From assembly GCA_943330235.2 (NCBI GenBank), contig CALQGY020000021.1:1-42328 (forward strand): 42,328 nucleotides of DNA, given 5' to 3'. Position 1 is the first letter of the stretch. Each line of letters begins with the position of its first letter. The stretch is from Candidatus Kuenenia stuttgartensis. Lineage in GTDB: Bacteria > Gemmatimonadota > Gemmatimonadetes > Gemmatimonadales > Gemmatimonadaceae. Of the stretch, positions 1-42,328 are shown piece by piece. The notes below the pieces were generated by a model. It was not told where the DNA came from and did no database searches. It saw only the letters and a program-made list of their open reading frames with translations. Both the position numbers and the translations under genes were made by a program.

Positions 1-1158
1 GCGCCAGCCGCGATCTTCCAGCGTGGGGGTGAGCGCCGTCGAGATATCGGCGTTGGCGTACTGATAGCGTTCGCCGCGCGCGTGCACATGCAGCCACGAC
101 GCCGGCTGCCACTGCGCGGACGCGTTGGCGGCGGTGTACGGCACGGGGCTAAAGGCGCCCCACAGCGTCCACAGACTGAAATACGGTTGATAGCGCCGCA
201 CGCCGCCCGAGAGCGCGTAGCGCGGACGCGTGTAGGTGAGCTCAAGGTCGGCGCTCCCCGGCCGGCCTTCGGCGAGGTTGTAATCCGCGCCGGCCACGAC
301 GCGCACCCGCGCGATACGCGCCGTCGCGGACAGCGCCGCCCGTTCCGACACGAACGCGTGCTCGACCGGATCCACCTCGCGTCGGTATTCGCCGCGTATA
401 TCAGCATATTTGTATACCCACGACGCTTCGGCGCCGGCCACCCACTGCCGGTCGCGCGGACGCCATTCGTCGAGCGGGTTGAGCGCGGGGCTCGTCACCG
501 CCAGCACCGCCGCCTGCCCCAGCCCCCAGCCGCCGTAGCCGGTGAGATCGAGCGAGGCTTGCTTGATATGCGCGCGGAGCTGCGCGCCATCAAAGCCAAT
601 GGGCTCGAGGCGCGACGACACCAGCTGCCGACCCGCGCGCGCCACCAGCGCCGCGCGCCGATACTCGAAATACCCTTCCAGCAGCTGCCCCGCGGGGACC
701 GTACCCGGTAACACCTGATCACGCCCGACATCGGCCACCACGCGCGCGGTGGCATGAAACGCGAGCCCCTCGACACCCAGCCCCCAGAGCACGAGGCTGC
801 TGGTGGTGGTCATGGGGAGCCCGTGCAACACGGCGCCCGGTCGCAGGAACTGGCATTGCCCCGTGGCGACACAGCGCACCGCAAAGCCGTCGATAGTCTG
901 CAGGCCACCATTGGCACCCGGTACCGCGAGCGACGCATCGATGCTGTCGCGCACGAGGCCGCGGAACGCGACGGCCTGCGCGCTGGCATCCACGCGGATG
1001 CGGTAGCTCTGCGCCGATGCCGCGGCCGGACACCACGCCAGCGCCATGAAGGCGGCGCGCCTGCGGATGCTTACGCGAATACGCATTCGACAATTCTTGC
1101 GAATACGCATAAGAACACTCACACAGATACGCATACAGATACTCATACGGATACTCAT
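1..1158 (-). CDS. beta-barrel outer-membrane protein, 3' end cut by window edge
   Basis: The minus-strand frame is open from 1158 to the window edge (386 codons seen). The ATG at 1158 overlaps the upstream cytochrome stop as ATGA, which suggests translational coupling. The first ~35 residues are a low-complexity Met/Arg/Ile/Ser stretch made by a short DNA repeat. In-frame ATGs at 1086 or 1047 would give a conventional signal peptide ending in ASAQS, so the true start is uncertain. The mature part has no hydrophobic helix. It alternates polar and aromatic/hydrophobic residues in paired strands with tight turns (for example VRVVAGADYNLAEGRPGS), as beta-barrels do. It follows two multiheme cytochrome genes, so the inferred role is the porin sheath of a porin-cytochrome conduit. 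It could instead be an unrelated barrel. No family was recognised by sequence. Confidence 0.72.
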   Translation of the reverse strand, partial: MSIRMSICMRICVSVLMRIRKNCRMRIRVSIRRRAAFMALAWCPAAASAQSYRIRVDASAQAVAFRGLVRDSIDASLAVPGANGGLQTIDGFAVRCVATGQCQFLRPGAVLHGLPMTTTSSLVLWGLGVEGLAFHATARVVADVGRDQVLPGTVPAGQLLEGYFEYRRAALVARAGRQLVSSRLEPIGFDGAQLRAHIKQASLDLTGYGGWGLGQAAVLAVTSPALNPLDEWRPRDRQWVAGAEASWVYKYADIRGEYRREVDPVEHAFVSERAALSATARIARVRVVAGADYNLAEGRPGSADLELTYTRPRYALSGGVRRYQPYFSLWTLWGAFSPVPYTAANASAQWQPASWLHVHARGERYQYANADISTALTPTLEDRGWR

Positions 1159-1163
1159 ACAGG
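1126..1163. repeat. degenerate 12-bp tandem repeat at the cytochrome/barrel gene junction
   Basis: Copies of a 12-bp unit close to gatactcatacg occur about three times in a row (variants gatacgcataca, gatactcatacg, gatactcataca). Looser copies built on gaatacgcat continue down to about 1077. The array starts in the stop codon of the upstream cytochrome gene and runs into the N-terminal codons of the barrel gene, where it encodes Met-(Arg/Ser)-Ile-(Arg/Cys) repeats. It could vary in length and so move the spacing between coupled start and signal peptide. Confidence 0.7.
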
Positions 1164-1904
1164 CGGCTTCGTCAGCTTCGCCTTGTACTGCGCGGGCGAC
1201 GCCTGGAAATGGCACTGCGTACATTCTCCGGCCACGTAGTGGTTCCGCGTTTTGTCGACGTGGCACGCGCCGCACAGTTGGCGCGTGGGGGTCAAGGCAG
1301 CGATGATGCGCGGCGTGTGGCAGGCGTCGCAGCCCTGGTGCGTGAGCGCCGCCGGCGTATGCGCCGCTGAGGGATTGGCCAACTGATGACAGGCCGTGCA
1401 TTCACGCCCCACGGCGTGGTGCTCGGTGTGACAGTCGTTGCAGGCCGCTTTCGTGGGCGCGGGGGCCATCGTGACCGGCGTGCTGTGGCACTCGGTACAC
1501 GGTCGGCTGGCGTGTCGCGCATGCACGAACATCACCGTGCGCGGTGCGGGTGCGCGCCCCGGCACCGACACCGTGACCGTCATGGGCTTGGCCACGCCAT
1601 AACGTTCAGCGCGGTGGCACGTCGCGCACTTATCGGGTGCGGGATTCTGGTGGTGACAGCTCTGACAGCCACGCGGTCGTTCAATGGTGACGCGTCCGTG
1701 TTGGTCGCCCGTGCCATGACAGGAGAGACAGGCCACCTTGGCGTGCCGGGCATGCGGGAACGAATCCGCGGCCGGTGCGGCCACGGTCGTCTGCGCGTGC
1801 AGATCGGCGGCGGTCCCGTCGACGGCAACGAGAACGACAAGCGCCGCGACAACCAGCCGAAGCTGGCGTGCGGCGCTCGCCCACCAAGACGCACTCACAA
1901 CCAT
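1155..1904 (-). CDS. periplasmic nonaheme cytochrome c (249 aa)
   Basis: The N-terminus is a signal peptide: hydrophobic residues ~17-30, then a likely cleavage near LHAQ. There are nine CxxCH heme motifs with first Cys at 59, 80, 93, 136, 155, 169, 192, 211 and 228. This is about one heme per 27 residues, a density typical of electron-wire cytochromes such as MtrA or c3/c7-type proteins. FPHARHA before heme 1 and FVHARHA before heme 4 suggest an internal duplication. It begins 17 nt after the nonaheme lipoprotein gene and ends in an ATGA overlap with the barrel gene, so the three are one operon. Inferred role: the periplasmic or barrel-inserted electron carrier of an outer-membrane conduit. 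Confidence 0.9.
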   Translation of the reverse strand: MVVSASWWASAARQLRLVVAALVVLVAVDGTAADLHAQTTVAAPAADSFPHARHAKVACLSCHGTGDQHGRVTIERPRGCQSCHHQNPAPDKCATCHRAERYGVAKPMTVTVSVPGRAPAPRTVMFVHARHASRPCTECHSTPVTMAPAPTKAACNDCHTEHHAVGRECTACHQLANPSAAHTPAALTHQGCDACHTPRIIAALTPTRQLCGACHVDKTRNHYVAGECTQCHFQASPAQYKAKLTKPPV

Positions 1905-1921
1905 GAAGAGCTCACGGGCAC

Positions 1922-3481
1922 CTACTTCGTGCCGTTCCGCGAAACCCGCATGGCGCTATTGAACTCGCCCCCGATGGGACCCGGCAACGCGGTGGCCTTG
2001 CTGGCCGCCGGCAACGCGTAGTAGCTGCGGACGTAGTTGATGGTGGCGATCATGAGCGACTCGCAGAGGAACGGATTGTGAATGCCCTTGGAGTTGTCGG
2101 CGTTCACTTGGTTGAACTCGCCGCACAGCCGCGCATTGAACTCGGCGCCTTCAGCCGGCGTGATGATGTTGTCCGTCGTACTCCACTCACCCGGCTTGGT
2201 GAGCTTGAGCGTGGCCAGCAGACCGCCGTCCGAGGGCGACGACTGCAGCGTGCCATTGAGGTTCGTGTCAATCCACAATTGATCGGCGTAGAACTTCATG
2301 CGGCTGCGCACCGTCGCGAAAGCGGTAGCGGCCACGGCCGCGTTCGCGTGACAACCACTGGCGGCGCACGTCTGCCACGAGCGGGCCGTCGCGGTGTACG
2401 CGCAGCTCTTGTCCGCCGTCGGCTTGCCGGTCGTGGCATCAAGACACGGGACCGGACGCATGAGGTGTCCCGTGGCCTGGAAGCTGAACGCCCCCGTGGC
2501 CTTGTCCGTCACGGTGAAACGTCCCACGTGACAGCCCGCACACAACTTTGGATTCTTGGTCGTCGCGTGCGATCCGAAAATGCGCGCCGTATCATACGCA
2601 AAGCCGGGCGGCCGATAGCCCGCGAAACCGAGCAGCATCGCGCCCTGCGGCGCGTGCGGCGAGCTGGACGTGACGGTGGGCTCGGCGCGATTCAGGTGGC
2701 ACTTAATACAGAGATTCTGCTCGGGATCAGTCGACGTCACCGGGAAGCGCAGCTGCGCAGGGTTGCCCGATCCGTGCGGATTATGACAGACCGTGCACGA
2801 CGTGGAGACATACGCGGTAGGATCGGACTTCTCAGCATAGTTGCCCACGACGCCCCACCGCTCCAGTGCCTTCCGCCCTTCATGGCAACCGGAACACGAC
2901 GCATTCGAGGCGCGCGAGACGTTGATCGTGGCGTGTCCCGACTGCGCCCACTCTTCCGCGAACGGTTGATGCGTGCCGGAGTGACAATCGCCGCAGGTGC
3001 CGGTGCCGGTCATACTGAGCTTGGCCAACGGGCGCACGATGGACGCCTGCCCCACGCCTTCCACATGCTTGAGTCCCGCGCCGTGGCAGCTTTCGCACTG
3101 CACGTCGAGATACGTGGAATCGGCCACCTTGCTGTAGCCAGCCACCGTACCGCTGGCCGCGTTGCCCTTGCCGGTCAGCGTATGACAGCTGAGGCACGCC
3201 GGATCCTTGGTCGTGCCGGCATTGTAGTTCGCATACGCGCTGGCATGCTTCGTGGTCTTCCACGTCGCCTGCTGCCCCGCGTGACAATTCCCGCACGTGG
3301 TCTGCTTGGTGGACACGTTGTAATAGCCCAAGAAACCCGTGGTGGCATCCTTGGGACTATTAAACGGCGCGCGATCACGATAGACAATTTTGTCGTCTGT
3401 ACATCCCGACACCACAGTGAGCGCCGTCAGCGCCAGGGTGAGATGCCAGAGACCGCGAGTGACGGAGTGTGCCATTCGCAT
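1922..3481 (-). CDS. outer-membrane-type multiheme cytochrome c lipoprotein (519 aa)
   Basis: The chosen ATG at 3481 has a GAGGG Shine-Dalgarno sequence about 8 nt upstream; longer in-frame starts up to 3649 exist but lack a signal peptide directly after them. The N-terminus has a hydrophobic stretch ending in the lipobox VVSGC, so this is a lipoprotein. Eight CxxCH motifs are present (CGNCH, CLSCH, CESCH, CGDCH, CSGCH, CTVCH, CIKCH, CAGCH). A ninth site is CAASGCH at 2348-2368, a CX4CH variant. The arrangement resembles cytochrome c554-like multiheme proteins. It is first in a leftward operon with a periplasmic nonaheme cytochrome and a beta-barrel protein. Inferred role: terminal, possibly surface-exposed, partner of a porin-cytochrome conduit. 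The lipid anchor side is not proven. Confidence 0.88.
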   Translation of the reverse strand: MRMAHSVTRGLWHLTLALTALTVVSGCTDDKIVYRDRAPFNSPKDATTGFLGYYNVSTKQTTCGNCHAGQQATWKTTKHASAYANYNAGTTKDPACLSCHTLTGKGNAASGTVAGYSKVADSTYLDVQCESCHGAGLKHVEGVGQASIVRPLAKLSMTGTGTCGDCHSGTHQPFAEEWAQSGHATINVSRASNASCSGCHEGRKALERWGVVGNYAEKSDPTAYVSTSCTVCHNPHGSGNPAQLRFPVTSTDPEQNLCIKCHLNRAEPTVTSSSPHAPQGAMLLGFAGYRPPGFAYDTARIFGSHATTKNPKLCAGCHVGRFTVTDKATGAFSFQATGHLMRPVPCLDATTGKPTADKSCAYTATARSWQTCAASGCHANAAVAATAFATVRSRMKFYADQLWIDTNLNGTLQSSPSDGGLLATLKLTKPGEWSTTDNIITPAEGAEFNARLCGEFNQVNADNSKGIHNPFLCESLMIATINYVRSYYALPAASKATALPGPIGGEFNSAMRVSRNGTK

Positions 3482-3762
3482 GCGGAGACCCTCGGAAATA
3501 GAGAATGCCGATCGAACGAGTTGCATCGACCGGTTCATTGCTCCGTAGAAGTACGGCGTGGTGCGCGAGGGGGGACTCAGGGAAAACCTTTCACGCTGTA
3601 GGAAATACCGATTGAGGTGTCGGGAACGAGTCAGGGAAATCCCCACCATGTTCGGGGGTTTTCTGTATTCACCACCCGCGTGTGGGGGACTACCCCTTCG
3701 TTTCGGCGATTCCGCGCGCTACGCGTGGGGTCGCATCATGCGAAGGCTTTCACCCGCGCCTC
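3482..3762. promoter_or_regulatory. divergent control region between the two respiratory operons
   Basis: This 281-bp gap must hold the promoters of both the leftward cytochrome/barrel operon and the rightward molybdoenzyme operon. No convincing -35/-10 pair or FNR/ArcA-type palindrome could be called by eye. A weak hairpin (aaatcccc ... gggggtttt, about 3636-3660) lies on the plus strand and could act on the rightward leader. A GTG at 3682 opens the rightward frame earlier, but the Tat signal favours 3763. Confidence 0.45.
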
Positions 3763-6153
3763 ATGACTGCTGTCGATCGGCGAACGTTCCTGAAGCGTGT
3801 GGTCGCCGCGTCTGCGGCCACCGCGACGTCGGCGGCGGCCAGCACCGCCACCGCCAGGGAACCCTCTGCCTTGGCGCAGCCAGTCGATGCGTCCGCGACG
3901 AATCCGGTATGGAAGAAGGCCCCGTGCGTCATGTGCGGCGTTGGCTGCGGCCTCTTGGTGGGCATTGAAGGCGGTCGCGCGGTGGCCGCGAAGGGCGATC
4001 CGGCCTCGTCGGTCGGCGACGGGCTTGCCTGCGCGAAGGGCTACTACGCGGTACAAGCGCTGTACGGTCGCGACCGGCTGAAGCGCGCGCGCATTGCACG
4101 TGGCGCCGCGCCGGTGGACGCACCGATTGGCGAAGCGCTCGATCTGGTCGCTACCCGCCTGCGCGACACCATCGCGCAACATGGCCCCGACAGTGTGGCG
4201 ATGTACGGCTCGTCGCAGTGGACGATCCCAGATGCCTATGTGGCCGCCAAGCTGTTCAAGGGGGCCATCGGCACCAACAACATCGATACCAGCACGCGCC
4301 TCACCGCAGCCGCGGCGATGACGGGACTCGAGAGCACCTTCGGCATGGACGGCGCGCCGGGATGCTACGACGATATCGAGCACGCGGATGTGATCGTGCT
4401 GTGGGATGTGAATCTCGCCGAATCGGATCCGGTGCTGTTCTCGCGCATGCTGGCGCATCGTAGCCGTAATCCGGCCGTACGCATCATCGACGTGTCGTCG
4501 CGCACCACGCGCACGAGCTACGCGGCCGACCAGACCATTGTGCATGCGCCGCGCGCCACGCAGTCAATCGCCAACGCCATCTGTCAGGACATTGTCGCCA
4601 AGCAGCAGATGCACCGAGCCTTTGTCGACCGGTATGTGTCGTTCAAACGGGGCGCATCAGGGTTGGGCTATGATCTGACGAACGACCAACTGGTCGCCGA
4701 GAGCGCCGTCAGCGCGACATGGGACGATTACGTCGCCTCGCTGGCCGATACGACGCCGGATCACGTGCAGCAGACGTTTGGGGTGCCGGCCGCGCGCATT
4801 CAGTGGTTGGCCTCGCTCTTCGCCGATCGCACGCGCACGGTGATGTCGGTGTGGGGAGACAACGTGAACCGCCAGGTGCGCGGCACCTATGCCAACAACG
4901 CGCTCTACAACGTGCATTTGTTGGTCGGCAAGATCGCGACGCCGGGCAACACCGCGCTGAGTCTGACGGGGCAACCCAACGGCGGGAGCGTCATGCACGA
5001 TGCCGGCTCACTGGCGCCGTCGCTGCCACGCGGGCTTGTCTTCAACGCCGCCGACCGGCAGCGTGCCGCGACCATGTGGGGCGTGCCCGTACAGCGCATC
5101 AGCGCGAAGCCCGCGCGCACGGCGATGGCGCTCTTTCGTGCCGTCGAGCGCGGGGAGATCCGGTTCCTGTGGATTCAGGGCACCGACCCGATGGTGAACG
5201 TCCCAGGCTTCGAGCGCTATCGACGCGCCATGCAGCAGCGAGGCTGCTTTGTGGTGGTCTCGGACGTGTACCCGACGGCCACCACCGCGATCGCAGACGT
5301 GGTACTACCCTCGGCACTCTGGTTCGAGCGCGAAGGGATCACCGGCAACGCCGAACGTCGTCTGCAGCACTTTGACCTCATGACGCCACCACCCGGCGAC
5401 GCGATGAGCGAGGCGTGGCAGATGATTGAAGTCGCGCGACGACTGGGCCACGGCGCACTGTTCCCGAGCGAACGCCGCGGCCACGTGGAGCGCGTGTGGG
5501 ACGAGTATCGTCGCTTTCACGAAGAGCCGCCGAGCGCGGCAGGTAGCGCTTCCCACAGCACAGCACACACCTCACTGCCCACGTTCAGCGCGCTCAAGGC
5601 GACCACCGGACAATGCTGGCCGGTGATCGCTGGGCAGGAGACGCTCCGACGCTACAACACGGCGCTCGACCCCAGCGCCGATCGTGCACGTGGCGCCTAC
5701 GACTTTTACGGACACGCGGACGGGCGGGCGTGGATCTGGCTACGCCCCAACGATCCGCCGGCCGAGTCGCCGAGTGCCGCGTATCCGTTATGGCTCTCGA
5801 CGGGTCCGTCGCTCGAGCACAGCGGGACGGGCGCGCTCACGCAGCGCATCCCCGTGCTGCATGATGCCCTCCCCCATGCGTATGTCGAGATGCATCACGA
5901 CGACGCCACGCACGCCGGTATTCGCGACCGCGATCTGGTGCGCGTGACCAGCAAGCGCGGATCGATCGACCTCGAAGCACGCATTGACTTCCGCTCACAG
6001 ACACCGCGCGGCCAGCTGTTCGTGCCCACGTTTGATGCCGAGCGTCCGGTCGCGCGCCTGATGCTGGAGGCGTGTTGTCCGCTCTCCGGTCAGCCCGACA
6101 CGACGCTCTGTGCCGTGCGTATCGCCCGCGTGGCGGTGGCCGGTGACCGTTGA
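3763..6153 (+). CDS. NapA-like molybdopterin oxidoreductase with Thr at the Mo-ligand position (796 aa)
   Basis: The start at 3763 places a Tat motif, DRRTFLKR, at residues 5-12, so the folded cofactor enzyme is exported. An N-terminal [4Fe-4S] site is intact: C55, C58, C62 and C90, followed by K92. The body follows NapA closely, with NNID at 172-175, FGMD, GCYDDIEHAD, YANNALYN, SLTGQP and a C-terminal guanine-dinucleotide-binding domain. Where NapA has R-H-C-M, with Cys binding molybdenum, this protein has R179-L180-T181-A (codon 4303-4305), in gap-free alignment. Other active-site positions also differ (NRQVRG for NapA's NQHTRG; GG for CG after LTGQP). The substrate is therefore unclear. 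It heads an operon with NapB-like and tetraheme cytochromes, a ferredoxin and NrfD. NapD and NapC are absent. Confidence 0.9.
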   Translation: MTAVDRRTFLKRVVAASAATATSAAASTATAREPSALAQPVDASATNPVWKKAPCVMCGVGCGLLVGIEGGRAVAAKGDPASSVGDGLACAKGYYAVQALYGRDRLKRARIARGAAPVDAPIGEALDLVATRLRDTIAQHGPDSVAMYGSSQWTIPDAYVAAKLFKGAIGTNNIDTSTRLTAAAAMTGLESTFGMDGAPGCYDDIEHADVIVLWDVNLAESDPVLFSRMLAHRSRNPAVRIIDVSSRTTRTSYAADQTIVHAPRATQSIANAICQDIVAKQQMHRAFVDRYVSFKRGASGLGYDLTNDQLVAESAVSATWDDYVASLADTTPDHVQQTFGVPAARIQWLASLFADRTRTVMSVWGDNVNRQVRGTYANNALYNVHLLVGKIATPGNTALSLTGQPNGGSVMHDAGSLAPSLPRGLVFNAADRQRAATMWGVPVQRISAKPARTAMALFRAVERGEIRFLWIQGTDPMVNVPGFERYRRAMQQRGCFVVVSDVYPTATTAIADVVLPSALWFEREGITGNAERRLQHFDLMTPPPGDAMSEAWQMIEVARRLGHGALFPSERRGHVERVWDEYRRFHEEPPSAAGSASHSTAHTSLPTFSALKATTGQCWPVIAGQETLRRYNTALDPSADRARGAYDFYGHADGRAWIWLRPNDPPAESPSAAYPLWLSTGPSLEHSGTGALTQRIPVLHDALPHAYVEMHHDDATHAGIRDRDLVRVTSKRGSIDLEARIDFRSQTPRGQLFVPTFDAERPVARLMLEACCPLSGQPDTTLCAVRIARVAVAGDR

Positions 6154-6965
6154 GTGATCGCCCGCGCGTCGGACTGCCATGGCTGCGACTGGTGGCCGTC
6201 TCGGTCACGCTGGCCGCAGTCGCCTTCGTGGGCGTGCGCCTCATGCAGCACCAACCGCTGTGGCCGAGACGCTCGACGGACGTCGCGACACGCTCGACCG
6301 CGTCAGCGCGCGACGGAGACGAGATGATGCGCGACACGATGCTGCCCGCCGACCGCTCGACCGTGCGACCGATCGCGGCCGAAGCGCAGGTGTTTCGCAC
6401 CACGATGGACATGCTCTCGATCGGGGCCGCTGCGGGACCACGACGGCCGGCACATCCGCGCTCACTCGCACGCTATCGGAGCCTGCGCGCGTATCCGGGC
6501 GCGCCACCACGAATCCCGCATGGGCTCACCGCCACCGAATATCGCGAAACCGCGTGCAAGGGCTGCCACGAACGCGGTGGATTCTCGGCGCGCTTTGAAG
6601 CGTATGTGCCCGTCACACCGCACCCTGAACTCGGCGCGTGTCTGCAGTGCCACGTCGGCAACGCCGTGCTGATGGCCATTCCGCTGCCGACGGCCGATCC
6701 CAGTTCGCGCTGTCGGCAGTGCCACGTGCCCGGCGGTCCGCGCGCGAGCACCGGCTCCATCGACTGGCGCACCACGGCGTGGCCGCAAGTGGCGCACGTC
6801 ACCGCGGGGCGCAATCCACCGCCTATTCCGCACGACTCGCCCATGCGCACGAACTGCCTCTCCTGTCACGCGAGTCCGTCGGGCGTCGCGGAAATCCAGA
6901 CGACTCACCCCGAGCGAGCGAATTGCCGGCAATGCCACGTCCAGTCATCCGCGAGTGCGCCATGA
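6150..6965 (+). CDS. NapB-like membrane-anchored pentaheme cytochrome c (271 aa)
   Basis: The frame begins with TTG at 6150, overlapping the preceding stop (TTGA). Starting there keeps a single N-terminal membrane segment (residues ~12-31), so this unusual start is preferred. Five CxxCH motifs begin at 136, 164, 188, 236 and 259. Two blocks share the plan PPxIPH ... CxxCH ... HPE ... CxQCHV (residues ~118-168 and ~222-263), which indicates an internal duplication. That plan matches cytochrome subunits of periplasmic nitrate reductases (NapB) in form. Overlap on both sides (TTGA, ATGA) supports translational coupling. Inferred role: it passes electrons to the NapA-like subunit. Confidence 0.85.
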   Translation: MSDRPRVGLPWLRLVAVSVTLAAVAFVGVRLMQHQPLWPRRSTDVATRSTASARDGDEMMRDTMLPADRSTVRPIAAEAQVFRTTMDMLSIGAAAGPRRPAHPRSLARYRSLRAYPGAPPRIPHGLTATEYRETACKGCHERGGFSARFEAYVPVTPHPELGACLQCHVGNAVLMAIPLPTADPSSRCRQCHVPGGPRASTGSIDWRTTAWPQVAHVTAGRNPPPIPHDSPMRTNCLSCHASPSGVAEIQTTHPERANCRQCHVQSSASAP

Positions 6966-7822
6966 GGCGGCTCCGGGCGGGACCACGCACCGTGCGCGCG
7001 GCACGCACGCTGTTCACCGGCGCCCTGAGTGTCTGGGCATTCGCCGGCTGCATCGGCAAAGAAGCCACGAAGCATTCGCCGTATGCGGCGCAGAAGGCGG
7101 CGAAAGAGGCCGCCGAGCACGGCGGGCCCGAAGCGGACCGCGAGACCGGCGGCACGAGCGACGCGGATACCGCCATCACACCCGCTGCCCGGCACGCCGA
7201 CTCGCTCCGCAAGGCTGCGAACGCACTCCGCGAGCCCGGTATGCTGAGCACCGTCAAGACCGAGCGCGTGGTGGGCTTCACGGGCGCCGGCCAGCAACCG
7301 TTTGAGGTGACCGTGCGCACCGCCACGCCCGCCACCGCGTTGGTGCGTCGCTTCGGCACCATCACCATGCGGAACTCGTTGCGCGAGCGCACGCCGGATC
7401 TGGGGCAGTATCCCTGCGCGTCCTGCCACTTAGGACGCGGCGTGGTCATGGCCGATGCACGCATCGGCGATGCGCACCAGAACATCAAACCCGTGCATCC
7501 GCTGCAGACAGGCGGCGTCTGCGCGACCTGTCATTCACCGGACAACGTCGAGCAGCTGACGCTCAAGAGCGGACAGAAGGCGTCGTTGGATCACGCCTAC
7601 CGCCTCTGCGCACAGTGCCATTTCAGTCAGGCCGAAGCCTGGGCTGGCGGCGGCCACGGCAAGCGCCTGGACGGATGGCAGGGACGCCGCGTTGTCATGG
7701 GCTGCGCCGACTGCCACAACCCGCATCATCCTGCCATTGAACCGCGAATCCCGTTCCGAGCGCCGCGCATTGCGCGCCGCCGGAATACTGATCGGGGAAC
7801 CGACCGAGGCACTGATAAATGA
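6962..7822 (+). CDS. tetraheme cytochrome c lipoprotein (286 aa)
   Basis: The ATG at 6962 overlaps the preceding stop (ATGA). The N-terminus has a basic segment, a hydrophobic core and the lipobox AFAGC, so the protein is probably lipid-anchored. An Ala/Lys/Glu-rich linker (~30-90) precedes the heme part. Four CxxCH motifs are visible: CASCH, CATCH, CAQCH and CADCH. The last sits in CADCHNPHHPA, a form common in c3-like respiratory cytochromes. The gene ends in another ATGA overlap with the ferredoxin gene. Inferred role: electron relay between the NrfD/ferredoxin module and the NapB-like cytochrome. Confidence 0.87.
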   Translation: MRRLRAGPRTVRAARTLFTGALSVWAFAGCIGKEATKHSPYAAQKAAKEAAEHGGPEADRETGGTSDADTAITPAARHADSLRKAANALREPGMLSTVKTERVVGFTGAGQQPFEVTVRTATPATALVRRFGTITMRNSLRERTPDLGQYPCASCHLGRGVVMADARIGDAHQNIKPVHPLQTGGVCATCHSPDNVEQLTLKSGQKASLDHAYRLCAQCHFSQAEAWAGGGHGKRLDGWQGRRVVMGCADCHNPHHPAIEPRIPFRAPRIARRRNTDRGTDRGTDK

Positions 7823-8802
7823 TTGGCAAGACGAGTGACACCGTGAGCACCAAGGCGGACGCCCAGCAGGACACGTTGCTGCAGAAGACGGTGGACCGTC
7901 GGCGCGCGTTGGGCATTCTGCTGGGGGGCGCGGCGGTTGGTGTTCAAGCGATGGCCGCCTGCACGCCCACCAGTCCGCTGCCGGACGAGTCGAAAGAGCT
8001 CAAGCTGCTGGCGTGGCGTGAGTACATCAAAGGCAACTACCGTACGATGACCGAGGCCGAGCGCCACGAGACGATCGCGCGGCTGGAGCGCGCGGCGAAA
8101 CTCAAGCGCGGTGTTGACGTGAAGATTCAGTCGACCGACGCGCAGCCGGGCGTGGAGTTCGGCTACGCGTTCAACATCTCCAAGTGCCAAGGCTTCCGCA
8201 GCTGCGTGGATGCGTGCATCAACGAGAACAATCTCGACCGCGACGCCGACACGCAGTACATCCGCATCTTCGAGATGAAGGACGGCGAGATCAATCTCGA
8301 TGAGGCCGATGCCTCCTTTCAGCACGAGGTGCCGGCCGAAGGGCACTTCTACCTCGGCACGCAGTGTTTTCAGTGCGCCGATCCGCCATGCGTGAAGGTG
8401 TGCCCGGTGGGCGCGACGTGGCAGGAGCCCGATGGCATCACCGTCATCGACTACGACTGGTGCATCGGATGTCGCTACTGCATGGCCGCGTGTCCCTACT
8501 GGGCGCGACGCTTCAACTGGAGCGCCCCCGAAGTGCCGGCCCCTGTACTCAATCCGAACCAGCACTACCTCGGCAATCGCGCGCGCAAAGCCGGCGTCGT
8601 CGAGAAGTGCACATACTGCATACATCGCACACGACAAGGGCGGCTGCCCGCATGCGCGGAGGCCTGCCCCACGGGCGCGCGCGTGTTCGGCAATCTGCTC
8701 GATCCGGATTCGGAGATTCGATGGGTGCTCGAGCACAAGAAGGTGTTCCGGTTGAAGGAAGACCTGAAGACTGAGCCGCGATTCTGGTATTACACCGACT
8801 GA
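7819..8802 (+). CDS. Tat-exported four-cluster ferredoxin subunit, NrfC/PsrB type (327 aa)
   Basis: The start overlaps the previous stop (ATGA). A Tat-like DRRRALGILLGG motif lies at residues 26-37, followed by AMAAC, which may also be lipidated. Four cluster motifs follow. Clusters II (C183, C186, C191, C195), III (C215, C218, C221, C225) and IV (C264, C267, C279, C283) are complete. The first motif reads C123-x2-F126-x2-C129-x3-C133, so Phe replaces its second Cys. Family members normally pass electrons between an NrfD-type membrane protein and a molybdoenzyme or cytochromes, which fits the operon. The changed motif could hold a [3Fe-4S] cluster, a changed-potential cluster, or none. Confidence 0.92.
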   Translation: MIGKTSDTVSTKADAQQDTLLQKTVDRRRALGILLGGAAVGVQAMAACTPTSPLPDESKELKLLAWREYIKGNYRTMTEAERHETIARLERAAKLKRGVDVKIQSTDAQPGVEFGYAFNISKCQGFRSCVDACINENNLDRDADTQYIRIFEMKDGEINLDEADASFQHEVPAEGHFYLGTQCFQCADPPCVKVCPVGATWQEPDGITVIDYDWCIGCRYCMAACPYWARRFNWSAPEVPAPVLNPNQHYLGNRARKAGVVEKCTYCIHRTRQGRLPACAEACPTGARVFGNLLDPDSEIRWVLEHKKVFRLKEDLKTEPRFWYYTD

Positions 8803-8809
8803 GAGACGC

Positions 8810-10024
8810 ATGCATCTGAAGTCATTCGGCATCAGCGCGCTCCACTCGGCGACCACCGGGGGACGACGCTATCAGGTATGGATGGGCATCCTCACGCTCA
8901 TCATGCTGGTGGGCGGGTATTCCTATTTTCTGCAGTTGCGCGACGGACTCGGCGTCACCGGCATGACCGACCAGGTGAGCTGGGGATTGTACATCTCCAA
9001 CTTCACATTCCTGGTTGGTCTCGCCGCGGCGGCGATGATGTTGGTGCTCCCCGCCTATATCCTGCACGACGTGGACTTCGGTCGGGCGGTGCTGATGGCG
9101 GAAGCTGTCGCCGTGGCCGCGCTCGTGATGTGTCTGGCGTTTGTCGTTGTGGACATCGGCAATCCCTTCGGCAGCTGGCACCTCATCCCGGTCATCGGCT
9201 ATCTCAATTGGCCGCGATCACTGCTGGCGTGGGACGTGCTGGTATTAAACGGGTATCTCGCGCTCAATCTGGCGATTCCGTTTTACATCATTTACAGCCG
9301 CTACTGCGGCCGCTCACCCGAAAAGAAGAAATATCTGCCGTGGATGTACATCGCGGTGATGTGGGCGGTGAGTATCCACTTGGTGACGGCGTTTTTGCTC
9401 GCGGGGCTACCCGCACGGCCGTTCTGGAACGATGCGTTGCTGGGTCCGCGCTTTCTGGCGTCGGCGTTCACCGCGGGTCCGGCGTTCGTGATCATTCTGC
9501 TCTCCATCATTCGAAAGCACACCGCGTACCCGATCGCCGACGGCGCGTTTTCGAAACTCGCGCTCATCACGGCCGTCACCGCGCAGATCAACTTGGTGAT
9601 GCTAGGGTCGGAGCTGTTTTACAAGTTCTACTCGCCCACGCATCATGGGATCAATGCGCAATATCTGTTTTTCGGACTGAACGGACATCATGCGCTGGTG
9701 CCGTGGATCTGGACGGCGATTGCCTTGAACGTGGTGGCGACGGTGTCGCTGATGATTCATCCCATCCGCACGAACCCACGGTATCTGATCGTGGACTGCA
9801 CGATGCTGTTCGTGGCAATCTGGATTGAGAAGGGGATGGGGCTGATTGTGCCGGGGTTTGTGCCGTCGCCGCTCGGTGAAATCGTGGAGTACTCGCCCAG
9901 CCTGATCGAAGTCGGGGTGACCGCCGGCATCTGGGCGCTGGGGATGTTTGTGCTGACGGTGTTGGTGCGGGTGGCGTTGCCCATCGAGCTGGGCGAGGTC
10001 AGGAGCCCGCACTTGGCGCGCTGA
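8810..10024 (+). CDS. NrfD/PsrC-family integral membrane quinol module (404 aa)
   Basis: The protein is almost entirely hydrophobic helices, roughly eight to ten, from residue ~22 to ~390. The family (NrfD, PsrC, HybB, ActC) exchanges electrons between membrane quinone and a periplasmic ferredoxin subunit. The gene begins 7 nt after the ferredoxin gene and is last in the operon, ahead of a strong hairpin. With the Tat ferredoxin and cytochromes it would form a menaquinol-linked module replacing NapC or NapGH. The direction of electron flow cannot be read from the sequence. Confidence 0.92.
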   Translation: MHLKSFGISALHSATTGGRRYQVWMGILTLIMLVGGYSYFLQLRDGLGVTGMTDQVSWGLYISNFTFLVGLAAAAMMLVLPAYILHDVDFGRAVLMAEAVAVAALVMCLAFVVVDIGNPFGSWHLIPVIGYLNWPRSLLAWDVLVLNGYLALNLAIPFYIIYSRYCGRSPEKKKYLPWMYIAVMWAVSIHLVTAFLLAGLPARPFWNDALLGPRFLASAFTAGPAFVIILLSIIRKHTAYPIADGAFSKLALITAVTAQINLVMLGSELFYKFYSPTHHGINAQYLFFGLNGHHALVPWIWTAIALNVVATVSLMIHPIRTNPRYLIVDCTMLFVAIWIEKGMGLIVPGFVPSPLGEIVEYSPSLIEVGVTAGIWALGMFVLTVLVRVALPIELGEVRSPHLAR

Positions 10025-10055
10025 AGCCGGCTTCTCGTTCGTCTTACATTTTTCT

Positions 10056-10086
10056 CTGGCCGCCTCGCCCTCCGCGAGGCGGCCAG
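10056..10086 (+). terminator. hairpin terminator after the molybdoenzyme operon
   Basis: A 13-bp perfect GC-rich stem (ctggccgcctcgc / gcgaggcggccag) with a 5-nt loop starts 32 nt after the NrfD stop. Only three T residues follow, so the U-tract is short, but the stem is very stable. It separates the respiratory operon from the ModE-like remnant. Confidence 0.75.
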
Positions 10087-10106
10087 TTTGACGTTCTGGA
10101 GCCCTG

Positions 10107-10375
10107 ATGTCGCTAGCCAAGCGCCCTACTTCGACACGCACGTCCGCTACGAAGACCGGCTCACCCGCCGTCCGTCTGCGCGTGCTCGCCGACTCGGTCA
10201 TCGCCATGGGACCAGGAAACGCCCATCTCCTGAAAGCCGTCCACGCGAACGGTTCGATCTCCGCAGCAGCCGCAGCGCTCTGGGGATGAGCTATCGACCC
10301 GCTTGGCTGCTGGTGCACACCATGAACACGGCATTCCGCGCCCTGCGCATCGCTCCGCGCATCGGCCCGCTGCTC
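10107..10375 (+). pseudogene. truncated, frameshifted ModE-type regulator remnant
   Basis: The frame from ATG 10107 gives 60 residues ending in LRVLADSVIAMGPGNAHLL and NGSISAAAAAL, which match the start of the ModE/LysR-type helix-turn-helix domain. It then meets a stop at 10287-10289. The continuation of that domain, GMSYRPAWLLVHTMNTAFR, appears in another frame from about 10284 to 10340. A frameshift near 10277 has thus split the domain. After AFR the homology ends and the frame becomes the signal peptide of the receptor gene. The rest of a ModE protein, including any molybdate-binding domain, is absent. ModE proteins sense molybdate, which is notable next to a molybdoenzyme operon. Confidence 0.65.
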
Positions 10376-13300
10376 GCCCTGCTTATCGTGGTCACCACGC
10401 CGAGGCTCGCCGCCGCACAGTCCGGGGAGTCCATCGTCGTGGGCGCCGTCCACGAGGCCGGCGGCCGCCCCATCGCTGACGCCCAAGTCACCGCGCGCAA
10501 TCGTGCCACAGGCGCGCAATGGACGCTGCGCAGCAGCTCCGCCGGACAGTTCGCATTCGTGCAGCTCCCACTTGGCGGTCCCTATGACGTCACCGCCTCC
10601 CGTATTGGCTTCGCGTCGCTTACCCACCGCAACCTGACGCTCGCGCTCGGTCGCCGACTCACCCTCGACTTCACATTACGGGCCGCCTCATCGACGCTTG
10701 CGCCGGTGAACATCACCACGATGGCGACGAGTACAGGGGGCAATCGACTTATTGACGCGGCGCAGCTGGCGGCGGTCCCCACGCCGGGGCGCAACTTCAC
10801 CGACCTGGCAGCGCTCGCGCCCACCAGTGGACCGCAACTCTCACTACTCGGTCAACGATGGACCGGCACCGACATCCGCATCGACGGCGTCCAAGCGCGC
10901 AACATGCTGCGCGCGGGTGAATTGGGCGCGGGCCCCTTCACGCTGTCACTCGAAGCCATTCGCGAGTTCGACGTGCGCACCGTCGACTTCGACGTGACAC
11001 AAGGGCGCCAAGGCGGTGGCGCGATTCACACCGCGACCAAGTCCGGCACGAACGAGTGGACCAGCACCGTCTTCTCATACTTTCGCGGCAGTGATCTCGC
11101 CGCACCGTCCGATTTTCAGGCGCGCAGTCGCGAGCAACGGGAGTTCAGTAATTGGCAGTGGGGAGGCAGCGTTGCGGGACCGCTGGTCCAAAATCGTGCG
11201 CACCTGCTCATGGCCTTCGACCGGCAGGATGCGAACGAGCCGCTGTTCAGCGGACTGGTACAGACGCCGGCCGACGAACGCGCCATCGGTATTGCCCGCG
11301 ATTCGCTCATACGGGCCCTACGCATTCTCTCGCAGACGTATGGCCTGGACACCTCCCGCGCGCAGATCGGGCGCCTCGACCGACGCCCCGTCTCGAATGC
11401 GCTCTTTACCCGACTCGACTGGGCGCTGACGCCGGAGCATTTGCTGACGGTATCCAACACGTTCAATCTGTGGAGCAGCCCACTGAGCGGCGGCGTCGAC
11501 CAACCCGTCACGCTCTTCGAGGCGCGCGCGAACTACGAAAGCACCGAGCAGCTGACGACCGCGCGCCTGCGATCCACCTTCGCGTCGGGGTGGCAAAACG
11601 ATCTCACGCTCGCGCTCTCCTCCTCGCAGCGCTCGCTTACGCCCAATAGCACCCTGCCGCGCGGATTCGTGCGGATTCAATCGCAGTTGGCTGATGGCAG
11701 TGCGGGTGATGCGCGCGTGCAGTTCGGCGGCAATCGCCTCGCGCCCGATGACAGCCGCGAACGTGGCCTGCAACTCATCAACCAGAGCACGATCCAGCGT
11801 GGTCGTGTGCTCTGGTCGCTCGGGACCGACAACGCGCTCTCATCGCTCACGACGTATATCGCGGAATCGCAGGGCGGGTTGTTTGAATTTCAGTCGCTGT
11901 CCGATCTCGAGGCGCGACGCGCATTTCGCTATTCGCGTACGGTGCCGCTGACCGAACGCCAAGCGACGACGCATCAGAAGGTGTTGGAGATGGGTGCCTT
12001 TGCGCAGGCCGAGTGGCGCCCGTCGGCTCGACAGAGTGTGACGGCGGGACTCCGCTGGGACGGCACCGCGTTTCTCAATGCTCCCGAGCGCAACGCGAGC
12101 CTGGAGCAGATGCTGGGCCAACGCCTCGACCGCGCACCGCGGGATTGGTCGAAGTGGCAACCCCGCCTGCAGTACACATGGGACCGAGATGGCGATGGCC
12201 GCGAGGTATTCCGCATCGGCGGCGGCCGATTCGCGGCGCAACCCGTCTACTACCTCCAGCACAATCAGCTCCTGAACGACGGGCGACGCATCGCCGATAT
12301 CACACTGACGGGCTCCGCGGTCCCGACGCCGGACTTCGCACGCTATCGCGCTGACGCGAGTACGATTCCCGGAGTACCGACCACCCTCGCGGTGCCGCCG
12401 TACGTCAACATCGTCGATCCGTCGTTTCGCACACCGAGCGTCTGGAAGACCAGCGCGTCGTACCAGCGGCCCGTGGGCGCGCATCTGACGGTTGCCGCGA
12501 CAGTGCTCGCGTCTCGTACGACGGGGAACTACATGTACGTTGATCGCAACCTGCGCGATGCGCCGGCCTTCCGATTGTCGGCTGAGCAGGAGCGCCCGGT
12601 GTTCGTCCCCGCCGCGAGCATTGATGCCGCAGGGCGCACGCTCAACACCAACGCGCTGGCCGACCCGCGACTCGGTCGCGTATTGGCACTGACGTCCGTT
12701 GGCGAATCGACCAGTCGTGCCGCGATCATGGAAGCGCAATGGCGCCTGCCGCGCGCCGCACAGATCGACGTGTCGTATACCAACAACCGCTCGCGCGACA
12801 ACACGACCTTCGGCTGCTGTCTGGCGCGCACCGCGACCACGTTCACGGCGGTCCCGGGCGATCCCCGGGATCTCTCGACGACGTGGGGTCCATCCGACCT
12901 CAACTTCCGCCACAAAGTCGTCATCGCGGGCACGCTGCCGACGGTGTGGGGGATTCGCCTGGGTGGTCGCTACGTCGGCAGTAACGGACGCCCGTTCTCG
13001 GCCGTCGTGAACGGCGATATCAACGGCGACGAGTCGACCAGTAATGATTTGGCCTTCGTCTTCGATCCCGATGATCCGGCAACGCCGTTGAGCGTTGCCG
13101 AGTCCATGCGTCGCGTGTTGTCCAATCCGCGCAACGTGGCCAGCGGATACCTGCGCGCTCACCTTGGCCGATTGGCGACACGTAACGGCGCCACCGCGCC
13201 GTGGATCGAGCGCATCGATGTACGCGCGTCACGCGAAATCCGTACGGGACGCGGGCAGTCGATTGAAATCGCCCTCGACGTATTCAACGTTGCCAACCTC

Positions 13301-13513
13301 GTCAACGCGCAATGGGGAGCCGAGTATCAGCTCCCCATGGGGATATCGAATCAGAACCCGGTGGTGCAGCGCGTGCCGCTGCTGAACGTGGTGGCCTTCA
13401 ATCAAGCCACGCGGCAGTACACGTACACCGTCAACGAAAACTTCGGCGTCCTGCAGAAAGCCGGCAATCCGTATCAGCTGCAGCTCTCGGCGCGCTATCG
13501 CCTGTTGCGATGA
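10322..13513 (+). CDS. TonB-dependent receptor, Oar-like, with N-terminal carboxypeptidase-regulatory-like domain (1063 aa)
   Basis: The ATG at 10322 gives a clean signal peptide (hydrophobic LLALLIVVTT, cleavage near LAAAQS). Residues ~35-120 form a CarboxypepD_reg-like beta-sandwich, with GGRPIADAQVTA and a later GFASLTHRN. A plug-like region follows (NFTDLAALAPT, DIRIDGVQ, GGGAIHTATKSGTN). The rest is a long barrel with aromatic-rich strands, ending in LQLSARYRLLR. Oar-like receptors take up large or unknown ligands across the outer membrane with TonB energy. The frame is open upstream into the ModE-like remnant, so the start codon lies inside sequence that once encoded a DNA-binding domain. 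No SusD-like partner follows. Confidence 0.88.
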   Translation: MNTAFRALRIAPRIGPLLALLIVVTTPRLAAAQSGESIVVGAVHEAGGRPIADAQVTARNRATGAQWTLRSSSAGQFAFVQLPLGGPYDVTASRIGFASLTHRNLTLALGRRLTLDFTLRAASSTLAPVNITTMATSTGGNRLIDAAQLAAVPTPGRNFTDLAALAPTSGPQLSLLGQRWTGTDIRIDGVQARNMLRAGELGAGPFTLSLEAIREFDVRTVDFDVTQGRQGGGAIHTATKSGTNEWTSTVFSYFRGSDLAAPSDFQARSREQREFSNWQWGGSVAGPLVQNRAHLLMAFDRQDANEPLFSGLVQTPADERAIGIARDSLIRALRILSQTYGLDTSRAQIGRLDRRPVSNALFTRLDWALTPEHLLTVSNTFNLWSSPLSGGVDQPVTLFEARANYESTEQLTTARLRSTFASGWQNDLTLALSSSQRSLTPNSTLPRGFVRIQSQLADGSAGDARVQFGGNRLAPDDSRERGLQLINQSTIQRGRVLWSLGTDNALSSLTTYIAESQGGLFEFQSLSDLEARRAFRYSRTVPLTERQATTHQKVLEMGAFAQAEWRPSARQSVTAGLRWDGTAFLNAPERNASLEQMLGQRLDRAPRDWSKWQPRLQYTWDRDGDGREVFRIGGGRFAAQPVYYLQHNQLLNDGRRIADITLTGSAVPTPDFARYRADASTIPGVPTTLAVPPYVNIVDPSFRTPSVWKTSASYQRPVGAHLTVAATVLASRTTGNYMYVDRNLRDAPAFRLSAEQERPVFVPAASIDAAGRTLNTNALADPRLGRVLALTSVGESTSRAAIMEAQWRLPRAAQIDVSYTNNRSRDNTTFGCCLARTATTFTAVPGDPRDLSTTWGPSDLNFRHKVVIAGTLPTVWGIRLGGRYVGSNGRPFSAVVNGDINGDESTSNDLAFVFDPDDPATPLSVAESMRRVLSNPRNVASGYLRAHLGRLATRNGATAPWIERIDVRASREIRTGRGQSIEIALDVFNVANLVNAQWGAEYQLPMGISNQNPVVQRVPLLNVVAFNQATRQYTYTVNENFGVLQKAGNPYQLQLSARYRLLR

Positions 13514-13568
13514 GCTGAAGAGTGACCCGTGCGATGAGGCGTTAGCCCAACCGCACGCACCGCACGTT

Positions 13569-14054
13569 TTACGGCTTCTTGGCGGACGGATGTCCCGGCG
13601 GCAGCGCGGTGGCGCTTGGGTGTCCCGGCGGGAGCGCGGACGAGTCACCCGCCGCGGCGCCCGCCGAATGTGCGCTCAAGGCTTTCGCATCGTTCGCGAG
13701 CGCCTGCACGCGCTCCATCGCGCTGTCGGCCAGTGCCTTGTTCTTGGTGGCGTTCGCGACCATGTACACACCAAACCACGGGGATGCCTGCCCGGGTGCC
13801 GCGGCGATGGCTTCGCGATAGCTGGCGAGCGCCTTGTCCATATCCTTGGCGCGGTACGCCGCGTTGCCGGCGTCGAGCGCAGCCACAACGGCCGCTGGAA
13901 GCGTGGGCGCGTTGTCCGTCGCGGTGGCAGCCCCAAGCGGCTGCTTGCCGGCATCCGCCGGTGAGTCGGCCGCGTCAGACTTTCCGCATGCACTCATGAG
14001 CATTGCCGCAGACAGCGAAAGCGTCACCGCGAGAATTCTGGGCGTCATTGACAT
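13569..14054 (-). CDS. small TPR-like lipoprotein with C-terminal LPPGHPSA repeats (161 aa)
   Basis: The start at 14054 (or 14048, two codons on) gives a signal peptide with lipobox LMSAC. The central part (GNAAYRAKDMDKALASYREAI) is a single TPR-type helical hairpin, followed by more helical sequence. The C-terminus carries two copies of LPPGHPSA and ends in KKP. No specific role is recognised. It converges on the receptor gene, 55 bp away. The open frame continues upstream of 14054, but there it reads a decayed ATPase fragment. Confidence 0.78.
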   Translation of the reverse strand: MSMTPRILAVTLSLSAAMLMSACGKSDAADSPADAGKQPLGAATATDNAPTLPAAVVAALDAGNAAYRAKDMDKALASYREAIAAAPGQASPWFGVYMVANATKNKALADSAMERVQALANDAKALSAHSAGAAAGDSSALPPGHPSATALPPGHPSAKKP

Positions 14055-14189
14055 GATGGGAGTCGTGAGAGTGTGGAGTGCGTGAGAAACCTCATCGCAC
14101 CAGTATGCAAGATAACATTGCACACACGCGGTGGTCACTGCGTGCGGCAGAGCGCCGGCACGGGCGTGCCGACTTCGGCTTCCTACTAC

Positions 14190-14411
14190 ACCGCGATGAT
14201 CTGGCTGTCGGTGAACCGTGATGTCTTCTTGTGAAACCTCCTCGAACATGTGATCTCCGCCGTGCAGTAGCATCCCGCCCACCGCGATGTCCGCGTAGTC
14301 GTCCAGTAACGCGCGCAGCCCAGCCGTATCTCCAACGCCAGGAGACGAGGTGGATTTGACGTCAATGGGCAGCACGCTCCCGTCCGGCAGTTCCCAGAGT
14401 GAGGCGCAACA
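14190..14411 (-). pseudogene. C-terminal remnant of a DUF4143-type AAA+ ATPase
   Basis: The minus strand encodes ELPDGSVLPIDVKS, then LRALLDDYADIAVGGMLLH and GGDHMFEE. This follows the pattern at the end of ATP-binding DUF4143 proteins (a LPIEVKS motif, then an LRxF..DY segment, then a GGxLxxGD strand). After EE the likely ending (RFTDSQIIAV followed by stop) lies in another frame, so a frameshift is present. The N-terminal ATPase domain is absent. This explains part of the 533-bp gap between flanking genes; nothing else was seen there. The family match is from pattern recognition only. Confidence 0.45.
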
Positions 14412-14587
14412 TCCCGCTCGTGTCGGGCATGTGCGCGATCAGGCTCATGGGATGATTTACAAACACTTTCGTTGCGATAGTTTACCGTGGTCCCATGACG
14501 GCGAGAGAGCGCGCGCTTGACCACACATTGGCAGGCTCGCACCGTGTCCGAATTGAGGTGACCGGGATGCCTTCCGAGGAGTCTGCA

Positions 14588-17008
14588 ATGACGGTTCGGC
14601 TCGACCGAGCAACGTCCGCCTCGGCGCGCGGGCTATCCCGACACGCTTGGCGGCGACTGGCGCTCACCGCGCTGGTGATCGCAATCCCGCGGATCACGAC
14701 CGCCCAGCCGGCCCCGGTCGCGATCGTCGCCCTGCGCCCCAGCACCGACCCCGTCGCTGCGCGCACCGACACGCTCCTCGCCGCTGGCGACACCACCGGC
14801 GCCCTCAAGTACCTCGAGTCGCAACTCTTTCCGCACTCCAGCAACGCGGCGGCGTGGTATCGCTACGGCGTGCTGCAGTGGAGCAAGGCCGCTCCGCTGC
14901 GCAACGGTGGCTACATCAACGACGCCAAAACCGTAAAGGCGCTGCAGAAAGCTGACAGCGCGCTCCGTCTCGCCACGCAGTTTGCGCGCGATAGCGCCGA
15001 GTATTGGGCCACGTTAGCGCGGTTCAACTTGCAGAGTGGTGTGGGGTCGATGCGTTTTGCCGCGCAGCAGCAAATGGCGAACGCGCTGGCCGCCGCCACG
15101 CGTGCCGGTGACTCGGCGCAAATCGCCGAAAGCGCCGACGAACTCGGCATGGCCACGTGGCGTCGCTACGAATCCACGCGCAACCGCGCGCTCGTCGGCA
15201 CCGGACAGCACGCGCAGCTTCAGACCGACGGGCGCTGGTCACGCGCGCATGGTAAAGACTATCTCGCCACGTTCGCCAAGAAGATTCAACCGCCAACGGG
15301 AGCGGACGACTACGCCAACGCGATGGAGCAGTTTCGCACCGCCGCGCGCACCGCACCGACTGCGCTGCGTTATAGTCGGCACCTGTACATGGGGCTCGCC
15401 GGTGGCAATCAGTGGGAAGCGTTGTTGACGTTGGCCACGAAGCGTGCGGCCAGCTCGCCGTTTGATGCCGATGCGCGGCTGGCCCGTGGACTCTCGTTAC
15501 AGCGACTGCACCGCATTCGTGAGGCGAAGGCCGCGTTCGACAGCGCGCTGCAACTGATGGATGACGCAGAGGTAGGTCACCTGTTTCGCATCGATCGCAT
15601 TCTGCCAACGGGCGCGAACGTCCTCACTGGCCAGCGCGGCATGGATCAAGCGTCGTTTGTCAAACTGCCCGCGGCGCAGCGTGAAACCATGAGCGCGCTC
15701 TTCTGGACCCTCAATGATCCGCAGACGGAAACGGCGGAGAACGAGGCGCAGCTGGAGTTCATGGCGCGCGTGGTGCACGCCGACTGGCAGTGGTCGGATG
15801 CACTGCAAGGGGTTCGGGGCGTCGATACCGATCGCGGCGATATCTTCGTGCGCTACGGGCCGCCCGATGACGAGATGACGATTCCGGGGATCTCGAGTGT
15901 CACGCAAGATGTGTCGGCATCCGGCAAGAAGTTTGAAGGAGGCACACTACTCGGCGGCATGTCGTCCACCAGCCAAGACGTCGGCTCCACCATCGCCTGG
16001 ATCTACAACTCCGGCGAAGTCTTCTTCTTCGATGTCGCTCCTGGCTTTGGCACCGCGCGCACACCGTTGACCGATCAGAAGTACGTAGCCGAAGTCGGAT
16101 CCGTGAAGCCGGCCGCGTGGGAAAACCTCCTTGTTCCTCGCCGCGTCGACTCGCTCCCCGTGCGTGCCGTCCGCTTTCGTGCGAACGGTGATTCGACTGA
16201 CGTCGTGATCATCACGCGCCTGCCAGTACGCGCCCTCGTCGCCGACACCGCATCCGCCCTCGATTCTGCCGCCGTTGACGGCACGCTGCGCACCGACCTC
16301 GCCATCATCGATGGCACCGCGCGCACCGTGACGCGCGACAGCACACGGACACCGCTTTCGAAAGATGCACTCACGCGCGATGCCCAACGGTCCTGGGTGC
16401 GTCGCGTGGGCGCCGGCGCCGCGTTTGTACGACTCGACGCCGTACACCAAGACGCGCACAGCGATGCGCAGCGCGCCGCGAGCGCAACGATCGCGATCGA
16501 CGCGTCGTACGCGATCGGATTCACGTTGAGCGACGTGCTGCTCACGCGCGCCCTCGCCAGCGCGCCTTCGGCCAGCGCGCCTTCGGCCAGCGCGCCTTCG
16601 GCCAGCGCCGCGCGCTGGCGTGATCTCAATGTCACGCCGAACGTCGGTGAGTATGACGCGGGCGAGAATATTGGCCTGGCCTGGGAGATCTACGATCTCG
16701 CCGCCGACGCCAGCGCCAATCGGTATCGCCTAAACATCACCATCGAGCGTATCAAGCGCGGCGGCGCCGCCGCCATCGCAGTGCGCGTGCTCGACGGACT
16801 GGGCGCGCTGCTCAAACAAGGCCGCGGTACCAACGATCAACTGTCGCTGGCGTTCGATCGCGGCGGTCCCGCCAAGCCCGTGCAGGTGGAGTTTCTCACG
16901 CTGGACTGGCTCGGGGAGTCGCGCGGCGACTACCGCCTGCGCGTCGACGTGACGGACCTCGTGGCCAATCGCACCAGTCGCCGCGAAACGCGATTCCGTA
17001 TTCGCTAA
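14588..17008 (+). CDS. GWxTD-domain TPR protein, exported (806 aa)
   Basis: ATG 14588 is chosen because GAGGAG lies 6 nt upstream and a signal peptide follows (LALTALVIAIP, cleavage near TTAQP). Residues ~45-330 contain TPR-like helical repeats (ALKYLESQL, AWYRYGVLQW, RLARGLSLQRL). The GWxTD-type domain follows: DWQWSDALQG, then GVDTDRGDIFVRYGPPDD, the family's hallmark ending. The C-terminal third is beta-rich and interrupted by an Ala-Ser-Ala-Pro-Ser repeat. GWxTD proteins are frequent in Gemmatimonadota and Acidobacteriota; their function is unknown. It stands alone, divergent from the ATPase remnant. Confidence 0.85.
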   Translation: MTVRLDRATSASARGLSRHAWRRLALTALVIAIPRITTAQPAPVAIVALRPSTDPVAARTDTLLAAGDTTGALKYLESQLFPHSSNAAAWYRYGVLQWSKAAPLRNGGYINDAKTVKALQKADSALRLATQFARDSAEYWATLARFNLQSGVGSMRFAAQQQMANALAAATRAGDSAQIAESADELGMATWRRYESTRNRALVGTGQHAQLQTDGRWSRAHGKDYLATFAKKIQPPTGADDYANAMEQFRTAARTAPTALRYSRHLYMGLAGGNQWEALLTLATKRAASSPFDADARLARGLSLQRLHRIREAKAAFDSALQLMDDAEVGHLFRIDRILPTGANVLTGQRGMDQASFVKLPAAQRETMSALFWTLNDPQTETAENEAQLEFMARVVHADWQWSDALQGVRGVDTDRGDIFVRYGPPDDEMTIPGISSVTQDVSASGKKFEGGTLLGGMSSTSQDVGSTIAWIYNSGEVFFFDVAPGFGTARTPLTDQKYVAEVGSVKPAAWENLLVPRRVDSLPVRAVRFRANGDSTDVVIITRLPVRALVADTASALDSAAVDGTLRTDLAIIDGTARTVTRDSTRTPLSKDALTRDAQRSWVRRVGAGAAFVRLDAVHQDAHSDAQRAASATIAIDASYAIGFTLSDVLLTRALASAPSASAPSASAPSASAARWRDLNVTPNVGEYDAGENIGLAWEIYDLAADASANRYRLNITIERIKRGGAAAIAVRVLDGLGALLKQGRGTNDQLSLAFDRGGPAKPVQVEFLTLDWLGESRGDYRLRVDVTDLVANRTSRRETRFRIR
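16556..16605 (+). repeat. 15-bp tandem repeat inside the GWxTD gene
   Basis: Three perfect copies of gccagcgcgccttcg are followed by a partial fourth. Each copy adds the five residues ASAPS in frame. The array sits in a linker before the last beta-rich domain. Its multiple-of-three unit lets copy number change without breaking the gene. Confidence 0.92.
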
Positions 17009-17326
17009 CCGCTCACCGCGCCGCTAATTCATCGTCCGGATCGCGATCAGCCCGCGCCGCGAGTCCCCCGCCGTTGGCGCGAACTCGTGCGGGACGGTGG
17101 AGGGGCCGAAGTACACCGTGATGCTCTAGACGTTTTCTGCCGCCGCGTTTGGCACTCGCCGGACGGCGAGATCCGTCTTCTCGGCGAGGGGACCCGCCGC
17201 GTCGAATTCTACGGTCAGGGCATTGATCTCACGCGCGATGTGCGCATCTCCGGCATCACTGGCGCCTCCGCTCGGGCCATCCGCGGCGTCGGTGGCCCTC
17301 GAGGCGCACGAATGCGTCAGCGGGTA
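17009..17326. other. gene-free stretch holding two decayed coding fragments
   Basis: On the minus strand, 17024-17125 reads as a plausible protein C-terminus (SITVYFGPSTVPHEF ... LIAIRTMN, stop), but an in-frame stop lies directly before it. On the plus strand, ~17160-17290 reads as coding-like sequence (RRVEFYGQGIDLTRDVRISG) without a start or end. Neither fragment was identified. The stretch abuts the left 91-bp direct repeat and looks like debris from past rearrangement. Confidence 0.4.
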
Positions 17327-17417
17327 CGCCGCCGCCCGCCAGTCGGTGCGCGCGCGGCCGGTGATCGCGCCGTCTACTCGACGGATCGTCGAGCCACCCC
17401 AATTGAAATTCCTATCC
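17327..17417 (+). repeat. left copy of a 91-bp direct repeat flanking the propeller gene
   Basis: This segment matches 20012-20102 in the same orientation with no gaps and about 8 mismatches (~91% identity by eye). Both copies begin cgccgccgcccgcc and end ttgaaattcctatcc. The left copy lies 53 bp before the propeller gene start and may also carry its promoter. In the right copy the repeat follows an IS91-like transposase C-terminus, so the repeat may be the end of such an element. Confidence 0.85.
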
Positions 17418-17469
17418 CGAAGTGCAACGTGGAGATGGGAAGGACCGTCTCACACTCCGCCAGGCACCT

Positions 17470-19851
17470 ATGGAAGCGTTGCCCGTTGTGTCCCGCCTTA
17501 TGGCGGCTGCGATCGCCCTCGCACCCGCGCTGCTGCAGGCGCAGCCTGCCGGCGCCGCGCTCGCCAATCAGCGACCGCTCGCGACGACGACGATCGCGGT
17601 GGTCGTCGGCGGCAGGATGCTGATCGAAGGGTTCACGTTCGGTCTTGGCGCGCAGCGCGTCACCTTCGCCGCAGGCTCGTGGACCGGCTTCACCTACGAG
17701 GCGCCGAAGTCCTTCACGGTCGGAGTCGTGAGAGGATCGCCGTACGCCGTCACACAGGTCGACGGCCCGCGGACCTGCTCGCTGTACAATTCTACCGGCG
17801 CTGCAGCCGGCGGCACGATCTACGTATATGCGGACTGCAACGCCCAGCCGACGAAGTACCTTCTCGGCCTCCGCGTGATCGGATTTTCGGACAGCGATAC
17901 CCTCACCTTTGCCACGGATGGCGGTGATCGGGCCACGCACACCAAAGCGTTGCGGACGGCGTTCTTCCCGGGGGGCGCAACAGCCGGTGCCACGATGCGC
18001 GTCTGGCGCGTCGCCAGGGAGTCGACCAGGTCCTGCACGCTCACCGGTGACGCACCGTGGGCAGTGTCGACGGTCGGCGATACGGTCGTCGTTCGCGCCT
18101 ACTCCGACGTCTACATCACGGCGAGCTGCCCGCCAGTCGCGCCAACGACCGCCGGCACGGGCGGCACGTCAGGAGCGCCGCCGACGCCAGTCACGTCGGG
18201 CGGCACGACGTCTACGGCTGGCGGCGGCGTTCGCGGGGCTCGCGGCACCATCCTGCCACCGTCCTCACGCATCCCGATTCCGACCGGGTCGCGTGCCGGT
18301 CCGGGCACGTCCTCGCTTGGCGGCACCGTGCGCGGACCCGTGGGCCTGCGGCCTTCGCTGACGGTGAACGGTGGCACTCCGCTCGTCGTCACGATTCCGC
18401 CGCTTGCCGGCAGCACCGATCCCTACAACGAGGCCGCTTTCAGTTTCACCCCGCCGCGTGCGAACGGCACGTCGTACACCGTCGCCGCAACGAGCCAGAA
18501 CGCCAACGCGACGTGCACGCCATACGTCGGCCAGTTCGGGATCATGCCGGCGCCAGGCAACCCGGTACGCATCGGCTGCGAGTTTCTCTTCGATCACGTG
18601 AGCACGAACACGGGCGGTGGTGCGCGCGCCACGTACTACGAGAGCAAGGACGTCGTCATCGGCGGCGACGAATACTGGGGCGAGGGGCGATTCGTCGCGT
18701 TCATGTCCAACGCGGCAGGCCTCTCTGACAAGAAGCCAACCGCGCGACAGATCTACTGGCGTGACCGGATGAGCGGCGAGACCTTGCTCATCAGCGCGGC
18801 CGCCGATGGCACACCGGGCAACGCGGACAGTTTCGCGCCTGCCATTTCCGCCGATGGCCTCACGGTCGCGTTCGAGTCCGACGCCACGAACCTGGTGGAT
18901 GGTGATGGCAACAAGGTCCGCGACGTGTTCGTCTGGTCGTCGGCCGGTGGGGCATACGCGACGTCGGTCTTCCGCGCCAACGTCGGTCCCGGCGGCATCG
19001 AGGCGAATGCGCCCTCCTCGGAAGCGACCGTCTCCGGTGACGGCCGCGTGATCGCCTTTACGAGTTCCGCCAGCAATCTCACGCCGGGCGTTCCGGGCAC
19101 GGAGACGCCGAACGTGTTCCGGCGCGACACCAAGGCCGGCGCGACGACCCTCGTCACCCGCGGCCTGAATGGCCCGGCTGTCGGCGGTTCAAAGCCATCG
19201 ATCTCGGAAGACGGCATGCGCATCGCGTTCCAGTCATTCTCGATCGCACTCGTCTCCGGGGACAAGAATGGCCTCTGGGACATCTTCGTCCACGACTTCA
19301 GCACCGGTGGCCTGCAACGCGTCAGCGTCCCACAGGGCGGCGGCGAACGCAATCAGGGCGAGGAGAGCGCCAGCCGCATCGTCGCACCAGTGATCTCGGG
19401 TGACGGCAACGTCGTTGCATTCACCACCACCGCGACGAATCTCGTGCCCGGTGTCACGAAGGCCCTGCAGAATGTGTACGTGATGGATCTGCAGAGCGGG
19501 CGCCTGATTCGGGCAAGTGTCAGCACTGCCGGTGCGGAAGGCGATGGCGCCTCGCCAATCGAACAGGGCGAACGACCGGCTCTCTCGTATGACGGCACCT
19601 GGGTCGCCTTCCCGTCGTCGTCGAAAAACTTCGGTGCGCCGGAGGGCAACATCTTCCTCCACAACAACCGCACCGGTGAGACGCGCCCGCTGACCACACG
19701 AACCAACAACTCCGCCGGTGCGCCAAGCATGTCGCGCCGTGCGGCATACGTCGCCTTCGGGTCGAACAACCAGTACGACGCGCGAGTGCCCTCATCGGGA
19801 CAGTTCGTGGCGTTCACCTCGATCGCGAATGCGTGGCTCTGGGTGCGTTGA
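17470..19851 (+). CDS. exported PD40/TolB-like beta-propeller protein (793 aa)
   Basis: The ATG at 17470 gives a signal peptide (LMAAAIALAPALLQAQP); the frame opens earlier at 17422 but without one. Residues ~30-260 are beta-rich with paired cysteines and repeated GxTIYVYADC-like segments. Residues ~240-300 form a Gly/Thr/Pro-rich linker. From ~400 on there are repeated propeller blades of PD40 type (ISADGLTVAFESDATNLV, VSGDGRVIAFTSSASNL, ISEDGMRIAFQS, ISGDGNVVAFTTTATNL, LSYDGTWVAFPSSS). The protein is probably periplasmic or surface-located; its ligand is unknown. It is flanked by direct repeats, which suggests that it arrived as a cassette. Confidence 0.85.
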   Translation: MEALPVVSRLMAAAIALAPALLQAQPAGAALANQRPLATTTIAVVVGGRMLIEGFTFGLGAQRVTFAAGSWTGFTYEAPKSFTVGVVRGSPYAVTQVDGPRTCSLYNSTGAAAGGTIYVYADCNAQPTKYLLGLRVIGFSDSDTLTFATDGGDRATHTKALRTAFFPGGATAGATMRVWRVARESTRSCTLTGDAPWAVSTVGDTVVVRAYSDVYITASCPPVAPTTAGTGGTSGAPPTPVTSGGTTSTAGGGVRGARGTILPPSSRIPIPTGSRAGPGTSSLGGTVRGPVGLRPSLTVNGGTPLVVTIPPLAGSTDPYNEAAFSFTPPRANGTSYTVAATSQNANATCTPYVGQFGIMPAPGNPVRIGCEFLFDHVSTNTGGGARATYYESKDVVIGGDEYWGEGRFVAFMSNAAGLSDKKPTARQIYWRDRMSGETLLISAAADGTPGNADSFAPAISADGLTVAFESDATNLVDGDGNKVRDVFVWSSAGGAYATSVFRANVGPGGIEANAPSSEATVSGDGRVIAFTSSASNLTPGVPGTETPNVFRRDTKAGATTLVTRGLNGPAVGGSKPSISEDGMRIAFQSFSIALVSGDKNGLWDIFVHDFSTGGLQRVSVPQGGGERNQGEESASRIVAPVISGDGNVVAFTTTATNLVPGVTKALQNVYVMDLQSGRLIRASVSTAGAEGDGASPIEQGERPALSYDGTWVAFPSSSKNFGAPEGNIFLHNNRTGETRPLTTRTNNSAGAPSMSRRAAYVAFGSNNQYDARVPSSGQFVAFTSIANAWLWVR

Positions 19852-19945
19852 TGTGCATTGATCCCTTGGAGCCCTGACAGAACGCCCGACGCCCCGGACC
19901 CGTCTGCCCAAAACCACCCTTCCGGGCCCGTCCTCCCACGGCGCG

Positions 19946-20102
19946 ATGCGCCTCGTTTCCTTCATCGCCCAGACAACGGGGATCGACCCGATCCTCACCC
20001 ACCGGCGGGCGCGCCGCCGCCCGCCAGTCGGTGCGCCCGCGGCCGGTGATCGCGCCGTATACTCGACGGAGAGTCGACCCGCGCCGATTGAAATTCCTAT
20101 CC
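19946..20102 (+). mobile_element. remnant of an IS91-type transposase C-terminus
   Basis: The frame reads MRLVSFIAQTTGIDPILTH, followed by an Arg/Pro-rich tail. This has the shape of the last residues of IS91-family transposases (R-L-hydrophobic-F-I, then I-x-x-IL-x-H, then a Pro-rich tail). The preceding SSHGA may be a degraded zinc-finger end. No catalytic part remains. The tail overlaps the 91-bp repeat, so the repeat could be the element's terminus. The call is from pattern recognition without a search. Confidence 0.5.
20012..20102 (+). repeat. right copy of the 91-bp direct repeat
   Basis: Gap-free partner of 17327-17417, same orientation. Differences cluster in one 15-bp stretch before the final ttgaaattcctatcc, while the first ~55 bp differ at only two positions. 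Recombination between the copies would remove 2,685 bp including the whole propeller gene. Confidence 0.85.
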
Positions 20103-20228
20103 TGCGTGCGGCGCCGGACAACAGCAGGGGCAGGCACGAGCGGGACATGAGGATTCTCCCGAAGGGTGGCAAGGTTGCCTTCGACGCGTCGTGCTTTCGA
20201 TGGTGGCGTACTCGGCGTCGGCGCCGTA

Positions 20229-20867
20229 CTACTGCGGCAGCTGCGGCAACTTGGCTACGTTTTGCGACGCGCAGCTCACGTCAGGATTCCACGCCGCGAA
20301 CATGCCGCTCGTATTCGGGCGACGGGACCAAATGTGCAGTGCCCACACGCCGAGCGGATCGTTGTGCATCATGTCGACGCCAAGCACGGTTGGCGTGGGG
20401 ATGCTGTTTGCGGGCAGCGTGCTGTACTTGATCACGTAGTCCACACCCACGAGCTCCAATCGACCGTTGGGGGCAGGCTCGTACATCAGCAGCTCCGGCG
20501 TGAGCGGATCGATGATCGCATCTGCCGCGAGTGCAGGATTGAGGTAGTGATAGCCCTGCGCCCCCGAGGCAGATGCCGCGCAACCGGCGGGGTACTGCAC
20601 CGTGTATCCGGCGCGCACGGCCTCCTCCACGTCATGAAATCGTGCCGTGGCCGCGCGTACCTGCGCGATGACGGCGAGCTGCGCACTCGTCGGCGGCATG
20701 GTGGGGGACATGCTCGCATGCGCGTCGGCGACAGTGGACGCGTCGATCGCGGGGGCGGATGTGGATGTGGCCACGGCGGTGTTGGTCTGGCGACAGGCGG
20801 TGCCGAAGAGGAGCGTGGCAGCCAGCAGCGCCGACGTGCGCGGCCAAAATAGGAGTGGGGGACGCAT
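20229..20867 (-). CDS. conserved hypothetical lipoprotein (212 aa)
   Basis: The ATG at 20867 has GGAG about 6 nt upstream. The signal peptide ends in the lipobox LFGTAC. A Ser/Thr/Ala-rich linker runs to ~60. The conserved body begins VRAATARFHDVEEAVRAGY and includes GYHYLNPAL, DPLTPELLMYEP, LVGVDYVIKY, LGVWALHIWSRRPN and GMFAAWNPDVSC. The two Cys of PAGC and DVSC could form a disulfide. I recognise the pattern as a conserved family of exported proteins of unknown function. It is divergent from the kinase operon across a 108-bp gap. Confidence 0.8.
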   Translation of the reverse strand: MRPPLLFWPRTSALLAATLLFGTACRQTNTAVATSTSAPAIDASTVADAHASMSPTMPPTSAQLAVIAQVRAATARFHDVEEAVRAGYTVQYPAGCAASASGAQGYHYLNPALAADAIIDPLTPELLMYEPAPNGRLELVGVDYVIKYSTLPANSIPTPTVLGVDMMHNDPLGVWALHIWSRRPNTSGMFAAWNPDVSCASQNVAKLPQLPQ

Positions 20868-20975
20868 GGCGATCTCCGAAGCAAGGTGATGGCCCGATCG
20901 TCACGCGATCGGTGCTCATCTGAGAAAGCCGAACGCGTCGCCAAATCAGCTCATGCGCAGTAGAATTTGCGGGTC

Positions 20976-23561
20976 ATGTCTACCCAATCCCAAGAACGCT
21001 GGCGTCTGATTGAATCCGTGTTTGCCGCCGTCCTGTCGGAGGCGCCGTCATCGCGCGACGCGGCGGTGCGGGCGGCCTGCGGGGACGACGTCGCGCTGCG
21101 CGATGAGGTGATGGCCCTGCTCGCGGCACACGATCGCACGGGGAAGATGGATCGGTTGGCCGCAGACGTGGCACCGTTGGCCGCGTCGCTCCGCGCCACA
21201 CCGCTCGAGGGACGCGTCATTGGGCGCTACCGGTTGGCGGACAAGGTGGGCGGCGGTGGCATGGGCGTGGTGTATCACGCGCGCGATGAGCAGCTCGGCC
21301 GCACGGTGGCACTCAAGTTCCTGCAAGCGCACCTGGTCAGCGACAAGATCGCGGCCGAACGCTTTCGTCAGGAGGCGCGAACGGTCGCGGCGCTGGAGCA
21401 TCCGAACATCTGTTCGATCTTCGAGATCGGCGAAACGGACGACGGACTGCTGTACCTGGCCATGCCGTACTACGAAGGCGAAACCGTGCAAGAGCGCGTG
21501 GCGCGCGGACCGCTGTCAATTGAACAGGCGGTCGGCATCACGCTGCAGGTGCTGCGTGGCCTCGCCAAGGCGCACGCGCGCGGCATCATTCACCGCGACA
21601 TCAAGCCGTCGAATGTGCTCATCACGGCCGATGAATTGGTCAAGCTGCTCGACTTCGGCGTTGCGAAACTCGCGGACGTGACGCTGACGGGGACCTTGGC
21701 GGGGCCGATTGGCACGGTGGCCTACATGAGCCCCGAGCAAGCGCTGGGCGCACCACTCGATGCGCGCAGTGATCTGTGGTCGGTGGGGGTCATGCTGTAC
21801 GAAATGCTCACGGCGCAACGCCCGTACGTGAGCGGTGTGGCCGCGGCGATGACCGGCGACCTGCGGCAGCCGTTGCCGTTGACGCTTCGTGAACTCCGCG
21901 CTGAGGTATCTCCGGCGCTCGACGCCATCGTGGCGAAAGCGCTCGCCCGCCGCGCCGATCAGCGCTACCAGAGCGCCGCGGACTTCGAGCACGCGTTGCA
22001 GGCGCTGGGCATCGCCACGATCAGCGGCGACGTCGTGAGCGACCGTCACCGCGCCCCGTCGTCGTTCATCGGCGCGCGATGGACACGCGTGGCGATCGGT
22101 GCCGCGGTCCTCGTGTCTCTCGCTGGTATCTGGATTACGATGCGTCGCCCGGTCTCGCCGGCGCCGACGGTCGCTGCCGTTGGCGCGTTACCGTCGCTGG
22201 TGGTGCTGCCGCTTGTGGATCGCAGCGAGAAGCGCGACCAGCAGTATTTCGCCGACGGGCTGACAGAGGAAATCATCTCGACGCTCGCGCGCGTCGATGG
22301 CCTGAAAGTGGCCTCCAGCACATCGTCGTTCGCGTATCGTACGCGCACCGAAGACATACGCACGCTCGGCGCCAAACTCGGCGTGACGCACGTGGTTGAA
22401 GGAAGCCTGCAGCGCGTGGGGGATCAACTGCGCGTCACGGCTCATCTCATCAGCGTCAGCGACGGCTTGCAGCTCTGGACGCAGCCCTTCGAGCGAACGG
22501 CCGGCGACGCGTTCGCGCTACAGCAGGACATCGCGGCGGCCGTCGCGCGGGCGTTGCAGGTGAAGCTGGTCGTCGGCAGCACGGATTCATCATCGGTGCG
22601 CCCGGATGCGGCCGCCTACGAGTTGTATCTTAAAGGTCGTTACGCGTGGGCTACGCGGACCGAATCCAGCATGCGCGTCGCTCTCCGGTTCTTCGAGCAA
22701 GCCGCGCAAAAGGATTCTCTGTACGCGCCAGCGCTGGTGGGTGCCGCCGATGCCAATGCCGTGCTCGGGTTCTACGACTATCTCGCGCCGGCCGACGCGT
22801 TCCCCAAAGCCGAGGCTGCGGCGCGCCGCGCCATTGCGCTCGATCCAACGCTGGCCGCGCCGCATGCGACATTGGGGTACGCCGCGCTGTACTACCACTG
22901 GGATCTCGCTGGCGGAGAAAATGCATTCAAGCGCGCCATTCAGCTCAACGACGACTACGCCACCGGCCACCAGTGGTACGGCAACTTGCTCACCGCCGCC
23001 GGCCGGTTCCCAATGGCGGTGCAGGAAATGCAGCGCGCGCAGCAGGTCGATCCCCTCTCGTTGATTGCCAAGGCCGCCGAGGCATGGGTACACCATTTCG
23101 CCGGCGAGAATGCGCTGGCCCTGCAGCGACTGCGCAGCGTGTTCGCGACGAACCCCGACTTTGCGGTGGCGCTCACGTGGGGTGGGGATGCGCTAGCCGA
23201 GATGGATTCGTTGCCACAAGCCATTGCCATGCACCGACGCCTGCTCGCGCTCTCGGACAGTAGTGCACTCAATATTGCCACGCTGGCGCGCACGCTCGCG
23301 GTGGCCGGCCAGCGACCGGAGGCGCGCCGCCTGCTGGATGTACTGCTGTCGCGCAATGCGGCCGGGAAATACGTGCCGTCGTACGACGTGGCAAAAGTCT
23401 ACGCGGCGCTCGGTCAGAACAGCGACGCGTTTACCTGGCTCGAGAAGGCCCGTGTACAGCGTTCGCATTCCATGGTGTTCCTCAAGGTCGATCCGGCATT
23501 GCGCGCGTTGCGACGCGACAACCGCTTTCCGGCGCTGGTGGCCCAGGTCCTTCCCGAGTGA
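20976..23561 (+). CDS. membrane Ser/Thr protein kinase with FlgO/TolB-like and TPR domains (861 aa)
   Basis: Residues 1-75 are the helical leader seen in ECF-linked kinases. The kinase domain has a Gly loop GGGGMGVVY (92-100), K114, HRDIKPSN (206-213), DFG (227-229) and YMSPEQ, so all catalytic residues are present. One membrane segment follows near 370-390. Then comes a domain beginning LPSLVVLPLVDRS ... YFADGLTEEIISTLAR, as in adenylate-cyclase/FlgO-type TolB-like modules, and then TPR repeats to the end. The kinase is cytoplasmic and the sensor part extracytoplasmic. It is translationally coupled (GTGA) to an ECF sigma gene, a probable target or partner. The ATG at 20976 is preferred to an in-frame TTG at 20967. 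Confidence 0.93.
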   Translation: MSTQSQERWRLIESVFAAVLSEAPSSRDAAVRAACGDDVALRDEVMALLAAHDRTGKMDRLAADVAPLAASLRATPLEGRVIGRYRLADKVGGGGMGVVYHARDEQLGRTVALKFLQAHLVSDKIAAERFRQEARTVAALEHPNICSIFEIGETDDGLLYLAMPYYEGETVQERVARGPLSIEQAVGITLQVLRGLAKAHARGIIHRDIKPSNVLITADELVKLLDFGVAKLADVTLTGTLAGPIGTVAYMSPEQALGAPLDARSDLWSVGVMLYEMLTAQRPYVSGVAAAMTGDLRQPLPLTLRELRAEVSPALDAIVAKALARRADQRYQSAADFEHALQALGIATISGDVVSDRHRAPSSFIGARWTRVAIGAAVLVSLAGIWITMRRPVSPAPTVAAVGALPSLVVLPLVDRSEKRDQQYFADGLTEEIISTLARVDGLKVASSTSSFAYRTRTEDIRTLGAKLGVTHVVEGSLQRVGDQLRVTAHLISVSDGLQLWTQPFERTAGDAFALQQDIAAAVARALQVKLVVGSTDSSSVRPDAAAYELYLKGRYAWATRTESSMRVALRFFEQAAQKDSLYAPALVGAADANAVLGFYDYLAPADAFPKAEAAARRAIALDPTLAAPHATLGYAALYYHWDLAGGENAFKRAIQLNDDYATGHQWYGNLLTAAGRFPMAVQEMQRAQQVDPLSLIAKAAEAWVHHFAGENALALQRLRSVFATNPDFAVALTWGGDALAEMDSLPQAIAMHRRLLALSDSSALNIATLARTLAVAGQRPEARRLLDVLLSRNAAGKYVPSYDVAKVYAALGQNSDAFTWLEKARVQRSHSMVFLKVDPALRALRRDNRFPALVAQVLPE

Positions 23562-24082
23562 CTGACGGCGCTACGGACGACGAACTCGAGGCGCTGTTCC
23601 CGCGCGTCTACGACGAGTTGCGCGCCATGGCGCATCGGCATCTGCGCGGTGAGCGGACGCAGCACACGCTCGGAACCACGGGACTCGTGCATGAGGCCTA
23701 TCTCAAGTTAGCCGCACTCGATCGCATTCGCTGGATGAACCAGTCGCACGTGCTGGGCATGGCGGCGCGCGCCATGCGTCGCATTCTGATCGACTACGCG
23801 GTGGCGCGTCGGGCGGACAAGCGCGGTGGTGGCGTGGAGGCCGCCACGCTGGACGATGCGCTCGTGATGGCGGGTTCGCGGAGCGAGGAGTTGATTGCGC
23901 TGGATGAGGCGTTGCAGCGATTGCAACAAGTGGATGAACGACTCGCGCGCGTAGTGGAGTGCCGGTTCTTTGGCGGCATGAGCATCGAGGAAACGGCCGA
24001 GGCGGTGGGGACCTCACCCGCCACCGTCAAACGCGACTGGACGGTGGCCCGCGCGTGGCTCAACCGGGCGCTGGACGCATGA
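23558..24082 (+). CDS. ECF sigma factor of the kinase-associated (Sig-70_X6-type) group (174 aa)
   Basis: The GTG start at 23558 overlaps the kinase stop (GTGA). Region 2 reads VYDELRAMAHRHLRGE ... THGLVHEAYLKLA-like sequence (here TTGLVHEAYLKLA), then ARAMRRILIDYAVARRADKRGG, which is typical of this group. Region 4 reads VVECRFFGGMSIEETAEAVG, then SPATVKRDWTVARAWL. The group usually sits directly upstream of a Ser/Thr kinase; here it is downstream. No anti-sigma gene is present, so control by phosphorylation is the likely mode (inference). Confidence 0.93.
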   Translation: MTDGATDDELEALFPRVYDELRAMAHRHLRGERTQHTLGTTGLVHEAYLKLAALDRIRWMNQSHVLGMAARAMRRILIDYAVARRADKRGGGVEAATLDDALVMAGSRSEELIALDEALQRLQQVDERLARVVECRFFGGMSIEETAEAVGTSPATVKRDWTVARAWLNRALDA

Positions 24083-24663
24083 GGGCTCCGCAACGTTACG
24101 CGCTCCGACCGCTGGCAGTGGCGTCCACGGCGGTCGTTGTTGGGGCGATGTCCCTTGTCGCGCTGACGGCCTGCGCATCATCAAGCGCATCATCACACGC
24201 ATCATCACGCGCATCATCGCCGTCATTGGTCTCGGCAGCCGACCGCGATGGAGTGATGGCGGCCGTGCAGCAGTACGTCAGCGGCGTCTCCACCAAGGAC
24301 ACGGCGCGAATGCGTGCCGTCGTCGATCCTGGCGCGCGTTACGATCTGGCACTACTGGACGGCGCCGACGCGCACACGGTGCGTTCGGGTAGCATCGAAT
24401 CCACGTTCCCGACCGTGGCGTCGCGAGCAGGGCTCGTCGCCGCGCGCATCTGGCGACCGGTGGTGCAGGTGCATGAGGACATCGCCTCGGTCTGGACACC
24501 GTACGCCGTGACCGTCGATGGCATCTACGGATGGTGCGGGACGGACCACTTCACGGTGCTGCGACGCGCCAGCGGTTGGCGGATTTCGTCCGTGAACTAC
24601 ACGCGGCAAACGACCGGCTGCGAGGTGTGGGCAAGCCGGTCAGGGCGCCCCGCGAGCCGCTAG
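24079..24663 (+). CDS. SnoaL/NTF2-like lipoprotein (194 aa)
   Basis: The ATG at 24079 overlaps the sigma factor stop (ATGA). The signal peptide ends in VALTAC, a lipobox. A Ser/His/Ala/Arg repeat linker (residues ~33-48) follows. The body begins ADRDGVMAAVQQYVSGVSTKD, the usual first helix of the NTF2-like fold, and ends in a beta-sheet with DHFTVLRRASGWRISSVNYT. These are features of DUF4440/SnoaL-like proteins, which bind or turn over small molecules; no catalytic set can be assigned. Its place behind the kinase and sigma factor suggests that it is part of, or regulated by, that signalling unit. Confidence 0.82.
   Translation: MRAPQRYALRPLAVASTAVVVGAMSLVALTACASSSASSHASSRASSPSLVSAADRDGVMAAVQQYVSGVSTKDTARMRAVVDPGARYDLALLDGADAHTVRSGSIESTFPTVASRAGLVAARIWRPVVQVHEDIASVWTPYAVTVDGIYGWCGTDHFTVLRRASGWRISSVNYTRQTTGCEVWASRSGRPASR
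24175..24222 (+). repeat. 12-bp tandem repeat in a lipoprotein linker
   Basis: Four copies of gcatcatcacgc (last bases vary) run in frame and encode the Ala-Ser-Ser-x linker just after the lipid-anchored Cys. The in-frame unit length would let the tether change length. Confidence 0.85.
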
Positions 24664-25016
24664 CTCCCATCCGCCACCGCCATCAGCGCGGCGAGTCGCC
24701 CATCGAGCCAGCGATATATCGGGTGACCCGCCCGTTGGATGAAGCAGTTGACGGGGAGGGAGGCGATGCGCTCTCCAAGGGCTCCCTCGAATCGGCGAGC
24801 GGTCGAGCTTCCGCTCTGTGCACAGATTGCCACCGGAATCAACAGGGAGCCTCAGAGGACATCTCAAATCCGGCCAGTGATAAAGACTCCGTCAGGTGTC
24901 ATGATATGCCTCGCACACAAACTTTCACAAACGTTCTGATAGCGCCGCGCGCGGCGTTGCCCGCGCTCTGGTACGCCGTGCACCGCGCCAGCCAGTAAGC
25001 CGCGGCACGTCCATCG
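24664..25016. other. gene-free stretch with a decayed minus-strand frame
   Basis: The 353-bp gap carries a minus-strand open stretch (24660-24842) that reads like real protein (IPVAICAQSGSSTARRF, then CFIQRAGHPIYRWLDGRLAA). Just upstream a second piece (TPDGVFITGRI) ends at a stop in a different frame. This suggests a frameshifted gene remnant. It was not identified. No RNA gene or promoter was recognised. Confidence 0.35.
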
Positions 25017-25754
25017 CTAGCGCCCCCGCACGTACTCCATGTAGTGCGCGGTGTCGTCCGCCACCGCTTTGCCGTGCAGCCGCTCGACCACTTCGAGCGC
25101 CATATCAATGCCGGCGGAAATCCCGGCGGAGGTGATCACGCCGTCATGCACCACGCGCGTCTCGCGCTGCACGGCGATACTCGCATCGAGCGCGGCCAGC
25201 GCATCCAACGCGCCCCAGTGCGTCGTGGCGCGCCGTCCCTGCAACAGGCCGGCGCGGGCCAGCAGCAACGCGCCCGAGCAGACCGACGTCACGAGGGGGG
25301 CGCTCGGCGACGCATTCGGCACAATCGCGTCCGACATCGCGCCCGCAAACGCGGCATCACCCATCGCGGCATCAGCGAACGCAGCATTGCCCGACGCAGC
25401 ATTGCCCGGCGCAGCACTGCCCGACGCGCCACCCGCCGTGCGTCGAATCCACTCAATCACGGGGCGATGCTCAAGCAGGGGGCGCGTCCCCCACCCGCCG
25501 GGGATGACCAATAGGTCAATCGGCCCAGCGCTGGCGAAGTCATGTGCGGGGATGATCTGTACGCCGCCCGTCGCCGTGACCGGTGCGGCGTGTTCGGCAA
25601 CGGTGACCACGCGGAACGGTGCCGAGGCCTCGTCCCGCCGCGACTCGAGCCCCGGCGTGAGCCGCGTGCGCGAGAAAACCTCGAACGGCCCGGCGAAATC
25701 GAGCAGCTCGACCTGGTCGAAAATGAAAATGGCGACGTTGCGTGGAGTGTGCAT
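25017..25754 (-). CDS. DJ-1/PfpI-family protein with low-complexity insertion (245 aa)
   Basis: The ATG at 25754 is followed directly by the first strand of the family (RNVAIFIFDQVELLDFAGP). The nucleophile elbow is TSVCSGALLLA, with C159. TTHW with H179 follows, as in isonitrile-hydratase-like and AraC-linked PfpI proteins. IPGGWGTR lies at ~84-91. Residues ~108-152 are an unusual Ala/Gly/Asn/Asp-rich insertion (GNAASGNAAFADAAMGDAAF), coded by imperfect DNA repeats, between the PGG strand and the nucleophile strand. The rest is intact. Possible activities include isonitrile hydratase or another small-molecule hydrolase; the substrate is unknown. Confidence 0.88.
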   Translation of the reverse strand: MHTPRNVAIFIFDQVELLDFAGPFEVFSRTRLTPGLESRRDEASAPFRVVTVAEHAAPVTATGGVQIIPAHDFASAGPIDLLVIPGGWGTRPLLEHRPVIEWIRRTAGGASGSAAPGNAASGNAAFADAAMGDAAFAGAMSDAIVPNASPSAPLVTSVCSGALLLARAGLLQGRRATTHWGALDALAALDASIAVQRETRVVHDGVITSAGISAGIDMALEVVERLHGKAVADDTAHYMEYVRGR

Positions 25755-25819
25755 GCCGTGACAATGTGCAGCACTGATTAATTCGCGCAATAAATGTCCT
25801 CGCGATCACGGGAGTTCAC

Positions 25820-26284
25820 ATGATCGAAACGCCCAAGATTTTGCATACCGAGTCGCAGCAGACGGCGGTTATTCCGCTGGTCGTGCCGCGTGCGGAGATC
25901 CAGCAGGTGATGGGCCCCGGCATTGATGAGCTGATCCAGACGCTCGCGACGCAGGGTATTGCGCCGCAGGGCGCCGTCTTCACGCACCATTTTCACATCA
26001 CGCCGGACACCTTCGACTTCGAGATCGGCGTGCCGGTTGGCAGCGCGGTGTCGTCGGCGGGCCGCGTGCGGCCGGGCTGGTTACGCGGCGGCACGGTCGC
26101 GCGCACGATCTATTTCGGCGGCTACGAGGGGCTGAGTGAGGCGTGGAGCGAGTTCGGCGCATGGATCGCGGCCGAGGGGCTGACGCCGGCATCCGACCTG
26201 TGGGAGAGCTACCTGATCGGCCCCGAGTCGGAGCTGGACGCGCTGCACTGGCAGACGGAGCTCGTTCGCCCGCTCATTCCTTAG
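25820..26284 (+). CDS. GyrI-like (AraC effector-binding-type) small-molecule-binding protein (154 aa)
   Basis: GGGAG lies about 5 nt before the ATG. The protein begins MIETPKILHTESQQTAVI and has one SHS2-type fold unit repeated: VFTHHFHITPDTFDFEIGVPV, then TVARTIYFGGYEGLSEAWSEF, ending DLWESYLIGPESE. This is the stand-alone GyrI-like/Bacterial effector-binding layout without a DNA-binding domain. Such proteins bind hydrophobic or cationic small molecules, and some hydrolyse them. It is divergent from the PfpI gene (65 bp) and overlaps the convergent cyclophilin gene by 11 bp. Confidence 0.85.
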   Translation: MIETPKILHTESQQTAVIPLVVPRAEIQQVMGPGIDELIQTLATQGIAPQGAVFTHHFHITPDTFDFEIGVPVGSAVSSAGRVRPGWLRGGTVARTIYFGGYEGLSEAWSEFGAWIAAEGLTPASDLWESYLIGPESELDALHWQTELVRPLIP

Positions 26285-26996
26285 CGGCGACCGTCCGCAC
26301 GGTCACGCGCCGAATGCGATCAAGCTTGGGGTATTCGCGATCCATGAACGCGTTGCCCCCACGCTCGAGCGGGCCCTGCTTCCCCTGTCGGACGCCACTC
26401 CCCGATTCCTCGCCGTAACCGCTGTACAAACGATCGAGCACATCCATGCCCTCCGCCACGGTCCCGAGCACGGTGAAGGGCTCCGCATCGTTGCGCGGGT
26501 TGTCGGCGAGATTCACGTAGAGCTGCGTGTTGCGTGTGCCCTCGTGCCCGGGCCCCTCGTACGAGAACGCGAAGGTGCCGCGCGTGTTGTGCGACCGCGG
26601 CGCATCGTCGGCGAGATAGCGCCCTTTCCATGCGGCATTGACGGCGGAATCGCCGTGCAGTCCCCACTGCGCGATGTAGGCGCTGCGCACGCGATGAAAC
26701 CGCGTATCGTCGTAGTAGCCCAGCCGCGCCAAGTTGTAGAGCCGATCAGCGCCCAGCGGGCCCCACGCGCGCACGACCTCCAACACGAACACGCCTTGGC
26801 TGGTCTCGAACCGCAGATGCGAGACGGCGGGCGCGGGGCGTGTCCACTCGGGGTTGCTGGGGTCGAGCAGGAGCGCGCGTGTGGCGGCGCTCGGGCGGGC
26901 GCTGGGGGCGAGCGCGGGGCGGTGGCAGGCGGCGCTTCCGAGGGTCAGGACAGCAACCAACGCAGCGGCGAACAGGCTGGGGCGGCGGGAGGGCAT
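26274..26996 (-). CDS. cyclophilin-type peptidyl-prolyl isomerase lipoprotein (240 aa)
   Basis: The signal peptide ends in the lipobox LGSAAC. The cyclophilin domain starts at about residue 60 (LRFETSQGVFVLEVVR) and includes ARLGYYDDTRFHRV, with the catalytic-type Arg in RFHRV. GTFAFSYEGPG is followed by NTQLYVNLADNPR, as in family members, and then FTVLGTVAEGMDVLDRL. Family role: proline cis/trans isomerisation during folding of exported proteins. It overlaps the GyrI-like gene tail-to-tail. Confidence 0.92.
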   Translation of the reverse strand: MPSRRPSLFAAALVAVLTLGSAACHRPALAPSARPSAATRALLLDPSNPEWTRPAPAVSHLRFETSQGVFVLEVVRAWGPLGADRLYNLARLGYYDDTRFHRVRSAYIAQWGLHGDSAVNAAWKGRYLADDAPRSHNTRGTFAFSYEGPGHEGTRNTQLYVNLADNPRNDAEPFTVLGTVAEGMDVLDRLYSGYGEESGSGVRQGKQGPLERGGNAFMDREYPKLDRIRRVTVRTVAAKE

Positions 26997-27102
26997 GTGG
27001 GGATGGTAGCGGGCGGTGGCGGGGGGCGTCAGGGTGGCTCGGGCGGGGGCGTTTTTATGCGGGGGGTGGCGTTTTGTTTAAAGCGCTGACGGCGGGGGTT
27101 AA

Positions 27103-27138
27103 CACAGAGGGCACAGAGGACACAGAGGGCACAGAGGA
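27103..27138 (+). repeat. intergenic cacagaggg/cacagagga tandem repeat
   Basis: Four 9-bp units alternate between cacagaggg and cacagagga, i.e. two perfect 18-bp units, in the 208-bp gap between the divergent cyclophilin and decarboxylase genes. A related three-unit array lies at 39121-39147, so this is a dispersed repeat family. Confidence 0.92.
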
Positions 27139-27204
27139 CTGCCAAAGCCACGCAACGCCCCAGCCGGATTCGACATTGCCGTCACCCGAGTGAAGATTGG
27201 GTGC

Positions 27205-28647
27205 ATGACCCCCGATCTGAGTTCGACTGATACCGCCGCGATGGAGTTCTCCCCCGACGTGATGCTGGCGATGGGGCGCGCCGTCGTTGATCGCGCCGTC
27301 GCGCACATCGCATCGCTCCCCGATCAGCCCGCGCGTGGCGATGTCAACGTGGCCGATCTGTGCCGGGCGCTGCGCGAGCCGGTCCCCGAGGAGGGCTCGG
27401 CGCTCACGCCGCTGCTGGATCTGCTCTTCGACGACCTCATTCCGCGCTCGTTCACCACCCCCAGCGCAGGCTATCTCGCGTACATCCCGGGCGGCGGCGT
27501 GTATCCCGCGGCGCTGGCGGACTTCATCGCCGACGCCACCAACCGCTACACCGGCGTGTGGATGGCGGCGCCTGCGCTCGTGCAGCTGGAGGCCAACGCG
27601 CTGGATTGGCTGCGCGACTGGATGCAATTCCCGGTGGGCACCGCAGGGCTACTCACTACCGGCGGCTCGGGCGCGACGTTCAATGCCATTGTATGTGCCC
27701 GTGAGCAGATGCTCAATAACGACATCCGTTCAGGCACGCTGTACACGTCCACGCAGGGCCATCACTGCATCAACAAGGCGGCCAAGCTCGCTGGCATCGC
27801 CCCCGATCGCGTGCGGAGCATTCCGGTGGACCGCGACTTCCGCATGGACGTGGCCGCGCTCGAAGCCGAGATCGCCCGTGACCGTGCGCTGGGCTTGCAC
27901 CCGTTCTTCGTGGCGTCCTCGGCCGGCACCACCAACACCGGTGCCGTCGATCCGCTCAACGACATTGCCGACGTCTGCGCGCGCGAGCAGCTCTGGCACC
28001 ACGTTGACGGCGCGTACGGCGCGTTCTTCCACATGTGCCCCGAACTGCGGCCGCTGTTAAGCGGTCTTCCCCGCGCCGACTCGCTCACGCTCGATCCGCA
28101 CAAGGGGATGTTTCTCCCCTATGGCACAGGCGCGCTCCTCGTGCGCGACGGACAGGCGCTGCGCGCGGTGCATTCGGCCACGGCCGGCTATCTGCCTGAA
28201 AATCAGGATGAGTTCTACGATCCCGCGCAGTACGGGCCCGAGCTCTCTCGCGGATTCCCGGGGCTGCGTGTGTGGATGAGCATCAAGATGTACGGCGCGG
28301 CACGCTACCGCGCGGCTATTGCCGAAAAGCGTGCACTCGCCGTGTGGGCCGCTGAGCAGACGGCCGCCATTCCCGGGGTCGTGATGGATGCGATGCCGCA
28401 GCTGTCGCTCTTCGCGTTCCATCTCGAGTCACCGGCCCTCGTCACGCAGGCACAGCGCAACGCGGCCACCGAGGCGCTGGTGGAGCGCGTCACGGCGCGC
28501 GGCAAAATTATTTTGTCCGGCTGCACCGTAGATGGTCGCTACCTCGCGCGCGTGTGCGTGCTGGGATTCCGTACGCGGCAGGCCGAGATGGATATCTGCC
28601 TTCAGCATGTGGCAGAAGAATCCGCAGCGATTCTCCGCGGCGCATGA
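27205..28647 (+). CDS. PLP-dependent group II amino-acid decarboxylase (480 aa)
   Basis: The fold-type I decarboxylase pattern is clear: TTGGSGATFNAI, H186 (stacks on PLP in the family), HVDGAYG with D268, and LDPHKGMFLPYG with K300 as the PLP Schiff-base Lys. Length fits the aromatic-L-amino-acid decarboxylase group; the substrate cannot be told. The start is uncertain: ATG 27205 is used, with GTG 27190 and ATG 27241 as alternatives. Its stop overlaps the dehydratase start (ATGA), so it appears to be the first gene of the sugar operon although its reaction has no obvious place there. Its upstream gap holds the cacagagg repeat and presumably the operon promoter. Confidence 0.88.
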   Translation: MTPDLSSTDTAAMEFSPDVMLAMGRAVVDRAVAHIASLPDQPARGDVNVADLCRALREPVPEEGSALTPLLDLLFDDLIPRSFTTPSAGYLAYIPGGGVYPAALADFIADATNRYTGVWMAAPALVQLEANALDWLRDWMQFPVGTAGLLTTGGSGATFNAIVCAREQMLNNDIRSGTLYTSTQGHHCINKAAKLAGIAPDRVRSIPVDRDFRMDVAALEAEIARDRALGLHPFFVASSAGTTNTGAVDPLNDIADVCAREQLWHHVDGAYGAFFHMCPELRPLLSGLPRADSLTLDPHKGMFLPYGTGALLVRDGQALRAVHSATAGYLPENQDEFYDPAQYGPELSRGFPGLRVWMSIKMYGAARYRAAIAEKRALAVWAAEQTAAIPGVVMDAMPQLSLFAFHLESPALVTQAQRNAATEALVERVTARGKIILSGCTVDGRYLARVCVLGFRTRQAEMDICLQHVAEESAAILRGA

Positions 28648-30299
28648 CGCAGAGCACGCCGCGCCGCCTGCTCCGCATTCATCCGGCGGATTCTGTCCTC
28701 GTCGCACTCACCGATCTCGCTGCTGGCGAGTCCGTGGCGTACGACCTCGGGCACCTCACGGTGACCACGGCCGTGCCGGCCAAGCACAAGGTCGTGGTGC
28801 GGGACCTGCAGGCGGGCGACGCGATCATCATGTACGGTGTGCTGGTGGGACGCGCGACGCAGCGGATTCCGTGCGGTGCGGCGCTCACCACCACCAACGT
28901 CGTCCACGATGCGGCGGCCATCGATCTGTCGGTGCCGGTAGGACGCGCCTGGTCGCCCCCCGATACGACGGCGTTTGCGGGACGGACGTTCGACGGCTAT
29001 CACCGCGCCGACGGTCGCGTGGGCACGCGCAATCTATGGCTCGTGCTACCGCTGGTCTTCTGCGAAAACCGCAACGTGCGCGCACTGCAGGAAGCCTTCG
29101 ATCGCGAACTGGGCTACGGCGCGCCCGAGGTGCACCGGCGCACCGTGCGCGAGCTCGCACGGCGTTACGCACAGGGCCAACCGCTGGACGACGCCTACGA
29201 GACCGGCCAGAGCGCGCCGTCGGCGACACGCCTCTTCCCCAACCTCGACGGCATCCGCTTCCTCACCCACGAGGGCGGATGCGGCGGCACGCGGCAGGAC
29301 ACGCAAGCGCTCTGCGGACTGCTGGCCGGCTATCTCGTGCATCCGAATGTCGCGGGCGCGACGGTGTTGTCGCTGGGATGTCAGCATGCGCAGATCGACA
29401 TATTGCGAAACGAGATTGCGCGCCGCGATCCGGCGTTTGCCAAGCCGCTGTTCACCTTCGAGCAGCAGCGCATGGGCACCGAGGACGCGCTCATGCAGGC
29501 CGCCATCCGTGCGACGTTCGACGGTTTCATCGAGGCCAATCGCGCCACGCGCGCGCCGGCCCCGCTGTCGGCGCTGTCGGTGGGGCTTAAGTGCGGCGGC
29601 TCGGACGGGTTCTCCGGCATCTCGGCCAACCCCGCCATCGGCCACACGTCCGACCTGCTCTGCGCGCTGGGCGGCACCACGCTGCTGGCCGAATTCCCCG
29701 AGTTGCTGGGCTCCGAACAAGAGCTCATCGAACGCTGCACGCGCCCGGACCTGGCGGCGCGTTTTGCCGCATTGATGCGCGCCTATGATGCGCAGGCACA
29801 CGCGGTCGGATCGGGGTTCGAGATGAATCCGTCGCCCGGCAATATCCGCGACGGGCTGCTCACCGACGCGATGAAATCCGCAGGGGCGGCGCGCAAAGGC
29901 GGCTCGGCGCCGGTCACCGACGTGTTGGACTATCCGGAACGCGCCACCACTCCGGGGCTCAACTTGCTGTGCACCCCGGGCAACGATGTCGAGTGCACCA
30001 CGGCGCAGACCGCCGCCGGCGCGAACATCATTCTGTTCACGACGGGATTGGGCACGCCCACAGGTAACCCCGTCGCACCGGTGCTCAAGCTGGCCACCAA
30101 CTCGCCGCTGGCCCGCCGCATGCCGGACACGGTGGACATCGACTGCGGCGCGGTGGTATCGGGCGAGGCCTCCCTCGAAACCATGGGCGCACGCATTCTC
30201 GACCTGGTGGTCGACACCGCCAGTGGACGCTACATCACCGCCGCCGAACGACTCGGCCAGTGGGACTTCATTCCGTGGAAACGAGGCGTGTCGCTGTGA
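28644..30299 (+). CDS. UxaA-family dehydratase, predicted L-fuconate dehydratase (551 aa)
   Basis: The ATG at 28644 overlaps the decarboxylase stop. The N-terminal ~90 residues are the SAF-like domain (LLRIHPADSVLVAL, DAIIMYGVLVG). The UxaA core follows with GTRNLWLVLPLVFCENRN, LTHEGGCGGTRQD, LSLGCQHAQ and LKCGGSDGFSGISANPAIG, and the C-terminal segment has LLCTPGNDVECTT and FTTGLGTPTGNPVAPVLK. Known members dehydrate altronate or galactarate with Fe(II). Here neighbours encode the other steps of non-phosphorylative L-fucose breakdown, where the known dehydratase is an enolase-superfamily protein that is absent. Function on L-fuconate (or L-rhamnonate/L-galactonate) is therefore an inference. 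Confidence 0.85.
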   Translation: MTQSTPRRLLRIHPADSVLVALTDLAAGESVAYDLGHLTVTTAVPAKHKVVVRDLQAGDAIIMYGVLVGRATQRIPCGAALTTTNVVHDAAAIDLSVPVGRAWSPPDTTAFAGRTFDGYHRADGRVGTRNLWLVLPLVFCENRNVRALQEAFDRELGYGAPEVHRRTVRELARRYAQGQPLDDAYETGQSAPSATRLFPNLDGIRFLTHEGGCGGTRQDTQALCGLLAGYLVHPNVAGATVLSLGCQHAQIDILRNEIARRDPAFAKPLFTFEQQRMGTEDALMQAAIRATFDGFIEANRATRAPAPLSALSVGLKCGGSDGFSGISANPAIGHTSDLLCALGGTTLLAEFPELLGSEQELIERCTRPDLAARFAALMRAYDAQAHAVGSGFEMNPSPGNIRDGLLTDAMKSAGAARKGGSAPVTDVLDYPERATTPGLNLLCTPGNDVECTTAQTAAGANIILFTTGLGTPTGNPVAPVLKLATNSPLARRMPDTVDIDCGAVVSGEASLETMGARILDLVVDTASGRYITAAERLGQWDFIPWKRGVSL

Positions 30300-31072
30300 T
30301 CCCTGCATCTTCCCCGGCCTTCATGCTGACTGATCGCGTGGCCGTTGTCACCGGCGCGGGCAGCGGGATTGGTCGCGCCATCGCGACCGAGTTCGTGCGC
30401 GCGGGCGCGCGGGTGCACTGCGTGGACCGTGATCTCGCCGCCGTGACCGACGTCGCGCGCGAGTTGGGCGATCGCGCCTCGGCACATGCCTGCGATGTCA
30501 GCGACGAACACGCCGTCGACGAGACGTTCCGCACGATCGGCCTCGCGGATGTGCTCGTGAACAACGCCGGCGTGTCGCACATCGGCAGCATCGCGACAAC
30601 CACGCCGGAGGACTTCGAGCGCTTGTTCCGCGTGAACGTGCAGGGCGTGTACCTGTGCACGCGCGCGGTCATCGACGGCATGGCGTCTCGCGGGCGCGGC
30701 GTGATCATCAACATGGCGTCGGTTGCCGCCAGCGCCGGATTGGCTGACCGCTTCGCGTACTCCATGAGCAAAGGGGCCGTGGTGGCGATGACGTACTCCA
30801 TCGCCCGCGACTACGTGGCCCGCGGGGTGCGCTGCAACAGCATCTCGCCCGGTCGCGTGCACACGCCGTTCGTGGACAACTACCTCGCGAAGCACTATCC
30901 AGGCCGCGAAGCCGAAATGTTTGCGAAACTCGCGGCCACGCAGCCTATTGGACGCATGGGCGCGCCGCAGGAAGTCGCGACCTTCGCGCGCTTTCTGGCC
31001 AGTGATGAGGCCGCGTTTCTCACTGGCACCGATTATCCGATGGACGGCGGCTTTCTCCGCCTGCACGGCTGA
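30296..31072 (+). CDS. SDR, probable 2-keto-3-deoxy-L-fuconate dehydrogenase (258 aa)
   Basis: A GTG at 30296 overlaps the dehydratase stop (GTGA) and has GAGG 9 nt upstream; ATG 30323 is the alternative. The NAD(P) motif TGAGSGIG is at 19-26, NNAG at 89-92 and the catalytic Y155-x3-K159. The C-terminal part (YPGREAEMFAKLAATQPIGRMG) is like the SDR that oxidises 2-keto-3-deoxy-L-fuconate at C4 in Xanthomonas-type pathways. It would make 2,4-diketo-3-deoxyfuconate for the next gene's hydrolase. A 13-bp repeat array begins at its stop codon. Confidence 0.85.
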   Translation: MIPASSPAFMLTDRVAVVTGAGSGIGRAIATEFVRAGARVHCVDRDLAAVTDVARELGDRASAHACDVSDEHAVDETFRTIGLADVLVNNAGVSHIGSIATTTPEDFERLFRVNVQGVYLCTRAVIDGMASRGRGVIINMASVAASAGLADRFAYSMSKGAVVAMTYSIARDYVARGVRCNSISPGRVHTPFVDNYLAKHYPGREAEMFAKLAATQPIGRMGAPQEVATFARFLASDEAAFLTGTDYPMDGGFLRLHG

Positions 31073-31109
31073 CCGCTCCGGCAGACCACTCCGGCAGACC
31101 GCTCCGGCG
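31071..31109 (+). repeat. 13-bp tandem repeat between SDR and hydrolase genes
   Basis: Three units of gaccgctccggca (variants a and g) start within the SDR stop codon, and a fourth partial unit begins at 31110. The repeat lies in the 85-bp spacer, the longest gap in this part of the operon. Effect unknown; it may be transcript spacing only. Confidence 0.85.
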
Positions 31110-31157
31110 GACCGCTACAACGTATCGCCAGTCTTCCCACTCACTCGACGAAACAGT

Positions 31158-32027
31158 ATGCGACTCATTCGATTCGGCACCGCCGGCGCAGAGCGTCCCG
31201 GCATTCTCGACCAAGCGGGTGTCCGCCGCGATGCCTCGGCGTTCGGTGAAGACTGGAACGAAGCGTTCTTCGGCAACCACGGCCTCGAGCGGCTGGCCAC
31301 CTGGCTCGCCGACCACGGTGCATCGCTCCCCGTCGTCCCGGACGATGTGCGCCTTGGCTCCTGCGTCGCGCGCCCCTCGAAGATGATCTGCGTCGGCCTC
31401 AACTATCGCGATCACGCCGCCGAGACGGGCGCCGCGATTCCCGCCGAGCCCATTTTGTTCGGCAAGTCCACCACCGCGCTGGTCGGCCCCAATGACGATC
31501 TCTACATGCCGCCGGGCTCCGAGAAGTGTGACTGGGAAGTGGAGCTCGCGATCATCATTGGCACGAAGGCCACGCTCGTGAGCGAAGCCGATGCCATGCA
31601 GTACGTCGCCGGCTACGCATTGCACAACGACTACTCCGAGCGCGCCTACCAGATGGAGCGCGGCGGACAGTGGATCAAGGGCAAGAGCTGGGACACGTTC
31701 GCACCGCTGGGGCCGTGGTTGGCCACGTGCGATGAGATTCCCGATCCGCATGCGCTCAGCCTGTGGCTCACGGTGAACGGCGAACGGGTGCAGAACAGCA
31801 GCACCGCGCAGCTCATCTTCGGGGTGGCGCATCTCGTCAGCTACATCTCGCACTTCATGACGCTGCTGCCGGGCGACATCATCTCCACCGGAACGCCGGC
31901 GGGCGTGGGGCTGGGCTTCAAGCCGCCACGCTATCTCGCGCACGGCGATGTGGTGCAGCTCGGGTGCGACGGGCTTGGCACCTCAACGCAGCGCGCGGTC
32001 GCCTGGGAACAGCGTCCGGGCGCATAG
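31158..32027 (+). CDS. fumarylacetoacetate-hydrolase-family protein, probable 2,4-diketo-3-deoxy-L-fuconate hydrolase (289 aa)
   Basis: Family motifs are present: ICVGLNYRDHAAE with H86, WEVELAIIIG with metal-binding E127 and E129, HNDYSERAYQ with D158, then KGKSWDTFAPLGPW, and the C-terminal STGTPAGVGLG. Length is normal for this C-C hydrolase group. In the non-phosphorylative fucose pathway a member of this family splits 2,4-diketo-3-deoxyfuconate into pyruvate and L-lactate; the flanking SDR and lactonase genes support that assignment. Confidence 0.9.
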   Translation: MRLIRFGTAGAERPGILDQAGVRRDASAFGEDWNEAFFGNHGLERLATWLADHGASLPVVPDDVRLGSCVARPSKMICVGLNYRDHAAETGAAIPAEPILFGKSTTALVGPNDDLYMPPGSEKCDWEVELAIIIGTKATLVSEADAMQYVAGYALHNDYSERAYQMERGGQWIKGKSWDTFAPLGPWLATCDEIPDPHALSLWLTVNGERVQNSSTAQLIFGVAHLVSYISHFMTLLPGDIISTGTPAGVGLGFKPPRYLAHGDVVQLGCDGLGTSTQRAVAWEQRPGA

Positions 32028-32030
32028 CCG

Positions 32031-32885
32031 GTGCGGGTAGACGCCCACCAGCACTTCTGGCGCTACGACGCGAAGCGTGATGGCTGGATCACGCCGGAGA
32101 TGTCAGTGCTCCGACGTGATTTTCTTCCCGACGATGTCGCGCCGCTGCTGACGGCGGCGCGCATCGACGCTGTCGTGGCGGTGCAGGCCGATCAATCCGA
32201 CGTCGAGACCGCGTTCCTGCTGTCGCTCGCCAATCGCTATGCGTGGATTCGCGGCGTGGTGGGGTGGATTGATCTCTGTGCGCCGGACTTAGCCACTCGG
32301 CTGGAGAGGTATCGCGCGGAGCCACGACTCAAAGGCTTCCGCCATATCGCGCAGGGTGAGCCGGACGATTTTCTTGTGCGCCCGGACGTCGTGGCGGGCA
32401 TTCGTACCATCGGCGCATGGGGCTATAGCTACGATATCCTGATCTACCCGCGGCAGCTGTCGGCGGCCACGCAGTTGGTGACACAGTGCCCCGACGTGCG
32501 CTTTGTGCTCGATCATAGCGCGAAGCCTGCGATCGCGTCGGGCGCGCTCGCCGCATGGCGTACGGACCTGACGGCACTAGCTGCGCAGCCCCACGTTACC
32601 TGCAAGCTCTCAGGACTGGTGACCGAGGCCGCGTGGCGCGAATGGACCGCGGCGGACATTACGCCGGTGCTGGACAGCGCTTTCGCACTGTTCGGCGCGC
32701 ATCGGCTCATGTTCGGGTCGGATTGGCCGGTGTGTCTGGTGGCGGCGGAATATGCGCGTGTCGTGGAATTGATCGAACGCTGGGCGGAGCAGTTGACGCC
32801 GTCAGAGCGCGCGATGGTATTTGGTGAGACCGCCAGTCGGTGCTACGGACTGGACTACAGTGCCCCTCGTTCCGTGCCGGTATGA
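32031..32885 (+). CDS. amidohydrolase-superfamily lactonase (COG3618), probable L-fuconolactonase (284 aa)
   Basis: A GTG start lies 3 nt after the hydrolase stop. The N-terminal metal motif is DAHQHFWRYD (H6, H8). Further family residues are GFRHIAQGEPDDF, FVLDHSAKPAI and the late LMFGSDWPVCL with the catalytic-type Asp. These fit the lactonase branch that includes L-fucono- and L-rhamnono-lactonases. It would hydrolyse the lactone from the L-fucose dehydrogenase encoded by the next, overlapping gene. Confidence 0.9.
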   Translation: MRVDAHQHFWRYDAKRDGWITPEMSVLRRDFLPDDVAPLLTAARIDAVVAVQADQSDVETAFLLSLANRYAWIRGVVGWIDLCAPDLATRLERYRAEPRLKGFRHIAQGEPDDFLVRPDVVAGIRTIGAWGYSYDILIYPRQLSAATQLVTQCPDVRFVLDHSAKPAIASGALAAWRTDLTALAAQPHVTCKLSGLVTEAAWREWTAADITPVLDSAFALFGAHRLMFGSDWPVCLVAAEYARVVELIERWAEQLTPSERAMVFGETASRCYGLDYSAPRSVPV

Positions 32886-33652
32886 ATCTGGATCTTTCAA
32901 AGCACGTGATCGTCGTGAGCGGCGGCGCCAAGGGTATTGGCGCGGCTATTGTGCATGCGCTCGCCGCCGAGGGCGCGCGACCAGCCGTTATTGATCGGGA
33001 CGCCGACGCGCTGGCGGCCTTGCGCAAAGAGTGCATCCTGAGCGCGTCGGTGGTGGCGGACCTGCGCGACCTAGACGCGTGTCGCGACGCGATTGCGACC
33101 ATCGCCGCCACCACGGGGCGCATCGATGGCCTCGTCAACAACGCCGGCGTGAACGACAGCGTCGGTCTGGAGCACGGGACACCGGATCGCTATCGCGAGT
33201 CGTTGCGCACGAATCTGCATCACTACTACGATCTCGCGCATTTCGCGCTCCCGCATCTCAAGCTCGCGCGCGGCGCCATCGTGAACGTGGCCAGCAAGAC
33301 CGCCGTGACGGGTCAAGGCAACACCTCGGGATATGCCTCCGCCAAGGGGGCCATTCTCGCGCTCACGCGGGAGTGGGCGGCCGAGCTGCTCCCGTATGGA
33401 ATTCGCGTCAACGCCATCGTCCCGGCCGAGGTCATGACGCCGCTGTATCAGCAGTGGTTGGAGACGTTTCCCGACCCGGACGCTAAGCGGGCGGACATTC
33501 TTTCGCGCATTCCGCTTGAGCGTCGCATGACGCTCCCCGCGGAGATCGCCGCGATGGCGTGCTTCCTGTTATCGCCGCGGGCCGGCCACACCACGGGGCA
33601 GCATCTGTTCGTGGATGGCGGCTACGTGCATCTCGATCGCGCACTCACCTGA
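32882..33652 (+). CDS. SDR, probable L-fucose dehydrogenase (256 aa)
   Basis: The ATG at 32882 overlaps the lactonase stop (ATGA). SDR motifs: SGGAKGIG (13-20), VNNAGVNDSVGLE, S138, Y151-x3-K155. The stretch VNVASKTAVTGQGNTSGYA, then VIPAEV-type sequence (here AIVPAEVMTPLYQQWLETF) and HTTGQHLFVDGGYVHLDRAL are characteristic of the SDR L-fucose dehydrogenase group known from Burkholderia. Predicted reaction: L-fucose (or L-galactose) to the lactone with NAD(P)+. Confidence 0.88.
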   Translation: MNLDLSKHVIVVSGGAKGIGAAIVHALAAEGARPAVIDRDADALAALRKECILSASVVADLRDLDACRDAIATIAATTGRIDGLVNNAGVNDSVGLEHGTPDRYRESLRTNLHHYYDLAHFALPHLKLARGAIVNVASKTAVTGQGNTSGYASAKGAILALTREWAAELLPYGIRVNAIVPAEVMTPLYQQWLETFPDPDAKRADILSRIPLERRMTLPAEIAAMACFLLSPRAGHTTGQHLFVDGGYVHLDRALT

Positions 33653-33695
33653 TGCGGATCTGACCGTCTCTCGCTGTCGCCATCCGGAGTCCTGA

Positions 33696-34964
33696 ATGTC
33701 CGATCGCAGCTCATCGCTGACCGAGCGCCAGTACGTCGTGCCGTTTGTCCTCGTCACGTCGTTGTTCTTCCTGTGGGCCATCGGCGTCAATCTCAACGAC
33801 GTTCTGATTCCGCATCTCAAGAAGGCGCTCGATCTCAGCGACTTCCAGTCGTCGCTGATCCAGACAGCGTTCTTCGGCGGCTATTTCCTGATGGCGTTAC
33901 CGGCCGGCTGGATCATGCGGCGCGTCGGCTATCGCAAAGGCATTCTGGTCGGATTGGCGCTCTGCGCACTGGGGACGTTGCTCTTTCAGCCGGCGGCCAC
34001 ATCGCGCTGGTATCCGTTCTTCCTCTTAGCGTTGTTCGTGATGGCGTGCGGGCAGTGCGTCCTGGAAGTAGCCGCGAATCCGTACGTGACCGTGTTGGGT
34101 CCCAGCGATACAGCCGCGCGCCGTCTGAATACGGCGCAGATGTTCAATGCGCTCGGCGCCGTCGTGACGCCCATCCTCGGCGCGCAGTTCATCCTCTCCG
34201 GCGTGGAGCACACCAGCGCCGATCTCGCCACCATGACGCCCGCCGCCATCGACACGTGGCGCACGACTGAGGCGATGGGGGTGAAGGGACCCTATCTTGT
34301 CATCACGGCGCTGTTCGTCGTGGTGGGGATCATGATCGCGCTCTCGAAGTTGCCTGAAGTCCAAGAGCCCGGCGAAGGAAGCGGTCGCGGCCTCGCCAGC
34401 GCGTGGCGTCATGCGCATCTCCGCCGTGGCGTGCTGGCGCAGTTCTGCTACGTAGGCGCGCAGGTGGGTGTGGCGTCATTCGTGATTCGGTTTGCGCAGC
34501 ACGCGCTACCTGGCACCGGGGAACGCGCCGCGGCCGATTTTCTCAAGTGGCACATGGCGGGTTTTCTGGCAGGCCGCGTGCTCGGCACTGCGCTCATGAC
34601 CAAGATTCCCGCGCCACGTATGCTGGCCGTCGTCGCATCTCTGGGCGTGCTGGCTGGGCTGTTCGCCGCCACCGGATCGGGCGCAGCCGCGGTCTGGATG
34701 ATCGTGTTGCTCGGGCTCTTTCACTCCATTCAGTTCCCCACCATCTTCGCACTGGCGCTGGACGGACTCGGCGACGACACCAAGCTGGGCTCATCGCTGC
34801 TGGTCATGAGCATTGTGGGCGGCGCGATTATTCCCGCGGTGATGGGCGCCCTCTCCGATGCCCGCGGCATTCAGACGGCGTTCTGGATTCCGGTGGTGTG
34901 CTACGCGGTGGTGCTGCACTTCGCGCTGCGCGGGCATAAACACACCACCGCCGTGGCGACATGA
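33696..34964 (+). CDS. fucP: L-fucose:H+ symporter, major facilitator superfamily (422 aa)
   Basis: GGAG lies 6 nt before the ATG. There are twelve predicted hydrophobic segments. The first reads SLFFLWAIGVNLNDVLIPH with D35, and the fourth VMACGQCVLEVAANPYVTVLG with E124; these correspond to the two acidic residues of E. coli FucP needed for proton-coupled fucose transport. Length is normal. It follows the five catabolic genes after a 43-bp spacer and overlaps the mutarotase gene (ATGA). Confidence 0.92.
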   Translation: MSDRSSSLTERQYVVPFVLVTSLFFLWAIGVNLNDVLIPHLKKALDLSDFQSSLIQTAFFGGYFLMALPAGWIMRRVGYRKGILVGLALCALGTLLFQPAATSRWYPFFLLALFVMACGQCVLEVAANPYVTVLGPSDTAARRLNTAQMFNALGAVVTPILGAQFILSGVEHTSADLATMTPAAIDTWRTTEAMGVKGPYLVITALFVVVGIMIALSKLPEVQEPGEGSGRGLASAWRHAHLRRGVLAQFCYVGAQVGVASFVIRFAQHALPGTGERAAADFLKWHMAGFLAGRVLGTALMTKIPAPRMLAVVASLGVLAGLFAATGSGAAAVWMIVLLGLFHSIQFPTIFALALDGLGDDTKLGSSLLVMSIVGGAIIPAVMGALSDARGIQTAFWIPVVCYAVVLHFALRGHKHTTAVAT

Positions 34965-35329
34965 CGACGTCCGGCACACCAGCTCCGACGCAGCGTTGGT
35001 GTCTCGCCCTGGATCTCACAGACGATCCAACGCTCATCGCCGAGTACTGTCGTCTGCACGAACAGATCTGGCCGGAGATTGCGGTCAGCATTCGTGAGGC
35101 GGGTATTGTGAACATGGAGATCTGGCGCACCGGCAATCGCCTCACCATGGTGATGGAGACCGACGCGCGCTTTGATGCGGCGGCCAAGGCGGTCGCCGAC
35201 GCGGCCAACCCCAAGGTGGCCGAGTGGGAGACGCTGATGTGGCGCTTTCAGCAGCCATTGCCCTGGGCGGCGGATGGTCAGAAGTGGGTACCGATGGTCC
35301 GCGTGTTCGATTTACACTCGCAACCCTGA
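34961..35329 (+). CDS. RhaM-family (COG3254) sugar mutarotase (122 aa)
   Basis: The ATG at 34961 overlaps the fucP stop. The family fold is visible: CLALDLTDDPTLIAEYCRLH, then QIWPEI, NMEIWRTGNRLTMVMETD, and WETLMWRFQQPLPWA. Such proteins speed interchange of the alpha and beta anomers of L-rhamnose; relatives in fucose clusters are thought to do this for L-fucose. The role here is to supply the anomer used by the dehydrogenase. Confidence 0.9.
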   Translation: MTTSGTPAPTQRWCLALDLTDDPTLIAEYCRLHEQIWPEIAVSIREAGIVNMEIWRTGNRLTMVMETDARFDAAAKAVADAANPKVAEWETLMWRFQQPLPWAADGQKWVPMVRVFDLHSQP

Positions 35330-35343
35330 GCACCGGCAGATTC

Positions 35344-36084
35344 ATGCGCGTGGCGCTGGCCGTACCCTGTTATGTCGATCAACTCCGCCCGCAGGCGGCG
35401 CGCGCCACGCTCACACTCCTCGAGCGGTTGGGGTGTACGGTGAGTCTTGCGTTCGACGCACCCTGCTGCGGCCAGCCCATGAGCAACGCTGGCGCGGTAG
35501 CCGATGCATGTGCCGCTGCGGGGGCCTGGGCTGATAGCGCACAGCCGTTTGACCACGTCGTGATGCCATCGGGCAGTTGCACGCACCATGTGCGACACCA
35601 ACTACCGCGACTGGTAGCTGATGCGCGCGGTACGCACGCGGCGCGCGTGACGTACGAGCTGTGCGAGTTCATCGCTGGCCCGTTGGGCATGCCGGTGCTG
35701 GCCGGACGGTTCCCGCAGCGTGTAGCGATGCATCTGGGGTGCCATGCGCAGCGCGGGCTTCGCGCGGGCGGTTCGTCGGAGCTGCATCAGGCGCCAAGCG
35801 GCGCCATGCACGCGCTGCTCAGCGGACTTGAGGGGCTCAGCATCGTGCCGCTCACGCGCGCCGATGAATGCTGCGGCTTTGGGGGTTCATTCGCCGTGGG
35901 CGAGCCGGAGCTCTCAGTGGCTATGGGGCGCAGTCGTCTGGCGGATTACACCGCGCACGATGCCGAGGTGCTGGTGAGCAGCGACCCGTCGTGCCTGCTG
36001 CATCTCGAAGGGATTGCGGCGCACCACGGGTCGCGTCTACGCACCCTGCACATCGCCGAGTTGCTGGAAGAGGCGACGCGATGA
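35344..36084 (+). CDS. lutA: LutA, CCG-domain subunit of L-lactate oxidation complex (246 aa)
   Basis: ATG 35344 follows the mutarotase stop by 14 nt. Two CCG domains are seen: PCYVDQLRP ... APCCGQPMSNAG (C41, C42) and GCHAQRGL ... DECCGFGGSF. This is the usual LutA/YkgE arrangement of two cysteine-rich repeats. With LutB and LutC it oxidises L-lactate to pyruvate. Lactate is a predicted end product of the upstream fucose steps, which explains its place in the operon. Confidence 0.93.
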   Translation: MRVALAVPCYVDQLRPQAARATLTLLERLGCTVSLAFDAPCCGQPMSNAGAVADACAAAGAWADSAQPFDHVVMPSGSCTHHVRHQLPRLVADARGTHAARVTYELCEFIAGPLGMPVLAGRFPQRVAMHLGCHAQRGLRAGGSSELHQAPSGAMHALLSGLEGLSIVPLTRADECCGFGGSFAVGEPELSVAMGRSRLADYTAHDAEVLVSSDPSCLLHLEGIAAHHGSRLRTLHIAELLEEATR

Positions 36085-36094
36085 GTGTTGGCCA

Positions 36095-36118
36095 ATGAGC
36101 ACATACTGATGAGCACAT
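36095..36118 (+). repeat. duplicated start-codon region at the lutA/lutB junction
   Basis: The 10-bp string atgagcacat occurs at 36095 and again at 36109 (14-bp period). The first copy opens a 4-codon frame that stops at TGA 36107-36109, so its stop overlaps the second ATG, the chosen lutB start. An earlier ATG at 36081 overlapping the lutA stop likewise encodes only five residues before TGA. Confidence 0.7.
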
Positions 36119-37497
36119 CACTTCCGGTGCTGAGCCACCCCGAGGCTGCCAAGGCCTTTCTGCACGATGGCGAACGCGCCGCGTGGCACGATGACGCGCT
36201 CTGGTACGTGCGGAGCAAGCGGGATCGGGCCACGGATCTCCCCGAATGGGAAGCGCTGCGCGAAGCCGCCTCGGCGCTCAAAGCGCACGCGATGAGCCGA
36301 CTCGCCGAGCTGCTGGAGGCGTTCGAGCAGCGCGCCACGGCGTCCGGGATCGTGGTGCATTGGGCGCGAGATGCCGCCGAGCACAATCGCATCGTGCTGG
36401 ACATTTTGCGCAGCACGGGCGTGAAACGCGTGGCCAAGAGCAAGTCCATGCTCACCGAGGAGTGCGGCCTCAATCCGTGCCTCGAGGCCGCCGGCATCGA
36501 AGTCGTTGACACCGACCTCGGCGAGCGCATTGTGCAGCTGGCGCATCAACCGCCGTCACACATTGTCATTCCGGCTATTCACTGGAAGAAAGAAGAGATC
36601 GCCCAGCTCTTTCACACCGCCATGGGCACACCGGCGGGTGAGTCGTCGCCCGACGCACTGGCTGGCGTGGCGCGTGTCCATTTGCGCGATGCGTTGCTGC
36701 ATGCCGACGCCGCCATCACGGGGGCGAACGCACTGGTAGCGGAAACCGGTGGCGTGGTGGTGTGCACCAACGAAGGCAACGCGGACCTGGGGATGCATTC
36801 GGCACCGGTCCACATTGCGTGCGTGGGCATTGAGAAGATCATCGCCACCCGCGACGACCTTGGCGTGTTGCTGCGCGTGCTCGCGCGCAGCGCCACGGGG
36901 CAGCCGGTCACTGCATATACCACGCATGTCACCGCGCCCCGTGCGGGCGCCGCCATGCATGTGGTGCTGGTAGACAACGGCCGCTCAGCGCGACTAGCCG
37001 ACGCGGAGATGCGGAGTGCGCTACACTGCATTCGCTGCGGGGCGTGTCTGAACACGTGCCCCATCTACCGCCGGAGCGGCGGCTACAGCTACAACCATGT
37101 GATTCCCGGTCCCATCGGCGCTATCCTCGCGCCGGCGGTCAATCTTGACGCGCATCGCACGCTGCCGTTTGCGTCCACGCTGTGCGGCTCGTGTGGCGAC
37201 GTCTGTCCGGTGAAGATCGATATCCCCGCACAACTCGTCACCTGGCGCGAGCGCAGCGCCGCAGCAGGGATGCTACCAGCGGGCTACGCGACGCTGTTCA
37301 AGCGCCTTGGCCCATTGCTGGCCAGCCGAACGCGCTTCAATCGCGCCGGTGCATGGGCGCGTCGGCTGTTGCCGGTGTTGCGCGCGCTGCCGTTCCTGCG
37401 CCGGCTCAATCCGTGGACGCGACCCGGGCGCGATCTCCCCGTCGCGCCGGCCGAGTCGTTCCGCGAGTGGGCCAAGCGCACAGGGCGACTCTCGTGA
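36109..37497 (+). CDS. lutB: LutB, iron-sulfur LUD-domain subunit of L-lactate oxidation complex (462 aa)
   Basis: The frame is open from GTG 36085, but ATG 36109 begins MSTSLPVLSH and is preferred; the true start is unsure because several tiny start/stop pairs lie between. The LUD domain holds LTEECGLNPCLEAAGIEVVDTDLG, typical of LutB. Two ferredoxin motifs follow, C307-x2-C310-x2-C313-x3-C317 and C359-x2-C362-x3-C366-P. A basic C-terminal tail ends the protein. Length is normal for the family. It overlaps lutC by GTGA. Confidence 0.93.
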   Translation: MSTSLPVLSHPEAAKAFLHDGERAAWHDDALWYVRSKRDRATDLPEWEALREAASALKAHAMSRLAELLEAFEQRATASGIVVHWARDAAEHNRIVLDILRSTGVKRVAKSKSMLTEECGLNPCLEAAGIEVVDTDLGERIVQLAHQPPSHIVIPAIHWKKEEIAQLFHTAMGTPAGESSPDALAGVARVHLRDALLHADAAITGANALVAETGGVVVCTNEGNADLGMHSAPVHIACVGIEKIIATRDDLGVLLRVLARSATGQPVTAYTTHVTAPRAGAAMHVVLVDNGRSARLADAEMRSALHCIRCGACLNTCPIYRRSGGYSYNHVIPGPIGAILAPAVNLDAHRTLPFASTLCGSCGDVCPVKIDIPAQLVTWRERSAAAGMLPAGYATLFKRLGPLLASRTRFNRAGAWARRLLPVLRALPFLRRLNPWTRPGRDLPVAPAESFREWAKRTGRLS

Positions 37498-37997
37498 GCG
37501 CGCGCGATGCGATTCTGTCCGCTATTCGCGCCGCGCAGGTGCCTGCGTCACCACCGGCGTCAACGGTCGCGCGTCCGATCGCGGCAGACGATCTCCTCCC
37601 GCAATTCCTGCGCGTGCTCTCTGAGGTTGGCGGCGCGGGCATCGTGCGCAGCGCCCATCAGACCGTCGCGTCCATTCTCGCGGACACACTGCCACCCGAT
37701 GCCGAGGGCGTAGTGATTGCGCGCGGACGTTTTGGCGTTGCCGAGAACGCCGCGGTGTATGTCGATGCCGCCGATATTGACGCGCGCGCGGACATCATTC
37801 GCGCCGAGCATCTCGTGCTGTTGCTGCCGGTCACAGCGCTGGTGCCAACCATGCACGAAGCCGTGCGACGTATGCCAGAGAACTCGGCGTGCGGATGGTT
37901 CTTGAGCGGGCCGTCCAAGACGGCGGATATCGAGCAGGCGCTGGTAATTGGTGCGCAGGGTGCACGCACGCTGCACGTCATCCTTGAGCCGGCGTAG
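37494..37997 (+). CDS. lutC: LutC-type LUD-domain protein, short form (167 aa)
   Basis: A GTG at 37494 overlaps the lutB stop. The N-terminus (SARDAILSAIRAA) and the C-terminal LUD core (FGVAENAAVYV, LVLLLPVTALVPTMHEAV, WFLSGPSKTADIEQALVIG, GARTLHVIL) match LutC. At 167 residues it is shorter than the ~220-240 usual for LutC; the missing part is in the middle/N-terminal region, while core motifs remain. It is the last gene of the long rightward operon; 78 bp separate it from the convergent reductase gene. Confidence 0.88.
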   Translation: MSARDAILSAIRAAQVPASPPASTVARPIAADDLLPQFLRVLSEVGGAGIVRSAHQTVASILADTLPPDAEGVVIARGRFGVAENAAVYVDAADIDARADIIRAEHLVLLLPVTALVPTMHEAVRRMPENSACGWFLSGPSKTADIEQALVIGAQGARTLHVILEPA

Positions 37998-38075
37998 ATA
38001 CACCCGAGGCCGGCATCGCGAATACGGCGGCTCGTGCCGCGATGGATGCCGCGATGCGTTCCGCCAGGCGTTCCG

Positions 38076-39083
38076 TTACTTGTCTACCAGTACCGCCATT
38101 CCGCCCGGGTAGCGGTCGCCCGATGCGGCGTTTGACGGAATGCGCTCGGCGATGAGCGCGAGATCGGCCGCACTCAGGCCAACGTGTACCGCACCGGCGT
38201 TCTCTTCCAGTCGCGAGATCTTGGTGGTCCCGGGAATGGGGACTACGTCTTCACCGCGCGACAGCACCCAAGCGAGCGCGAGTTGCGCGGGCGTGCACCC
38301 TTTCGCCTCGGCCATCTGCACTACGACATCGACCAAGCGCCGGTTCGCGTCGAAATGCTCGGCCTGAAAGCGCGGCGATGAAAGGCGATAATCGCCCGCC
38401 GGGAATTCACTGACGGCGTTGAACCGTCCCGTGAGGAAACCGCGACCGAGCGGGCTGTAGGGCACAATGCCGATCCCCAGTTCACGGGCCACGGGAAATG
38501 CGTCCTGCTCCCAGTCGCGCGTCCAGAGCGACCACTCGGATTGCAGCGCGCTGATGGGATGCACGGCGGCGGCGCGTCGGAGATTGGCCGGCCCCGCTTC
38601 GGACATGCCGAGGAAGCGCACTTTCCCCTCGGTAACGAGGTCGGCCATCGCCCCGATGGTCTCTTCAATCGGCACACTCTTGTCGATGCGATGCTGATAG
38701 TAGAGATCGATGTAGTCGGTGTTCAGACGCTTGAGCGATGCCTCGCAGCAAGCGCGCACATATTCGGGCGTGCCGCAGGCGCCGCGGCGTTCGGGGTGTG
38801 CGGGGTCGCGCAGGATGCCGAACTTGGTGGCCAGAATCACTCGGTCGCGCCGATCGTGAATCGCGCGTCCCACCAGCTGCTCGTTGGTGAAGGGACCGTA
38901 GATGTTGGACGTATCAAGCAGCGTGACGCCCAACTCCAGCGCGCGATGAATGACCGCAATGCCTTCGCCTTCGTCGCGTTGCGCAGCGTCGCCGTAGAAA
39001 TCGGACATGCCCATGCAGCCGAGGCCGATGGCGGAGACGTGCAGGCCGTGACGGCCTAGGGCGCGGCTTGGGACGGTGGGCAT
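38076..39083 (-). CDS. aldo/keto reductase (335 aa)
   Basis: Start at 39083 ([10 protein letters not shown]); a longer frame to 39140 reads repeat-derived residues and is rejected. Catalytic residues are in place: LLDTSNIYG (Asp, Tyr), LATKFG (Lys) and YYQHRID (His). The C-terminal [19 protein letters not shown] binds NADP in the family. It resembles the YakC/AKR13-like group. Substrate unknown; it might be a second sugar dehydrogenase for the nearby pathway, but it is on the other strand and needs no such role. Confidence 0.92.
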
Positions 39084-39120
39084 GGGGGGATTGTGATGGC
39101 GGAGGGGAACTGTTTTTGGT

Positions 39121-39147
39121 ACGGAGGGCACAGAGGGCACAGAGGGA
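39121..39147 (+). repeat. second copy of the cacagagg-type repeat
   Basis: Three 9-bp units, acggagggc, acagagggc and acagaggga, fill the gap between the aldo/keto reductase start and the stop of the upstream AHSA1 gene. They are the same unit as the array at 27103-27138. Confidence 0.85.
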
Positions 39148-39630
39148 CTATTGCTTTTGCATGTGGGTGATCATTTGATCGAGGGCGAGGCCCCAGCCGG
39201 AGTGGAAGCCCATTTCTTCGTGCTTGATGCGCGTGGCTTCATCGCGATGCATGGCGATGGCGGTGTACTTCGAGCCGCTGCCGGCGGGGATGACGGAGAT
39301 GATGGCCGTCATGAACGGATTGTCCGATGGGCGATAGCCGGGCTGCAGCGTGTCAGTGAAGATCAGCCGCTCGTTCGGGACCACCTCGAGGATGACCCCG
39401 ATATTCGGAAAGATCTGCCCGTCGGGCGCCCGCATGTCGGTGGAGAAGATGCCGCCAGCGCGGAGATCGATTTCGCAGGCGGCGACGGTCCACGGTGCCG
39501 GCGTGAACCATTTCATCACGTGTTCCGGAGTGGTCCATGCGGCCCAGACCTGCGCGGGCGTCAGGTCAATGAGGCGCTCAAGCACGAGATCGAGTGCGGG
39601 ATTGGGCGTCCAGCCGGCGGGCAGCGACAT
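39148..39630 (-). CDS. SRPBCC/AHSA1-family protein (160 aa)
   Basis: ATG 39630 has GGAG about 6 nt upstream. The start-to-helix layout [20 protein letters not shown], then [53 protein letters not shown], and the final helix [20 protein letters not shown] are typical of the AHSA1-like branch of the START/Bet v1 fold. Such proteins bind hydrophobic ligands; many are uncharacterised. It is probably transcribed with the aldo/keto reductase gene (64-bp spacer holding the repeat). Confidence 0.9.
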
Positions 39631-39743
39631 GCGGTCTCCGGAAATGTAAGGATCTGAGCAGCGTGCACTCTGGCTGTGGTCGATACAGCGCACGGCGCGC
39701 ACTGTCAAGTTGTGCTCCCGCGCATCACGCAGCACACTTCAGC

Positions 39744-40739
39744 ATGACTCAAAATCTGGAAGTGCCCTCGGTCGAGGCTATTCGCGCCAACCGCGTGCGC
39801 CTCGGCAATCTTGTCATCACCACGCCGGTCCGCCTGCTGGTAGATGACGCCCTCGCCGCGGCGGTCGGTGCCGAGACGCAGGTGTGGCTCAAGGAAGAAC
39901 TCTTCCAGCGCACCGGCAGCTTCAAGCCGCGGGGTGCACTGAGTGTGATGCTTGACCTTGATGCCGACGCGATTGTCCGTGGCGTAACGGGTGTTTCTGC
40001 TGGCAATCATGCCATTTCGCTGGGATACTCGGCGCGCATTCTTGGAAGCACGGCGAAGGTGGTGATGCCCAAGACGGCGAACGCGTTCCGTGTGCAGGTG
40101 TGCCGGGAGCTTGGCGCGACGGTGGAGCTGGTGGAGAACGTGCATGCGGCCTTTGCCCGCGTGCGTGAGATCGAGGCCGACGAAGGGCGCACGTTTGTGC
40201 ATCCGTACGAGGGACCCAAAACGGCGCTTGGGACCGCGTCGGTGGGGCTGGAGTTCATCGATCAAGTACGCGCTGCGGGGGAAGAACTTGATGCCGTGAT
40301 CATTGCATCGGGTGGTGGCGGCTTGTCGGCGGGTATCGCCTGCGCCGTCAAGCAGATGAGCCCCAACACCGCCGTGTACGTGGTGGAGCCTGAAGGGGCC
40401 GACAGCATGCACCGCAGTTTTCTCGCTGGGTCGCCGCAACCCATCGAGGCCGTACGCACCATTGCCGACTCGTTGGGCGCGCCGCGCGCCGAACCGTACT
40501 CGTTCGCGCTCAACCGACGATTCGTCGATGAGGTGGTGTTGGTTAACGACGATCAAATTCGCGCCGCCATGCGCCTGTTGTTCCGCACGGCCAAGCTCGC
40601 GGTGGAGCCGGCTGGCGCCGCCGCACTCGCCGCGCTGATGTATCCGCTTCGCGAACGCCTGAAGGGACAGCGCGTTGGCGTGGTGGTGTGTGGTGCCAAC
40701 ATCGATCCGGCCACCTTCGCGGCGCAGATCACGCAGTAA
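39744..40739 (+). CDS. threonine/serine ammonia-lyase, PLP-dependent, no regulatory ACT domain (331 aa)
   Basis: Fold-type II PLP motifs are present: RTGSFKPRGAL with K61, VSAGNHAISLGYSA (the Asn-His substrate loop), SGGGGLSAGIA (phosphate-binding loop) and VEPAGAAALAAL near the end. The length stops before any ACT-like domain, as in catabolic threonine dehydratases and serine racemases. Predicted reaction: L-threonine to 2-oxobutyrate and ammonia; racemase activity cannot be excluded. It is divergent from the AHSA1 gene and followed after 51 bp by the hydrolase lipoprotein. Confidence 0.9.
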   Translation: MTQNLEVPSVEAIRANRVRLGNLVITTPVRLLVDDALAAAVGAETQVWLKEELFQRTGSFKPRGALSVMLDLDADAIVRGVTGVSAGNHAISLGYSARILGSTAKVVMPKTANAFRVQVCRELGATVELVENVHAAFARVREIEADEGRTFVHPYEGPKTALGTASVGLEFIDQVRAAGEELDAVIIASGGGGLSAGIACAVKQMSPNTAVYVVEPEGADSMHRSFLAGSPQPIEAVRTIADSLGAPRAEPYSFALNRRFVDEVVLVNDDQIRAAMRLLFRTAKLAVEPAGAAALAALMYPLRERLKGQRVGVVVCGANIDPATFAAQITQ

Positions 40740-40790
40740 GCCCAGTTGCGCATGATGGATGCGCGCGTTCCACTCTTCGCCAACAGGCCC

Positions 40791-42272
40791 ATGTCACGTT
40801 TCACGACCTTCGCCCGCGCCCGTCTCGCCGTGCCCGTGGTTGCGCTGACCGTGGTTGCGCTGACCGTGGCCGCCTGTTCACCGCCCATCGACAGCACGGT
40901 GTCGGTGCCCGGCACGTCGCCACGCACCCCGCCCGTGCGGGTCAATGTGCCGGCGGTGAGCGCGACAGAACTCGACACCATGATTCAGCGCGTCGTGCGC
41001 GAGAAGCACATGGTGGGGCTATCGGTGGGCGTCATGCAGAACGGGGCAATGATTCTGGCAAAGGGATACGGCCAGCGCGTGCTCTCGCCAAGCGAGCCCG
41101 TTACGCCAACGACCATGTTCCCCATCGGCTCGGTCACGAAGCAGTTCACGTGCAGCGCCGCACTGCTGCTCGCGCAAGACAGCAAGCTGTCCATGCAGGA
41201 CCCCGTCGCGATGTACGTCCCAACCGCCACGCGAGCGAAGGACATCACGCTGCTCGACCTCGGCCAGCATGTCAGCGGCTACCGGGACTACTACCCGCTG
41301 GATTTCGTCGTCCGCGAGATGCAGCAGGCCGAGGGCGCGGACACCATTATCGGCCGCTACGCCACGCGCCCGCTGGACTTCGAGCCGAGGACACGCTGGT
41401 CGTACAGCAACACCAACTTCCTCATCTTAGGCAAAGCGATCGAGCAGGCGTCGGGGAAGCGCATTGATGCGGTGCTGTCGCAACGCATCTTCGAGCCGCT
41501 CAAGATGACCCGCACCGCGTACGATCCGCCGGTGACCGATACCGGGCTCGCGCGCGGCTACACGTCGTACGCACTCGCCGCGCCCACGCCGGCGCTCCGT
41601 GAGGCCAGCGGGTGGACCGGCGCCGCGGGAGCGATGTGGTCCACGCCCACGGATCTGCTGACGTGGGATCTGGCGCTCATCGATGGCACGCTGCTGTCTG
41701 CATCGTCGTTCGCCACGCTCACGACACCGCGTACGTTGACGGACGGCCGCTCTACCGGCTACGGCTGCGGCATGGATGTGCGATTGACCGGCGATGCCGT
41801 CGTCTTCTCGCATGGCGGCGCCGTCGCCGGCGCGATTGCGCAGAACTATCTCGTGCCCGTCTCGCGCTCGGGGCTGGTGCTGCTGTCCAATGCCGACTTC
41901 GCGGCGGTGAGCGAGATCATTTCGACCATCCTGCCCAAACTCACGCCGCACCTCACGGTGCCTACGGTTGCGGGGCTGCCCGCCATTGATGCGGCCAAGG
42001 CCTTTCTCGCGTCCGTCGAGAACGGGACGCTTGATCGCCGCACGCTGGGCGACGACTTCAATGCGCTGCTGACCCCGGAACATCTGGCCGCCGATCGCGC
42101 CTCACTCGCCACGAACGGCCGAGTGTCGGATGTCCGCGTTATGCGCACCGTCGAGCGCGGCGGCATGGAAGTGGCTGCGGTGCAGTTCAAAGTGGGAACT
42201 GTCGACGCGCAATCGAGCATGTACCGCACGCCCGACGGCAAGATTCAGCAGTTCCTCATCAATCGCCGCTGA
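40791..42272 (+). CDS. beta-lactamase-family (class C-like) serine hydrolase lipoprotein (493 aa)
   Basis: ATG 40791 begins a signal peptide with lipobox VAAC29; the frame is open from 40746. Within the leader a 15-bp repeat gives VVALT twice. Catalytic motifs: S114-V-T-K117 (SxxK), Y205-S-N207 (YxN) and H341-G-G in place of KTG. The N-terminal domain ends about residue 385; a ~100-residue C-terminal domain (DRRTLGDDFNALLTPEHL ... YRTPDGKIQQFLINRR) follows. Such proteins are esterases or D-amino-acid/peptide hydrolases; antibiotic resistance should not be assumed. It overlaps the next convergent gene by 14 bp. Confidence 0.9.
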   Translation: MSRFTTFARARLAVPVVALTVVALTVAACSPPIDSTVSVPGTSPRTPPVRVNVPAVSATELDTMIQRVVREKHMVGLSVGVMQNGAMILAKGYGQRVLSPSEPVTPTTMFPIGSVTKQFTCSAALLLAQDSKLSMQDPVAMYVPTATRAKDITLLDLGQHVSGYRDYYPLDFVVREMQQAEGADTIIGRYATRPLDFEPRTRWSYSNTNFLILGKAIEQASGKRIDAVLSQRIFEPLKMTRTAYDPPVTDTGLARGYTSYALAAPTPALREASGWTGAAGAMWSTPTDLLTWDLALIDGTLLSASSFATLTTPRTLTDGRSTGYGCGMDVRLTGDAVVFSHGGAVAGAIAQNYLVPVSRSGLVLLSNADFAAVSEIISTILPKLTPHLTVPTVAGLPAIDAAKAFLASVENGTLDRRTLGDDFNALLTPEHLAADRASLATNGRVSDVRVMRTVERGGMEVAAVQFKVGTVDAQSSMYRTPDGKIQQFLINRR

Positions 42273-42328
42273 CGATCTCGCCGTAGTCGATAAACAGCTC
42301 TTCACCGGCCGCAATATCGCGCACGGCC
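42259..42328 (-). CDS. C-terminal end of a SET-domain protein (window edge)
   Basis: Only the last 22 codons are in the window, reading AVRDIAAGEELFIDYG and a short tail before TGA at 42259-42261. DIAAGEELxxDYG is the hallmark end of SET-domain lysine methyltransferase folds. It is convergent with and overlaps the serine hydrolase gene. The rest lies beyond the window, so activity and target cannot be judged. Confidence 0.7.
   Translation of the reverse strand, partial: AVRDIAAGEELFIDYGEIVSGD

Follow-up and report, generated by a model that had tools for sequence, protein, structure and literature searches.

Does a cluster of multihaem cytochrome genes in a Gemmatimonadaceae genome encode a route for electrons between the quinone pool and the cell exterior? 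The window analyzed here is the complete contig CALQGY020000021.1 of assembly GCA_943330235.2 (G000:C21), a stretch of 42,328 nt, and it carries two divergent gene sets (Table 1). The first-pass annotation had described these as a three-gene outer-membrane conduit of the MtrCAB/OmcB type and an NrfD-type molybdoenzyme operon with 27 haem motifs in all, and our recount within the window (9 + 9 + 5 + 4) returns the same total. The reading that we favor, with a probability of about 0.6, is a nine-gene electron-transfer island in which a conduit of genes A, B, C and D would be joined to a divergent quinone:cytochrome oxidoreductase with a molybdenum-less NapA relay. Gene content, synteny, conservation and ligand loss are established from sequence. 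Genome sets comprised the phylum (n = 160), family f1 (n = 179) and the genus (n = 30), and homologues were searched for at E ≤ 0.001 among scored candidates, such that the barrel and lipoprotein totals are lower bounds.

Table 1 Genes of the island, in the window and on the overlapping contig C8
Feature	Position	Strand or place	Details
Gene A, lipoprotein multihaem cytochrome	1922..3481	-	519 aa, 8 CXXCH + 1 CX4CH
Gene B, periplasmic 9-haem cytochrome	1155..1904	-	249 aa, 9 CXXCH
Gene C first part, outer-membrane barrel	1..1110	-	ORF open at contig end; candidate starts 1158, 1110, 1047
Gene C remainder	to base 625 of contig C8	outside window	contig join
Gene D, 16-haem cytochrome	C8:622-2109	outside window, after C	495 aa, 16 CXXCH
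NapA-derived subunit	3763..6153	+	Tat-type RR motif, four FeS cysteines, Thr replacing molybdenum-ligand Cys
Pentahaem cytochrome	6150..6965	+	haem motifs; sub-threshold NapB likeness
Tetrahaem lipoprotein cytochrome	6962..7822	+	haem motifs; lipobox read by eye
DsrO-like iron-sulphur electron-transfer subunit	7819..8802	+	NF045797 189.7 bits (cut-off 200); Fer4 domains
DsrP/NrfD quinone-interacting membrane subunit	8810..10024	+	NF045798 396.4 bits (cut-off 350); PF03916 E 9e-30

The probable conduit genes and their barrel

Inspection of the minus strand reveals the lipoprotein cytochrome, the compact nonahaem cytochrome and the barrel in one operon, as first described. Window bases 1-220 correspond to the reversed bases 1-220 of a second contig of the same genome (G000:C8:1-220) with 3 mismatches, and this overlap both closes the barrel ORF and reveals a fourth conduit gene, D. 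Completed from flanking sequence, as the first-pass annotation had proposed, the joined barrel differs by 2 residues from P0001, a complete barrel of 483 aa encoded on an 89-kb contig, and this near-identity supports the join of C21 and C8. Strand prediction, proposed at the same time, produced a plugless model with 23 long strands (pLDDT 74), which in size is closest to TonB-receptor barrels stripped of their plugs.

Profile comparison matched the barrel to no known porin family, membership of an unrelated one having been named beforehand as evidence against a conduit. The barrel was also considered as a member of the MtrB family, which was ruled out by the lack of any MtrB_PioB (PF11854) match for P0001 even at E ≤ 10. 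The same model finds no match in the source genome (91.6% complete), and of the 160 phylum genomes, the 13 with true MtrB_PioB barrels above cut-off do not include the source genome. The term MtrCAB/OmcB-type holds for the porin-cytochrome component set but not for the barrel; because the latter lies outside MtrB_PioB, the term denotes a likeness of parts, and OmbB is set beside it by component set rather than by sequence.

The barrel is present in 44 of the 160 Gemmatimonadota genomes, and gene D lies directly downstream in 40/40 of the loci fetched from these 44. Within the genus, gene A occurs in 4 of 30 genomes, the same 4 that carry the barrel. The proposed co-occurrence of genes across genomes is observed, and the supposed three-gene conduit does recur as a cassette, but it consists of four genes, and the invariable partner of the barrel is the 16-haem gene D outside the window. 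Given at least 819 homologues of the barrel and at least 1,455 of the lipoprotein at E ≤ 0.001, these genes are not a chance finding. Among 120 listed gene A homologues (of at least 1,455), 111 show the lipobox pattern and 114 the CX4CH motif. Gene B corresponds to the C-terminal half of a 17-19-haem form that is usual among relatives, and the predicted model of gene D is poor (pLDDT 62). Taken as a unit, A-B-C-D very probably forms a porin-cytochrome conduit whose barrel constitutes a separate family.

The divergent operon and its NapA-derived subunit

The operon on the plus strand contains the linked quinone module that had been annotated, with DsrP/NrfD, iron-sulphur and cytochrome subunits, but its designation as a molybdoenzyme operon does not extend to the large subunit, from which the molybdenum ligand is missing. 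The membrane subunit passes the DsrP model (Table 1), and the pentahaem cytochrome shows a weak, sub-threshold likeness to NapB (PF03892; 18.8 bits, cut-off 25.1). DsrM, DsrK and DsrJ are not in the operon, where the genes ahead of DsrO and DsrP encode the NapA-like subunit and two cytochromes.

To judge from its sequence, the divergent "molybdoenzyme" is a descendant of NapA, with which it shares full-length homology, the FeS cysteines and a Tat-type signal. In contrast to NapA, it lacks the molybdenum-ligand Cys and the active-site Met and Arg, is not accompanied by a detectable NapD, and falls below the cut-offs of both curated NapA models (651 bits against 904, and 633 bits against 930.55 for TIGR01706). 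Related Cys-type proteins also fall below the TIGR01706 cut-off, at 905 and 926. Residues were counted in 120 listed homologues out of 2,329 matches. The molybdenum-ligating Cys is absent from all 120, with Thr in the window's protein, and is present in 4/4 NapA chains compared; the active-site Met and Arg and the Arg of the TGR motif are likewise gone in 120/120. The Cys-less sequences form one branch of the tree with support of 100/100, and the ligand loss maps to this branch. An error of one assembly was considered as the source of the loss and rejected, since the same loss appears in 8 other genomes and in the listed homologues. Because it is a NapA descendant without a molybdenum ligand, the subunit is probably not an enzyme, and its residues suggest that it holds no molybdenum cofactor.

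Identity among Cys-less genomes is 67% for the NapA-derived subunit and 84% for DsrP, compared with 73% and 71% among Cys-type genomes (four genomes each). In Cys-less genomes, the NapA-derived subunit changes faster than its partner subunits.

A possible electron path and alternative readings

From these features we infer the assembly of the island, the path and direction of its electrons, cofactor loss, surface exposure and an extracellular partner. Gene C would form a wide plugless barrel in the outer membrane, the 16-haem protein D would most likely be a wire that either passes through this barrel or docks to it, lipoprotein A would most likely sit at the cell surface, and B would connect A, C and D with the periplasm. 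The divergent operon would act as an inner-membrane quinone:cytochrome oxidoreductase, in which the DsrP/NrfD subunit may exchange electrons with quinone, the DsrO-type subunit would conduct them through its own FeS clusters, and the conduit would receive them from the penta- and tetrahaem cytochromes. The NapA-derived subunit, its molybdenum site presumably lost and nitrate no longer reduced, may relay electrons via its kept [4Fe-4S] cluster or merely hold the complex together. A nitrate reductase complex would most likely have become a relay from quinone to conduit, a change that subunits of the QrcB and ActB types have undergone in other systems. That NapA was converted once to a molybdenum-free relay, keeping its FeS cluster and quinone module while losing its active site and serving as the inner-membrane port of the conduit, we regard as an even bet.

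The subunit might instead still bind a molybdenum cofactor that has no Cys ligand, the situation in AioA, and turn over a new substrate; the conduit would then couple this catalysis to a donor or acceptor outside the cell. We consider this unlikely. In its favor, PMC10100899 lists AioA and IdrA without an amino-acid ligand, and the listed homologues keep the four [4Fe-4S] cysteines (120/120), the Lys neighbouring the ligand site (118/120) and the Tat-type RRxF (100/120), with Tyr common at the ligand site itself (93/120). However, different residues occupy that site (Y, H, A, S, T, G), and of the 207 columns that do not vary in the Cys set, 25 carry a replacement in 90% or more of the Cys-less set, including the WGxN Gly, which has become Asp in 120/120 listed homologues. 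NapD (PF03927) was found in none of nine Cys-less genomes, the source genome (91.6% complete) included; it occurs in 5 of 8 Cys-type genomes, above cut-off in 4, and is absent in 3. The faster evolution of the subunit relative to its partners also argues against a retained cofactor.

A separate issue is whether the two gene sets belong to one chain at all. Conduit and operon may be neighbours in separate chains, the operon feeding a periplasmic partner instead, which is improbable yet consistent with the finding that 2 of the 10 family f1 genomes with a close barrel (G010 and G275) lack the divergent operon, such that the conduit does not need it. Near operon-less cassettes, no substitute quinone module was present among 10 neighbour proteins at six other loci (8 with an assigned family, 2 without), and the conduit there is therefore fed by something else. 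Against separate chains, 8 of the 10 close-barrel genomes do carry the NapA-derived gene, which occurs in 8 of the 179 family genomes and is divergent from and beside gene A in 8/8, and in G013 a related Cys-type operon follows gene D beside the same cassette type. Far less plausible is an ordinary porin or transporter with cytochromes that are periplasmic only and no crossing of the outer membrane. Foldseek places general porins and ushers at the top for the barrel model, with MtrB at rank 8 (TM 0.42), and the surface location of A is a prediction; barrel and 16-haem gene are nevertheless paired in 40/40 loci, in line with the pairing rule that PMC4245776 gives for porin-cytochrome clusters.

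Known systems and wider meaning

The cassette resembles the Pcc of Geobacter (OmbB-OmaB-OmcB), known by its component set, in that a barrel, periplasmic multihaem cytochromes and an outer-membrane lipoprotein cytochrome are encoded together in adjacent genes. Barrel size may also be similar, with 18-22 trans-membrane strands for Pcc in PMC4245776 and 23 in our model (pLDDT 74). The cytochrome partners differ, carrying 16 and 9/18 haems here versus 5-14 in the Pcc periplasmic cytochromes described in PMC4245776, as does the linkage of a quinone complex to the cassette. MtrCAB and PioAB likewise combine a barrel with multihaem cytochromes, but their MtrB_PioB barrel is missing here, and the decahaem MtrA and MtrC contrast with the 9, 9 and 16 haem motifs of our cassette. 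The core of gene A is weakly similar to the MtrA chain 6r2q_A (E 2.8e-4 as a single sequence, 5.7e-5 as a profile) and scores 52 bits with the DmsE/MtrA-type model TIGR03508 (cut-off 192); this MtrA likeness belongs to gene A, not gene D.

Qrc (QrcABCD), as outlined in PMC6303296 and PMC13059093, shares a molybdenum-free large subunit, a multihaem cytochrome, an FeS subunit and an NrfD-type membrane subunit with the divergent operon, whereas the large subunit here has NapA descent and FeS cysteines and reaches 55.5 of 440 bits with the QrcB model NF041783. Alternative complex III, as described, also has a molybdenum-free molybdoenzyme relative, a pentahaem cytochrome and an NrfD-type subunit, but its ActB fuses molybdoenzyme-like and FeS parts that are separate genes here, beside one NrfD gene. 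An NrfD-type complex also adjoins a porin-cytochrome complex in MAG OFTM248 of a Planctomycetota/KSB1 study (PMC10732223), reported there as a single case with an ActD-type, ACIII-like cluster without a molybdopterin subunit. For Gemmatimonadetes, PMC8805035 names one MtrCAB, and a table in PMC6295460 has 1 CbcL-type and 2 ImcH homologues. Our literature search, with supplements, preprints and most subscription papers outside its scope, found neither the barrel family nor a Cys-less NapA described; the supplements of PMC11475568, a survey of about 60,000 genomes, may already contain the cassette.

Against the favored reading, six of eight Cys-type genomes also hold a barrel of the wider family, and a working Nap and a conduit therefore coexist. 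Gemmatimonadota are a phylum common in soil. Extracellular electron transfer is predicted here via a barrel that MtrB-based searches miss. The island would be a clear example of conversion from enzyme to relay, with G013 as a living relative that keeps a Cys-type operon beside the same cassette. We know of no earlier loss of the Mo/W cofactor from NapA, and this would be the first. If true, it would be a further such loss in the superfamily, beyond the three that PMC10100899 counts and that of QrcB, which has no cofactor either. Many Gemmatimonadota entries named nitrate reductase NapA (29 of the 120 listed homologues, out of 2,329, bear the name "nitrate reductase") probably do not reduce nitrate, which makes them relevant to denitrification surveys.

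Completion and conservation of the putative conduit cassette

The source genome (4.02 Mb, 223 contigs, 91.6% complete) contains contig C21 whole as the window. A recount there bears out the 27 haem motifs that the first-pass annotation had claimed for the island, in which a five-gene operon on the plus strand begins 281 bases from gene A. Reversed, bases 1-220 of C21 match those at which contig C8 starts; the overlap contains three mismatches, which suggest near-identical strains. The barrel gene (C) could thus be completed from flanking sequence, as the annotation had proposed; read across both contigs, it ends at C8:625, and the same barrel, unbroken on an 89-kb contig (P0001, 483 aa, two residues different), agrees. 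Gene D overlaps the barrel stop codon on C8 and encodes 495 aa with 16 CXXCH motifs and what looks like a Sec signal. The join is consistent with the C-D gene order in relatives.

Features of the island, its contig and compared loci
Feature	Location	Strand	Description
Gene A	3481..1922	minus	Lipoprotein, 8 CXXCH + one CX4CH motif
Gene B	1904..1155	minus	3'-ward of A; 249 aa, 9 CXXCH
Gene C, part in window	ORF open at base 1	minus	Barrel
Operon, in order		plus	NapA-like protein, pentahaem cytochrome, tetrahaem cytochrome, DsrO-like FeS protein, DsrP/NrfD protein
Tandem repeats	1103-1162		Short, degenerate, periods 6, 12, 24; barrel gene 5' end, putative signal-peptide region
Large outer-membrane barrel protein	10088-13513		CarboxypepD_reg domain (PF25183, PF13620), immediately 3' of dsrP
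Ser/Thr protein kinase-like protein	20967-23561		PF00069, E 1.9e-46
Neighbouring proteins	35224-37497		CCG-domain + LUD/Fer4_8
Beta-lactamase domain family protein	40746-42272		PF00144
Second NrfD-family gene of genome	C152:706-1674		
Cys-type NapA operon (G013)	L048 1392-14101	same as D	3' of D
Two large multihaem ORFs (G106, C262)	L040 6941-11814		3' of cassette; 23 + at least 32 CXXCH motifs
MtrB_PioB barrel (G010)	C5:375226-377112		Same contig as next row, ~10.6 kb between
Barrel of C family (G010)	C5:387746-389215		

In a barrel model built with 26 sequences (pLDDT 74.4, pTM 0.64), 23 long strands are predicted and a plug is absent; the annotation had asked for such a strand prediction. 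P0001 could be assigned to none of the Pfam families, its best hit being a lectin domain at E 0.13. The barrel matched no NCBIfam model at E <= 1e-50, and its window part alone none at E <= 1e-3. Changes in length of the tandem repeats could alter the start of the barrel protein.

The barrel family was found in 44 of 160 phylum genomes (E <= 1e-10, distant members counted) and in 16 named records, all Gemmatimonadota; the record scan relied on two peptide patterns, so members may also occur in other phyla. Inspection of 40 of the 44 loci (all but those of G029, G090 and G117 and the source genome's own, which is split across two contigs) reveals gene D immediately 3' of C in 40/40; the annotation had proposed a search for conserved synteny in other Gemmatimonadota. 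D carries 16 CXXCH motifs in 30 of these loci and 9 to 18 in the remainder, some truncated at contig ends. Immediately 5' of C, a script identified B at 27 loci, A at 6 and a different multihaem cytochrome at 3; at the remaining 4 it found nothing. B usually has 17-19 haems in relatives, and the 9-haem B of the source genome aligns with the C-terminal half of the longer B proteins compared. Within the genus, the 4 genomes out of 30 that carry A are also those that carry the barrel (chance 3.6e-5, kinship disregarded).

The MtrCAB/OmcB-type conduit proposed at first pass holds in part. The cassette follows the gene-neighbour rule of Pcc (porin-cytochrome complex) clusters, as given in PMC4245776, and would work like Pcc and Mtr; its barrel lies outside the MtrB family. 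MtrB_PioB barrels scored above cut-off in 13 genomes of the same 160, and none was found in the source genome.

A NapA-derived subunit without the molybdenum-ligand cysteine

The large subunit of the divergent operon aligns to NapA over most of its length. At the molybdenum-ligand position, Cys in four NapA chains compared, the source protein has Thr. Among the 120 homologues listed of 2,329 matches, this position is Tyr in 93, His in 17, Ala in 6, Ser in 2, Gly in 1 and Thr in 1, the last being P0241, a near-copy of the source protein (2 residues different). In all 120 the Met after the ligand, the Arg of QPxACGxxRE (His there in 109) and the TGR Arg are gone, and the WGxN Gly is Asp; the four FeS cysteines are present in every one, with Lys beside the fourth in 118. 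Several of these motifs presumably contact the MGD cofactor. Of the NapA models, PRK13532 (cut-off 904) passes two Cys-type proteins (933, 953) and fails three Cys-less ones (651, 745, 754), and TIGR01706 (930.55) fails all five (Cys-type 905, 926; Cys-less 633, 725, 734). By eye, 29 of the 120 (P0241-P0360) bear 'nitrate reductase'-like names in their source, which is likely misannotation.

The NapA chaperone NapD was found in 0/9 Cys-less versus 5/8 Cys-type genomes, 4 of them above cut-off (Fisher p 0.009, or 0.029 counting only those 4; kinship not corrected, and two Cys-less genomes just 77 and 81% complete). G013, G104 and G150 have the Cys with NapD not found. Within a set of four Cys-less genomes, NapA averages 67% identity (BLAST, ORFs stop to stop), DsrP 84% and the two operon cytochromes 62% and 68%; within a set of four Cys-type genomes, less closely related to one another, the values are 73%, 71%, 45% and 38%. 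Judged by these identities, the former enzyme is less constrained than its operon partners.

Distribution and a likely order of events

NapA-family proteins (E <= 1e-100) occur in 14/160 phylum genomes, six Cys-less (the source genome G000, G047, G081, G095, G113, G106) and eight Cys-type (G013, G136, G117, G100, G075 with two copies, G104, G150, G007). A tree built from 34 sequences (9 with the Cys and 25 without, 16 of the latter from the 120; midpoint root for drawing only) places all Cys-less sequences on one side of a single branch with support 100/100. G013 is the nearest Cys-type sequence, with support (91/82) below the tool's mark for firm support.

At family level, 8 of 179 genomes carry the gene, all Cys-less. 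All 8 are among the 10 whose barrel counts as close, with E below 1e-180 against 6e-54 for the next score (a line set after the scores were seen); the other two, G010 and G275, lack the gene. The Cys-less gene is divergent beside A in all 8, with the G113 barrel on a separate contig; in G106 the contig is too short to reveal the gene's position relative to A. A wider-family barrel also occurs in 6/8 Cys-type genomes, and G013 alone has the operon beside the cassette, directly after D. Near the operon in the other seven, A, C and D were not recognised in the fetched stretches, some of them short. The G013 arrangement is possibly a conduit-to-nitrate chain and likely a forerunner of the Cys-less state. 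In a likely sequence of events, a working Nap operon came beside the conduit, after which the NapA active site was lost and the complex retained.

A putative electron path

The island's quinone complex would work like Qrc and alternative complex III (ACIII), whose large subunits also lack a Mo cofactor according to PMC6303296 and PMC13059093; its large subunit differs in its NapA descent. PMC10100899 counts three losses of Mo/W-bisPGD, its table giving FhcB, Nqo3 and ActB without it. Quinol would be oxidised, or quinone reduced, at DsrP, from which electrons would pass to the FeS subunit and the NapA-derived subunit's cluster or its flank, then through the penta- and tetrahaem cytochromes to B and D, and across the barrel to A. 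We infer such a path between quinone and A in either direction. Of the two candidates for the wire in the barrel, D is preferred, since no case of D without C was observed; the argument for A is the resemblance of its core to MtrA.

Elsewhere in the window, the CCG-domain and LUD/Fer4_8 proteins resemble lactate-utilisation LutA/LutB, and the PF00144 family includes many esterases and peptidases too.
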